From Gracilariopsis chorda (taxonomy: Eukaryota; Rhodophyta; Florideophyceae; Gracilariales; Gracilariaceae), in NCBI GenBank assembly GCA_003194525.1, contig NBIV01000168.1, forward strand, positions 62,001 through 126,000: a stretch of 64,000 nucleotides of DNA. The letters are read 5' to 3'. Both the position numbers and the translations under genes were made by a program. Below, in pieces: positions 1 to 64,000 of this stretch (position 1 is the stretch's first letter; every line of letters starts with the position of its first letter). The notes beneath the pieces were generated by a model that did not search any database, was not told where the DNA came from, and saw only the letters and a program-made list of their open reading frames with translations.

Positions 1-349
1 TTAAGAACACAATGTGTTGTTATGTTCTGTTCAGTACTTCATACTATTCCATGCCCATTGTCCGTCAATATTACTCTTTGCTCAAGACATTCAGACGATC
101 AAACATCCCAAGTGCCCGATCTATTGGTGAGGTGGAAGCATACTAACTTGAATAGGCGCAATGGTTGACGTCTTATCTAAGACACCGTGTTGTGTCAGAA
201 CGCGAGTGGAAAACGTTTCCCATAAATTCGCATTAGCAGTGTTCATTTCTTCGTCCAAGTCATAAGCGTTGCAAGACACAGATTACGCAAAACGCATAAA
301 AAAACCCGGGACAAGACCACATACATACATGCACTGTACCAACAAGCAG
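1..349. other. Left edge, no gene seen
   Basis: I see no convincing coding region, RNA gene or repeat in this stretch. It probably holds the 3' flank of the COX23-like gene that ends at 350 on the minus strand. Confidence 0.5.
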
Positions 350-670
350 CTACATGCGACTTAATTTGGCTTCCCGTTGCTCGCGACGCCACTTTTTCAT
401 GCACTCCTTGTAATCTTCAAAGAATCGCTTGCATGCAGACTTTGATCGGTTCGTTATACAGTGCAAACTGGCTTCATGTTCGGCCACACAAGGATTCTCG
501 TCGAGGAGTTTCTTGAAGCCCGGCAGGGACGTTTCTTGCTGCAAGGACTTTTTCGTCGATTGCGACATCTTTTCCGGTTGCGGCCAAAAGGGGTGATCTT
601 CTTTGATGGTCTTCGTCTTCCGCTCCCGGTTGCGGTGCGAGAGAGAAGAAGCTGAGGCAAGGTCATCCAT
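350..670 (-). CDS. COX23: Twin CX9C CHCH-domain protein, COX23/CHCHD7-like
   Basis: This 106-residue protein has a hydrophilic N-terminus and a CHCH domain at about residues 58-95. Cysteines 61 and 71 form one CX9C pair and cysteines 80 and 90 form the second, eight residues later. The second helix (SKSACKRFFEDYKEC) and the basic KKW tail match the Cox23/CHCHD7 family. Proteins of this family are imported into the mitochondrial intermembrane space by the Mia40 disulfide relay and assist cytochrome c oxidase assembly. No cleavable presequence is seen, as is usual for Mia40 substrates. The start at 668-670 is the first in-frame Met; Met35 is an alternative start. A single exon is enough. Other twin CX9C proteins are possible, but spacing and flanking residues favour COX23. 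Confidence 0.8.
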   Translation of the reverse strand: MDDLASASSLSHRNRERKTKTIKEDHPFWPQPEKMSQSTKKSLQQETSLPGFKKLLDENPCVAEHEASLHCITNRSKSACKRFFEDYKECMKKWRREQREAKLSRM

Positions 671-1053
671 GACACGAAGGCTTTCGGCTCTAGAGTATCC
701 TGTGGAGTCTGCTTGGTGTACAGATGTACAACGCTGAACGGGCCAGATCTGCGCTCCAAAGGTTTTATAATTTCGTTAAAAAACCTGCGGCAATGGAATT
801 GGTATTCTGGTGTTTGTGGTTCGGACTGCATGCCTGCAAAACACCTGCTCCATCACGTCGGCCTACCCAAGGGTAGACGGCTCTCCAACATTTCCTGTAA
901 CGAAGGCAAATGCTAATCCCACCCCTAGCTAGTTGGCTAGAAGCCTAAGGACAAAGGTTAAGAGTGCAAGCAATCTAACCCATATTCCTTACCAGGGGTA
1001 AACCCCTAGCGGTCTGCTAACCCTTTACCGTTAACCCTTTAACCCTTACCCCA
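671..1053. other. Intergenic, with telomere-like CCCTAA-rich stretch
   Basis: No gene is visible between the COX23-like gene and the zinc-repeat gene. From about 910 to 1050 there are many degenerate TAACCC/CCCTA words (for example TTAACCCTTTAACCCTTACC near 1031-1050). They are not a regular tandem array, so this is at most an old interstitial telomere-like sequence or chance composition. It also occupies the promoter position of the gene at 1054. Confidence 0.4.
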
Positions 1054-1926
1054 TTGTACTCGTCGACGCACATAGCGCGTCCCTATGCTAAACATCCGGC
1101 ACGTGCGTCTTTCTCAACAAACGCGCCAATGGCGGGCTTGGTCGCACCCAGAACAAACTCTGCATCCTGCCTTTCTTTTGTCCCGTTCTTAGCATCAGCC
1201 ACGAGAAAGCCCCGTGACCATGCAAGCCATCATGCTCGAATGAATCAGCGTCCACAAACATCGATACCCTCTGGCGCAAGGTTAGAGATCCCATCAGAAG
1301 ATCTAACATGTCGCCTGGAGAATCTCAAATTTGGATACGAGGACGACCAGCTTTGGCCAAGCGCATGCAAAGTACGGTACCGTTGTAGATTCGGTCATGT
1401 AATCAATTGCAGGTCTGGCACAATGGCATGCCGCAAGTGTCCCACTTGTGCTGCTCAAATGTCAACTCCGCAGATGAACCAGTCGCGACGAAAGCTGACA
1501 CTGTGTGAGCTGGGCGCTCTTGCCAACAGCCGCGGTGGCGAGCTGCTATCCACAGAATACGTAAACTCGCGAACGCCATTACTATGGCGCTGTGAAAAAG
1601 GTCATCTGTGGAAATCCAACGCATCTAACATTCGCAGTGCGAAATCATGGTGCCCAGAGTGCGCACGGCAGAGAAGAAAGAGCACATTGGAGGACATGCA
1701 TATGCTTGCTCGAGAGCGAGGCGGCCAGTGTTTGAGCGATGAGTATATCTCGGAACACGTTAAACTTAAGTGGCGTTGTGCACAAGGACACGAGTTCTGG
1801 CTTGCACCGAACAATATGAAAAGGACTGCGACGGGAGCAAGAAAGCCCTCTTGGTGCAAGCTTTGCCGAACTCCCACTCCACGACGTCGCACCCGCACAG
1901 CAACAAAACAAAAAGGCGTACACTAA
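1054..1926 (+). CDS. Treble-clef zinc-ribbon repeat protein
   Basis: This 290-residue protein has three related zinc-ligand modules. The first is at about residues 111-132 (C111, H115, C129, C132). The second is at 180-203 (C180, H184, C200, C203; RCEKGHLW then WCPEC). The third is at 242-271 (C242, H246, C268, C271). The modules are joined by LARERGG/LANSRGG-type spacers with SxEY. This C-x3-H-x(15-21)-C-x2-C arrangement is the treble-clef zinc-ribbon repeat found in many uncharacterised proteins of algae, bacteria and large viruses, often next to nuclease folds. No catalytic nuclease residues are visible here. The N-terminal 80 residues are low in structure and could be a targeting peptide, or the true start could be Met63. 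The C-terminus is strongly basic (PRRRTRTATKQK), which suggests nucleic-acid binding. It converges on ECO1 with only 29 bp between the stops. Confidence 0.65.
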   Translation: MYSSTHIARPYAKHPARASFSTNAPMAGLVAPRTNSASCLSFVPFLASATRKPRDHASHHARMNQRPQTSIPSGARLEIPSEDLTCRLENLKFGYEDDQLWPSACKVRYRCRFGHVINCRSGTMACRKCPTCAAQMSTPQMNQSRRKLTLCELGALANSRGGELLSTEYVNSRTPLLWRCEKGHLWKSNASNIRSAKSWCPECARQRRKSTLEDMHMLARERGGQCLSDEYISEHVKLKWRCAQGHEFWLAPNNMKRTATGARKPSWCKLCRTPTPRRRTRTATKQKGVH

Positions 1927-1955
1927 GTCGTAGAGCACTTTTGTTTTATGGTTTC

Positions 1956-2873
1956 CTACGTGGACACATGACCTAAACGATGCGGAGAAGGTTGTTGTTG
2001 TACTTGGCGAACGGGTCGGCCATCCTCTGCCAGCTGGTATACCAAAATGTGGCTGTCGGACAGAGCGGAATATTTCCTGGCGAAGAGCGCGCCTGAAGTG
2101 GTAGGTGGTGTAAACGCAACAGAACTTCTCTGTATAGTACCGGCGTACAGCAAGTGCGTTCTTGCAAGATCGACCAAAGCAGTGGCCACGCCCACTTTCC
2201 GGCAGCTTTGGTGCACCCAGATCTTCCTGATTCCGCAAAGGATCTTATCCGACACATAGTGCTTGCCGGAGTTGACAATCTCTGAGACTCCATCGTCCAG
2301 CACCCGTGCTCGATTGGCAAAGGTGACGCGTTCTGCATGGGCGTATCCGCGCACGTGGCCCTTTTCCACGTACAAGACGACAATCCACACATCATGATCC
2401 GCGCGCTTGAACGCCAATTTAAGCGCGCTTTTAACGAGCGCAGCACCAGTATGGCTCCCCAATTGAGCACAAAGAAAAGTATCCAATCTTCGCAGCCGCC
2501 TTGCCACGGCCGCATCCTCACAATCAGATATTCGAACCGCCACAAACTCTCCTCCGTTCACGGAAGTTTGCGGGAGCAGTGTAGCATTGCGCAGCGGCCA
2601 TGAGAACGAATGTGGCGTGTTGGAGTGGCGAGCGCGGTGCAACGCGTCATCCGACGTTCCGGGGGCGTAGAGCAGATTGCAGCGACGACAGACGGTGTGC
2701 GAGAGAGCGGCCTGTCCAGCGTCGATGTAGAGCTGCTGCAGACGGCGGCGTTTACGCGGTTTGCGATGTGCGGAGGGCGTTCGGGGCGACGGGGGCTGCG
2801 AGTTGGTGCGGGGTGGAGGCTCTGTTTGCAGATTGCGGGCGCGCAGACGCTTTCGACTGTACACAATTGGCAT
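1956..2873 (-). CDS. ECO1: ECO1/ESCO sister-chromatid cohesion N-acetyltransferase
   Basis: This 305-residue protein has the two-part architecture of Eco1/Ctf7/ESCO. A C2H2-like zinc finger lies at residues 62-83 (C62, C65, H79, H83) after a basic N-terminus. A GNAT acetyltransferase domain lies at about 160-280 with the family-specific C-terminal block: CGIRKIWVHQSCRKVGVATAL, in which the R-x-x-G-x-A segment is the acetyl-CoA loop, then VAFTPPTTSGALFARKYS and a final HILVYQ. Eco1 acetylates Smc3 during S phase and so locks cohesin rings on replicated chromatids; it acts in the nucleus with the replication fork. Length agrees with the yeast protein (281 aa). It is divergent from the MYND gene (230 bp apart), so the two probably share a promoter region. 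Confidence 0.88.
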   Translation of the reverse strand: MPIVYSRKRLRARNLQTEPPPRTNSQPPSPRTPSAHRKPRKRRRLQQLYIDAGQAALSHTVCRRCNLLYAPGTSDDALHRARHSNTPHSFSWPLRNATLLPQTSVNGGEFVAVRISDCEDAAVARRLRRLDTFLCAQLGSHTGAALVKSALKLAFKRADHDVWIVVLYVEKGHVRGYAHAERVTFANRARVLDDGVSEIVNSGKHYVSDKILCGIRKIWVHQSCRKVGVATALVDLARTHLLYAGTIQRSSVAFTPPTTSGALFARKYSALSDSHILVYQLAEDGRPVRQVQQQPSPHRLGHVST

Positions 2874-3103
2874 TGAGTGGGTGGGCGGATGCGGCGCGCG
2901 GTGGTGGCTTGGCAGAGCTCCTCGCGTGCTGTGAAGGGGCGGAACGTTGGCGGCGCGGCTGCGTGACTTTTGGCGGCTGTCTTTCGGTTTCGGATTTGGG
3001 AATGCAATTTTGGCGCGCTTTTCTGACGTGCCGTACGAACGGTATCATTGAGTAGAGGGAGTCCCCTAACGTTGTTGAGGGTGACGTCACCGGCTCTTCC
3101 CCC
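2874..3103. promoter_or_regulatory. Shared divergent promoter region, ECO1 / MYND gene
   Basis: This 230-bp GC-rich spacer separates the ATGs of two divergently oriented genes, so both core promoters must lie here or inside the 5' ends. I see no clear TATA box. An ATF/CRE-like GTGACGTCAC sits at about 3081-3090 just upstream of the MYND start, which is suggestive only. Confidence 0.5.
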
Positions 3104-3887
3104 ATGCCGAAGAAGGGAAAACGCAAAGGCCCTGCGCCACGCTACACCCCGCAGACGGCGCATATTCCCCTCGATCGTCTCTCATTGATTCAAGAGAGTC
3201 CTGTTCCGCTCTCAAAGCCATCGGATGAGCTCATTAGCAGGGCACAAAAGCTGTGGCCATATGTTCGCACCTACTCCGGAACTGAGTCAAAAGTCTTGTG
3301 AGGAATGGGTGGATGGCTTTCGCTATGATCTCACTCCAGAGTATGAGATTTTTTTCTGGGAGATGTTGGTGCTCACTGTGCTTGAGGTCTTTGCTCTAGC
3401 CGCAGAGCTGGGCATACGCTTTGACGACTACAAATGGGATAAAAGCTTCAACCAAAGAGTTTCACGTCCACCGAGTTTCACAATTGGACATCTGCACTCT
3501 GAGCTTGCATTGCGAAGTTTCCTTGATGTAGATGCGGACGTACGTGAGAAGGTTTTTCACACCTTGCTGTACATATCGCATGGGCTTCTAAAAGTGAAAG
3601 ATGCACCCTTTGGCCACATTATACTGAATTCTCTCGTTCGCGTTGAATGGCATCATAGGGAACAGACGGAAGCCGTCAAGCAAATAAAAGAGAAGAGGTA
3701 TCAAAAAGACATGGGCTACCAGTGTTCCCAGTGTAACACCCGCAGCAAGGACATGAAGAAATGCGCAAGATGTGACTCAGCCTACTATTGCAACCGCGCC
3801 TGTCAGGTCAAACACTATCCCCTGCATAAGAAAGTATGCAAACCGCCTGAAACAACCGCTTCATCTTCTGTTCCATCGCCTCAGTAG
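3104..3887 (+). CDS. MYND-finger protein, reading frame shifts at about 3290
   Basis: Two overlapping frames appear to encode one protein. The first (3104-3301) gives 65 residues ending LWPYVRTYSGTESK, then a TGA. The second (open from before 3225 to the stop at 3885-3887) continues SCEEWVDGFRYDLTPEYEIF. A +1 change at the AAAAG run near 3289-3293 joins them smoothly. The C-terminus holds a MYND zinc finger: CSQC, CARC, YYC, CQ, H and C ligands in MGYQCSQCNTRSKDMKKCARC and onwards. MYND fingers mediate protein-protein contacts, often in chromatin or cytoplasmic assembly factors. The middle 130 residues are helical and unrecognised. Either a sequencing or assembly error, a real mutation, or an independent start at 3225 explains the break. 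MYND assignment is secure; joining is inferred. Confidence 0.72.
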
Positions 3888-5447
3888 CAATGCGTTATGT
3901 CAGCACTGCAGTATTCTGCCATACTGGTTAACAAGATACATATGCTTTGGTGATTCTGCTCAGCAGCCGGTTTACTGGCCCAGTTTTGTTCACAAACCGT
4001 GTTTGATAAAACAAAACCGCAGTGAGAGAGTACTGCCGAAGAACGTGTGACATTTAGAGTAGCGCTTAGCTGTCCCTCCTTCCCTCGTCATCTTTTGCAT
4101 TTCTCTACTAACCTACTTCATCATACGTACATCATACTGTAACCCTCTTAACACATTTCTAGATCACGCTTAGGCTTTTTGGCGTACAAATGTATACTTC
4201 TCAATGCTGGTGCCATGTGCTGTGATATTCACAAACTAAAGAAAGCAGACGCACAATTGGCACGCATGCTGACAGGCGGAAGCGAAGCTTATGAGGACGG
4301 TGATGACGATGTGCCTCTAGTCTGCCATTTGAACCAAGGACCAAGAGTTTCCTAACGTTTCTATAGTACCCAGGACAAGGCTCCATATTTAAGAAACCTT
4401 GCTTTAAACTGTTGACACACGGGTACGTATAAGGAGTTCTGTCCTTAACGGCGTTTCGTAGTGGATGCGTCTCTGTCGTCCTCTCTCAGAGTTTAACAGA
4501 GATAGAACGACGTAACACCTTCGTGACATAAGGACTGAGGGTGGACGTGGAGGCTCATTGACTGCAATCTTGCTCACAACTGTACGCAACCTCAAAGTTG
4601 TGTTTATTGTGATTCTCAGTACAGGCGATCAAACCTGCTCTCTGAAGAGATTTCCTACCACAACTTTTGAATGAAGATACATACGTTCTCTCGACGAGCG
4701 CCGAGATGTGTGTACGTAAAGCTTCTGTCTGGGCTCAATCAACTTGTCTGTAGCTATCGGCGCCCTTTCTGAAAACGTTCAACAGTTCAGACACCTGGTC
4801 GTGTTGGCGATAGGTACCGTTGGTAAACTACGTCGGAGGCCTCGCTCAAGACGCTTCTAAAAATTAACACGTGTTACAATTTCCAGGTACGCATTTCTAT
4901 AAGCTTAAAGCTCTTCGAAGGCCACAACGTTGCAAGCAATCGGTGAGCCTAAGCCAGACTCCACAGTCATATTGGTATCGAAAGTTGTTGGCCAGCACAA
5001 CAAACTCGAACTAAAACACGGCTAACAAGCTGTTGAAGTGTACGGTGTATATCCCGGATAAACAAGCATTGCCTCATCCGATTCCGTAAACAATTGCAGC
5101 ATCGTTGCTGCAACATGCAAATCATGTAGAACCACACGTAGAGAAACCCTGCACCTCCTACTCCTTACTCTTGACAACGACAGTATCGGAGCAAGGTCAG
5201 TACGTGTCGCTCTGTGGTGAGCTTCCCCTGTCTTCTACAGACGGAAGTTACGTTTCGCGCTTGCCTTATCAGGATCAACAGAACCCTGGCTATGCCACGA
5301 AAGCAACACGCTCGTTCTCTCGAGCGTGTGTTTATATAAGCTCACAATTTCATGACCCATGCATCTAGATTCTCTCCAGGCACATGATCTTCCAGCAGAA
5401 GCTCCGTGCATCTTCTTCATACGCCATAGCACATTCTCAGTCTTGCA
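3888..5447. other. 1.56-kb intergenic region, nothing recognised
   Basis: There is no long open frame with protein-like composition on either strand, no tRNA-like fold and no clear repeat. It contains the 3' flank of the MYND gene and the promoter of the lactonase gene. Confidence 0.5.
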
Positions 5448-6617
5448 ATGGTGACGATCAAGTTCATCCTGTGCCTTTTCTTTGCGCACACTGCTTGGTG
5501 CGACACGTGCAACGATTCCTTCTCGCTTGCAGTAGGCAGTTACACTAATCATGCTTGGTTCAAGCCGTCGAAAGGAAAGGGGGTGTCCATTGTCGACTAT
5601 GTAAACGGCAAATTGACTACTTCTCGAGTGCTAAATACGTCCATAACCGGTGATAATCCTGTTTACATAGCTGTTTGGAAGCCCTACCTCTTCATTGCCA
5701 ATTCAAACATCGAACAAGGATCTGTAACTCGAGTCTTCATGTCATCTGACCGCAAGAGAATCTTTACAAGAGCAGCCAGCGGATCCGGACTGTTAACAAA
5801 TCATGTCTCCGTGGTTTCCCCTACCGTGGCCATGGGGACGAATTTCCTTAGCTCATTTGACACATACTTGAGCAAACACGGTGTACTCGAAGTGAGCGAT
5901 TCTTTTAAAGTGCCTTTGGATTTGGCTTCGGAAGTGGTCGCCAACCGCAGTCTCGGGCCGATGTTCGGGCAACCTCATCCTCATATGGTGCTCCCATATG
6001 ATGATGGTGTAGTTGTTCCCGACGCAGGCTCGGACATAGTCTGGCATTTCAGGGTAAACTCTACGACTGGAAAGCTCACTAAACTGAAGCAAATCAAGAT
6101 GCCTCTTCAAGATGCTCCCCGTCACGCAGCAGTGCATCCGAGCAGCAAAACTGTGTATGTTGTGGGAGAAGAGTCGCTTACCATCTCCGTGCTTAGGCCA
6201 GAGGGCTGCGGTGACGGACTCTCACTTTGCAGCAGAATCGACGTTCTAGAGGGAAAGCCGGACGAGGTAAAACTCGCAGCCGTCAGAGTGACAAAAGATG
6301 AACGATTCCTGTATGTATCAGTCAGGTATCCTGGTACGACAAATGGACTGCTTGCTGGTTATAGACTGAATCCCCAAACCGGTGATATCGAAGCGAAGCT
6401 GGGAATGTGGAACGCATTCGGTGTTCATCCACGGGATTTCTACGTCATCGAGAAAGCTGGATTTGAAGGCCGTTGTGTGAGCTTTGTTGCTGTCGTGCAC
6501 AGAGATTCTGATAACCTTGTGTTGATTGAGAGAGACCGTGGATCGGGTATGTTACGAGATTACCCAGCCTTGCAGCACAACATCTCATCTCCCACATCAG
6601 TCGTTCCAATTTGGTGA
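5448..6617 (+). CDS. Secreted lactonase-family (6-phosphogluconolactonase-like) beta-propeller
   Basis: This 389-residue protein starts with a clear signal peptide (about residues 1-19, hydrophobic FILCLFFAHTAWC). It then shows the repeating blades of the YbhE/Pgl-type lactonase seven-bladed propeller. Family-typical pieces are AVGSYT near the start, GQPHPHMVLPYDDGVVVPDAG in the middle, APRHAAVHPSSKTVYVVGE, and the DERFLYVSVR and GYRLNPQTG blade motifs. Cytosolic bacterial members hydrolyse 6-phosphogluconolactone and fungal relatives are muconate-lactonising enzymes. The signal peptide here argues for an extracellular or endomembrane role, so the true substrate is unknown. Several N-x-S/T sites are present. 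Single exon, about normal length for the family. Confidence 0.8.
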   Translation: MVTIKFILCLFFAHTAWCDTCNDSFSLAVGSYTNHAWFKPSKGKGVSIVDYVNGKLTTSRVLNTSITGDNPVYIAVWKPYLFIANSNIEQGSVTRVFMSSDRKRIFTRAASGSGLLTNHVSVVSPTVAMGTNFLSSFDTYLSKHGVLEVSDSFKVPLDLASEVVANRSLGPMFGQPHPHMVLPYDDGVVVPDAGSDIVWHFRVNSTTGKLTKLKQIKMPLQDAPRHAAVHPSSKTVYVVGEESLTISVLRPEGCGDGLSLCSRIDVLEGKPDEVKLAAVRVTKDERFLYVSVRYPGTTNGLLAGYRLNPQTGDIEAKLGMWNAFGVHPRDFYVIEKAGFEGRCVSFVAVVHRDSDNLVLIERDRGSGMLRDYPALQHNISSPTSVVPIW

Positions 6618-6888
6618 ACATGATGAATCCAGCTTTTTTAGTTGAGGAGGATATCCTTGGGGAGATCTTAACCAATGTAAATATGTCTAACTTGTGCATA
6701 CAAAATTGCAACGATAAGCCCTCAACAGTCTAGATGAAAGTAGAACCGAAACCTTCTGTCACTCATTTGTGAAGAACGCTTCTTATTGCTAGAGTGCCGA
6801 ATGCATGTCAGCTCATCTTCGCTACCAGCAGTACCGCACGCTGTGAGCGTATAAGGTTTTAGCCGAGAAGAAGACGAGAGGGGGCGGT

Positions 6889-7750
6889 CTACCCTCGTCT
6901 ATGAAAACTATGTATCAACATACGTTGGTGGATAAGACATTTCATCAGAACCCACAAAAGAGGGTACAGAACGCCAAACAATATACATTCTCCATCCATG
7001 TTTCGGAGCGGATGCAAAGTTACATGCATGTTAGTCATTCCAATACAAAATTTAATAATTTTGTCATACAATTTTTCGTTCCACTTAAATTTGAAAGATA
7101 AAATAGACCACAAATTGCACAAGCGACCGAAATAATTTTCGACGATAATCCGATTCGATGAAATTTTCCTATTCTCACTTTCCTCATCCAAACTGAGCAA
7201 CCCGTTCCTTGGCTTCTTTTTGGGATGTATAGCCCTGCAAAATTCCTTTGCTTCCTGATATCCTTTTTTCAAGAGTAAAGCGTAGTAACCTTCGTACTCA
7301 TCAGACAAAATTCCAATGTCCGTAATACTCCTCTCTAAATTTCTCTTTTCCCAGGCAACTACATAAAAATTTTCAAAATTTTCATGCAGAATATAAACAT
7401 CCGCTACTAATGCAGGGTAATGGTCATAGCATCCAATTTCCAAACCACTCCACAGCACATACACTTAAACCTTTAATTCGTAAGGCTTATGCTTTACACT
7501 AAACTATTATTTTTTCCTTCTTCAACACTTCTGAATAGACGATAGGCTTGCTGAAAATCAATATCAGTTGCGTAGCGTGCATACTTAAAATATTTAAATT
7601 CCTTATTCTTTTCCATAGTTTTTTCATATATTAATAGACGCTGGTTTCTAAAACAAACTGGTCGTACACGTGGTCTGCAATAATATCGATAAATTTGTTG
7701 ATTACACGCCCAAAAGTAGTCATTTTTATTTTGAAAATATTTGCCAGAAA
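6889..7750 (-). pseudogene. PIF/Harbinger-type DDE transposase relic
   Basis: The open piece 6889-7464 (191 aa) matches the C-terminal half of a DDE_Tnp_4/Harbinger nuclease: an Asp in ILSDEYEGYYALLLKKG and a later Glu in NRIIVENYFGRLCNLW, the hallmark IS5/Harbinger end of the catalytic core. Upstream on the same strand (7464-7750) weaker protein-like segments in other frames (MTTFGRVINKFIDIIAD, then a YATDIDFQQAYRLF piece) fit the N-terminal part, interrupted by stops. The block is visibly more AT-rich than the host genes around it. Terminal repeats were not identified. It is a dead copy. Confidence 0.6.
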
Positions 7751-8291
7751 GTCCTATTTACAACCGTCTTTAACGAAAGTCTACATCATAAATAAAACAT
7801 CTTTCCCAGAAATTGAAAATTTCTTTCCATGGCCCCTGTTCCAGTTTTCACGCATAAAATTTGACAAGAAATTCCAGACCTGTTTCAATTCTGACACAAT
7901 AAAATTTGTCATCTGAAGAAGTGTTTTCGACCCTTCTTGCTGGTTGAAAGCGTCGAAGATTGGGCTTTGAGAGCTCGAATCTTCGTCACTATCAGAATAG
8001 GCGGGAGTGCTGAGCGCAGCGTCAATTTCTTACTGGCGTTGCAAGGTTTCCTCAGCCAGCAAGTTAAGCGCGTCTACAGCGTCAGAGGGCGAAATATTGG
8101 CCATGACTTTGGTTGAAGATAGGGCGGTCTGTAGAAAACGTAGAAGAGTCTGTAAAGTTATGTTTATTGTAGTCTACTACGGGTTTTATGTGTTTCACTG
8201 CAGTTACGTAGTCTATCCCTAATGATAACATTTTGCAGATGTAGTCTTAGTTTTGCATAGCCTTTACTCGGTACGGTTGCTTTTTCTAGCT

Positions 8292-8355
8292 GCGCAGATA
8301 CCTTCTCTGCCATAGGATGCACAGCAGTATCCTATGTCAGAAGGAGTATCTGCGC
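8292..8355. repeat. Long hairpin, 27-nt arms
   Basis: The arms 8292-8318 and 8329-8355 are near-complementary (both begin GCGCAGATAC when read inward, with a few mismatches in the middle) around a 10-nt loop. It could be a fold-back or MITE core, or the stem of a small RNA precursor. Nothing in the flanks decides. Confidence 0.6.
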
Positions 8356-8729
8356 TCGACTCATTAATTTGCGTATACGTCCTAATACGTAAACTTTCTC
8401 ACACTACGAATTGAAGCAGATCCAAGAGGTTGCCGTAGATCTAATGGTCGTGGACACGCCATGTTTTGAGCGCATGCAGAAACTGCCAGATGGCTGTGCT
8501 GGTCAAATTTGCACTGATAAAAGAAGCGCAAGTTGGCTGAAATTTGGCCGCTGATAAGCCAGATCTGGCAATCAAAAACGAACCGTCTGAGGGTCCATCC
8601 AACCCACCAAACCTTCTGTCAAACTATCCTTGAGCATCTCTATTGTGCCTCGACAACGAAATTTAGGGCCAGAATTTTAGAGTCGGGCATCTGTATTCCG
8701 TCTCTAAATTAAAATTCTGACTGGAAAAA

Positions 8730-8798
8730 TTTAGCGCAGCCTCGAAAAGTGTCTCTTAACGAATCTCTTATCGAGCAACTTTTAGAGGCTGCACTAAA
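8730..8798. repeat. Inverted repeat, 21-nt arms
   Basis: Arm 8730-8750 and arm 8778-8798 are complementary at 19 of 21 positions (TTTAGYGCAGCCTCKAAAAGT). A second, weaker inverted pair flanks it on the left (CCAGAATTTTAGA near 8670 against TCTAAATTAAAATTCTG near 8702). The composite looks like a small non-autonomous element. Confidence 0.5.
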
Positions 8799-9146
8799 CG
8801 AAAACAGAGAGTTTTTATCAGCAATTCAGCTGTTCATTTGACCAATCAAGAACTGCGCTATCTTTCCCGCGTAGCGTTTTGTTTTGAGTGTGTTTCTGGG
8901 ATGGAGTTGGACATGGCTGCCCCTCAAGAGTTTGGTCTCAGGCGCACTGACAAAGGAACGAGGGGCAATTGAATCTCAATGGGCCTGTTGCCTTCGCTTT
9001 CACGAGCCTGTTGCGTCCCGGTCCACTTTATTGTATAGTAAAGTCAATATTTGGAGTATCCTGCATCAGCCGCACGAGCAGCGTCGAGCTCACTGAGCTA
9101 CGTCTTAGTAGTACGCGATCTTAGTGATACGACGGCCTTATAGAAC

Positions 9147-9978
9147 TGTGTTGCAATGCCCCAAAGGGGAAAAACACCGAAAGACGTTGGGGATCTTCCT
9201 CTCACAAGGTGAACCCAGTTGGGTAGAGCCCTCCCGGAGGTGTCACGGCGAAGCCGGTTTGTAAGACCAGGGACACTTGTCGCGACTTGCGCAGGGAGGT
9301 GAAGGCGAAGAATCGGTATCCGCGTGAGCGGGGTGTGATCCTCAGTAGAGGTATGTTTCCACGTAAGTGGGGATGTGTGAGCGGGTGCACACAGGAGGGC
9401 TGCGGGTAGCGGTATGTACTACCCTGAAAGCGGGAAAGGAGAAGAGTGAAGGGAAAGGAGGAACAGTGGGCGAGGTTGAGTCGCGAGAGTGACGAACAAA
9501 TACGGCAATGCCAGTGGACAGGACTCCCTATACAGGGGGAAACACCAATGTGATTGGAACAATTATACTCCCAAGGATAAGCCTTTTTAGATGTGCAAGG
9601 GGGTTAGATGTCCCGTGGTTCACGGCGTTTCCCTCCAAGGAAGAGTAGAGCACGCGCGCAAGCGGTAACAACTAGAGCCAATTCCCCAGGTTGGGGTCCC
9701 TTGTTGGGGAAGGTTTACTGGTGCGACGGCAGCGCGCCGTCGCACTAAGTACTAGCTTCCCAGAAATGGGTGTGAAAATAATAAATAATATTAACTAAAG
9801 TACTCCACATTTCGTGGCAACATCTACTACTGTGACCAACCGCCAATTGACCCAAAACCGTGTCCCACGTGTCCATACCCACCATAGTGGGGCGTAATTC
9901 ATAAAAACACTACACAACCGATAATATCGGGGAAACGATCAAGTACCAAGAATCCCTCCCTTAGGGCGTTGCACTTCA
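9147..9978. repeat. Solo LTR, chromovirus family, copy A, with 5-bp target duplication
   Basis: An 832-bp LTR begins TGTGTTGCAATGCCCC and ends GGGCGTTGCACTTCA, giving TG...CA termini with matching inverted ends. It is flanked by a perfect 5-bp target-site duplication AGAAC (9142-9146 and 9979-9983), which proves insertion and LTR-LTR recombination with loss of the interior. A nearly identical copy is at 55402-56244. Inside, a perfect hairpin GTGCGACGGC / GCCGTCGCAC lies at about 9721-9746, and the block AGAGCCCTCC lies near the left end, shared with the other LTRs of this window. Confidence 0.88.
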
Positions 9979-9983
9979 AGAAC

Positions 9984-11033
9984 AGGCTGTTACAGCCCTT
10001 TACTTTGTGAGGAACTGCACGAACGTTTGAAGGCGAGCACAAACGTGCGCGAAGTTATGCAGTTCACACACAAAAGAAGCTCTTCGAAGAGCAACGCGGT
10101 CTAAAACGGTAGAACCGAGTGTAATAATTCAAACTGAGTCAGCGTTGACCGACAAGGCCCGGCAGTGCAAACAATATATAAGACGTTGCCGCCACTGCTG
10201 AGTATTGTAGTATTTGTAGTACCTACACCAGTGAATAGCCCACTAGATGAGTAACTAGGATGGGCTTGGAGGCCTTTCAGTGAAACTTGGCGTGTACACC
10301 AAAGCGAAGCGAGTGCGGCGTAGCAAAGCACGGCAATCACGACAAAATAGAGGTAGCAGAGACGTCGGAGCGATAAGAGGCAGGGGAGTGATAATGAAGG
10401 GCATAATGCAGAGACGGAAGGGCTGGGAGGATGCGCAACTCGGCATACTTGAAGACTCAAGAAGTGTTCGAATGTTCATGGCGACAGCTGCCAGAGCCCA
10501 CAGCAGAGTGGTGCTGTATGAAGAACACGATAGTAACCGGTCGATACGTACGCGTACACGAGCATCGGACGGGAAATGGGTCATGGAAGAAGTATTTAGG
10601 ATTGCACGACAAGACTGCAATAGATGTGAAAGGTACATGGTGGAGCATAATATGTGGCGACTATTGCCTAGTCTGAAGGGCTGAAAAGAAGGAGATTGCA
10701 TGTAGTGCCATAACCCAGTGGTGCTTCGAGAGGCCAGGCAAATATTTGCACCATGATCTGGCGCTGCACATGGAATTTTATGAACAGAATCAAAGCGCGG
10801 AAGAGTAGGGTGTCAACAAGGTTATGTTTATCTCTCACAGAACGGTGCTGCGAACTTCATCTGACCTGCGAAGAGTAGTTGGTCCCCGATACTATGGGAA
10901 AAATCACGATGAACCGCGTTATGGTTGGCAGGAGGTAAACCTGTGTACTCTTAGTGGAGTTGGGATGGTAAATATCTTGGCACATTAAGTTATTTGGATT
11001 GGAGTTATAACCATCAGTACTGAACACGATTCC
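9984..11033. other. Spacer with one doubtful ORF
   Basis: Directly after the solo LTR is an imperfect inverted repeat (GAACTGCACGAACGTTTG near 10012 against its complement near 10063). An open frame at 10280-10684 (+, 134 aa, Arg-rich) has overlapping open frames on both strands and no recognisable motif, so I do not call it a gene. This stretch should contain the 3' end of the copia element that lies to its right. Confidence 0.4.
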
Positions 11034-11666
11034 TTGACGGACTCCACCACACTAAGTCCCACCAATTGTGTGGATGGGTTAGAATGCCTTGACGACTATT
11101 GCGTCCGAAATCCGTTTGTGCCAGTTCGGGTCTCTAGTTTGGAGGCGCGACCTCTCACTGAGGAATCAAGAAGGTTCGAATTGAAGGAGGAGCGTATGGA
11201 CTTTTGCCGGACAACGAAACTTTGCTTGCAGGCATCATTGGTCAATGGAATTGCGATGACAATTGGTCACGAATACGCTCGGGAGGTGATGCTGAACGGA
11301 AAGATTCCGGTCATGGTTTCATTCACTAGTGCAAGCAAATGGATCAATGACAACGCAAAAAGAGTGGCGCTGAACAGGGTATGCATCAGCAAAGAGCGGC
11401 CAATGGACAGGATTGGTTGGTTGTTGGACCAAACCGACGGAGTTTTCCTTGTTCGACTGCGAGTAAAGAATGTGGATCACGTTGTCTGTGGTGACGTGAC
11501 GTTGAAACAGATCTTGGATGCTGTCAAACAGTATCCGCTTGAGCTGAACGAAGAATCGTTGACATGCTGTGTGGGAGATACCAAGAATTTCGAGAAGGTA
11601 CTCGAGATTAGCATGATAGTGGAACGAATGATCTCGCACCGGAAGATTAGGAATGGCTCGTCATAG
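11034..11666 (+). CDS. Unknown 210-aa protein, antisense to and just beyond the copia pol end
   Basis: This single frame has convincing protein-like composition. The conserved-looking core begins DFCRTTKLCLQASLVNGIA and continues to GWLLDQTDGVFLVRLRV, VDHVVCGDV and ESLTCCVG. The order Cys (in TKLCLQ), then His (VDH) followed by an acidic residue, about 85-90 residues later, resembles a papain-like cysteine peptidase layout, and I have the impression that similar domains accompany transposons in protists. Both statements are inference. The upstream 45 residues look disordered. Its stop lies 130 bp from the copia pol stop, tail to tail, so it may be an antisense accessory ORF of that retroelement, or a neighbouring gene fragment. 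No start-site evidence beyond the first Met. Confidence 0.45.
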   Translation: MTDSTTLSPTNCVDGLECLDDYCVRNPFVPVRVSSLEARPLTEESRRFELKEERMDFCRTTKLCLQASLVNGIAMTIGHEYAREVMLNGKIPVMVSFTSASKWINDNAKRVALNRVCISKERPMDRIGWLLDQTDGVFLVRLRVKNVDHVVCGDVTLKQILDAVKQYPLELNEESLTCCVGDTKNFEKVLEISMIVERMISHRKIRNGSS

Positions 11667-11796
11667 CGAATGTGAAAGGGAGGTAGAGGCTAGCGATAGA
11701 ACTCGAACAAAAGGCAACCTCACTTCACCTTTAGGAAGGCTAGACAAACTCTTGCAATGATTCCGGAATGGATCCCTCTGTCATCGATTGGCTTAA

Positions 11797-14700
11797 TTAC
11801 GTGAAGGCTGGAGGGTTGATCTTTGTCAATGCTTCAGCTAGATTCAAAGATCCTCGTATCCAAATCCACTTGTTTATCTCATTCGATTCATAGAAATAAC
11901 GTAGTCGAGCGACTGTGGGCCTCAATCGAAAGTCTTTCTGCTCGTGGAGAGTCGAAATGGTGGTGAAAAGTCCATTTGACTCTACCACGAGTGTTATATC
12001 AGGGCGTGGTCGATCGCCATTCATTGATATAATGTGGGCAAGGGTTTCAGACTGGATTGCATGATCAGCTGTGTACGCAGCAGCCAGATTTTTTTGCGCC
12101 AGCCGATGAGAATGAAACACGGTTTTGCTTTGAGCTATGCCCATCTATGTGGTGGTAAACGATGCAATTCTTCGATTCGAATATTACACCAGTTATCAAA
12201 CTGTTTTGTTCATACGAAGAAGTTCCAGAGGCTGCATCATTCAAGCTGAGTATTTGGAGTAGCTCAGTTTGGTTTGAAAGTGGTTCTTGCGGAGATTTGA
12301 AGTAGAGGTGAGTTTTTAGAGAACGAATGTGTGTCAGGGTAGAGTTAAGTTAGCGAATATTTGACACTTTGAGTCTCAAAGCATATTGCTGCATCTTGCT
12401 AGCAACAAGGGAAGCGTGCGGGAGTATGCCATGTCCCAGGAACTTCAGTTTGCCAGTAAGTATCTGATATTCCCTGATTTCCTATGCTGTGCAAGGTTCG
12501 TCGTTTTGATTCTGGCGCGAATGGGTGAGATCAATACGGCTAATTGAACTTAGACATTCATCCATGTTGACGGAGACGGAGAAGTCCGGGTTTTGTCGAA
12601 TAAAAAGACGGTTGAGCACGATATCCGACTCAGAGCTGAATCTTCCAACATCAAACTTCGGAGATATAGACTTCTGAAATTGGTGGAGAGCTTCAGGTTT
12701 TTCATCAAAGGTCATGTCGTCGACAACTTTGGCAATAATAAGCGTGAGCTTGCTTCCCCTCCGTAGAAGAAAGAACTGAAGAACACCGGGAAGATCGACG
12801 AATCCTTGTTCAAAGAGCCAGTTTTTGACACAGAGTTTCCAAAGCTGACCTGATTCTACGAGGCCATAAGCAGGGGCTAGTAGTTTCCATAACTCATCGA
12901 AAAACTTCGTCCATACTCGTCGAAGTTTCATGTAAATGTCCTTATTCAGTTTTCCAGCTTGAAGATATGCGTATTTTACATCAACAGCAGCTATGGTGAA
13001 GTGAAACAGAATCGCAAGGGATACAAGCAATCTAAGAGTAGGAAATTGGGCCATTGAAGAATCAGAGCGCAAAGCATGCTTCTGTTTGTCTTTGTCACCA
13101 TGAGGAACAAGACGGCATTTCAGTTTCAACTGGTTGCTTTCTCCATCTTGCTTGATCATGAAGAAGTGATTTGATGAAATCAAGTCGGTATTACGAAGGA
13201 GAGAGCGTATGGATACGGCTACATAGGCTTTCCGTTTGGCATATGACTTCTTTCCCTTTTCAAGAGCCTCATCTAGTAACTATTGTGGGGCACATTGAAG
13301 TTTATACTCAAACGAAGTTTCCTTACCGAGACATTGATAAAGGTTTCGGAGTATTGCCTGCTTTGTGGTCGCGGGTTTGGGAGCGATGCTCTTGACCGAG
13401 GCGTATTCACCGATATTCTTTGACGAGTGGTTGACTGGTGTGACTAATGCACTTTGAGAAAGACAAGCAACACTAGAGGGGCGATCATTCAAATCGGCAA
13501 AGTCGGATTGTTTGAGGTCGGTATCGAATGGAAACAGACTTGGTAGGTCATCTTATATTGTCAATACTTCTTTTGTGTTGTTTTCTGTCAACGGGTGGTG
13601 ATATTGGACTTTCTGAGGTTGGTTTTTTGGCCTCGTTGAGGACAAGTCCACTCCATCCAAGTTCTATTTCTTCCCCTTCGCGAAGTGGGTTGGATTTGGG
13701 TTAGCGGCTTCGTATGCTATCGTAGTACTGTATCCTTTGAGGTTCTTTGTCATGGATACGATACCACATTGTGTATTCACTTCCTTTACAAATCTGAAAT
13801 ACCATTGTCCTCGTTTAGTTCCCCTTTGAAGAAGTACACAGGGGTGCTTAAGGAGGGTTTGATCGAGGCATTTCACAGTCCTCGAACGAGTGAAGTGGTG
13901 AAGAGCATGGCAAGCAGTTTTCTCGTAATATGCAGAGAGAAGCAGCTTACTGACAGGGGTCTGATTGATTCCTGGCAATGCGGGACGATATCCACGCGCA
14001 AGTTCAAAACTTGAGATGAATCTCGAATCTCTGAGACTGTTCTTCAGAAAGACGGCTCGAGCGACTATATGTTGATCCGAGTGAACTGAAAGACCGTTAC
14101 TGGCAGCGAATCCTCTTTCCTTAATGAGCCTTTGAGAAAAATAGGGAATAGCTCCATGAGATGATTCTACAATGCCTAGCTTGTTGTGTCGTCGTGTATG
14201 CAGAGGTTTGCACTGAATGTTGTGTGAGGCATATATGGTCAAGAATTCGTCCTTGAAGAACTCCGGGTCTGCTCAAAGTTCAACTGGCACTCCATTGATA
14301 CTAATCCAGTGGGTATTGAAGCACTTCGACGCTTCCTTCATTTTGTGAGAGAGGCACAGGGCCGCTGCAGAAAATCCTGTTGCAGAGTCCCTCATTTGTA
14401 GAAATGGAAAATTTCCAAGTTTTGCGATGACCATGAACTCCAACAGCACATGTTCGTTGAACTCTTTTAACAACCGAGAAAAAGAAACCCTGCGAGATTC
14501 GAGTGCTTTCCCTGTTGAGGCACAGGTCTTGCATGACGAGTACCCCTCAATTACCAGTGATTCCAAGGTTCTGGTTAGTACTCCTGCATGGCTACAGATT
14601 CTCTTCATGTCCCCAGGATTGAAGTGTGTGTAGAGGTGGAATCGCTTCGCGAATTGTTTCTCATTTTCGCTGACTTTCTTAGCAGAACGTCCTGTCCTAG

Positions 14701-15895
14701 TTTGAGCCAACATTGACCTTACGGAGGTTGTGTGAGAAAAAACGAGCAGGATATGCAAAGAATGTCAAGTCAAATGAGCAAGGGGCAGGTTCTTTCAACG
14801 ACGTAGAAACGGATGGAAAACGGGTTTCCACTCTCATTGCTGCTGTGGAAAGTCCACTTGGAGAACGTTGGCTTGGCATCTACGCATTCGTTGCCAGAAC
14901 CATGGAGGAAGAGCCAGCAGTCTAGCTCTTCTAGAACAATTCCTTTGCCCATTGACAGGCAAAGCTTGGCAATAGAGTCGAGTCCACCAACACTTTTTGG
15001 GCAACCAGGGTCGATAATGGGGTTTGGATCCCCCCAAAAAGTTATGATGTCCGAATTGGCTCTTTCACCGGCACTTAAAGATGGCTGCATTGAGAGGGGT
15101 TGGAGCCCCGACAAGAACATTTTTCGTTGGTGTCATGTGGCTTTTGACGAGCTTCCTTTTCCTTTCGAAGTTGTTTGGTTTGGAAACGGGGTTCCTTGCA
15201 TTGCGGATCATCTCTGATGTGTTTCCTCATCCCACAGTCGTAGCAGTTCGTATATTTGGTGTCTGCTCTGCGCTTCATGTTCGTACCTTGTTTAATTTTC
15301 GACAAACGATTACGAGAACTCGGTTAAGACGGTCTGCGAGACCAGGAAGGATCACGGGTACCGGAATGATTTCGGAAGGCAGCGAGAGCTCTTTGGATAT
15401 GTTTGTCAACCAGATTGTCGACGAACTGAGTGGCAATGTTCTCGATGTCGTCCTTGGTGTACTGCTTTTCTATCTTGTTCGAAGTGAAAGCGAGATTTCT
15501 TATCACCGTGATTGCGTCATTGGATTCAAGCGACGTCGAGGAGATGTGGAGAGCATATCGTCGCTAGTATACGTTTCGTTGCTTCTGGTTCTAAGGTGAT
15601 CAATGTGCGCCCTGTTTGAGTTGAGGAATTGACTAACACCTGGTACAATGTCAGAAGCTTTGCGAAGAACGGTATTAGGTTTGTTCGTTGGCTGTGGTAC
15701 GGTCTCTTCATTTTGCACATGATGGGATAGCTTATCAAACAGTTGAAGCGGAGCCCGATGCGTTAAAGAGTTACTTGGTAATTCACGATCAGCTTCCGTC
15801 TGCTTGCGATACTCAGCTAAAGCAAGCAGGTGAAGTATCACATCTGTTAATGTTTTTTCGCTCAGCATGGCATTATTGAGAAGTGTAATGGCCAA
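11797..15895 (-). pseudogene. Ty1/copia retrotransposon gag-pol relic
   Basis: Read on the minus strand the copia order is gag, protease, integrase, RT, RNase H. The gag C-terminus is at 15503-15895. A zinc knuckle is at 15075-15305 (CYDCGMRKHIRDDPQC). A protease is at 14770-15120 (IIDPGCPKSVGGL, the usual D-S/T-G replaced by D-P-G). The integrase is at 13664-14758 (CKTCASTGKAL; NKLGIVESSHG, FELARGYRPALPG). RT is at 12482-13183 (AAVDVKYAYLQAG; KVVDDM as the catalytic YVDD equivalent). The RNase H end is at 11797-12144 (finishing LAEALTKINPP). Several frame breaks make it inactive. The gag N-terminal part lies at 18783-19020, displaced by a 2.8-kb DNA transposon. LTRs were not identified with confidence. 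Confidence 0.85.
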
Positions 15896-16532
15896 TACCT
15901 TTCCAGATCAGGGTAATTTGGAACATGTTTCATTTTCGGAACACGTTTCATGACTGGCCAAGCTCTAGTGGCTGATGGCCACCTGCCTTCATGAAAGTTT
16001 ACTCAGAAGGTTCCAAACGCTCCCTACAACCACCCCACGGACTCTCAGATCCCAAATCATCAACTTGCGAGGGCTACGTTGTTTTTCTGCTCTTGATCGT
16101 TACGCCCTTGTAATCCGAAGTTCCGCGGTAGTTTGAAACACCTTCTTTCCTAGCCACTAACACAAATGACGAAATTCCCTTGGTTTCAAGGCACGTTTCA
16201 TTGACAATAGAATCGTTAAAAACCATGTCGTTCTATTCAAGTAGATGTGGATCAGTTTTGTGCATCTCCGACAACGTTTTAGCCGCTTCAACGGCATTGT
16301 TCCCCTTGTCATGTTCATCGTCATTTATCGCATTCATGTTCTCCTCCGGGAGTCCCATGCTTTCTCTAAAAGTCTTCCCAGAAAAAGCACAATCTCCTTC
16401 TTTGCCATGTTTCTCTTCTTGATTACCTTGAGAGCTCTTAAACCCTTTCTCCATCGCTTTTGACCCCGCAACCAACAAGACACTGGAATTGTCTCTTTTT
16501 CTGCTATCATTCTTGGAAGAGTACCCGGATTT

Positions 16533-17018
16533 CTACCGTAGCGGTTCTCGCTTTGTATGCTGCTTGAGCAGTGAAGCTTTATTCTTCTGTTCACGATTTG
16601 CAGCAGCTTCTTTCTGACGCCTCTGTCGTTCCAGTGCCACTTTTTTTCGTTTCTCTGCACTTCCCATTGCGAGTCTTTGTCTCTTCTGTGCAATATCCTT
16701 CTGCTGTTGAACTTTGTTCATCCTGGCTATGAATATATCTTTATGTGTCAGGTATGCCGCGGGAACGCCAGTCCACGGGTCAAATGAAGATCGATCTTCG
16801 ATCTTGTACTTGAATAAGGTCTTTTTGGTGGGTGTGCACTCCTCAATTATGTGTTGTGCTCTGTTCCCCTCTTTCACGTAAGTGGTCAGAGACGTCCAAG
16901 TTTGAACAGTTGGCATATTTTCTGCCAATATGTCGTGTGCTTCTCTGACGTGAACAGAAGTTCTACGCACCTCCATTATCTCGCTCCTTGCCGTCTTTAT
17001 ACCTTTTTTGGTCGTCAT
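16533..17018 (-). pseudogene. Pogo-like transposase, basic C-terminal part
   Basis: This 161-residue open piece contains a long Lys/Arg/Gln/Glu-rich helix (KVQQQKDIAQKRQRLAMGS and following) typical of the tails of pogo/tigger-type transposases in protists. It follows the DDE part on the same strand. No separate function is suggested. Confidence 0.45.
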
Positions 17019-17025
17019 TTTTCTT

Positions 17026-17553
17026 TTATACCCACTCCGTACACCTGAAGTCCATTGGAAGCAACCCTACATGGACAAATGCTCTCTGTATCTCCGGTCC
17101 AGACAACCTCCTGTACCCTGCAATTGCCGGTTTCATTCGCATACCTATATCAGAGAAGTCCAGAAGCAAGAATGTGTTCAGATAATCATGGGTTTGCCGG
17201 ATCGTCGTTTGGAAAATGTGATTGATGGATTTTTCATAAGCCTGCAAAACCTTTGAGGTACTTTCAGGACTTCGAACCAGTTCAATATCAAGTATTTTAG
17301 CCTTTTGTAACCACGCAACCCCATTGCGCGACTTACGTCCATCAAGCAACAGGAGTACCTTATGGTTTGGTTTCGGCTTCCGCTTCGCATGTAGGCTAAT
17401 ATGACTCATGACATACCCGATCGTTTCCATTGTCATGGAACCGTTTTCCGTACCCCAAACAGAAGCTGATTCAAAGAGCCGGTCGTCAAATGTTAGCCAG
17501 TGTGGTGCTCCTGAGGGTTTTTTGAAAAGTCCAGAGCCAATGCGTTGTAACAA
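17026..17553 (-). pseudogene. Pogo-like transposase, DDE core part
   Basis: This 175-residue piece carries SGAPHWLTFDDRLFESASVW and the strongly hydrophobic strand KVLLLLDGRKSRNG that bears the second catalytic Asp in DDE_1 superfamily endonucleases. It overlaps 17493-17747 in another frame, showing a frameshift in the gene. Confidence 0.65.
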
Positions 17554-18021
17554 CGCATCATGTTCTTCTTGCGTGCAAAGATAAGAAACGATAGAAGCTT
17601 TCTTCCGGAAGCATACGCTACTAAACAGGCCTTCAAGTGCTTGTAAGATTTCTTGAACGACGTGTTGTACCCGTCACGGTGTGTGGAGGATGAAACAAAT
17701 GCTTTTTCGTCCTTTCCATACAGTCCGGCTATCGTTATTTCATCCATGTTCCATATTCGGTCTGCACCTTCAAGTATTCCTTTATTTGCTTTTTCGCACC
17801 CTTTGAGCGCTCAAACAAAGCTTTCTACATGCTTCGGATGCATCACTGCAATTTTTTTTGGCATCCTTATTCTCCGCCTTTCGCAGGGTTATGTCGTGGT
17901 GTATTGCACAAAACTAACGTACCCAGTCATCGGCCGGGTATTTGTTTGGAAGTCCTTTTCCTCCTTCTCTTGCAATCTTGCATGCGATTGTTATCAAGGT
18001 TTGATTGGTTGCTGGAAAACC

Positions 18022-18345
18022 TCACGAAGCGACGAATGCGAATCTTTTTACAATGAGCTGCTCCTCGTGCTCGGTGAGAGCCTTTGGACGTCCAACGCGC
18101 TGATTATGCATGCTATCGCAATACTGAGTACAGGGTTTTTGTGCTGCTTTGATTGCTTTGTTCAAAATATGTACCGTTTCGACTGAAAGTCCTGTGCCAG
18201 AAGCGATATGCCGTATATTTTTCTTGTTTTGTAGCAGGTTGATGGCGATTCGGCATTGTTCTGTCAATTTACCTTCATGTTTGCCCCGTTTTGTGATTGC
18301 AGAAGCTTGTTTCCGCATTGATTGAGTTGCCATGTTTGTGGCCAA
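18022..18345 (-). pseudogene. Pogo-like transposase, N-terminal helix-turn-helix part
   Basis: This 107-residue piece starts near the right end of the element, has a basic first 25 residues, a Psq-type HTH (TEQCRIAINLLQNKKNIRHI, then GTGLSVETVHIL) and the GRPKALTEHEEQLIV linker that precedes the CENP-B-like DNA-binding domain in this family. Confidence 0.65.
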
Positions 18346-18706
18346 TAATTTGGCTGGGTGGGATATTGTAATGAGCGTTATAAGCGCAGAGCTACCGCAT
18401 GGTTATGTGAAGTGTCTACAGGAATGAAGTGCAGGTGAATGCACGGATGTTTTGGTGTCACTACCGGTTTAAACTTCAGTTATTGATAGAACTACTGAGA
18501 TGGTTTATTGTTTGGTGTTCTGAGGGAAGATGAAGTTCATTTGTTGAAGATCACATAAATGAAGCGCAGGTGAAGAGGGCACATGCCAGATCCTATCTTA
18601 ACAGAATCTACTGTTCCTCAATCTGATAGCTTTGAAAGAGAGCAATTTGGGAAATGCCACCTAGTTACCGTTCCAAATTGTCCTTTGTTCCAAATTACCC
18701 TGATCT

Positions 18707-18777
18707 AGAAGCGTAACACGATGGATTTTAAATCCATTCTCGATTTAAGAGTTATTGGTTCAAGTCCAGTACTTCCC
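18707..18777 (+). pseudogene. Truncated class II tRNA-like sequence
   Basis: From 18711 the sequence folds like the 3' two thirds of a tRNA with a long variable arm. The anticodon stem is ATGGA/TCCAT at 18721-18737 around the loop TTTTAAA. A variable arm CTC...GAG follows, then a T arm ATTGG-TTCAAGT-CCAGT, then ACTTCCC. The matching 5' acceptor strand GGGAAGT and most of the D arm are absent: the transposon TIR ends at 18706. It resembles organellar or bacterial-type tRNA-Leu(UAA). The loop as folded would place TTA at the anticodon. It lies inside the copia gag, so it is a captured fragment, not a working gene. Confidence 0.5.
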
Positions 18778-18782
18778 TACCT

Positions 18783-19020
18783 GAGATGAAGTTGATACAC
18801 CCACGTGCATCAAATGATCGGAGGCAAGGCTTCGGAAACGAGCAACGAAAGCCTTCAAGGGTTCATGACGGCGACGCTTGCAATGTATAACCTGATTGAA
18901 AGAGGTGATGAGGCGAGTAACTTTTGCAATAGGAGGGTCAACAGCAATTAGCTGAACGATTTCCTTAACAGCGTGAAGTTGGTCATCCTGTTTTTAATCG
19001 ATGAGCGTACTTCTTTGTGC
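18783..19020 (-). pseudogene. Copia gag, N-terminal part beyond the insertion
   Basis: On the minus strand this reads as retrotransposon gag of the copia type (IVQLIAVDPPIAKVTRLITS, then RHEPLKAFVARFRSLASDH), with one TAA. It ends ...SSQ at about 18781 and the frame resumes with VLAITLLNNAM at 15895 on the other side of the inserted DNA, so the two were once contiguous. Confidence 0.65.
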
Positions 19021-21961
19021 TTCATCAACAAAACTGTCCACGCTGCTTAATTACGATATCTGCTCTCGGGACAAATCGTGGTCGTATAATTGGCGACCAA
19101 TTGTGGCTTACATGGTTTTGTACAATTTGGCTTCTCCAAGATTTGCGGCTGCCTGATTTGTTCCGACCCAACGCGAAACATCTTTCTTGTACTCACACTT
19201 GTGTCACTTGGCGGCACTGCCGGCCATGGCAAAACACCACAAGTGTGAATCATGCCAACCATGAATAATATCCGTGCGCTTGTCACGCGTCCATCTGTTC
19301 CAGATACCACATAAATCACCCACGAAGGTTCCAAAAATACGAATTAAAATTCATATCGAATTTCACCCAGTATTTCCGAGGGTCCACTCATACCTGAGTT
19401 GAACCGATGCCAAGTCGGTGTTAAATGATTCATGACGCACCGAGTGTAGGCAAGCACCTATTGCTCTATAGGGACGTCAAATTACGCAATGTGCTCACGG
19501 GTTCTGTTGCAACACATTCCCTATTTGAAGTAAACAGTCACTAGAGCACTTCACCTCACTCCTGGTTCTTCGCACCTCGGTTGCAACGGCATCAGCAGCA
19601 AGTCGGGAACTTTCTTCCGCGAGGAGGATCACCTGGGTGCTAGGCTCCGGACTGGACTGGGGTGGCATCGCAAAGCTCATGATTTTCGCTGGATCAAGGG
19701 TATACAGGCTGCAAGTAGAAGGCTTTTGACAGAAAGGTTTCCAGTCAAGGGCCTGTATGTTGCTACCGAAAGTTTTATTATCACAGAGATGTTGGCGTTG
19801 AGGTAAGCAACTCTATATAGGAACACATCCAAAGCGTTTCTGGCATTTTCTTTGAATAAATTGTTTATGCGATCGCCACAAGGCTGCAGAAAGTGGGACG
19901 TGTTGGTTGGAAGCTAAAATACTTCAATGTTGTTGACCACTGCCTCTGCAATCCACTCTGTCAGGATATGCCGATACGCATTCCTATACAGGGCCCATCA
20001 TTGGGTGAAGAACTGTACTGAGCCCGCCTATGACCTGTGGAAGATTACACTGCATCGCATGTTGCTGACGAATGTTTTTTTGAGGAACTACTGACACGTT
20101 TTGAAAGTTGAAGGTGCCGCCTTGCGCTTGGTTAACCGAGTTGTCTGGAACGTATTTCATTAATGAGGTGCCCGGAACAGGAAAAGAAGAAGAAGAAAAT
20201 GTCAATGAGATAGAAAGAACGTGTGAAGCACTCGCTGGAGGTGAAGAAGTGATTGCGTGGCAAGGAGGAGACGTTTGGTGGTCGTGAGAAGTCGAGACTG
20301 GATCACCCATACCGAGATGTTCGTTAAGTACACCAGCATCTCGTAGTGGACCGTCTCTAAACGGGGACGTTTTCGCCCCTGATGACGGGATGTGTAGTGC
20401 AACGTGATCGCGGAAGTTCATCGCGTATCGTGACTCATATATAGAGTTACCGCGTTGCACCGGCATAGCTCGATATATGAATAGCAGGTCAATTAATCGA
20501 TATCGCGGTTAATTGCACATTGTCATGGCTATTATTTTAAATGCCACTCTGGCACACTTAGTAAACATGTAGTGGTGTTCCAACCTAGTATTTAGGAATA
20601 TTTTTATCTTATTTTGTTATTCTATTAATAATTGCCCAGACAGTGGGCCGGCACTACCTATACTTAGGCTGGAGGCTGTCACCCATTTCGCGGAAGTAAG
20701 CACGACAATCAAGTGTTCGGCTCTGACTCAGGAACACCTGGTGTTTGGTAAATTCCTCTGGAGAGCTAAATCCTTGCAAAGGACTAGTTATTTCACCTCG
20801 TGATGTATCGAGGCGCATACCGCGTTACACTTTTCACCCACATTGCTGGTTCTTGGCTCCTTATACTTTGCCTTATACAGGTGACACTCCCATGTTTACT
20901 GGTGATTTCTTTTGTTCATTTCGCTGTCTTTTGACCACTTTCTCTGCATTATACCGCACCCTCGAAAGCACTTCGTGACGGTGAGTCCCAGTTTATGCCC
21001 GACAAGCACACTTGCCCTCCAATGGCTCTATCTGCTGTTGCGATATTCTACTGAGAAAGATCCTGAACTTCTTCGTGTGTCTTTCAGGTTATTGCACTAA
21101 AATAGAGTTCAAAACAGAGAGTGTAGTACGAGGTGCTCTATTGGCCGATAATTTGTGTCCAATCAATCTTTTTTTCATTAAAGTCACGAACAAACCGTCA
21201 AGTCATAAATTCTACAACGATCAAATCATCGCACTTCCTATGCTTGTGTTTGTCTCTGTAGCCAGGTAATTGAGTGACGATCAGCGAAGCGTTTTAAAAA
21301 ACTGAGTTCACCATCTTCAACGCATCCTACATAGAATTGAGTCGTACTGCACATGCATAGAAAGAGGACAAACAGTTCTCATGCAGAACGATGAATACAA
21401 CACAATTGTTCTTCTAGTTAAGCAACAGAACAATCGAAACCTCTACATTCCTTTGCACCTTCTTCTTATATTAATAATTTTGAAGAAGTCAGGACGACAG
21501 AAAACCTACCATGGGCGTATTCCAGGAGCAAATACAATAAAAATGGGCTAATTATCCTGGGTCAAAGACGACTCGACTGCCCAAAGCGTGTATTCAATCA
21601 AACAGTTTCGCAGGCGTATTGCAGTTACTCGCTCTTTGTTCTCGAAGATACATAACAATTTATTATGGCGACATCCATATATCTTTGAACAAAGACAAAG
21701 CGCATTTGATCCGCAAAGGCACCACTCTGAAATCAAAGTTCTAACAACTTTACGGTTCCTCTCTCCCGATGGAATATACGACGATCAAGACCACGGTTCC
21801 CAAATGCGTTTACAGTCAAAAAGGTAATATTTACAAGATGTTTAGATTGTGTTTTACAAATATATGGCCCAACATATCTGAATCAAAGAACCGGGTTTTG
21901 ACGAAATTACAAGAATTGAGCAAAAATATGACGAAGTTGGATTCAAAGCCTGTGTTGGGGC
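19021..21961. other. 2.9 kb without a supported gene
   Basis: This should contain the start of the copia gag and its 5' LTR, but I cannot place LTR ends. An open frame at 19984-20466 (-, 160 aa, Ser/Pro-rich) has no recognisable motif and is not called. A TC-rich and then AT-rich composition prevails. Nothing else is seen. Confidence 0.4.
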
Positions 21962-22696
21962 TGTAGATTAAAACCTGGTAGTGGGAGCTGCACCTCAAGG
22001 CGTTGGGAGCCTCGCCCTCTGATGTGGTGGGCTCAGAGACAGAGCCCTCCGTTCCACCTTTAATGAGGGACGTAACTCCTACAGGGATTCAGACAGTACC
22101 TGAGAATGTGTGGTTTGGAATGGTCAAAGGAAGACCGTCAACGGTGTACAATGCGAAAGAATCAGGGAAAACGAAAAGAAACTAGAACAAGGGGAGCCAT
22201 GGGACATGCGAAAAGCGGTAGCAGTTCTAGAGGCTTGGCAAAAAGGAACGGGAGAGTAGCCACAGATGAAATTCGAAATAAGCGCAATGCCGGGTCAACA
22301 ATCTGTCCTCAATAGGATACACAAACTAATACACAGTTAGAATGCAAACCCCTATGGGGTGGCGTACATGCAAGTGATCTGAGCGCTCCCAAGCGGATAT
22401 CCTAATCAAAAGCACTTTTGGATACTCTCCTGACGGAGTCGTAATCTAAAGATGGCAGTTATAGTCAGAGCGAACCTTGGTTCTCTTTTTTTGGGCTAGC
22501 CACCGAGAGGTCCCTCGCCGCTAAGTATGGTTCGTTACAACTCTCTTAACTAATTAAATAAAGTAGTGCACATCTCGTAAGGGCCTGAAACGTGGAGATC
22601 TCAGTTTCAGGGGCCCAAATGAGTGTATACAACTAGTTAATATTACGAAATCGGATCCAGAAACGTCCCATGCATCTCAAGCGTTGCACCTGTACA
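21962..22696. repeat. Degenerate LTR of the chromovirus family
   Basis: The left part contains GCTGCACC and the family block ACAGAGCCCTCCGT at about 22039-22052, in the same orientation as in the LTRs at 35330 and 57451. The right end AGCGTTGCACCTGTACA resembles the ends of the other LTRs. The exact left end (21962 or about 21977) is unsure and no target duplication is visible. It may be the 3' LTR of the decayed chromovirus to its right, displaced by later insertions, or a solo LTR. Confidence 0.5.
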
Positions 22697-25600
22697 GAGT
22701 AAACCATACCCTAAGTGAAAGTTTTGGAAAACGATGAGTGCCATTGGCGAGCGCATTGCACACTCGGATGTCACATAGAAGCCAACTGGACGGCATGTGG
22801 AGGGTTCAAAATCTGCATTTGTATCCTATACGAGGTGTCACATTGGAAGCTACCCGGACTGCCAATGGTATGCAGATGGAGTGCTAGGGATACACTTTGC
22901 ATACAATTTGCACTCAGAATATACTTCTACGAGAGTGACCATACGCCCATTGCGATCCACTCCACATCCGAAAATTGAAAAAATTGTAATTCTTCGTGCC
23001 AGATGTGTCACTTTGGAACACGCTCTGAGTTCTTCCTGATGTCATATGTAGTGCGAGATCCTAGAATATTGCACTCCATTTGCACTCCCCAAAGTCCAAA
23101 CATATTTTCTAGGGATACCAAACTCATTGCACTGCCAACCCACCATGGAATCCATCAGAATGCACCCATTCGTATGGGGAAACTCAAAACATGGGCTGAC
23201 CCAGTGCGGGAAGGGTCAACCCCATATGAAGAGGATTTCTACGCATTCCGGCCAAGGCGTTGTTCTGAAGGGGCGGTAGATTGTTGCGGTCTCACAAAGA
23301 GTAACTGTCCAATTTCCATCAAAGCACAATTTGAATACAAAATGGACGGGAAGATGGCCAAGATATCTTTGAAAGCATTGTGTGATAGGGATCTTTACGT
23401 GTGGCACTGATTTGCACGGCGACCTTTGGCGAACAACGACAAAGCGATTGTCAAAGTCTCCCGGTTTTTCAATGATATATTATTCAATAGCTTTGACTTC
23501 TGTTTACAATTATCATACAAACTTGTTTCTGCGTCAGTCTCTCGAGAATTGCCGTGATTATTGGTAGAAGGACTGTAAACAAAGTCGTCTATTTTTGCCC
23601 TTCCAATTCACTAACCTGGAATTCAAGAAGAACAAAGGTTCACAAAACGGCAGGAATCTATAAGGAAACACATTGAAAGGATGTTTGAGATTCTACAGTC
23701 CAGGTTCAAAGTACTAAGAGAAAAGATACGAATGTGGTTCCTGCACGAGATTTTCAAAGTATCCCAAACCTGTGTTGTTCTTTACAATGTAATTATTAGC
23801 ATGCAACAAGCGGGTGAATGTACGGATAATGTCCAAGAAGAGAAAGGAAAAGTGAAAAAACTAACACAAATCTACGATTTGGAACATGGAAAACATATCA
23901 AATGCAGATGAGCAAATGCAGGAGACAATTGAAAATTCTGCTTGTTTTGATAACGAGAACTCTAAATGGGAACAACTCATGGTCAGGCACGAACTCATAA
24001 CATCCAGACTCGGACATGAAGTACTGAAAGAAGATCTTATCAAACGAATGGGGAACGAATAGACTTGTTCATTATCTGCAGCTGTAGTTTGCTCTCAATA
24101 GAAAGTAAAGCCAACTTCCCAGAATTACAATTAGTCTGGGAGGGTTCCCGCTCCTGTTTGCCTTCTCCCTGGTATAGCAACCTCTCAGAGCTCCTTCAGC
24201 GTTAGAAACAAGTATTAATTTCATCATCCAGGTCACTAAGTACCTTCAGGTCCTTCGGTTCTTTCTGATCATCATTCCATGAGCTCTTCATGCTCTGTGA
24301 GTAACTTCCTGTATCGCTTCCTGTGTAGGACTTCGCTTAATACTCTTCGATATCCGCCGCCAGTTCATGCGCTGAGGACATGAGTAGTTTCAACGGCAGT
24401 TTAATGGCTTTGCTAGACTGAGGTAGCACCTGCAAGATCCTTAATTTTTTTTTGTTCGCTTCTTCTCCTTTGCCTCCCCGTAAGAAGTGCTCCATAAAGT
24501 GGTAGTTCTCTTGATTTCCCCTTGGACCGTGTAAAACATCTTGGTCACTTTCTTTTTCATGCTGCTCTCCATTTCTCTCTGCTTTCTCTTCTTGATCCCT
24601 ACTGGACGGTTTCGTCTTGGTTTCAGGCCAGTTTTCTCTTCGCCGTCGCTGTCTTCATATATATCTTTCTGCAATGCTTCTCATTTGCGCCAGAGTTCTG
24701 CGATTCCGCTTTTACGCAGTATAATAGGGCACCTTTACTACTCCTTCTATATTTTTTCCGAACGTAGTCTGCTTACTGAGGATTTCTGCGGCGTCAAGAA
24801 ATAGGAAATCAGGAGAATACTAGAAAACACACTTTTCGACCTTCATTCTGGCCATCATATGATAGAGCTTCATGACTTTGTCCCGAGTGTCCTCGTTGTG
24901 AATTCTCAACATTCTCTGAATCTCAATCTTTTTATTTCCGGCAATATAGTGCTATAACGATTGCGAGAGTTGTTCTTATGTGAACCGGAGAGAATGAGCA
25001 GTCAGTAGCGTTTCGTATTTGCGACAACGCTGTGCAAACCCACTCCAGAACTGTTACTTCTTTTGATTCGGTGCAACTGCCGACTGCTTGAACCACGCTT
25101 TGAGGAGTATTTACTTTCCACGAACTGTAGAACTTACCTCTTCCTCGAATGCGTTGAAAACAAGAATGGTCGTTAGTGTTCTGAGATCTATTTTTCTTGG
25201 TATCTGAGTGGTTTGAGTATTGCTGGGAACTAAGGATCTGCGTTTGCGAAGAATATGACCTTTCTTACCCCCTGTGGTCCCCCAGTGTTCACTGTTCTTA
25301 CCGTTCTGGTTACTTTCTATTGTTGGAACAAATATTCGTTCGACTCAGTATTGAGTTTTGCCGTGCTGACAGAACAAGCAAAACCCCCCACTGCCTGGTC
25401 TCTTTCGGCTTTCTGCACGACCCACAGGGGTGTACCTTCCCTTTTGGTTTCTGCCCTTTTTCTCCATTCTCTTTCTGGATTCCCCTAGGACCGGTAGAAC
25501 GCTCACAAGGACCTGTGCACTATTTTGTCCAGCTGGTAGCCCGGTTCTCCGTATCACCTCCGTCGGTATAGCCGGACGCCACCTCGATTTTACACCCGAA

Positions 25601-25839
25601 CACCGTGTGGTACGGAGGGCCCGGTGGCTGTGCCTACCTCAGAAGAGAGCAAGGCCGTGAACACCTTGGTAGGATCCCCTGCATAGGTGTATTGCTCCAC
25701 AGGCCCTCATCAACTTACGGCTCAGCGGCATCCCCCAAACTTCCAGCTTGCTCATCAAGTATATCAAGCTGCGGTGCAGCCTGAACAAATGAATCCACCG
25801 GTGTGGCAATTGCTTTAGCATCAGCTAGTTGCAGGAAAT
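22697..25839. other. 3.1 kb without a supported gene
   Basis: No convincing gene is visible. At about 25360-25500 the sequence shares words such as GCACGACCCAC with the reverse complement of the LTR at 35330-36054, so an inverted LTR relic may lie there. From about 25520 weak matches to the N-terminal part of the antisense chromovirus protein may begin. The rest is unrecognised, probably old repeat DNA. Confidence 0.35.
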
Positions 25840-27151
25840 ATCCATCAAGGACCATGGGCTTCATATGAAGAGTTAGAAGCAATGATTGGGCGAAAAACTG
25901 CAACTCGGCACTTACAGGCACCATTGTCCCACCCTCATGGCGTCCCAAGATGATCATCTAGTCATATGAAGATGACATAGTCCAGTGACTGGGTGGGTTG
26001 CACGTCTACATGACGTTCTTAATCAACTGTAGATAACGGATTGCTGTTCTTTCTCAGGCTATCATCCACTAAAGTGGTTAAAGTGGCGCAAAAGCCCTGG
26101 CGGGCCTCATCGAGGTGGCCCATCAGCGGTTATACCGAACTTATTCAGACCTTCCCATTTCAAAAAACTTCCGTTTTGACTAGGCCTTATACCGAAAGCT
26201 TGGGGAGATGCAATATGGAGAGAATCCCGCGCATCTCAGGAACATTTTTGAACAGTACCAGGATACTCTGGTTCATAAAAACTTATTCTATTGGACACGT
26301 CCGCGGTTGCGTGCAGATTTGCAATATCTAACACGTGAATCACGGTCATATTAAATTCAGATGGTGGTACCTCTCGAGCAACGGATCCGCTCCCGCTGCA
26401 GATATTTTATACCTTATGAGAACACTGACGCGAATAAGATTCGCGCTCGCCATACGCGTGGGAGATATGTTCCGACTTCATTCCTCTTGGCCTCCACTGA
26501 AGTGTGCCGGGTATGCTGCGTAGGGCCTCCACCTTGCATCAAGTACGTGGGTAACCGGTAAACCAGCAGCCCTTTCACGGGATGGTGGTACGTTTTGAAC
26601 ATGAAGTAGGCTGCGCTAACGGCTGTATATCTCCTCCAAGAGGTCCACGACCGATAGTGTCTTTCATATATCACACCGACACCTTGTCGTCGCATCAGAC
26701 CTCTCGATATTACAACCCCGCTCTGTGGTAATGGAAAATTCTCAGAGATGATGGGCTCCTTCAATGATATCGACAGTAACGACTGGATTGCAGTACCGGT
26801 GTGCTGGTGGGCCTGCAGCAATGAGTTGGGCACAAGTGACCGATCGCCTTGAAAAAGCACTCCCCTCGCAGTTGATTTCATCTACTTTGATCCGTGGACG
26901 CGGGTGATTTCATCTATAACGATCCATGGACGCGAGTGACGGTTACTTGAGACGAGGCGTTCATTCTGCGAGACGCAGAAAGGATTATCCTGATGGGACA
27001 CCCCACTGGGTTTTTCGTCACTGACGAGTTCTTCCCCGCGGCTGATGGACAAGATCCAATGTTACATGATGTTTCTGATGAGGATTCCAGAATTTCGAGT
27101 GTGGCAGCGAAAGATCTGTCTAACTCGGAAGCAGGGCATCGATGCCTGTGA
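25840..27151 (+). pseudogene. Decayed antisense gene of the older chromovirus
   Basis: Reading codons in phase with 26127, the plus strand encodes a broken protein homologous to the antisense ORF at 58444-60183. Matches include RLYRTYSDLPISKNFRFD against RRYHRLANEVPVPSRYGFD, WTRPRLRADLQYL (26292) against WTRPILRAEFRYL, RYVPTSFLLASTEV...PPCIKYV against RYVPLPTFWPAVEV...PPCLTYV, and DFIYFDPW (26874) against DFVYFDPW. After one frame change AERII...HPTGF matches AERII...HPRGF. The spacing WTRP-to-DFxYFDPW is 582 nt here and 570 nt there. In-frame stops (for example after FRFD) show it is dead. It lies tail to tail with the chromovirus pol, which ends at 27705. Confidence 0.82.
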
Positions 27152-27704
27152 CTTCGGCGTATCGTCTGTGGTTCCTCGGGCTACACCAGTTCCCATTCCG
27201 TCGACATCGATTGCATCGGCCACATCAGTGACAAATGATGTCCAGCGCGCCACTGTGAACTCTCTGTTGCTTCAGGAGGCTGGGTTGCCCAACGAAGCGT
27301 CAAGTGACATCTCCCAAATGCAGGGTGCCTTCCGCGCGAGTATGAGTCCCAGACAGAATAGTGGAGATAGACCAGATGCTGGTGGACCTTCCTTCTAAGG
27401 ACATAGAGTTGGTGAGTTGCCGATTAACTTGGCTGCAGTGAGCCCAAATAGCCGGTAGAAAGAAAGAAATGAACTTTCACTTAACTGTGATTCTCTACTA
27501 TTTTCTTCTTCTCTTCTCCTTCGGGGTATTCATATATATATAGTGTGCAAGTTTATCTTCTCTTCGCATAATTTTCCTTCCTTTTTCAATGCTTCGTTAC
27601 TTCCTTACCTTCTAAGGTTTCCTTCTTCTTCTGCTTCTCCTCCACTCCAGTAGTGGGCTCTTCATTTCTCATCTTTGGTGTAACCGTGCCGCTACGGCGT
27701 GAAG

Positions 27705-27911
27705 CTAACCTACGCGGGCTTCATCAATGTTTCGAGACAGGTCTGATTGTGTACGGTGATGATAATGCACGATATAAGATCGGGGGAGGTGTTCAGCCGG
27801 TTCATCCGTGTCCATCGATGACGAAAAGCCATATCAACGGACATGGTATTGTATGGACCCATCAGGATCGTAACCGTGTCCCACGATTTGGTCGATATAA
27901 AACTCTTCTGG
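27705..27911 (-). pseudogene. Chromodomain at the C-terminus of the older pol
   Basis: Residues EEFYIDQIVGHGYDPDGS align with EFVIETIVSHGYDSNGE of the younger element, followed by EHLPRS...HYHHRTQ against EHPPRS...QYHRRTR, and both proteins end two residues after a D-x-A-x-V-G motif. One Trp codon of the expected RWYG is a TGA. In chromoviruses this domain guides integration to marked chromatin. Confidence 0.7.
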
Positions 27912-30900
27912 ATAAACCTTTGACGTCGCAGTGTCTTCAAAATTCCACTCTGCCAATAAAGATGACGGCTACACCAGTGTTGCAACCACCTGACGGATTG
28001 AATCTCACGTCTGAGACGAGGTCTAGAAGCTCTGATGCGTACTAATTACCTTCGTCATCAAGAGTTTCCGAGATTCATCAAGTGAAAGATGCTTGGATTC
28101 CGTGAATTGACGGGGTTTCCTTTTTACGGGCTGCGATCGTTCAGACCAGGGAGGCATATCAGTTGTACTGAGATCACGTGTAAGTGACAATGGCGTCTTC
28201 ACCATGGTGTTGCCAACAATGCCCACTGGCATAAAAAACGTCCACTGTTGGGGGTGCGTGGCACACCGAGTGGCGTGGCGCGGGACAGTGCTCCTGCGCT
28301 TGAAGTGTCAATTACTCTAATATGGGCTGTAAATGAGCTTTCATTATCCACCTGCTGGTGTCTCTAGCCATCTGGATGGGGATCATGTACATTTTTCACA
28401 TTAAGTGGTGATTCTAAGCCATCATGAACCATCTCAGGGCAAGCGTTTCCCACTTCACAGTGTGCTTTGTAATCTGAGGAACAGGTGCTGAGTAATCCGG
28501 GAACTGCTGTGGCTGTCTTATGGATTACAGCGAGCTGCGATGACGACTTAACTTCAGTGACGCTAGAGCGTGTGAACGATGGACTATCTAGGGTAACCAC
28601 ATTGGTATACAGCAGAATGTTTGTCTTCACTATCTCCTGTCGATTAGGTCTAACAGTTTCCAATTCTGACTGCGTCAAGGATAATTGGCACGAGCGATCA
28701 CTAGACTGTGATAAGTCCGTGATGGTACGGGATATATCAGCATTCTGAAGCGAGTGATTTTTATCTGATGCGATCGAGGGTTACCTCCAAATACGATTAG
28801 TATCCCCAGCAACGGGTGCAGTATGCCTTCTAGTGTTACCAGGCGAATGCTGTGTTGCGTTGCTGACATTCGGAGTGGTCTCAGCTGCGCCGACTTGGCT
28901 GTCGCCATGGAGCAATTCAACTTCGGTCACCTTGCTTCAAGAGCATTAAACAACGGTCGCGACACCGGTAATTGTTCTTCGGTAGAGCCGGGAATCGCCT
29001 TCCCCTCCTAAATTGGAGTGACATCAAGAGCCGAAAGCACGTTCAATGGCATATTAACAGGCCCTGAAGATAGAGTGCAAACGAATTGGTTTGTAACTGA
29101 AAATTCGGTTGAAGAAACCGACTGTGAGTGGGTACAACCAAGCGAAGGGATCTGGATCCCAGTAGGGGGGGTTTCAATGTATTCCTGTGAAGAGGAGGCC
29201 AAAGTTCTATCATGCGTTCCAGTACACAGTTGAATTGCCTCGTTAGAGAGTTTAGGAGCTTGAACCACTCGATCTCAAGAAAATAGCTCATGGCCATCAC
29301 CAACTTACAGTACCACTGTGTCCTTATTGATTTCAAAGACTTTATACGAGCCATCTGCGATGGGTGAAAGTTCGTCACGTCTTCTCCTTCTCAGGATTGT
29401 AATATGTCTTAAGGACTTAGGCTAATCGTCGATTCTCAAGGAATGGAAGTGACTGGCAGATCCGAGCATCGAAATTCCGCTTGCAAGCCCGTTTTTCCCT
29501 CGCAATAGACGATTTGGCGAACAGTACAACTACGGTTAGCCAATTCTTTGATTGGATGCTATGGTCCGTTCTGGACAACAACGTATCAAGCGTAAGCTTA
29601 GATTCGACCACCACAGGTTCTGGTGAACAAGAGAGGACCAATTTCAATGGAGATACTGTAGTAACTCTGTGAAAATGCGTATTATACCCACACATTATTC
29701 TATGCCTGGAAAGTTCCCAAGTTCTTGATTGTTCACCGTACGAGCACGTAGTGCCAGTAAAAGAGTACGATTAAACCGGTCACCATGCCCACTACAATGG
29801 TGTTGATAGTTGTTCGTAATCATACTCTTCACACCGAGTACTCGAAAAACGTCTTGAAAGAGACGAGCCACATATTGTGGTCTGTTGTGTGAAACGAGAG
29901 TAATCGACGGGCCGTAAACCAAGACCTGGTGACGGACAAAAGCTTCCGCAAAAACTCCAGCGTTCTTTTTCTTAAACAGAACTGCCCAGACTAATTTCGA
30001 AAACCTATCGATGATCACGAGCAGATACGTATTTCTACGGGATGTTCCAAGGAAATCACCGAGAACATCGATATCCAAAAATTCGAAAGGAGCTCATGCC
30101 GGAAATAATGCCAACTTCTTCATTTGACGACGGAACATAACTCGTTCCTGAACGCAGTGCGTAAAAGTTGTCACCATTGAGTAACAGTGAATCGCGAATG
30201 CGGACCAGTACAAATCCCTACGAACCGTCGTTTAGAGCTTCCTAGCACCGGGGTGAGCCAAAATCTTCGAGTGATGGGATACATGTAGAACTTAAGATTG
30301 AAGCGAATGAGGAACAACAATCTGTGGAATGGATGAAACTTTTCTGACCAGATATCCCTGTGATTTCAATTGAAACGGGATATCAGCACCGCCAATAATC
30401 TGGGCGCGCGTTTTCGTACAAAACAGATCTCCGAACTGTTCGCGAACTAGTATTTCGGAGGTAGTCGGTGTAAAGGATCCCGCCTCCGTATCTTCTCCGT
30501 TCGAAAAGAGTAGGTCATCACAGACATCGTGCCGCACCACATCGAAGTCTTAGTCATACTACTCAAGGAGAAAGCAGGCAATCTCCTCGTCGAGTTCATC
30601 GACGATGAGTGCTTCAACTTCTTTTCCCAAACGAGATAATGCATCCACTTAAGTGGTGAGATTACCGTTCTTATAGGTCACTGTCGTAGTCAAGCTCAGC
30701 GAGCCGAAGCGTCAAACGCATTACACATACCGAAGGTTCGGATATCGACGTAGAACAGCCCAAGGCAGAATGATCCGTGTTGATAGTGAGGCGGGTGCCT
30801 ATAAGAAATGTTAATAATGCCTGCAAAGCCCACAGCATGGCAATAAATACCTTCTCTGACACAGATTAGTTCCATTCATGAGCTCGGATTGTTGGTGACC

Positions 30901-33353
30901 ACCATCCAATGGGCTTGGCTCCCTCATCAGGCGTAGTTTGAAACACAGTACCGACTTGGTGAGCACTAGAATAGGTGTCTGTGGTAAAATATAGATCTTT
31001 ATTTAATAAAGATAATATCTAGGTAAAGATAACTACCTCTTTGAGAGAATCAAAGTCTTCCACTTGAGCAGGTGTACACAGGTCCATTCTTAAGGGTTTT
31101 GTTCTTCAGGAGTTCGTAGAGTGGTCTGGCAATCCTGGAGAAGCTGGGAAAAAGTTTTGGTAGACGTGGCAAAGTCCCAGAAAGAATCATAAGCCCGTAG
31201 GTATAGAAAGGTGCTTAGCCTTCTTAAGGGACTTAAAACGAGCGTCCTTGATCAGTAACCGTCCTGGAAAGATGACATACCCAAGATAATTGATCGAATC
31301 GGTAAAGAAGTCACACGTCCTTAACATCAAGGTAGTCCCAGCATCTTATGACGTGGCCACGATCTCTGGGAGGTGTTCGAGGTGGTCATCCAGACTACTG
31401 GAAAAGAAAAGGATATCTTCAAGATAAACGAGACTGCTTCGCCATTGGGAACGTGCAAGATGGGTATCTTACGCCCATTGAAACGTAGCAGGGGAATTCT
31501 CAAACCCGAGCCACATACGGTAGAAGCCATAAATTCCAGAATTGCATACACATTCAGTTTTATCACGGACCTATGGTCGAACTGGTACATCCCAGTAGTC
31601 TCAGTTTGTATCTAATGTAGAGAATGCCGTAGTCTCACCAAGAGAGCCAAAATATTCGTCCATGCAAGGTATCAGATACACATTCTTGACTATAACAGCA
31701 TTCAAAAGTCTAGAATCGACGCGTAAGGGCCAGGAACTCGTTGATTTCGTAGCAAGTACGACTGGACATACCAGGGGCAACTGAACAGGCTCAATTGTGC
31801 TTGCGCGGAGCATCTTATGCACTTGAAAATGTTGCTTCTCCCGTCCTGCCTGCCCTGTTCGGTAGGAATGCTGAGCAATCGGCTGCGCGCCAGACACAAG
31901 TTCAATACGGTGTCCTGTGGCTGAGATCTCTCCAAGAGAAATATCCCACATAGGTGTGAGCTTACGTAAAATGTCACGCAGTTCTTCGCAGTGGAAATTT
32001 GGAACGTGTCCGGGATTAAACTCTTGCAATTCCCCAACAGGGTCGAAGTTCTCATATCTCGTCGTAACGCCCTTCTTTTTGGAAAGTTCATGTTGTTCTT
32101 CTGTTGCAAAGCAGCGTCACGACTCTTACCCTCCTTAGACTAAGGAGTGTCTTCCGAGGTCGGAGTGAATCCAAGTACCTCAACGGCTTACAACTTGGTG
32201 GGTATCAAAGCTGTCGGGTGCGGTGTCATGGTTCCAACAAAATGGTTGTTTGTCAGATACTGGACCCGTTTACCAAGATTGTCAATAAAGACCTGGACAG
32301 GGTGTTCATTCGGTATCTGAACTACACAACTCGCTATGTCAAGCTCATACTTCTCATACAATGATTTATGCGGTTGAACAACTTGCAACTCTCGAGGAGC
32401 GGCTATGAAATCGATCATTTACTGGTACTCAGGAGGAATAGTGACACGTCGTACGAGACGAAGCTTCGAAGACTCCTTCGGAGATGTGGAATCCTGCAAG
32501 GGAGCTGGTAATGGATCCAACTTTGAGAAATCCTTCCGACTGAAGATATGAGATATAAAGTTTGATATGAACCTAATAAGTTTACCACAGAACACATAAG
32601 TTTAAGATGTACACCAGATATCGTTTCGGTATAAATTTGAATTTGGAACTATATTTCTGCGACTATCATTCAAGATGTTGGTTTACATTTGATATATTTC
32701 CAAAATCGGTTTCAATAGTTTCTGATATGGGAAATCCCAGAATATATCAAAACGATATCAGAAGTCTACGTAATCATCTTGATGCAATATCAATTACATA
32801 ACACATTTACAGCTAGTGCATATCCAATAATAATGAAATCTTCCCATTACCATATCCTTACTATATCAAATCTCTACTAATTTTAGCATACATTCCTCAT
32901 TTGGAGATATCAGTTCTACATCAGAACCATATCTTGGATTTTCCTGGGCCCTACGGAGGGAGCGACGTGCTATCGGCATTGTTGAACCAACTTTCATTTC
33001 AATCTCCCGCAACCACGCCCGAATTGAATCGACAAATCTGTCACGGACGTCACAACATAAGTAAAGGGAGCGGCAAGCGTTTCGCAAACGATTAATTCAA
33101 GCTGCACAAAGCAGTTTCCAATCATTACTACAGGAAAAACGACACCTGCTATCTTCAAAGGGTTATTGATAGCGTCGGCAATGTCCATAACAGGTCCTTG
33201 ACGAACTTGACCACGGCTTCTCAGCGGTAACAACGATTCAATAATAAAAGTTGGGCTGGCACCTGTATCCAAGATGGACAGATGACGCACCTTATACTGG
33301 ATGGGCATACCAAAGTCAGCAAAGCATTTGTAATTCCTCTTGACCATAAGCAT
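27705..33353 (-). pseudogene. Decayed Ty3/gypsy chromovirus pol, older copy
   Basis: On the minus strand the gypsy order is visible in fragments. An aspartic protease is at 32994-33353 (HLSILDTGASPTFI). The RT N-part is at 31601-32029 and the RT core is at about 31330-31590, with the catalytic motif read as YLED near 31413-31427. RNase H is at 30671-30862 (TINTDHSALG). The integrase core is at 29695-30078 (LLVIIDRFSKLVWAVLF) and its C-part is at 29417-29695 (ACKRNFDAR). A chromodomain is at 27705-27911 (YIDQIVGHGYDPDGSIQYHVR, one internal TGA) ending DEARVG. Every segment matches the younger copy at 60568-64000, including the last residues. Many stops and frameshifts make it inactive. Confidence 0.85.
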
Positions 33354-34250
33354 GACTACATCCGGGATCCGAATGTTCTTGAAACTTATTCACGCGCAAC
33401 GGGACGCACCAAGAGCTGTTGAATCCATGTCTGTGTTTGTCATTTTCCTTGGCAGGCTATTAACAAGAGTGGGGCTTTGAAGGCTAGTGTGCTGTAGGCC
33501 TTAACTGGGGCACCTCTATAACGGAGGGCCCCTCACTCAGTTTCCCTGAACATGCCATTTCTTGCTCTTAACTCCACGTCTGTCGTAGGTACTACGTAGA
33601 CTTATCAAATGAAACCTCTCGTTTGGACTCGGAGCGAAGTGACTATGGCTTTAGGTGGGCTGACATGGTAGATGTGAGAGTGTGACGTCATATATCTATG
33701 AACGTGATCACAAATTGACAAGACGTATCTACACTACTGCCATTGACATATTGCCATGCTGTTTGTGAGTGCTGCAAAGAGGAGCAGCGCTGAGAGTTTT
33801 TTCTTATTTTCGCGTGTGTTGTTCTTCTTCGAGTTGACTGTGTAACCGAGAGAAACTAAGCAAACCTACTCATATGCTTCTCGGATTTAACAGAAATCTT
33901 GCTTGCCATGCTACCCACTGATACAATTTCTTTATTGTACGCAACCTCTAGATCAACCACTTCCTTGGAATGCCGGTGTCGCTCTAGAGCAGTCTACTAA
34001 ATTATTTTTGGCGTGGATGTCGGGATTTGAACCAAGTTTCCCTTGGTCACGGAGCTGAGTATAAATACTGGGCCCGAACAGAAACCTCACACCTTACCAC
34101 CGCACTGGCAACAGTGGGTGAGTAGAACGTGAGTAGTCCGGGTACGCTGAGGATGTCTGCACACAATTTTATGTGAAGAAGGAAGGCCCCCGTGTTGGGG
34201 GCCCTTCCCCTGTTTCCCGACATCTACGTCCATCCTGTATGGCCTTCTGC
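33354..34250. other. Boundary between older chromovirus and DIRS element
   Basis: The gag and 5' LTR of the minus-strand chromovirus should lie here but cannot be recognised. At 34009-34033 there is a sequence complementary to a tRNA 3' end (TGG, then GGGATTTGAACC), with a TATAAATA at 34059. See the rejected list for why I do not call a tRNA gene or primer-binding site. Confidence 0.4.
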
Positions 34251-34323
34251 TTAACACGTAAAACAGGTTGTCCACGAGCAACACATATTGAAAGAGAGAT
34301 GCATTAAAGTACGGGTGGGGGCA

Positions 34324-34388
34324 GGCGGGGAAGAGGCATGTCGGAGATCACTGTGACCTCCGGCGTGCCATTTTTGGACTATGTAGAC
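34324..34388. repeat. DIRS terminal repeat, left copy
   Basis: About 65 bp nearly identical and in the same orientation as 44641-44703. It contains the near-palindrome CGGAGATCACTGTGACCTCC and then GTGCCA and ACTATGTAGA. It sits just beyond the end of the tyrosine recombinase gene. Confidence 0.7.
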
Positions 34389-34530
34389 CCGCCGGCGGCG
34401 GTGTCCGATCGGATCAGGGATCTGAGTCGCATACGCAGCACGCACGCCACATTTGTGGCCACCCTTGCTATGCAATTGAATTTCTTTCATTTGTATAAAC
34501 TTCTTCTACACTAAACAAAACCTCCAAATG

Positions 34531-36450
34531 TTACGAATCTCGCAGCGGTCTTGGTTCTGTTGCCTGCAACAGCCACTCTATGGAGGAAGCAGTACATTCT
34601 CCACAAGGATGACTGAAAACCCAGAACGAGACGGGAGACAGAACGATGGTGCGATCAAAGTACGTGCTTGCCATTTCCAGTCCATCGTTGACCCCCCAGC
34701 CGAAACGCAACAATTGAACGTCAATAGGAAAGCCTAACAACACTTTTTCCATATGCGCGCCGATACAGAGTGAATGCGAAGTATATTTTCCACCCGCGAA
34801 AGGCTCAATGGGGAGCGCATCTAAGCACCACTTCAACGCGCGGGTTGTGGTCTACTCCCTTAGCGGATCTTGCTATCCATGTAGTCCAAAGAAGCACATA
34901 TGCCGTTCGCGCGCAACACAAAATCTGTGCCACAGGTCGATCTGCGAGGGGGCGTTGGACATGTGGCGATAATGCACAAACTGAGCGTGGCTGGCCGGCT
35001 TGCCTTTAGGGACTGTCAACCGCGCGACAATTCTCTCGTCAGTGAGCGCCAGGTTGGAAGCTAATATGAATGTAGCAGAGCTGTCCTGGAAGCCGTTCAT
35101 GTAGTACGCAAAGGTGACTATTGCACTATCCTGGAGGAGCTATAGAGAAGTAGTTGCCATTCCCAGTCCCCAGATCGTCTGCAAAACGGCGGCTGGGATG
35201 CTGCAGTGAACTTTACGCCGAGAAAACTGTTAGTCGTCAGACGTCGGTTAGGTTTGAACAACATGCAAGATGAACGGAACGTTTGGAACGGGAATGCCAG
35301 TCAAAGCCACTTGCATTTGACGGACTGCGTGTAGTGCAAAACCCGAGGGTTGGGTATTACACTCAACGTGTCCGGGGCCTTGCTCCCTGTGGAGGCAGAC
35401 CTAGTGACAGAGCCCTCCGTATACCTGTAATACGGGCGTAAGTACGTAGGTATTTCGGATTGACCACAGAAGTGGATAAGGAAAGGTCAACTGGAGCCAG
35501 AAACATGGTAAAAACAGAGACCGGTGTGATACGCAATGTGGCGGTTTAGAATATACCCAGTGAAGGGTGCCTTCCGAAGACAGGGAAAAACCACCCAGTG
35601 GGTCGTGCGGGAAGCGGAAACAGACCCGACGGAGGGTGCATATGGACGGGATGTAGCGGAAGAATTACCCAATACAGGTGCGATACCAGTATCACACGGT
35701 ATATAAAGGTCACACGACAATTATACCACAGAGTGTCTGTATGCTTACCGAGTAGTTGAATTGAGCAAACCGAATGCGCTGACCCTCCGTGAGGAGTAGT
35801 GACGGTGCAACGACGTCACAATCCAGAGCCCGATACCTCAGGTCGCACTGAACAGTTATGAATGACGGAAGTCCGGGTTATGTTTACTTAGTACTCGCGA
35901 CGACGAAGTTGCGCTCACGTAAGTAGGTACACTACCATAACAAAATTATAAGAATTAACTACAATAGTTCAAACCTCCTCAGGTCCACCCATGTGGCCAA
36001 GTCAGTGTCAGGCACCCTGAGAAATCAACCACCCAATTAAAATATAACACTACAGCATGGTGCTGTCGCGCACGCGCACACGCGTCTACTCATCCTGCAA
36101 TCCATTCTAGATTCCTACCTTTATAGTTGAAGCTTCACACAGTAACCCATCCTATTGGCATCAACTCGTACGGTTCCCACTCATATACGGTAGTGCCATC
36201 ACAGTAACCGCGTTGCAATCCTATGAGTAGCATCATCGAGATTTTCACGCATTTTGCGTTGCAGCACACTACGCTGAAATACTGTGGCAGAAAACCGCTA
36301 CCCAGGTTTCATCGTCCAGCCTCTCGCTCTGATGCTAACCAAATGAAGAAAGCAATAAGTTGAGCCTTAGTTACAGGGAGCACAGAGCAATTCTCAACAG
36401 TACAAAACTCGATACCCGCCCGCCACTGCGAGTTGCGGCTGGCCATTGTT
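34531..36450 (-). pseudogene. DIRS tyrosine recombinase, split by an LTR
   Basis: The N-terminal core-binding part (about 36309-36450) ends KAQLIAFFIWLASEREAGR; the central part is at 34873-35100 (DERIVARLTVPKGKP, W in LWHRF); the C-terminal part is at 34531-34836 (KYTSHSLCIGAH, where the usual HSLR has Cys, and MASTYFDRTI carrying the Tyr). These are the R-K-H-x-x-R-Y recombinase landmarks of DIRS elements. The LTR at 35330-36054 separates the first part from the rest. Stops are present and the second catalytic Arg is lost, so it is inactive. Confidence 0.72.
35330..36054. repeat. LTR of the chromovirus family inside the DIRS recombinase gene
   Basis: A 725-bp LTR starts TGTAGTGCAAAACCC and ends ATATAACACTACA, so the termini are inverted (TGTAGTG/CACTACA). 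It contains the family block ACAGAGCCCTCCGT near 35414, in the same orientation as in the LTR at 57451. The flanking 5-mers (CTGCG and GCATG) do not match, so a target duplication cannot be shown. No polypurine tract or primer site is adjacent, so it is most likely solo. Confidence 0.75.
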
Positions 36451-36783
36451 CGACCACTCCAAGCAAAATCCCACAACAGCTCTTCTGACCGGAGAATGCC
36501 TCGCGTGGGCCGCATGGAGCCAAGACTTGCCAAAGTTGCATCTGCCAGGGTAATTTGTTTACCCGAACGGTTAGTGACGCCTTGTTGATCTCGAGAAGCA
36601 GCAGACGCCACTTCGGATTGAGTTTCCGACAGCTGGACCAATGGGTGTGCGGTGGTGCCCACAGCTCTTCGACACGATAAGCCATCTGCAAGGAGTCCTG
36701 GCACCAGGCTTGATGTGGCCAATTCAGAATGAGCAGCATGGCCGGAGCTGCTGTCGTCCCCAGGTTGTGAACAGTTGCCGAGA

Positions 36784-37620
36784 TCAGGTACACCGGGGGA
36801 AAAAGCAAGCAATACGCTTCTTTCGTACCACACTCAAGCTAGTTTTGCGCATGTATGGCGACGAAGGAAGAAGGGGTGCTCTCCGACTGGGCGGTATGGA
36901 GACGCGTGTCGGGGTGCGTTCATACCAGCCACGACGGAACGCCTTAGCTGCTTCGTTATCTGCAAGTCTACTCTGCACAAGCGTCGCGACAGCCCATCTG
37001 CGAACTTTTTTTCGACGGAAAGTATCCCCTCCGAGCGAAATCGCACACCGATTTTTTTTAGGACCAGCTTCAGTTTTCGAAGCTCTCTCATCATTTGCCG
37101 CGAAGCGGAAACCAAAAAGTTTGTGATATACACTACGGCCTGCTTTTCGACATGCAGGAGCAGGCTGTGGTGGTGCGCTTTGATTATGTTCTGCCCGAGA
37201 GAGTCGGAACAACATTAGAATTGCATTCAACGCCCGGTAACTGATGGATTGCGCGCGATCTTTCCAGCTCCATATTGCTTGAGCTCTCCAGCAGCCATCG
37301 AAACCCAGACTGATTTCTTTGTCGTTGAACGTTCCACCGTAGCCCACGTCTGCGGCGTGCGTATGGAGAGCTGCAGAAGGAGTGGGAGGGACCATTTGCC
37401 GTCCGTCCAGTTCCTGAGAGCTCAGTTGCTTCCATTTACGAAGATCACTTTCACTTTGATGACTCAAGCGGCTCCGTCCACGGTTGTCTTCTTCTCTGAC
37501 CACCGCCATGTCCCGGTACAGCGACTTCGTGTAGATTCTTGTCCAAGGCATAGCCAAAAAACCCAACGCAAACCCCACAAAAGTGTTTGACTTCCTTTTT
37601 GCTGACTCATCTGCGCCCAA
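36784..37620 (-). pseudogene. DIRS RNase H region
   Basis: This is a 278-residue open frame that overlaps the RT end. It contains HTHAADVGYGGTFNDKEIS, in which the D-x-G-x-G pattern is the RNase H start of DIRS elements, then ISYRALNAIL, and later ADNEAAKAFRRGWYE ahead of the recombinase. The far C-terminal residues are frame-shadow. Function in the element is removal of RNA during cDNA synthesis. Confidence 0.6.
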
Positions 37621-38482
37621 AGCGTGCGTACTGTAAGATGGACGTGGACAGGTCCTGTAACTTCTCCAGTTTTCGAGGCGCCATGAGAAATTTCATATTT
37701 TTGCTGGCGATGAGCACACCAAAGTGCTTCAACTGTGTCGAACCATCCCAGCAGCCTTTGGAGGGATTGAGTCGCAACCCGAAGTTTTTCAGGAGAGAGG
37801 TAACCACTCTCCTCGCTCTGCAGCAATAGATTTCGCCTGCGATGAATCCGAATGGGAAAGGTGCTATCAGGAAATTGTCCAGGTAAGCTAGCACTCGGAA
37901 GCCATGTTCTCGCAAGCGGCAAATTAGCGGAGCCGTTAGCTGCGTGAACCACAGAGGGAACCTTCCCCATACAAAAGGCATTACGACGCTCTGGTAGTAC
38001 CTCCCGTCGTAACAGAAGATGAACCAGTCTCGCATGTCTGGATGAAGTCGGAAATGCCGGTAGCCCTGCTTCAGATCGAATGAAATGAAATGATGTTTTG
38101 TTGGATTTGTATGGCGACCTCTGGCAATGATTCCATCTTCAATAATCCTTTCCTGGTACTTCAACTGCACGGAGAAGTTCACAACGAATCTTCCCTTCTT
38201 TACATACGGAATCTCCTGCCAAACCATGAAAGCCGAGGTTATAACAGCTCTATTCTCTTTGGCCTTTACGCCATGTGCGTAGGGTATCTCTCGATAGATT
38301 CCGCTCGCACAGCCTTCCATGAGATCGGCTGCCGCGAACTTCTTGTTCTCCATAGTTTGAAAGATGTCTCTAAGGTCCATTTCTTTCCCTTTATCGAGTT
38401 TAACCGACGGACTTTCGTGGATCCCAAATCGACCCGCTTGGCACAGGAACTCCGAGCAGCCCAGACGACGCCTTTCTTCCAC
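37607..38482 (-). pseudogene. DIRS reverse transcriptase, catalytic YLDD reads YLDN
   Basis: This 291-residue frame has the DIRS RT pattern: GRFVVNFSVQ, the motif-A block FISFDLKQGYRHFRLHPDMR, YYQSVVMPFVWGRFPLWFT, and AYLDNFLIA (37874-37885) where family members have YLDDFL. Loss of the second Asp would abolish polymerase activity, so this copy is dead even though the frame is open. The start Met is probably internal to the original ORF; the upstream part is cut by the piggyBac left end near 38.7 kb. Confidence 0.8.
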
Positions 38483-38714
38483 GTGGCTTTGTGGTCCGAG
38501 CCAAGGAGTACGACGCTGGCTTACTATGGCGACTAAGGATACCCGGCAGCTCCACTTTTTCCAGCTCTTTTCATAGCATTGCTGGCGCTGAGGGTAGTGA
38601 CCACCTTCATCAATTGTCTAGTCATGTGAGTTTCAAGCTTTTTCAAAGGGCTACAAGGTCATTGGCAGCTAGCGTGTCATTTCACTGCTCCAAACCAGTG
38701 TGTATCTGACCAGC

Positions 38715-38730
38715 GACCTCGTATGAGGTC
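38715..38730. repeat. Palindrome in left piggyBac terminus
   Basis: GACCTCGTATGAGGTC is palindromic except for the centre. It matches the right terminus at 43987-44022 and the MITE at 54988-55005, marking a shared terminal sequence family. Confidence 0.65.
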
Positions 38731-38902
38731 AATTATAATTACTATAGAACTTTATCAAAACCTTAAAACTTTTCCAAAACCTTTTTCGCTCAGATCTTCT
38801 CATCATGTATTCTACGCCAGCAGCGCTGCACAATGTCCACAACACATCACCAACAGTCGTAGCGGTCGAATCAAGCACTATCGTCAACTACATTTGTACA
38901 CA

Positions 38903-39205
38903 ATGGCCCCGTCCACAGATCTTCGCAGAACTGTTGGAACAACTCTCAACAGCCGTGCTCGTCTGGTTGCAAATGACCCTGAATGCAAACGTTACTATGG
39001 ATCTCTATGGAAAAAGACACTGGTAAAAGCTTCCGTCCTCAATGTTGACATTCGAAAGGTCAAAAATCGAAATCTCACTTTTATGACTGTGAATGTTAGT
39101 CTACCAAACCGAAAAAAAGAAGTCACCTTACCTCTATCCAGTGTCAAACTAGGTACCAGTGTTCAAGAAGCCGTGAATGCTGCCGAAGAATCTATTCGAG
39201 GTTGA
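38903..39205 (+). CDS. PiggyBac-associated N-terminal ORF
   Basis: A 100-residue protein if started at the Met at 38903 (the frame is open from 38723). It reads GTTLNSRARLVANDPECK, then LVKASVLNVDIRKVKNRN and EVTLPLSSVKLGTSVQEAV. A short acidic/basic domain of this kind precedes the transposase in many piggyBac elements of protists; that comparison is from memory and moderately sure. It lies 113 bp upstream of the transposase in another frame, so either a separate ORF or a frameshifted N-terminus. Confidence 0.45.
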   Translation: MAPSTDLRRTVGTTLNSRARLVANDPECKRYYGSLWKKTLVKASVLNVDIRKVKNRNLTFMTVNVSLPNRKKEVTLPLSSVKLGTSVQEAVNAAEESIRG

Positions 39206-39317
39206 ACTGATTAATACACAAAATATCGAGGAAGATGCTCTTGTGACACCATCTCAGATGCAAGTTTTGTAGCCGCAAACAAGTGTATTAAGCGAAAATG
39301 CACCTGGCCAATCAACT

Positions 39318-39887
39318 ATGATTCATGGTCGTGTGTGGGAAACCTGTACGACATTGAGTCCTCTGAATGGTTGTATGCAAATGCATCAGTGGAAAGTGGT
39401 TGGCCCAGCCGGAAGTTTTATCTCACCGCGTCAAGTTCCTCCAAACATGAGCGCATTAGAGTTTTTCCTTTGGATGTTCCCTATGCAGCATTTGCAGTTC
39501 ATAGTGAAAAGAACGAATGTTCGGTTAAAAAGCAAAGACGTTCGGAGGGCTTCAGGGGGAGAACTGCTCAAATTCTTTGGAATTCTTATCCTCATGACTC
39601 GCATTGAGTTCTCAAACAGACGGTATCTTTGGAGCCTCGAGCCTTTTTCTAAGTTTATTCCTCAGCCAAATATTGGTCTTGCTATATCACGGAACAGATT
39701 TGAAATGCTTAGAAGTTCAATATGCTTCAGCGGAAATGGTGTGACTGAGGAGCAGGGAATTGCGCGTTGGACCTTCGTAGCAGATTTTGTGAGGGCAATC
39801 AATGACCATCGTCGGTCTTTTGTCACGCCATCACATGCTTTATGTGCGAAGATGAGTAAAAATGGCATATGTGCTACAAATGCAACC
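39318..39887 (+). pseudogene. PiggyBac transposase, N-terminal part
   Basis: It carries the DDE_Tnp_1_7 N-terminal signature: ALEFFLWMFP, the IVKRTNVRLK helix, GELLKFFGILILMTRIEFSN, RRYLWSLEP and ISRNRFEMLRSSICFSG. The frame runs to about SHALCAKMSKNG and then enters the hAT terminal repeat at 39888. Confidence 0.8.
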
Positions 39888-42331
39888 CAGTGCCACTATT
39901 AACACTTGCCAGCATTACACTATTAACGGTGAGTGGCGCAACCAGCGAAGTGGCGTCGGAGCTTCCAGTATTCGATTTGTTGACGCTTACTGACAGCTAT
40001 GCCTCCAAAGGAGTGAACTACAGCATTTCAGAAGGGCCACAAAGTGACATATGGTCTCCGGGTAACCGAGGTCGACCCTAGGACCATGTTGATCTGCGGT
40101 GTTGTTTGCCGTTTCTGCAAAGTTTCTGGAAGGGAGGAACGGCCTGGGAGGAAGAGAAAGGCAACGAATAATGCCCAGTACTACACAACGCCATTTAGGC
40201 CTGAGAGCTATCGAAAGCACAACGAATTGCAACACCCGTCCAAGTGGAGTGAATATCAAGCACTTGCGGATGAAAAGAAGGGTGACTTCTGGGATGGAGT
40301 AGTGCCGATCAAGAACACTCTCCTCAGCCACTTTTGGTCGGACACTACACCGCGACTCTTCGAATTTGATGTGACCATCGTAGAAATGATCGTTGGTGGC
40401 ATGTATTTCGATGTTGACGATGGGTGTGGTTCCGATGATGAAGCCGACGAAATGAAGGTCACTCGCTGCGCTGATGATCGCCGCCTACCAACCCTGACGC
40501 CGTTAGAAATTAAGAAGCGGGCTTTGAGAATCTTCGTTCCTGTCAGGGATTCTCCCCCAGAGAACGGTGAGAACGTTCCTGTTAGTGCGTACAAGCTCAC
40601 TATCAAGAACGGCTCTTTATTCGACATGGTCGTTGAGTTCGCTTCCCTAGGTTCATCGTTTTGCCTCAATTCTCGCCTTGTTCAGTCGATGAGGGAATTC
40701 ACCGGCATGGCTTGCTATTCTGGTTGCAACAGTCACAAGGTCTCATCGTTCCTTTGTGTTATGTGCGCATCGAACCTGCAGATGCTTTGTGACATCCTTA
40801 CCAAGTGCTGAACTTTCTCGCTGGCATTGGATGGGGCTACACACCAGAGCACATCCAATCTAGACATTCGCGTTCCCTTCTGTGCCGACGACGACACTCA
40901 AAATTGTCATTTGCTGGCTCTGCTTTTGAACGAGAGGCACACTGGTCAGTCAATGTTCGACATGGTCGAAAAGGTTCTGGATGTGCTCCGTCCCGGCTGG
41001 AGAGACTCCCTGGTCGGTTTTGAGACCGATGGAGCCAGAAACATGACTGGACGGCATGCTGGTCTGCTCAATTTCGTGGACCGTGCCACTGGCCCAATTT
41101 CGTCGGGGTCTGATATGGTACACACCAGATTGACCTCACTATGGCCGATGTCTATGGCAAATTGCTCCAGAATGACTTCTATTCTGTTCTTACGGCCCTA
41201 ATTGGCTACCTACGGCGCCAGCAAAATCTGGATGCTGCAATGAAGACGACATGCCCGAAGGCCTTTCACGCTGGCTGTCTATGATCAAGGTCATGACCTG
41301 GCTCAAGAAGCACAGGATCGCTGTTCAGGCGCACTTGGACGCGAGGCTGCCACCGTGCCGGCCATCTGCAGCCTGGTGGGTGCTCATGATGGCAGTACAT
41401 TCGTTTGCAAAAGAGGCCTCGCTCGTCTTCACGCGCATCCAGGGCATGATGAATTTGGTGTTCCAGCAAGTGGCCGAACTGTATAACCTATCGCAGACGT
41501 TTTGCTGGTTGTTGGGGGTCAAGGGACCACTGCTTCATTCAGAGTTGCAAGCCATGACAGGGGGTTGTGTGGTCGAGGTTGGCTCATTTGCGGCACGTAT
41601 CGCCGACGTTGAGCAGTTTGTTCGCGGCGTTGGAAGTTTGGTGTCTTCCAAACTCGACGAGATTCCTACAGAGAACGGCACACGACTTCACGCTCTCCAA
41701 CTCATTGGTTCTGCGTCCCTTTCTGCAGTGGTCCAGCTCACGTCGATCACTGTCGAACGAAACGCTGCCAATGAGCAAGCTTCTACCAGTGACCAGCTTC
41801 CCCCGGTTATGCCACACGAGCTTGTAAAGTACAGCCGATCCCAGTTTTGTAGCACCGTTCGCAAGCACATCCTACGAATGCAGGCCCCCAAGTTTGCGCC
41901 ACAGCAGATTGAAGAGATCGAAGAAGAGCACAGAGAGCTAATTCGATGCTATCATGCAGAGGATAGCTTGAGATTGGAAATGGATGCATGTGATCACAGG
42001 AATTCCTTTCGGGAGGGTAGGGGTCTCCTTGGTTTTCGATTTCCTGCCCTGTTTTAGTTTGCAGGAGGCTTGGCTACGGTCTTCCCACGCACTGCAACAG
42101 TGGAGGCAGACTTCTCCAGGCTGAGGCGCGAGAAGGATATTTTTAGGCAGAACCTTTCTGATTTTGGGCTCAAATGTGTCCTCCATGCCCAGCAGAACAA
42201 AGATCTGCTCAAGATCAGGGCGTACAAATGATGTCGTTGCTCTTTATATGGGCTTTGTATACGTGCCACTTTGATGTTACTATTAAATATCTGAAGATGC
42301 CACTATTAGATTAATATCGGTAATAGTGGCA
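39888..42331 (+). mobile_element. hAT-like transposon inserted in piggyBac
   Basis: The left terminus is CAGTGCCACTATTA (39888) and the right terminus is TAATAGTGGCA (ending 42331); they are inverted over TGCCACTATTA, and CAGTG is a typical hAT start. Just inside the right end a second TGCCACTATTA (42298-42308) forms a perfect 11-bp hairpin with the terminus. Plus-strand ORFs at 40044-40811, 40827-41201 and 41251-42230 encode a broken transposase. An 8-bp target duplication was not found. Confidence 0.65.
40044..42230 (+). pseudogene. hAT-like transposase with BED-like zinc finger, frameshifted
   Basis: The N-terminal piece has a C2H2/BED-like finger (VCRFC...YRKHNELQHPSKWSEYQ) after a basic RKRKATNNAQYY stretch. 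The middle piece (40827-41201) reads DSLVGFETDGARNMTGRHAG, a catalytic Asp region of hAT transposases. The last piece (41251-42057 and, in another frame, to the TGA at 42228) ends with TATVEADFSRLRREKDIFRQ, the hAT C-terminal dimerisation signature. At least three frame breaks separate the parts. The family resembles hAT-like elements of oomycetes and algae. Confidence 0.65.
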
Positions 42332-43207
42332 AGTGCCACTTTTACTCATGCCTGTTTATGTGTTGACGAAGGAATGTCACGATGGTACGGATTAGGTGGT
42401 AGTTGGATTGATGTCAGGCTTCCACACTATACGGAATTACATAGAAAGGCGGAAAATGGTCTTGAAAGGAAGGCCGTATGTTGTGCACGAAGTGGCATAA
42501 TGCTGAATACCGAGCTCAATATGGGTGCAAGTATTCCGGAACAAGTTTTTGATTCTGATAAAGCCCATGGAATGGCATTCTTACTTCGCTTAGTGCAACT
42601 ATGGTTCGGACCAGAAAGGTTAGTGTGTGCAGATTCCTTTTTTGCGTCTGTCAATACCGCGAAAGCATTACTGGAGAAAGGTTTAAGGTTCACTAAAGTT
42701 GTCAAAAATGCTACTCGGGAATATCCGATGACACATCTCTCCGAAACTACTCTATCGGACACGGGAGATTCTTTATCTATGCTATCAAAAGGAAGAATTA
42801 TCAATAATGATATAATGGATATAATGTGGATGGACAGAGAAAGATGGTATTTTGTATCAATCTCTGGCACGCTTAATCCTGGTTCTCCTATTATTCGAGA
42901 AAGGTGGAGACGGGAGGGAAATATTTCTAAGAAAGTGGAATTGGAGGTTGCAATTCCCGAAGTGTGTGAAGAGTATTACAAAAACTGTGCAACTCTCGAT
43001 CGACATAACAGGTGCAGACAAGATGATCTGAATCTGGAGAAGAACATTGAAGTGAAAGAGTGGTCATTTCGAGTGAACTGCTCTCTTTTATCGATTTGTA
43101 TTGTGGACGCCTGGAAGTTGTACAAACTGGCAAATGGAACCAAAAACGTGAAAATTCCGCACCATTTCTATTGCCAATTGGCTGATGAACTAATTGAGAA
43201 TACATGA
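42332..43207 (+). pseudogene. PiggyBac transposase, C-terminal part
   Basis: It resumes the piggyBac catalytic domain: LCVDEGMSRWYGLGGSWIDV with the first acidic residue, FDSDKAHGMAF, LVCADSFFASVNTAKALLEKG with the second Asp, and a C-terminal KLYKLANGTKNVKIPHHFY tail. The first 15 residues overlap in sequence with the end of the N-terminal part rather than continuing it cleanly, so the two flanks may not derive from one uninterrupted copy. Confidence 0.78.
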
Positions 43208-43986
43208 GATACCACAGGTCTACTGAGTAGAGATGAGCAAAAATGTGAAAATGTTCATGAGAAGCCAATGTTTGCAGGCACTGGCTTGCATTTAATGCAA
43301 ACGAATAGACGGAGATAAAACAAGGATGGCAAGGTTACAAAAGCTTTTTTCCAAGGACGGTGCAGTTCTTGCAAAGGTAATACAAAGTCCAATTTTTCAT
43401 ATTCTGGATGCTATATCATAAACGAAAGAGAAGTGTTTTTATGTCACACTGGTACTAATAGAGATTGTTTTATGTACCAAATTGAGGAGTGTTTCATGAA
43501 GTTGAGAAGCTGATACAAATGTCAACAACATTGTCAATCTCCTTTTTTTATATTAAAAATCTTTGTTTGAAAGCAAAAATTTACAATAAATTCATTTTAA
43601 CTTAGGCCTCCTACTAATTCAATCGGCATCACTTAGAATTGCTAGATTATATAACTTCTATGAAAAAACTACCCCTTTAACAGACTTCACCGTATTATTT
43701 CTGCTTTTCAAGTGTATGTTTAACAAGTTATGAGAGGTTATATATATGTTTAAAATCAGTCGAGCTCTCAAAGGAGTTCTGGAGTTAAATTAAACCCAGA
43801 AGGTTCGAACTCATGTTTTTTGCTCGCATATGGCCTGGCGATTACTGAGCTGCTGTTATGGCTCAGTTGTCGTCTTTTAAAACCACTTGTAGTTCAAAGA
43901 CCACACCGATGGCTATTTTCCAAGTTCAAAAAATTTGAAATGCGGGGCCCTGCGGATCAAAATTTCATAGATTTTAATTTTGCGTG
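43208..43986. other. AT-rich 3' region of the piggyBac element
   Basis: No gene is visible. The sequence is AT-rich with several poly(T) and poly(A) runs and leads to the right terminal palindrome. Confidence 0.5.
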
Positions 43987-44022
43987 CCGGTGTGCTGACC
44001 TCATATGAGGTCAGCGCACCGG
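43987..44022. repeat. 36-bp palindrome at right piggyBac terminus
   Basis: A near-perfect palindrome runs from CCGG at 43987 to CCGG at 44022, with core TGACCTCATATGAGGTCA at its centre and one mismatched pair (T/G near position 6). The core recurs at 38715 and 54988. Confidence 0.75.
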
Positions 44023-44640
44023 TCTGGTAAATTCTGGCTAGCACCATCTTGCTCTACGTAGGGTATTTTGGCACTAGTTTTCAGAACTTTTCTTTCAGTC
44101 CTGTCACTCTGGGTCGATACTTGACGGAAATAAGAGACCAAACGTCATACAGAAGAACCAAATCATACGTCTTATTTTCCAAAAGTTCATGACGCAGCGA
44201 CAGAGCTTACCAGTTAAATGAAAATCAGAATCCTGCGACATTGATAAAGTTGGCCCCATTCACTTATATAGCTCTCATGCTCTTATGGATGTCCATTCCT
44301 CTTCGCAAAGGCCATTAATGGTTCCCCGAAAAGTATCTGGTGAAGAGGCTAACAGACTGCCTTTGCTCATACGGGTAACGTGACAAACCAAAGCCTTTGT
44401 CATCTCAGCAACGTCGGGTTGTGGTTGCATAAACAGTTATACACTTCGAGTCAATCTAAGCTTCAGCCAGAGTCTTGCCTCGAGCCACATGTTTTGCCTT
44501 AGTAAGAAGTTCTTCTGCAACGGCAATGCTTGTTGAGAAATCGGAAGTAGACATATTGCGTACGTGCAAACAGTTTGTTTGCTTGGTTTTTCTCGTTTGA
44601 CCAAATGAAAGTGCCGACCGCTAAGTAATGGGGACTCTCC

Positions 44641-44766
44641 GAAAAGAGAGGCATATCGGAGATCACTGTGACCTCCGGCGTGCCATGTTTGCACTATGTA
44701 GAGTCTACATTGTAGACCCGCTGGCGGCGGGTCTACACTAAACAAAAACCAGAATAGCAATGACAT
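44641..44766. repeat. DIRS terminal repeat, right copy, with hairpin
   Basis: The first 63 bp match 34324-34388. Then a hairpin GTAGACCCGC / GCGGGTCTAC (about 44712-44736) is followed by TCTACACTAAACAAAAACC, a word also present at 34507-34525. It ends about 240 bp before the methionyl-tRNA synthetase start, so it marks the edge of the transposon block. Confidence 0.65.
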
Positions 44767-45005
44767 TGCTAACTTATGTCATTGCTGGCTTACACGTGTA
44801 TGACACCACTGTTCATGCCAAAGCAATGCCATGTGGGCTCCGACGTCCCTGTCACAGAAGTCCGCACTTACAGCCTTCAGATGATCGTCGCGCCGATACA
44901 CAAACGCATAAAGCGCTTTCTTAAAGACGCGCTGCTACCTTCGTAACTGCTCTCTTTGTCACACCCGCGAAGCGAGGAAACGAATAACGGCGTAAATGCA
45001 AAAGG
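44767..45005 (+). promoter_or_regulatory. Upstream region of methionyl-tRNA synthetase
   Basis: These 239 bp separate the DIRS end from the MetRS start codon and must hold its promoter and 5' UTR. No TATA box is obvious. The context at the start, AAAGGATGG, has the purine at -3 and G at +4 preferred by eukaryotic ribosomes. Confidence 0.45.
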
Positions 45006-47279
45006 ATGGCCGACATTGCGATTATCCCGCTTCCAAGCCCATCTGCGCGTAACATTCTGGTAACATCAGCTCTACCGTACGTCAACAACTACCCCCATTT
45101 GGGCAACATCATCGGTGCCGTTCTTTCTGCCGATGTGTATTCACGTTATGCCCGCCAGCGATCGTACAACGTGATATACGTATGTGGAACCGATGAATAC
45201 GGCACAGCAACCGAAACAAAAGCACAACAGGAGAGATTAACTCCGCGACAGATCTGCGACAAGTACCATGCACTTCATCGTGAAGTGTATGAGTGGTTCG
45301 ACATCAGCTTCGACATATTCGGGCGAACAAGTACAGAAGCGCACACATCGATTGTGCAATCGGTGTTCCAAAAAGTTCATGAGAACGGTTTTATCACGGA
45401 AGATACCATAACCCAACTCTACTGCGACAAGGTGTGTCACCGTTTTCTGGCCGATCGTTACGTGAATGGAGATTGTCCACATTGCGGTTTCGACGATGCG
45501 AGGGGTGACCAATGCGACAATTGTGGGCGCATGCTCAATCCTGCGGAACTTTTGCGGCCACGTTGTTCCACATGTGGAAACGAGCCCATATCACGATCTA
45601 CCACCCATCTCTTTTTGGATTTACCCAAACTGCAACCCAGGTTGGAAAAGTGGGTGGACGAAACCTCCAAGAAAGGAAACTGGACAAACAATGCACTGCG
45701 TATGACACAAACATGGTTGAATGATCAACTGAAGGTTAGATGCATCACAAGGGATCTAAAATGGGGTGTACCCGTTCCTTTGGAAGGTTTCACGGACAAA
45801 GTGTTTTACGTTTGGTTTGATGCGCCATTAGGATACCCTTCCATCACCGCCGGTCTTTGCGGGGATGACTGGAAGAAATGGTGGCTGCCTGACGAAGGAG
45901 TGGACATCAAACTCGTACAATTCATGGGCAAGGATAATGTGCCGTTCCATACCATAGTGTTTCCGGGCGCTTTGATAGCCACCGCAGATGCATGGACCAT
46001 GTTACATCACATCTCCACAACAGACTACCTCAACTACGAGAACGGAAAATTCAGCAAGAGTCGCGGCATAGGAGTTTTTGGCAACGACGCTATAGAAACG
46101 GGCATCCCATCAGAAGTATGGCGGTACTACTTGTTGCTCAATCGGCCGGAAGGGTCGGACGCGGTTTTCACATGGGATGACCTTGCCGTCAAAAACAACG
46201 ACGAATTGATCAAGACGCTGGGAAACTTCATCAATCGCGTGGTAACATTTCTGTACAAGTCGTTCAACGGCGTGGTTCCGGGGCTGATTGCGGACGATGA
46301 AGAAGACAACCAATTTACCAAGACCGTGAACGAAGAACTTTCAAACTACAAACGGCTTATGGACGACGTAAGTCTGAAAGCGGGGCTGAAAAAAGCGATG
46401 GCGATCGCCAGTATCGGGAACCAGTACCTGCAAAGAAAAGCACCGTGGAACCTAATCAAGGAAGGAAAGAGAGCTCTAGCAGGCAGCGCGCTGACGTACG
46501 GCGCGAACCTAGTGATTCTGGTTACGATTGTTTTGGAACCGTTCTTGGGGACAAAGTTTTCTGTGAAAGTGTTCTCGCAACTGGGACTGCAGTATGAAGC
46601 AGGGCTGAACAACTTGATTCCGGAGCGGTTCGAAGCGTTGCACTGGTTAAAGGCGGGGATGAAAACGTGCAAACCTCAAATCTTGTTCAGCACACTGACG
46701 CAGGACCAGGTTTCAGAGTTTCGCAACAGGTTCAGTGGCGACAGTGCAAACGCGAGGAGCAAGCAGAATGCAGACGATGAGAAGGTTTTCGGGCTCGATT
46801 TGAGAGTTGGACAAGTGGTTGAGGTGAAGGAACATGAAGACTCGGAGCGCCTTTTCGTAAGTAAAGTGAACGTGGGAGAAAGTGAAGCGCGGACGATTGT
46901 GGCCGGATTGCGCGGTGTGTATACTGGTGAGGAACTGAAGGGACGCAAGGTAGTGGTGGTATGTAACCTGAAGAGGGCGAATCTTGCCGGGGTGGAGTCG
47001 CAGGGCATGATGCTAGTGGCCGAAAAGAAGAAGGCTACGAAGCTTTTGGCGGTGGACGAGGACGCGTGTATCGGGGCGCGCATCACTGCCGACGGTGTGG
47101 CGACGAGGGAGTCGGAGGAGCTCCTGGATCGAAAGGGATTTCAGGCGGCTAGTAAGCTGCTGCGCGTTGGGCAGGGTGGGGACATTGTGTTCGATAAGAC
47201 GCATCGCCTTGTGGTTGAGGGGAGTGAGGCGGCTGGTGTTCGCTCGCAGGGCGTTCCGGAGGGCGGAAAGGTGAAGTAA
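45006..47279 (+). CDS. METRS: Methionyl-tRNA synthetase with C-terminal tRNA-binding domain
   Basis: A complete 757-residue class I synthetase that charges tRNA-Met. The HIGH motif reads HLGN at 31-34 (SALPYVNNYPHLGNIIG) and KMSKS reads KFSKS at 348-352. A four-Cys zinc knob lies at 140-190 (C157PHC, C170DNC, C187STC). The anticodon-binding helix bundle follows from about 390 to 560. Residues about 595-757 form an EMAPII/Trbp111-type OB-fold (FGLDLRVGQVVEV, VCNLKRANLAGVESQGM), which is fused to cytosolic MetRS in plants and several algae. No targeting peptide is evident, so cytosolic. Single exon, with the first Met chosen. The next gene on the same strand starts 476 bp downstream. Confidence 0.95.
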   Translation: MADIAIIPLPSPSARNILVTSALPYVNNYPHLGNIIGAVLSADVYSRYARQRSYNVIYVCGTDEYGTATETKAQQERLTPRQICDKYHALHREVYEWFDISFDIFGRTSTEAHTSIVQSVFQKVHENGFITEDTITQLYCDKVCHRFLADRYVNGDCPHCGFDDARGDQCDNCGRMLNPAELLRPRCSTCGNEPISRSTTHLFLDLPKLQPRLEKWVDETSKKGNWTNNALRMTQTWLNDQLKVRCITRDLKWGVPVPLEGFTDKVFYVWFDAPLGYPSITAGLCGDDWKKWWLPDEGVDIKLVQFMGKDNVPFHTIVFPGALIATADAWTMLHHISTTDYLNYENGKFSKSRGIGVFGNDAIETGIPSEVWRYYLLLNRPEGSDAVFTWDDLAVKNNDELIKTLGNFINRVVTFLYKSFNGVVPGLIADDEEDNQFTKTVNEELSNYKRLMDDVSLKAGLKKAMAIASIGNQYLQRKAPWNLIKEGKRALAGSALTYGANLVILVTIVLEPFLGTKFSVKVFSQLGLQYEAGLNNLIPERFEALHWLKAGMKTCKPQILFSTLTQDQVSEFRNRFSGDSANARSKQNADDEKVFGLDLRVGQVVEVKEHEDSERLFVSKVNVGESEARTIVAGLRGVYTGEELKGRKVVVVCNLKRANLAGVESQGMMLVAEKKKATKLLAVDEDACIGARITADGVATRESEELLDRKGFQAASKLLRVGQGGDIVFDKTHRLVVEGSEAAGVRSQGVPEGGKVK

Positions 47280-47588
47280 AGGGAGTGCCCGAGCGCGGGC
47301 CAGACCCGATAAACTTGCGGATGAGCAGAAAGCGCCGTGCACCAGCCCAACATTCGCAAACAATCCGCTCGCAGAAATGGTTCAACGTTACACGAACATC
47401 CACTGCAGCCGCCACACGTGGCCAGCGCTCGCGTCGCAAGCCGAATCATGCGCCACGCCGAAGCGCTGTCATACGTGTACGGTGTGCAGGACGCACAGAG
47501 ATTGAAAGCGCGTGCCACTCGCTGCACGCGCGCATGCAGCACACACCTCACAGGCCGAGCTGTGCCACGCCACCATGCACAGCTTGTG

Positions 47589-47616
47589 CCTGCCCCCCAC
47601 CCCCCCCCCCCCAACC
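47589..47616. repeat. Cytosine-rich tract in the 5' region of the GTPase gene
   Basis: Runs of C interrupted by single A residues lie about 150 bp upstream of the GTPase start. Such tracts are prone to length change and can form G-quadruplex on the other strand; a regulatory role is speculative. Confidence 0.6.
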
Positions 47617-47755
47617 CCTGCCACCATGCACCTTTCGCCACAACCGCGTCCTGCACACTTTTCTTAACTGTGAACCCTCACAACACCAAAACGCCCGACC
47701 ACCCCCAACATCATTGCATGCTCCCATCTCCGAAACCAATTCCGTTATATACCAA

Positions 47756-49504
47756 ATGGCTTCTACTCATGACTGGGTCTCCTCCGTGAAGGGCGCTTCC
47801 GGAGACCGACGGCGTCGAGCTTCCGCTTCCACCGAACTCACTCCCGCTCCAGACCGCTCCGAGGTACAGCGCGCAGCAAACACCGCTCCCACCGGTGACC
47901 TCGCCCCAGAGGACGATGAGGGTTTCATCGAGTACAAGTGGAGTCTCGTCTCCCCCTCCCGCGACCGTTTCGCCCAACTAGTAACCCAGCTCAACTTCAG
48001 ACTATCCGAGGGTAACGGCGAGGCCATATACGAGTTGGGCGTCGAAGATAACGGCACCAAGAAGGGTCTGTCACCCGATCGACTCGCCGCCTCTCTGAAA
48101 ACCCTCACCGAAATGGCGCACGAGCTGGGTGCAGAAACGCAGGTACTACGCGAGGCTGACGGCAAGCAGGGACGCGTTGCACAAGTTCTGGTCAGAAAGG
48201 TGCCCAAAGCGCTAGAGGACTACGTTGATATTCGTATCGCCGTGGCAGGAAACGTCGATTCCGGAAAGAGCACCCTCGTCGGCGTCCTCACGGGCACCGG
48301 AGCGCTCGACAACGGCAGGGGTCTAGCTCGTTCCCAGATTTTTACTCACAAGCACGAGATGGAGACTGGTCGCACTTCCACAGTGTCACAGGCCATCATC
48401 GGCTTTGACTCAACGGGCTCCGTTGTAAACTATACCGATGTTAGGCACCTCACGTGGTCGGACGTCGTCGAGAAGGCCTCAAAGGTGCTAACGTTCTTCG
48501 ATCTCGCCGGACACGAACGCTACCTCAAGACAACCGTGTTTGGACTTACCGCGCACGCGCCGGACTACTGCATGCTGGTTGTAGGTGCAAACATGGGCGT
48601 TCTGCGCATGACAAAAGAGCATTTGGCAATCACTCTCGCTCTCAAAGTGCCAGTGTACATAGTAGTAACCAAGATTGATCTCGCTCCAGAGCAGATTTAC
48701 AATCACACCCTCACAACATTACAACGTATACTCAAGAGTCCAAGCGCTGGAAGAAAACTCCCGGTCCTCGTCAAGAGCATGGACGAAGTCACATTAGCAG
48801 CTCAGAACATCGTCAACGATCGTGTAGTGCCAATATTCTCCATTTCAAACGTGACCGGAGAGGGACTACACTTGCTTAGATCCTTCTTGAATCTCGTTCC
48901 GTCACGGCGGAACTGGCGTCAGCATATGGGAGAGCCAGCCGAGTTTGCAATCGATGAAACCTTTGTAGTCCCCGGCGTCGGAACTGTCGTAGCTGGCACA
49001 ACAACAGCCGGTGCGGTGAGCTTAGGCCAGGTGCTCAACCTCGGACCCGATGGTCGTGGAAAATTCATCAGAGCCCAAGTCAAGTCTGTGCATTACAAAC
49101 GGACGCCCGTCAAGCGCGTTGTTGCTGGCCAGGCTGGTTCATTAGCTCTGAAAAAAGTGAAGCGTTCCGCCGTGCGGAAAGGAATGGTCCTGCTCGATGC
49201 AAGTGTACGCCCCGGTGCAGTGCGCGAATTCACGGCTGAAGTACTTGTGTTGTACCACGGTACCACCATTCGCGAGGGCTACGAGCCAGTGCTGCATTGC
49301 GAAACCATTCGACAGGCAGCCAGAGTGCTTTCCATTGATTCGCCAATAATCAGAACGGGCGACCGCGCAGTCATCAAGTTCCGCTTCATGTACCACCCTG
49401 AGTACGTCAAAGTCGGAGCGCGCTTCATTTTCCGTGAGGGCAGAACAAAAGGCCTTGGAAAAATCCTGTCGGTGGACTCAACGCAACAGCGGACGAGCAC
49501 GTGA
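47756..49504 (+). CDS. GTPBP1: GTPBP1/GTPBP2-family translational GTPase
   Basis: A 583-residue EF-Tu-like GTPase. GTP-binding motifs are clear: G1 GNVDSGKST at 165-173, G3 DLAGHE at 249-254, G4 TKID at 305-308. Two beta-barrel domains follow (FVVPGVGTVVAGTTTAG; GYEPVLHCETIR; IIRTGDRAVIKFRF). The long N-terminal extension with FIEYKWSLVSP and AIYELGVEDNGTKKGLS is specific to the GTPBP1/2 (GP-1) family, which acts in ribosome rescue and exosome-linked mRNA decay in animals. The frame is open from 47285, but those extra 157 residues are Cys/His/Pro-rich and unlike the family. I therefore start at the Met at 47756, whose context CAAATGG is good. It ends convergently with the DNA polymerase gene, 325 bp apart. 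Confidence 0.92.
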   Translation: MASTHDWVSSVKGASGDRRRRASASTELTPAPDRSEVQRAANTAPTGDLAPEDDEGFIEYKWSLVSPSRDRFAQLVTQLNFRLSEGNGEAIYELGVEDNGTKKGLSPDRLAASLKTLTEMAHELGAETQVLREADGKQGRVAQVLVRKVPKALEDYVDIRIAVAGNVDSGKSTLVGVLTGTGALDNGRGLARSQIFTHKHEMETGRTSTVSQAIIGFDSTGSVVNYTDVRHLTWSDVVEKASKVLTFFDLAGHERYLKTTVFGLTAHAPDYCMLVVGANMGVLRMTKEHLAITLALKVPVYIVVTKIDLAPEQIYNHTLTTLQRILKSPSAGRKLPVLVKSMDEVTLAAQNIVNDRVVPIFSISNVTGEGLHLLRSFLNLVPSRRNWRQHMGEPAEFAIDETFVVPGVGTVVAGTTTAGAVSLGQVLNLGPDGRGKFIRAQVKSVHYKRTPVKRVVAGQAGSLALKKVKRSAVRKGMVLLDASVRPGAVREFTAEVLVLYHGTTIREGYEPVLHCETIRQAARVLSIDSPIIRTGDRAVIKFRFMYHPEYVKVGARFIFREGRTKGLGKILSVDSTQQRTST

Positions 49505-49829
49505 AAATCAATTCGCGTCAATCCCGCCAATGCAATGGGTCCCATGAGCATGTAACCGTTGCTCACCGAAGAGGTGTGTGTGCGCCTTGTGCATGTGTGT
49601 GCACCTTCTTCTCGTCCTCCGTGTATCATTATTGTTTTGTGTCACGGCTCAGCCCATCCCTTGCTCATTAAAAGGCCATGTTCTTTTAAGCGTCCTTTTG
49701 ATGCGTACCTCGCCCTCGCAGATCACCACTGCAAAAGAAGTGCATGAACAATCCTCGAAACGCACCAAAGAAAAGGAATCCGCCGTCCCTTTTGGGTGCT
49801 GGCGGTTGCGAAGTGCGTCTCTGTTCCCG

Positions 49830-52292
49830 TCACTTCGCATCATACCAGGACTGCGCACACTTTGCATCCACAGTCAAGTCAACACGAAGCTCAATGTCAA
49901 GCGGGTTCTTCATTTTCTCCACAACAATAGGCAAGGCAATATCCGCCGACTCTTCCGGTCCTTCAAGAATGATTTCATCATGAACTTGAAGGATAATGTT
50001 CCATCCCAAGGCCCTCAACACCCGATCTTGATGCAGCTTCAACATGGCCCCCATGACCAAATCAGCCGCTGAACCCTGCAACGGTGCATTAATCGCAGCT
50101 CTCTGTGCATGATATCTCTCGTGCATCCTGTCCGAAGCAATATCCGGTAGATGACGTCTTCTACCGGTTATCGTTTCCACAAACTGGTGGTCCCGGAGGA
50201 ATCGCTTGCATTGTCGTTGCCACTGCCGCACTTCTTGACGCTCCTTGTACCATAGATTCAAGGTTTCTGCCGCCTCTTCTTCGCTGGTGTTCCAGTCCCG
50301 TGCAAGTCCAACAATAGTCTTTCCGTAAGCTATGGAAAAGTTAAGCGTCTTTGCCTTTCTTCGCTCAACCGGAAACATGTCCTTGAGCAGCGGCAAACTA
50401 GACGCCGGATCCGAGCGCTCTTCTCTTTCCAAGATACACTTTTTCTGTTCAACAGCTCTTTTCACGTCGTCAAACATAGTCAAGGCAGTTCTAGAATGAA
50501 AATCCCCTCCCGCGTGAAACGCTTCAATCATGGACTTGCACTCCGTAATATGAGCAAGAAGGCGGAGCTCCAACTGCCCATAATCAGCAACAATAAGCGA
50601 TTTGCCAGCCTCTGGCACAAAAGCCTTGCGAATTCGATAACGGTCTTTTTCAAGCGCCGGTTGGTTCTGCAGGTTCGGTCGCCGCGACGACAGGCGCCCC
50701 GTTTCCGTATTCAAGTTAAGAGACGCATGAATGCGACCATCGCCGCCAGGCCACTGTTGCAGCGGGACGATGAAGCTGGACATCAGGCTCGAAATAGCCG
50801 TGGCGCCGATAAGATGATCAATCGCACAGCTCATTTCACGATCGCTCTGATTCTGTTTCTTGGCGGATTTGTTGGCCAGTTTGTTCATCGCCTTTGCCGA
50901 GACGCTGGGCCATCCTTTGGCGGTGTATTCATGCGGCTTCTTTCCCAAGCCCTCTAACACGACGTCTCGTTTGACCTTTTTCGGATTGGGCCCCGTGTAC
51001 ATTTGATAGAGCTTGTTGTGCTCTTCAGACTGGCTGGATTGAAGTTCTGCGAGATAGCGGTTCTTGAGCTCTCCGGTAAGGACGAGGTTGAAGCACTTGC
51101 GACGCGGTAGGGACAGACTGGGCTGCAGCTTATTGTTGCACGGTGCGAAAAACAAGTGCTGCTTCTGCAGGTCGGAGTGCAGATTCATGTACTTTGCATC
51201 CGGGGAGTGTGTCTGCGCCCAAGCCCGGAAGTGATCTTCCAAACGCAGCTGGTCAGCGCGGGCGTGTACAGCTGCGGTTTTCAACCATTCGGTATCAACC
51301 TTGAATCCAAGTCGTTCCATATCCGTGAGCAGTTCGCCGAACGGAACTAGCAAGGCCACATACAAATCATACAAGGTTTGATATCTAGCAGTGATCTGAG
51401 TGGTACTGTTGCATCCGTGAATGCGCATGGTCTGCAGCTCGGTGCGCAAGCGATGGCACAAACGGTGCGTGAGCTCAGCGTCCATGGAAGCGTACTGAAT
51501 CCATTCGTGCCTCAAGGCCGGGTTGTTGTGAATAGCGAGAGTGTGCAAGGCGGCCTTTTTCCCAAGCAGGGCGGAGAAGCGTTCATGCATGGGGGTCTTT
51601 CTGAGCCCGTCGTGCAAAAACTGTTTACAAAGCTCTTGCAAGGAGTACTTGCGGAGTGAAGAATCGGCCAATCGAGCCATGTGCATAGTATCGCCAGCAA
51701 AGCCACGAAGCGCAATGCCGTGGTTTGCCAGTACGTGTCTGTCAAACGAATAGTTGTGCCACACCTTTTGCGTGGCGCGACTCTCGAAGTACGGGCGCAG
51801 CACCTGCAAGACGCCCGGTTGCAAGCAATCCACAAAGAGACGGGCGCCCGTGCCAAAGTCGACATGATGGCCAGCGTACGCAGTGGCGCAGATGACGCGG
51901 CCATTGCCAACCGGCGACTGCCTGGACGGATCGACGGCGTGCGTTTCGGTGTCCCACGCGACGACGGTGTCCGGGGGCAGTTCAAACAAGGCAGCGACGA
52001 CGGAGGTGGCGGCGCGAACGTCCTGCACGACGGTGACATTGTCCGGGTGCGGCGCGGGGGAAAGCGCGCCGGCGGCGTGCGCGAACAAGCGGCGGCACGC
52101 TGCGCGGCGTACGGCGCGATGGAGACGAGGCGCAAGCAGCGGCATCGCCGTCGCGGCGCGCAGGCGGGGCGCGCGCCGCGCCGCGCGTGTCAAACGCAAC
52201 AGCGCCAGCGCGCCGCTCGCGCACGTGGCTACGCGTCCACGCGGCTTGTCGCTGCCAGTACGAGCTGGGTAAGGGACTGGTCTTACAAGCAA
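49830..52292 (-). CDS. POP: Organellar PolA-type DNA polymerase (POP) with 3'-5' exonuclease
   Basis: An 820-residue family A polymerase without a 5'-3' exonuclease domain. A DnaQ-like proofreading domain comes first: ExoI WDTETH (Asp114, Glu116), ExoII NYSFDRH (Asp184), ExoIII YASMDAELTH. The polymerase follows: motif A VADYGQLELRLLAH (the DYGQLELR form, where bacterial Pol I has DYSQIELR), motif B RRKAKTLNFSIAYGKT, motif C LQVHDEIILEGP. This arrangement is that of plant and protist organellar DNA polymerase, which replicates plastid and mitochondrial DNA. The first 70 residues are Arg/Ala-rich with almost no acids, a plausible transit peptide. Met50 is an alternative start that could give different targeting. 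Single exon. Confidence 0.93.
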   Translation of the reverse strand: MLVRPVPYPARTGSDKPRGRVATCASGALALLRLTRAARRAPRLRAATAMPLLAPRLHRAVRRAACRRLFAHAAGALSPAPHPDNVTVVQDVRAATSVVAALFELPPDTVVAWDTETHAVDPSRQSPVGNGRVICATAYAGHHVDFGTGARLFVDCLQPGVLQVLRPYFESRATQKVWHNYSFDRHVLANHGIALRGFAGDTMHMARLADSSLRKYSLQELCKQFLHDGLRKTPMHERFSALLGKKAALHTLAIHNNPALRHEWIQYASMDAELTHRLCHRLRTELQTMRIHGCNSTTQITARYQTLYDLYVALLVPFGELLTDMERLGFKVDTEWLKTAAVHARADQLRLEDHFRAWAQTHSPDAKYMNLHSDLQKQHLFFAPCNNKLQPSLSLPRRKCFNLVLTGELKNRYLAELQSSQSEEHNKLYQMYTGPNPKKVKRDVVLEGLGKKPHEYTAKGWPSVSAKAMNKLANKSAKKQNQSDREMSCAIDHLIGATAISSLMSSFIVPLQQWPGGDGRIHASLNLNTETGRLSSRRPNLQNQPALEKDRYRIRKAFVPEAGKSLIVADYGQLELRLLAHITECKSMIEAFHAGGDFHSRTALTMFDDVKRAVEQKKCILEREERSDPASSLPLLKDMFPVERRKAKTLNFSIAYGKTIVGLARDWNTSEEEAAETLNLWYKERQEVRQWQRQCKRFLRDHQFVETITGRRRHLPDIASDRMHERYHAQRAAINAPLQGSAADLVMGAMLKLHQDRVLRALGWNIILQVHDEIILEGPEESADIALPIVVEKMKNPLDIELRVDLTVDAKCAQSWYDAK

Positions 52293-53195
52293 AAGCCCAT
52301 GCCATTAGTGTCGCTGCTAGTACGCTCGGGGTGAGGGATACCGTATGGAGTCACTGGCGCAGTAGCAGTTGAAGTGGAGTAGCAGACAAAGTGAGAATGA
52401 TATTGTGAGTGTCATTATGCACGAGGAAACGACATCGGACGACGACAGTCCTTAATATGCCCCGTTCTTAGCTAAAAGAGGACAATAAATGGGTTCGTAG
52501 CTCGAGAGTACCAGCACGGGCATGCAATGCCAATATAGTGAATAGGCACCAACTGTGACAAAGAACCAAGATGAAAGGAAGAAAACAAACCCAGTAGTGA
52601 CCGCACAACACAACCAGCGCCAAAGTTCGGGACAATGTAGCAAAAGACTACACCAGCAAGTATCCTACGCAATCAAAACCTTAGATCTAGCGTGATGCTG
52701 ATGATCAGTTTAAGTATAACACAATGTTCAACACGTACGACCAAAAACTTAGGTCTAGTACGTGGCCGAAACGTTTTGTGCTACAAAATACGGACCCAAA
52801 CAAATTCAGTGTAGTAAAAGCACGTAAGAAGATGCGGGAGATTTGGCCGCAACACGTATAGGGATGGGTGGTGAAGAGTGTGGTTGATGGCAGGAAGGGG
52901 CAGACTACTCTAAGAGAAGGTGGGAGTTGCTAAAGAGAGGAGAAGTGGTCTGGCCCGAGTTGGCTTGGAGGCCGCCGAGCTCGGGATTTTGTATACAATT
53001 GTTCTATGTGCATACACCCTAGTTGTGCATACTAGGTCTAGGTAACACCCCATAATAACCTGTTATGGGACATCTCCTTGCCATGAGGGACCAGCTTTGC
53101 AAAAGGTATTATACCTCTTAGGTTGTTTTGTCGTCTTTATAATATCTGGTGAGGGCTCTAGATAATTCAACGAAAATTGTTCCAGCCACCTCATC
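52293..53195. other. Upstream of the polymerase gene, no gene seen
   Basis: This 0.9-kb stretch should contain the polymerase promoter on its left. No convincing ORF, RNA gene or repeat is visible in the rest. Confidence 0.45.
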
Positions 53196-53603
53196 ATGCC
53201 CCGGCCAGACGCAACCGCCATCATTTGCAATATTTCTGAGGACTCTAGTTCCTCTATCCCATACTGTGACCTCTTCGAAGTGGAAGCAAAAGAAGAAAGC
53301 GCGTTGTCACCTTCTTGGACCACACAAATGGCAACGGAAACACTTCCTGATAATGTTGAGGGCTTCGAGTTTTCCTCGCCTTTACTGCTCGAACTACAGG
53401 GAATCTTAGGTCGTATTCCGGAGAAAGAGTTGAAAATGGAAGACGTCCTTACCACTCTTAATGGTCTCATATCCCAAGCGCCAACATTGTATGGGCGCGG
53501 ACTGATGCATGGGGCAGTATTTGCTTCAAATTGTCATTGCTTGCAGAATTCTACTCCTCTTCATTCCTGCTTCCCTATTATAGACCAGCGTCTTAGTAAG
53601 TAA
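53196..53603 (+). CDS. Hypothetical 135-aa protein, possible first exon
   Basis: Acidic protein with no recognised domain. The segment ESALSPSWTTQMATETLPDN, then PLLLELQGILGRIPEKELKM, EDVLTTLNGLIS looks like ordinary globular protein and is not a shadow of a longer frame. The last 25 residues look less protein-like. Near the stop there is a good 5' splice-site word GTAAGT (53597-53602, in CTTAGTAAGTAAAC), so the gene may be spliced to sequence further right. It could equally be spurious. Confidence 0.4.
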   Translation: MPRPDATAIICNISEDSSSSIPYCDLFEVEAKEESALSPSWTTQMATETLPDNVEGFEFSSPLLLELQGILGRIPEKELKMEDVLTTLNGLISQAPTLYGRGLMHGAVFASNCHCLQNSTPLHSCFPIIDQRLSK

Positions 53604-53779
53604 ACACCGCTGTAAGCTTCCTCTACCTTTGCTTCTTCGCGGCAGGCACGGTAGCTGGAGCGTGTGTGGCAGCACGTGCAATGCGAAAAGATGCTCTGCT
53701 AGGTGAGAAACAGGGTGCAAACAGCGGTGTACAGCTCGCGACGGTGTCTGGGAGCGGGGAGAGGGGGTAAATGACGGAC

Positions 53780-54028
53780 ATGGGGCTGGATGGCGCTGCT
53801 GCTGCAGCGGACTGTGGCGGCAGGTGCGATCTTAGTGGCTCTGTTCGGGGCGCAGCGGCTGCGGCGGCGGGATGCTAGCTGCGCCACGGGGGAAGTTGTG
53901 TGGGAAGCGGCGAGAGATCAGACACCACGTTCCAAGCACGCAAGAACTGGAGAGAGCGCTACAAGTATCTGGCACCACCCAGCGTACAGGGCAATTTGGC
54001 CTTTAAGCAGACCGCAAAGGCACTATAA
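53780..54028 (+). CDS. Small hypothetical protein, reading frame switches
   Basis: In a GC-rich stretch two frames give plausible halves of one small protein. The frame starting at 53790 encodes a hydrophobic N-terminus (MALLLQRTVAAGAILVALFG then RLRRR), like a mitochondrial or membrane anchor. Another frame ending at the TAA at 54026-54028 encodes FQARKNWRERYKYLAPPSVQ, a convincing soluble C-terminus. They overlap around 53880-53915 and would need a frameshift or tiny splice event to join. I cannot decide between an error in the sequence, a mutation or chance; no family is recognised. If unshifted, the first frame runs on to 54104. Confidence 0.3.
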
Positions 54029-54104
54029 AGCGCACGAGGCTGCGCGAGACGGCGACGGAAAAGCGGCACCGCGCGGTGCACAAGCTGTGTGGTTGCTCAG
54101 CTGA

Positions 54105-54647
54105 GGCAAGAGTATGCATTGCGACATCCCACCACGGTGAGACCGGCGAGTTAATCTCTGCCTGGCTCCAGTGGAGTGGTGGCAAACGTCACTTCCCTCT
54201 GCGGGTGCAATTGAAAGTGGCAGGTGGGCAGAGGAGGACGGCTGGCGTGGTCGTCGGTGAGGATGGCTATGAGTGGCACCAGAGGTGGAAACGCCAAGAG
54301 GGGGGTTGGCCCTTAGAATGAGATCGCATCCCATATTGACTCCACCCCGTTTCCGCCTTTTCCACCTAGGGCACTGATGGGGGAGAATGCCTGACATTCA
54401 TCTATGGCAACAGCAGGGGATAAAGTGCCTGCAAGTGCCTGACAGATATGTATCCTAATCATTCGTTTCACTAAGTGGAGCCAGAAGGACGGATAGTTGC
54501 AATTTATCCATTTTTAATGTAGTACAGTATGATTAATTCAACTAACTGCTTGAATTTCCAAGAAATCCATTATTCGCATGGGGCCTTTCCGAATCGCATT
54601 AAGGTAGGAGATGCGAGTTCTGAAGGCCAGGCCAGGTTGCCCCACTT
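54105..54647. other. No gene seen
   Basis: GC-rich to about 54350, then AT-rich. Overlapping open frames on both strands here look like composition artefacts. Confidence 0.4.
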
Positions 54648-55025
54648 ACTAGTGTCTATCCGCCCGGATGTAATGTTGCCAAATGATTATTTTTTGAAGG
54701 TTTTGAACCTTTCATACACGCGTCAGAAACGGTGTTTTTGAATCAAAAGTACGTTTTTGATATCAAAAAAGCCGGTTTTCTGAAGCTCTGTAGTAAATTA
54801 GCCATATTTCACAAGCACATCTCTATCAACCCATTTGGTTGTCTTAAGTTTCTGCTTCTCACCTAGCATAAACAACGGAAGCTTAGAATTTTTGCTATAC
54901 AAAAACATGTTGCATAACTTATACGGACTACAAAAGGCAAAAAATTCCGATCAAAATAACTAAAATTAAACGTAAAGTTGATTGTTTTGACCTCATATGA
55001 GGTCAGCGGTCCGATAGACACTAGT
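54648..55025. mobile_element. 378-bp MITE with 13-bp inverted ends and the piggyBac-type palindrome
   Basis: ACTAGTGTCTATC at 54648-54660 is inverted exactly at 55013-55025. Just inside the right end is the palindrome TGACCTCATATGAGGTCA (54988-55005) that also occurs at both piggyBac termini, and the order GTCTATC, GGACC, palindrome resembles GTGTATCTGACC, palindrome at 38.7 kb. The interior is AT-rich and non-coding. It is probably a non-autonomous relative of that piggyBac element. Confidence 0.65.
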
Positions 55026-55140
55026 GGTAGAGGCTTCCATTTAGGGGGCTTCAGAAAATTGATTTCTGGGGCTCAAAAATCAGAAAATCGATTTTTGAAA
55101 GCCACAAAACTAAACCGCACCCAGAAAAGGCGGAAACCGA

Positions 55141-55401
55141 CTATTCCCACCCCGTCTGACCAACATGGTTTAAGTAAACGATGATGGACGAGTTAACGCA
55201 CTCGATTTTTTGTTTGGCTTGAGCAAGAAAATCGAGTTTGGGAAGAGTTGAAGCTCCAGGCTGTAAGTAGCAGAGGAGCATATCAGGTTTTTTCCAGCTG
55301 CCACGACGTTGGATGTGCAAGATATGCTCATTTTCTGTGTAGTCAGGCGTCGCACCACCATAGCGGAAGCAGTGCGATGTGATGTGCGGGCTTCTCGGAT
55401 C
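55141..55401 (-). pseudogene. DIRS tyrosine recombinase, C-terminal part
   Basis: It contains SPHITSHCFRYGGAT, with the H-x-x-R of the catalytic core, then HIQRRGSWKKPDM with the following Trp, and MLLCYLQPG where the nucleophilic Tyr is expected. It joins in frame to the part at 56245-56861 when the LTR and one copy of the target site are ignored. Confidence 0.75.
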
Positions 55402-56244
55402 TGTGGTGCAATGCCCCAAAGGGGAAAAACACCGAAAGACGTTCGGGATCTTCCTCTCACGAGTTGAACCCATTTGGGTAGAGCCCTCCCACAGGTGTCA
55501 CGGCGAAGCCGGTTTGTAAGACCAGGGACACCTGTCACGACTTGCGCAGGGAGGTGAAGGCGAAGAATCGGTATCCGCGTGAGCGGGGTGTGGTCCTCAG
55601 TAGGGGTATGTTTCCACGTAAGTGGCGATGTGTGAGCGGGTGCACACAGGAGGGCCGCGGGTAGCGGGATGTACTACCCTGAACAGGGGAAAAGGAGGAG
55701 AGTGAAGGGAAAGGAGGAAGAGTGGGCGAGGGTGAGTCGCGAGAGTGACGAACAAATACGGCAATGCCGGTGGACAGGACTCCCTATACAGGGCGAAACA
55801 CCAATGTGATTGGAACAATTATACTCCCAAGCATGGGTCTCTTTAGGTGTGCAAGGGGGTTAGTGGTCCCGTGGTTCACGGCGTTTCCCTCCAAGGAGGA
55901 GTTGAGAACGCGTGGAAGCGACAACAACTAGAGCCAATTCCCCAGGTTGGGGTCCCTTGTTGGGGAAGCTTTAGTGGTGCGACGGCAGTGCGCCGTCGCA
56001 CTAAATACTAACTTCCCAGAAATGGGTGTGAAAATAATAAATACAATCAACTAAAATTATTAGAAATACTCCACATTTTGTGGCAATATCCACTACTGTG
56101 GCCAACCGCCAATTGGCCCAAAACCGTGTCCCACGTGTCCATATCCACCATAGTGGGGCGTAGTTCATACACACACTACACAACCGATAATATCGGGAAA
56201 CCAATCAAGTACCAGGAATCCCTCCCTGAGGGCGTTGCACTTCA
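55402..56244. repeat. Solo LTR, chromovirus family, copy B, inside DIRS recombinase
   Basis: An 843-bp LTR starts TGTGGTGCAATGCCCC and ends GGGCGTTGCACTTCA, nearly identical along its length to copy A at 9147-9978. The flanking 5-mers are GGATC and GGACT, a decayed target duplication. The GTGCGACGGC hairpin is kept at about 55977-56002 with a changed loop base. Removal restores the recombinase frame, proving the insertion. Confidence 0.88.
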
Positions 56245-56861
56245 GGACTATAGCAGAGGTGATTATCAAGGATATTACGAATGTGCTCGTTTAACTGCTC
56301 ATTTTGGAGCATAAAAAGCTGCGAATTCGGATCAAGATTCTTATGTAGCGCAAAAAATCGTTGCAAATATTGCTAAAGCAATGGTGTCCGAATAATCACA
56401 CTTTGTTGTAGCTGGCAGGTTCTACTTCGTTGTAAAATCAGGATATCAGCATGGGACTCATGTAGCTCAAAGGGGAGTATGTTTTTCCATTGGAGCGCTG
56501 CTAAAGCACTAGACCGCAGATAACAGTCCAAAGAAAGCAGGATAGAAAGGCCAAACTTGAACGAGTAGAGGCGATTTCCAAAATAGGCCAGAGCAACTGC
56601 TAAAGCACGAGGACAAGGTTTGTATTGCTGGCTAGGTACTAGCCGCTCTCAAATAAGCAATGCTTTATGCGAAAGCGGGAGCTGACGTTTCAGTTCGGGC
56701 AGAAAAAATAAAACGGCAGTTCTTGTCTGAGCACAGATGCCCTTTACAGCTCCTTCGTTGGAGTGATATATGTAGGAAAAATATTCCACAAGCAGTGTGT
56801 CAATTTCATCGAGTGATGCGCTTTTCCGATTTTCTTCGCACCATTTCAAAAACTGATTCAA
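56245..56861 (-). pseudogene. DIRS tyrosine recombinase, N-terminal and central part
   Basis: The open piece 56649-56861 (MNQFLKWCEENRKSASLDEI, then LFFLPELKRQLPLSHKALL) is the helical core-binding domain. Nearer the LTR the minus strand reads DPNSQLFMLQNEQLNEHIRN, ending CYSP at the insertion point. There are stops between these pieces. Confidence 0.6.
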
Positions 56862-57450
56862 GACTTATAAATATCGTTACTTCGTCGCGAGGGCCGGTGA
56901 GGCCCGAGCTAAGTCAAAACCGTCGTGATGGGACATCTGCAGGATTAATTTCTGAGGGGATCCAGATCGGAATAATCGGTAGTTCCGCAGCTAGTAACAA
57001 TGCAGATATTCGACGGCTGGCTCGCTGAAGCGTGGGCGCAGACGTTCGGCTTTTTCCGAGGAAAAAATACAAGACTTATGAATCGATGAGAGAGGAAATG
57101 CGACAACCTATGGGACGGGACTGCCTACATAGCCACCTGAGACGAAAGAGTAACGCTTCGGTCTCAAGTACATTAATGTGCGCAGGGCACCGCCATCCAT
57201 GCGATTGGATTAGTTTCCAATCTAAGGACTTGAGGTGGTCCCCAACAATTGAGAAATCAAGTGCTTGATTTCCCAATTCTCGAGGATCGTTTCCCGGAAA
57301 AATGGGTTTTAGAAAATCAGATTGATGCGCCACAATTGACGTTTGCGGGGAGTGGTGGATGTTCATAGGGGCTTAGGGAGCTGCTCTTCCTCGTGTGCTA
57401 GCATCGGTGCATAATAAAAACGGACAGTGATCCGCTTTCATGTCAGCATG

Positions 57451-58388
57451 TGTGGTGCAATACCACACGCGGAAAGGATCCTGCGACAGCGGCAAAGTCA
57501 CCCAAGGTGTCCGAGCCTTGCTCCCTTGGTGAGGGCGGCTCAGAGGTAGAGCCCTCCGAACGTGACCGACACGAGTCGGATGTAGGGCCGAACGGTCACT
57601 TCTCGCACAGCGCACGGAGGTGTGGGAGAATCGGATCTAGCGCTCGACGGACAGTCGATCAGTGTGCAACTCGGTGTTGCCGGTGGTCTGGTGGAGTCCG
57701 CTGTATGCTGCGGCGCGGCGAGTGGAACACCCACGAATGAGGGAACGATCCGTACAACGGTATCCTCTAGGACAAAGAAATGAGGGGTGGGGAACGAGCC
57801 GCACGGCCGGCGCGGACTCGTGACGAGCAATAAATATCCCGAGACGTCGGGGCCAAACCTGATACAGGGCGGAGTAGAAACAGTCCGTATGACGGTGAAC
57901 AGAAGAAGAAACAACAAAAGAAAACAGAAAGTAGTCCGTAAGTAACGGTGGTATCACTCCTTGATGTGCAAGGGGGGTGACGGAGCCGGATCGGTAGCAG
58001 CACTCCCCTAGGTTGGGGTCGTAGCCGTATACCAACGGTCAAAGTCAGAGCCAAAACCCTTGTTGAGGTTTTCTTCCGTAGGGTCGGCGGCGAGTGCCGC
58101 CACCTAAGTACGGCCACTGTAGTGTGGATTACTAACTAAAAATAACTAATTACCCCGGGTGCACCGGGCCTGACATCCACGTGTGCGTGGTGGCTCACTT
58201 GGCATGAGCCGTCCACTCAGGCGGTGTGCACTACACGTGTTACCCACAAGTACCCCCTTCATAGGGGCATCTCCCATATAATGGGTTAGCCCAATACACC
58301 TCATGTATTCCGTATCCCAACGGCTAACCACGCATCTTATATGAAGAGCGATTTGATTCCCTCTACCTCCGGAGGCTATTGCACCACA
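57451..58388 (-). repeat. 3' LTR of the younger chromovirus
   Basis: A 938-bp LTR starts TGTGGTGCAATACC and ends GGCTATTGCACCACA, so it has inverted TG...CA termini. Immediately inside (58389-58406) the minus strand is a purine run (AGGAGGAGGAGA), the polypurine tract that primes plus-strand DNA next to a 3' LTR. This fixes the element on the minus strand. The family block GTAGAGCCCTCCGAAC lies at about 57546. The left flank GCATG (57446-57450) is the candidate target site; the matching copy lies outside the window. Confidence 0.85.
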
Positions 58389-58406
58389 TCTCCTCCTCCT
58401 GAGGTG
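58389..58406 (-). promoter_or_regulatory. Polypurine tract
   Basis: Read on the minus strand this is GAGGAGGAGA directly before the 3' LTR start, the expected plus-strand primer site of an LTR retrotransposon. Confidence 0.75.
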
Positions 58407-58443
58407 AAAACACTGGAACAACTTCGGCGACTTCCATCCCAAG

Positions 58444-60183
58444 ATGGCCATAAATAACCGAGAGGACTCGGGCGATGCAACCGACTCATCGGAGAGCCAA
58501 CGCGAACTCGCGCTTGTTCCTTACCATCCTTTTCCACGCCATCCAACGACAGCTGCGAGGGACTCCAACCAACCACCAACCAACCCGTCATCGGGTCCTT
58601 CCTCTCCGCGAATCCCGCGGTATCCGAGGCGCACTCCGACTGCTCGGGTATATGTTCCCGTGCAGCCACGGTTTCGTTTGGCTCCCTTGCCACCTCCGCT
58701 CGCGACGGCTCCACCATCGGTGGCTCCAAGTGATGACATCCCCGCAGGCGCTGGTCAACCAAACCAATCGTTCCTCCGCGATTGGAGCGACGCACCCGGC
58801 GCGTCGATGCCTGCCGCTTCTAGTGGGTGGCCAACGTATGGCGCCTTGCGCATCCGGACTCCGGCGAGGCATTCCGAGTGGTTCGCTCGGGCTCCTTGGT
58901 TCTATCCCGAGGCTGTTCGGAACACTCCGCTCATCGATTCGTATGCGGTGGACGGAATCCTACCCGGTAGGCTACCGGTGAGCGTTGTCCGGTCGTGGGA
59001 CTGGTTGGCGCACGTTGCGCTCTCCACGCCACTACTGTGGTGGGCGTCAAACGAAACGGAACACCGGGCGAGAAGTGAGATGGCCCGATTGGGCTATCGC
59101 CGATACCATCGGTTGGCAAACGAAGTGCCCGTTCCGTCGAGGTATGGGTTCGACGTCGCGTATTACCGTACTTACGGAGAAGCCTCCTATGGAGACCGCT
59201 TATACGGGGTGATACCAGAGTTGGACCAGTACTCTGGAAGTGTCCAGCCATACCAGGACCTGGTTCTCTGGACACGACCGATTCTGCGGGCTGAGTTCCG
59301 GTACCTCTGCAAGAGTTCACGCGGTGAGTTCTTCGAGATGGTCCGCTTTGAGCGGAAGCAACGTTCCCGTCGGGGGCTCCTGGTACCATACCAGCACATC
59401 GAGATCGAACGCCTCTCGTCGAGGGCCTGGAATAGATACGTTCCGCTGCCTACTTTCTGGCCTGCGGTGGAAGTCCCTCGAGGGTGCAACGTTGAGTTGC
59501 CTCCGTGTCTCACGTACGTGTACTCACGGTTCTTGCAAAATCCGCCTCGTGGTCTCTGGAGTCTCCTAGCGACGGAGTAGACCGTCCGGGTTGCAGCCTT
59601 CCTCCTGTGGGAGGTGTACGACAAGTACCGGGTCTGGTTCATTCCAGAGTTGCTCCGCCATTCCATTCGCGGTTTGGATCTCTCCGAGGTACTCGGTTCC
59701 GTGCGTAATGCGCGAGAAGCCACCGGGTTGGTGGACGTGATCGACCAGGTCGACTGGGACACTGTACCGGCAACTCAAGCGTCGGAAGGGATCCGCCGTC
59801 GGTGGGATAAGTCTCCTGGACGGAATGTCGCTGCGGGCGATTTCGTATACTTCGACCCGTGGCAATGGGAGCAGATATCCGCTAGCGAAGCGGCTGAGCG
59901 GCGCCGTGCGGAACGGATTATCCCCGATGATCATCCAAGGGGCTTCGTGTTCGTCGAGGAAGACGAGGGTGGCGAGGAATATGAGGAAATCGCTGAAGCG
60001 GGGTCACCGATGTCGGATGGCGATGGCGTGGTCGAGGAGATCGACATCACCGACAATGTCGGGGCATCCAGTGGTGCTGGTGACATTCCCTCGTGCGGGG
60101 GCGATGCTCCAGTGGCTCCTCCTTCCCCGGTGGCGGGGGGGGGGGTGCGAACAACAGTAGCACCAATCCGCAAGTTGCAGTAG
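58444..60183 (+). CDS. Antisense accessory gene of the chromovirus (unknown protein, one internal TAG)
   Basis: On the strand opposite to pol, a frame of about 580 codons starts 56 bp from the 3' LTR and ends 385 bp from the pol stop, tail to tail. A single TAG (59578-59580) divides it into 378 and about 200 codons in the same phase. Residues 1-110 are Pro/Ser-rich and probably disordered. A Trp/Tyr-rich globular part follows (WDWLAHVALSTPLLWW; WTRPILRAEFRYLCK from residue 276), then DFVYFDPWQWE (466) and AERIIPDDHPRGF (489), and an acidic tail EEDEGGEEYEE. No signal peptide, membrane helix, zinc motif or known domain is seen. A diverged homologue occupies the same position in the older copy (25840-27151), and homology continues past the TAG. 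So the two halves are one ancestral protein. Transcription may start in the adjacent LTR (inference). Confidence 0.8.
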
Positions 60184-60567
60184 TCCGCTAATTCCTCGCT
60201 GGAGTTGGTGTACCCGTACCAGATACGGTAACCACCCTTGCCCAGTTGCAAGCGCTCGCCTCCGAATACTTTCGGGGAGGAGGTGGCGGTGGTAACTCTG
60301 GTGGGTACTTCTCCGGGATGGGAGGAAATCTCCCCTAACATGGGGTTTAGACTCGTGTGGTAGTCCCATGATAGAGTGGGTGCCACCTGTGAATAGGTGG
60401 TAAACTTCTCCGGCAGCCGCCGGCTTGGCATGCTTCTTCTTCTCTTCCTTCCTTCTTCTTCTTCACTCCGCCACGGGGCGTGCTTTCCGCAATAAGCGGT
60501 ATGTTTCTCCGCAATTAGGGGGTTGCGCTCAATAATGTGGGTGTCACTCCACAGAAGGTCTGGGTGG
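60184..60567. other. Spacer between antisense gene and pol end
   Basis: A 385-bp convergent spacer. On the minus strand a short stretch reads GGYRIWYGYTNSSEEL, faintly like the chromodomain segment YRVRWYGYPPNEEK of the adjacent pol; it may be chance or a decayed duplicate. A poly(G) run occurs at about 60136-60147 inside the antisense gene end. Confidence 0.4.
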
Positions 60568-62000
60568 TCAACCCACTTGGGCATTGTCCAGCGTAGCTGG
60601 TATCGGAGTCCGCGTCCTGCGGTGGTATTGCAAGACCTTCGAGCGTGGAGGGTGCTCGATCGGTTCGGGTTTCTCTTCGTTTGGAGGGTATCCGTACCAA
60701 CGGACTCGGTAGACCAATTCTCCATTGGAATCGTAACCATGGCTCACGATGGTCTCAATGACAAACTCTTTGTCGTGTACTTCCCGCTGTATGGGTGGTA
60801 CGCGACTTTCCTCGGCGGAGGGCTCCGTTCCGCTGTGACTGCGGTCGGCTGTGACTGTCTTCTCCCGTTTCGGCGGTAGCGCGTCCTGTACTCCAGGTGG
60901 TTTCCGTGAGCCAGGCCACAGTGCCTTGGAGGAGGTTCTAGTGCGCTCCCATGGTGCTACGTCCGGATTCTTCGGGTCCTCCACCTCAGAGTGGTTTTCT
61001 TGGGGCTTCCAGTCGTCCCGTACTGCGAGTTTCCTCGGCTTCGAGGGGTGTTTCCGTGTTGACGGAGGAGCTTCCGCGTCGCGCGCGCTCAGCGTGCGGT
61101 GCACGGTCACGTGCCGTGGCGGCGGTTGGCCGTTTGGCACGGGCGGTTCACTGTCAAGCTCCACGTCGCCGTGGGACGGGCCGTTAATTTCGGAATTTCC
61201 AATTTCAAACGGCGGCCGTTTTGCGACGGGGCCACGCGTTGCACTTGTGAGTTCTAGCTCCTGTGGAGGCGGTTCCCCTACGGGGGGTGACACTTGGCGC
61301 TCTGTTGGCGCGTCCAGGTGACTTGGTGAATCTCCACTCTCCGTGGCGCGTGTGCGCGCTCCGTTATCACGGCTCCCGTCCGTCTTCTCGACGGTGTCGT
61401 GAGCGACTTCATCAGACAATCCCAGATCTGGGTCAGCAGTCACCGAGCGTTCTCGGGTGTTCTGCCCTTCTCTTGCCGCGATCGCGGGGGTTCTCTTGAA
61501 TTCCTTCCGCGTTTGCGGTACGTCTCCCGCCTGTGCGGGCTTCCTGCTAACATCCTTCTTCTCTGTTTCCGCCGTTTGTGGTTGTACTCCCCGCGATGGG
61601 GTAACCGGCGAATCCGTTTGCGACGGCGAAAAACTGGAATGTGTAGCTGTCCCCTCCCCCTCCTTTGCTGGAGCGACGGGGTCAGAGGTAAGAATCCCCG
61701 TGAGCGGGGCGATGCGCGTGTGGATGTGGGACGGTGCCGGGGGTGCAGGGTGAGGTTCCGACGCGGTCGGCAAGTCAGCAAGGCCACGTTCCGGGTGGGG
61801 TAGAACAGTAGGGCGGGTAGTTTCCTCATCCACGGTGGGGGTTTCCGTGTCGACGGGTGTGTCCTGTGCCGGAAGTTCCCGGGTAGCGGCGTTAGCTGGC
61901 CTCGGCGCGAGGACGACGCGGTCACGAGAGATACGTTCGTGCTGTCCCTTGATATCAAGTACAACCGTCGTGTCGGTAGTAGAGACAACCCTATATGGCC
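60568..62000 (-). CDS. Chromovirus pol, integrase C-terminus, Pro-rich linker and chromodomain
   Basis: Past a one-base frameshift near 61998-62004 the minus strand continues the integrase C-terminal domain (GPYRVVSTTDTTVVLDIKGQ), then a long Pro/Glu/Thr-rich linker. It ends with a chromodomain at about 60568-60775 (EFVIETIVSHGYDSNGELVY, RVRWYGYPPNEEK, EHPPRSKVLQYHRR). Chromodomains of gypsy chromoviruses bind histone marks and direct integration. The linker is unusually long and hydrophilic. Confidence 0.85.
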
Positions 62001-62850
62001 CTCCGCGATCGGAGACAGCTTGTGACGCTTCTCCTTTTCGGGGTTGTAATATTCCTTGCGGAGAAATACATAAGAGTTCTCCCCGAACTTCGGGGTCCTG
62101 TCCACTCGGGCATCGAAATTCCGCTTATAAGCGGTTTGCGCTTTAGACATCGCATTCCGTACAACGGGTAAGATCTTGGTTAACCAAGCTTTCCAAGCGT
62201 CTCTGTGGTACCGTGGTGACGGAAACTTGTCCAACGTAGCTTGGGTTTCGATTGCCACCGGTGGTGGGGTACGCGAGAGTACCAGCTCAAATGGAGCAAT
62301 TCCGGTGACTCGGTGAACCTGCGTATTGTAGGCGTAGGTTACGGCGTCGGTGTAAAGATCCCAATCAGTGGGGTGTTCCGCAACGAACGTTCTGAGGGCG
62401 TTCAGCATTGTGCGGTTGAAACGCTCCACCTGCCCGTTAGCTTGCGGGTGGTAGGTGGTGGTAAACCAGTTCTTGATGTCAAGAATGCGACATACGTCCT
62501 GGAAAAACTTCGCTGAGAACTGCGATCCATTACCCGATAACAAATCAATCGGTGGTCCATAGGTGAAAACCCAATGGTTAACAAAAGCCTTCGCGACGGA
62601 GGTAGCTGAAACCTTTGGCAAGGGGACCGTACGCACAAGTTTAGAGAAGCGGTCAGTAATTACCAGCAACTAGCGGTTGGCTCGAGGTGTTCGGACGAAT
62701 TCGCCCAAGGCATCGATTGCGACAAATTCAAGGGGAGCCCTTGCGGGGAATAGGACCAACTTCTTGGAGTACTTGCGCAACTTGATGCGGTTCTTCGCAC
62801 ATGCCGAGCAACCTCGGACGGTAGCATATGCGTCAACAGCCATAGCTGGC
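62000..62850 (-). CDS. Chromovirus pol, integrase zinc finger and catalytic core
   Basis: The frame shows RGCSACAKNRIKLRKYSKK (second half of the H2C2 finger), then LVITDRFSKLVRTVPLPKVS with the first Asp, DLLSGNGSQFSAKFF where the second catalytic Asp reads Asn in SGNGSQF (usually SDNGSQF), and HPQANGQVERFNRT with the Glu. Stops TAA (62853-62855) and TAG (62670-62672) interrupt it in frame. The Asp-to-Asn change and the stops mean this copy cannot make an active integrase. Confidence 0.85.
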
Positions 62851-62852
62851 CA

Positions 62853-64000
62853 TTAGAAATCCTTGCGTAAGGTGTAGTACAGCTTTCTCCCGCCTGGGTG
62901 AGCGGATAACTTCGCATAATGCGAGAGATTCAGAACTCGAGACTGCAGGGAGTGAGGTACCACGATCTGTGGGCGATCTCCGACAGTTCGGACGAGGTAG
63001 CCTTGGTCATTCTTGACAAAGGGTAAGGTAGCTCCTCCGTTTAGGTGGGCGCGAATCTGCGTGCACAGCGGGTCTGAGTGCTGTTCCCGGACCACTTCTT
63101 CCGGAGTAATCGGTACAAAAGAACCGGGTACGGGCTCCGCAGATGATGCGGCCAGAATGGCATCGAAGATGTCGTACTCTTCCGGGTCCGAGTCGGTGTC
63201 ATCCTCTTCGTCTTCCAAAAGGAAACAAGGTATCTCCAGGTCATCCACTGGTTCAGCTTCCGCGGCTGTTGGCAGGCTGGAAAGTGCGTCGGCCTGAGCG
63301 TTCAGGATACCCTTCTTGTACCGGACTTCGAAGTCAAACTCTGATAGCCGGAGTCTCCACCGCATCAAGCGGCCAGATGGCTCCGAAATGGAGAGGAGCC
63401 AACGCAAGGCCGAGTGATCGGTGTGCACAGTTAAATGGTTTCCCATAAGGTATGGGCGAAGGGTTTGTAGGGCCCAAACTACAGCCAGACATTCCTTCTC
63501 GGGCACCGAGTAATTCCTCTCGTGAACGTTGAGGCTCCATGACCAATAACCGATTGGTAAGCGCTCTGCACTCTCTGTGGTCTGGAACAATGTGCATCCA
63601 ATCTGGACGTTGCTTGCGTCCGTGTCCACGGAATACGGTAAACCGAGTTTCGGTAGTGACAGTATCGGTGGCGACGTCACCGCATCCACGAGGGATGAAA
63701 AAGCCTTTGCTTTAAGGTCATCAAATGGTTCCAGGTTGACTGGTTGTCCTTTCCAGAGAAGTGCGTTGAGAGGGGCTGCAATATCCGCGAAATGCGGGAT
63801 GAAACGACGGTAGACGTTGCACATACCGAGAAATGATCGGAGTTCCGTTTGCGTTGTCGGGTGCTTGGCCTCCTTGAGGGATTTGACTCGCACCTCGTCA
63901 ACCGACAACCGTCCCGGACGGATAACATGGCCGAGATATTTCACGGTGTCTGTGAGGAACTCGCACTTCTTAAGTTTGAGGGTTATGCCTCCGTCACGTA
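62853..64000 (-). CDS. Chromovirus pol, RT thumb and RNase H, continuing beyond the window
   Basis: The frame is open from the window edge to 62853. It reads the RT connection MKYLGHVIRPGRLSVDEVRV and LRSFLGMCNVYRRFIPHF, then RNase H with PYSVDTDASNVQIGCTLFQT (catalytic Asp), EKECLAVVWAL (Glu) and HTDHSALRWLLSI (Asp), followed by an acidic linker (EDEEDDTDSDPEEYD) and the start of the integrase zinc finger (HYAKLSAHPGGRK). The RT palm with YxDD, protease, gag and 5' LTR lie to the right, outside the window. Confidence 0.9.
   Translation of the reverse strand, partial: RDGGITLKLKKCEFLTDTVKYLGHVIRPGRLSVDEVRVKSLKEAKHPTTQTELRSFLGMCNVYRRFIPHFADIAAPLNALLWKGQPVNLEPFDDLKAKAFSSLVDAVTSPPILSLPKLGLPYSVDTDASNVQIGCTLFQTTESAERLPIGYWSWSLNVHERNYSVPEKECLAVVWALQTLRPYLMGNHLTVHTDHSALRWLLSISEPSGRLMRWRLRLSEFDFEVRYKKGILNAQADALSSLPTAAEAEPVDDLEIPCFLLEDEEDDTDSDPEEYDIFDAILAASSAEPVPGSFVPITPEEVVREQHSDPLCTQIRAHLNGGATLPFVKNDQGYLVRTVGDRPQIVVPHSLQSRVLNLSHYAKLSAHPGGRKLYYTLRKDF

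Follow-up and report, generated by a model that had tools for sequence, protein, structure and literature searches.

Chromoviruses of the red alga Gracilariopsis chorda probably form a lineage with an ancestral third gene that is antisense to the other two, would be expressed from an LTR-started antisense mRNA, and would encode an accessory or regulatory product acting in trans. In G. chorda the gene has a defined position and orientation, is conserved at the protein level and has been inherited together with pol. The analysis concerns a stretch of 64,000 nucleotides ("the window", C168:62001-126000) and the G. chorda genome to which it belongs (91.3 Mb in 1081 contigs), which was searched for relatives.

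Two copies in the window

At 25,953-27,392 the plus strand carries the decayed remains of a protein gene that runs antisense to the pol of a chromovirus (Ty3/Gypsy). It is tail to tail with pol, in the interval that separates pol from the 3′ LTR. A first-pass annotation had claimed that the strand beyond this pol stop reads, largely in one phase, blocks homologous to the antisense protein of a younger element in the window. This homology is borne out. When 24,000-30,500 is compared with 57,000-64,000 in six frames, the best pair is plus with plus (139 bits over 392 columns, E 1.7e-35); overlapping pairs of minus frames reach 72, 39 and 37 bits. The anchor blocks are present in the old and the young copy respectively at 26,292 and 59,269 (WTRP), 26,463 and 59,434 (RYVP), 26,529 and 59,500 (PPC), 26,874 and 59,839 (DF[IV]YFDPW), 26,975 and 59,908 (AERII), and 26,999 and 59,932 (HP.GF). 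The distance from WTRP to DF.YFDPW is, as had been noted, 582 nt in the old copy and 570 nt in the young. The single phase holds up to ~26,903 and then shifts because a 32-nt tandem duplication repeats the DF.Y.DPW block, which is present at both 26,874 and 26,906.

The homology is longer than had been claimed, as an intact relative, L035, aligns with all of 25,953-27,392 (tblastn, 246 bits). This and L034 (223 bits) are the nearest types to the protein of the old copy. There are 9 in-frame stops at 25,992-26,903 in the core part, 10 in the parts aligned to L035, and the chromodomain-like reading before the pol stop of the old element has an in-frame stop of its own. The old copy is a relic of the same gene and is itself dead. 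It belongs to an old family: a 7-kb query from the old element matched 40 stretches, one being itself and the rest 66-75% identical.

The young element spans 57,451 to 69,001 in window numbering (11.55 kb, the last 5 kb being beyond the window). With LTRs that are 99.7% identical, the target duplication GCATG and a polypurine tract beside the 3′ LTR, it is a recent insertion. One in-frame stop (59,578-59,580) parts the two listed ORFs of its antisense gene; relatives in the same family are open throughout this frame (583 codons in C99, 642 codons in C127).

Table. Features of the two elements, in window coordinates
Feature	Position	Strand	Basis and remarks
Old antisense gene, core part, decayed	25953..26903	+	tblastn with intact relatives, codon-position test, stop count
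32-nt tandem duplication, repeats DF.Y.DPW block and changes phase	26874..26937	+	sequence reading
Old antisense gene, 3′ part, past the phase change	26900..27392	+	tblastn, codon-position test, stop count
Old-element pol end: chromodomain-like stretch, pol stop 27,705-27,707	27582..27920	-	six-frame comparison, sequence reading
Old-element RT/RNase H	30683..31765	-	RT comparison; 49% identical to L042's
TSD GCATG	57446..57450		border reading; repeated past the other LTR, outside the window
Young-element 3′ LTR	57451..58388	-	99.7% identical over 939 columns to the 5′ LTR, C168:130063-131001
Sense-strand polypurine tract adjoining the 3′ LTR	58389..58400	-	read from sequence
Young antisense gene, first part, 378 codons	58444..59577	+	ORF list; ATG 55 nt inside the 3′ LTR
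Young antisense gene, second part, same frame as first	59581..60180	+	ORF list, six-frame comparison
Young-element pol: RNase H, integrase, chromodomain-like end	60568..64000	-	Pfam, RT comparison; runs on past the window to RT and gag

Anatomy and abundance of the family

The first-pass annotation had proposed a genome-wide search for more copies, and these prove to be abundant: at least 297 distinct loci (merged matches, not counting a few such as C464) encode relatives of the antisense protein, many as open frames of 580-660 codons. The order common to elements L041, L042 and L043 is a gag-length ORF, pol (in one or two listed frames) and the antisense ORF (605, 622 and 626 codons respectively), which in all three is clear of the listed pol frames. 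The gag-length ORF precedes pol as usual in L041 (689 codons), L042 (727 codons) and the young element, and in L043 it is cut, in two frames. Position and orientation of the antisense gene agree in all four elements in which this region was read (C3, C160, C6 and the young C168).

RVT_1, RT_RNaseH, Integrase_H2C2 and rve are over the Pfam cut-off, in that order, in L042 and L041. At the C-terminal end of pol, the chromodomain scores 30.4 bits in L043 and 40.6 in L062, which exceeds the Pfam cut-off of 25.1; the young window copy, L042 and L061 fall short of it (21.5, 19.3 and 21.8), and Pfam lists no chromodomain in the 1490-codon frame of L041. An LTR pair with a 5-bp target duplication is found in the young element and in the C3 element (ATTGT by border reading, LTRs 99.5-100% identical by piece). 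By domain order, chromodomain and LTR structure, the carriers classify as chromoviruses (Ty3/Gypsy with chromodomain). The pol of L042 (L042:2282-7867) is very long at 1862 codons, with ~635 residues from the last integrase match to the chromodomain. Just inside the 5′ LTR, the primer-binding region of L041 and L053 has CTCCCGACCTAGAA common to both families, with no TGG start directly after the LTR.

Among the best 150 RT matches, a listed antisense gene is within 9 kb of 78 and absent from that range in 72; the nearest such gene, taken without preference, is downstream and antisense in 77 of the 78 and upstream on the same strand in one. With a longer gene list, and with an antisense downstream neighbour favoured if several are near, as in the later counts, the same 150 divide into 85 with the gene antisense downstream, 1 with it antisense upstream and 64 with none. 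For the 111 RT matches at least 83% identical to that of L042, which are the two closest families, the figures are 56 antisense downstream, 1 downstream on the same strand and 54 with none listed. Counted from the gene side, a listed RT is within 9 kb at 128 of the 297 loci; 124 of these sit downstream of it on the opposite strand, the other 4 have another RT nearby, and the remaining 169 have no RT among the matches listed.

An LTR edge is seen at 9 of 17 loci inspected. The first ATG is 55 nt inside the 3′ LTR edge at five of these (L009, L010, L023, L027, L043) and 175 nt from it in L041; the distances for L012, L026 and L029, counted from the first ATG of the longest open frame, are 691, -45 and 913. 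No TATA[AT]A box is present in two LTRs, in either direction.

A different Ty3/Gypsy lineage in the same genome, at C201, serves as an internal negative control. It is a 4,771-nt tandem unit with gag and pol, a chromodomain of 26.4 bits (over the cut-off) and an RT 35.7% identical to that of L042, and has no match to the antisense protein better than E 0.02.

Selection on the antisense frame

The first-pass annotation had deduced protein-level selection from the keeping of a frame by two such diverged copies, and codon-aligned comparison supports this: the frame of the antisense gene has the lowest pN/pS of the six, the best minus-strand frame is less well conserved, and the conservation is codon-periodic. 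Between the two window copies (167 codons), differences at codon positions 1/2/3 number 87/70/125 (chi2 16.9, 2 df), and the antisense-gene frame has a pN/pS of 0.57 and an identity of 0.33, where the five other frames range over 0.66-1.37 and 0.14-0.29. The old copy and the intact L035 (303 codons) differ at 122/95/196 (chi2 39.7), with pN/pS of 0.49 against 0.66, 1.02, 1.02, 1.34 and 1.40, and identity of 0.43 against 0.19-0.36 elsewhere.

A further comparison covered 14 pairs, six between families and eight close. In the six between-family pairs the antisense-gene frame has pN/pS of 0.45-0.64 and zero stops, whereas every other frame has 12-46 positions with a stop in either sequence: one minus frame has pN/pS of 0.56-0.74 but 21-36 such positions, and the remaining four have 0.95-1.66 and 12-46. 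These ratios are uncorrected and understate constraint, since synonymous change is near or at saturation. In the L042-L044 pair, change at the three codon positions of the antisense frame is 0.36/0.30/0.64, the third being highest. The eight close pairs give pN/pS of 0.42-1.27, ratios which show no selection, as is expected for copies drifting after insertion. Since close copies differ almost neutrally and the old copy has decayed, the selection detected is that which acted before insertion. The constraint is near that of gag and weaker than that of pol (pN/pS 0.46-0.60 in 6 pairs for the antisense gene, 0.48-0.49 in 3 for gag, 0.26-0.31 in 6 for pol). To the extent that sequence can decide the matter, the coding status of the antisense gene is established.

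Inheritance with RT, and relatives in other genera

Trees of RT and of the antisense protein from 11 elements branch alike. Both place C23 with C30 and then C160 (the last fork with 86/87 support in the RT tree), the young C168 with the C6/C355/C336 group and then C3, and C593 and C280 apart; in the comparison of the two trees the old copy is a long branch of unsure placement. The correlation of RT with antisense-protein distances is 0.91 for 10 elements and 0.64 when the old copy is included, and 0 of 9,999 permutations reached either value. The gene was therefore already present in the ancestor common to these families. The uncorrected distance of the antisense protein is ~3 times that of RT in most between-family pairs (0.64 against 0.21 for C3-C160).

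Relatives among protein records alone (P0001-P0004, P0006-P0008, P0009-P0015) include proteins of G. chorda, Gracilaria domingensis and Agarophyton chilense, which by sequence places the family in two more genera of Gracilariaceae. BWQ96_03215 of G. chorda is 100% identical to the C30 protein over residues 1-491 of 617; it, BWQ96_10156 (G. chorda) and FGB62_50g12 (G. domingensis) are family members recorded as hypothetical proteins. No homologue in the protein searches is named for a known host function.

Derivatives without the gene

Of the 54 RT matches without a listed antisense gene, six were read, and four of these are without most of the gene. In the other two the antisense frame is open for 566 codons (C619) or broken along the whole part read (C652). 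The four gene-minus copies belong to the 622-codon family. The C312 copy (L065) has a separate deletion of its own, while those on C3 (L060, C3:101400-109300), C5 (L063) and C177 (L064) have in common a deletion of ~1.8 kb that leaves approximately the first 60 codons. In L042 the short repeat AGAAGAAGG is at both ends of the stretch deleted. C3 has three RTs in tandem, and the deletion was read in one of the two intervals. As the same junction is on three contigs, a gene-minus derivative has spread or was duplicated. The antisense gene appears not to be needed in cis, since some copies lack it, and the gene-minus copies are in keeping with action in trans, or with dispensability.

The product, its proposed role and alternatives

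The antisense protein has a Ser/Pro-rich N-terminal part, a conserved core, a linker or tail, and a short C-terminal helical module. The core, of ~350 residues, is helical and rich in Arg (35-44 in 350), Trp and Tyr. The tail or linker is acidic in 10 of 11 proteins and basic in P0009. The threshold for 19-residue hydrophobicity is 1.6; the most hydrophobic 19 residues average less than this in 10 of the 11, and P0009 reaches 1.86. A core that is aromatic and Arg-rich and has no clear membrane span, together with the Ser/Pro-rich N-terminal part, the acidic tail and the helical module, would suit a soluble protein with nucleic acid or other proteins as its binding partners.

No Pfam family matches the antisense proteins over the cut-off (below it, DUF6127 at E 0.09 and CBP_BcsO at E 0.83 were seen for L042). 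There is no match among PDB sequences or PDB and BFVD folds, and no confirmed match among viral and prokaryote contigs. TRP28 (PF04195) was found neither in Pfam scans of antisense proteins (2 + 3 frames, E up to 1) nor in 9 alignment rows (E up to 0.5) or 3 proteins (E up to 0.1), and the Pfam scans gave no bZIP.

In the proposed mechanism the antisense gene would be a third gene besides gag and pol, placed after pol and ahead of the 3′ LTR. Its mRNA would start within the 3′ LTR or further out and be transcribed against the direction of the element's own RNA, as just 55 nt in two families, and 175 nt in a third, separate the start codon from the LTR edge. The product would be soluble, with the N-terminal part, helical core, mostly acidic linker and C-terminal module described, and may act in trans on expression of the element, handling of its RNA or its escape from silencing. 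By analogy with HBZ, and with the role proposed for the Retand antisense proteins of plants (below), it would most likely be a trans-acting accessory protein.

A core so rich in Arg, Trp and Tyr would also suit a structural or packaging protein (second capsid-like or nucleic-acid-packing) instead of a regulator, and the gag ORFs scanned had no Pfam gag match over the cut-off. However, a gag-length ORF is in its usual place in L041, L042 and the young element, copies without the antisense gene have spread or been duplicated, and no capsid fold was matched; a structural role is unlikely. That spread or duplication, and the lack of relatives among known element proteins, would also be expected of a separate mobile element or captured host gene which was inserted in one ancestor and has remained a functionless passenger. 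There is little probability of this, given the same place and orientation in C3, C160, C6 and the young C168, a constraint near that of gag with a tree matching that of RT, codon-level constraint that speaks against neutral carriage, and the absence of a homologue named for a host function (though a host gene could be among the 169 of 297 loci without a listed RT). An env-like gene that ended up inverted would account for a position between pol and the 3′ LTR, which is that of env in retroviruses, but the opposite strand, the hydrophobicity below threshold in all but P0009 and the lack of a Pfam match over the cut-off make it very improbable. That the antisense frame is no gene, being a by-product of DNA conserved for a sense protein, RNA structure or repeat, is scarcely credible. 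Minus frames of the window copies do align, and one minus frame has pN/pS below 1 (0.66 with the old copy), but the signal of this last frame is what a shared wobble position gives, it is full of stops where the antisense frame has none, third codon positions change most in the antisense frame, listed pol frames are not overlapped in L041-L043, and homologues are recorded in other genera.

The trans-acting accessory gene may be put in a more specific form, which is offered tentatively: an orphan family, with no relative named outside Gracilariaceae in the searches made, kept throughout the history of this chromovirus lineage as a 3′-LTR-driven gene acting in trans, would be a third independent origin of an antisense accessory gene, after those of deltaretroviruses and of Retand-type elements of plants, and its gene-minus derivatives would spread at the expense of carriers.

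Comparison with known antisense genes

Most of the antisense genes described in retroelements come from single lineages, and their function is often unclear. The ASP frame of HIV-1 overlaps env, whereas the red-algal gene lies clear of every listed pol frame in the elements read. ASP is an antisense protein whose function is described as not known (PMC10186651). HBZ of HTLV-1 lies on the antisense strand at the 3′ end under the control of a 3′ LTR promoter, and its product is a trans-acting regulator of the virus (PMC10186651). The red-algal gene is likewise a 3′-end antisense gene near the 3′ LTR, from which transcription would be driven; but HBZ is a 31-kDa bZIP protein of an animal retrovirus, while the red-algal product has ~600 residues and no bZIP match.

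Among plant Gypsy elements, those of the Retand lineage (Grande, RIRE2, Retand) are described as having, in most copies and in distant species, an extra antisense ORF between pol and the 3′ LTR, for the product of which DNA binding is predicted (PMC11963269). This placing is shared by the red-algal ORF. However, Retand elements are non-chromoviruses of flowering plants with a TRP28 (PF04195) domain in 97% of clusters (PMC11963269), whereas the red-algal elements have a chromodomain (over the cut-off in L043 and L062) and no TRP28 match. The red-algal proteins appear unrelated in sequence to HBZ and to the Retand ORFs and, by the domains tested, are members of neither group.

If the origin is independent, antisense genes at the 3′ LTR would look like a general strategy of LTR elements. 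This one small genome offers hundreds of copies in several families, an RT tree that matches and natural gene-minus derivatives, which makes it testable whether an antisense LTR gene is expressed, what its role in trans is, and why selection keeps it.

Other features of the window

A direct repeat of ~850 nt, 91.5% identical, is at 9124-9981 and, 46 kb away, at 55379-56247, the second being ~1.2 kb from the young 3′ LTR. There are fragments of other mobile elements: RVT_2 (Copia) type RT (12482-13183, minus strand, 58 bits), an RT of another element (RVT_1, 37607-38482, minus, 30.9 bits) and a DDE_Tnp_1_7 transposase (42326-43207, plus, 61 bits). Adjacent host genes at 45006-52292 encode methionyl-tRNA synthetase and an EF-Tu-type GTPase, with a gene on the opposite strand for a family A DNA polymerase that has a 3′-5′ exonuclease. 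Near the start of the window are an ESCO-type acetyltransferase with zinc finger (1956-2873, minus), a MYND-finger protein (3225-3887, plus) and a lactonase-type beta-propeller (5448-6617, plus).
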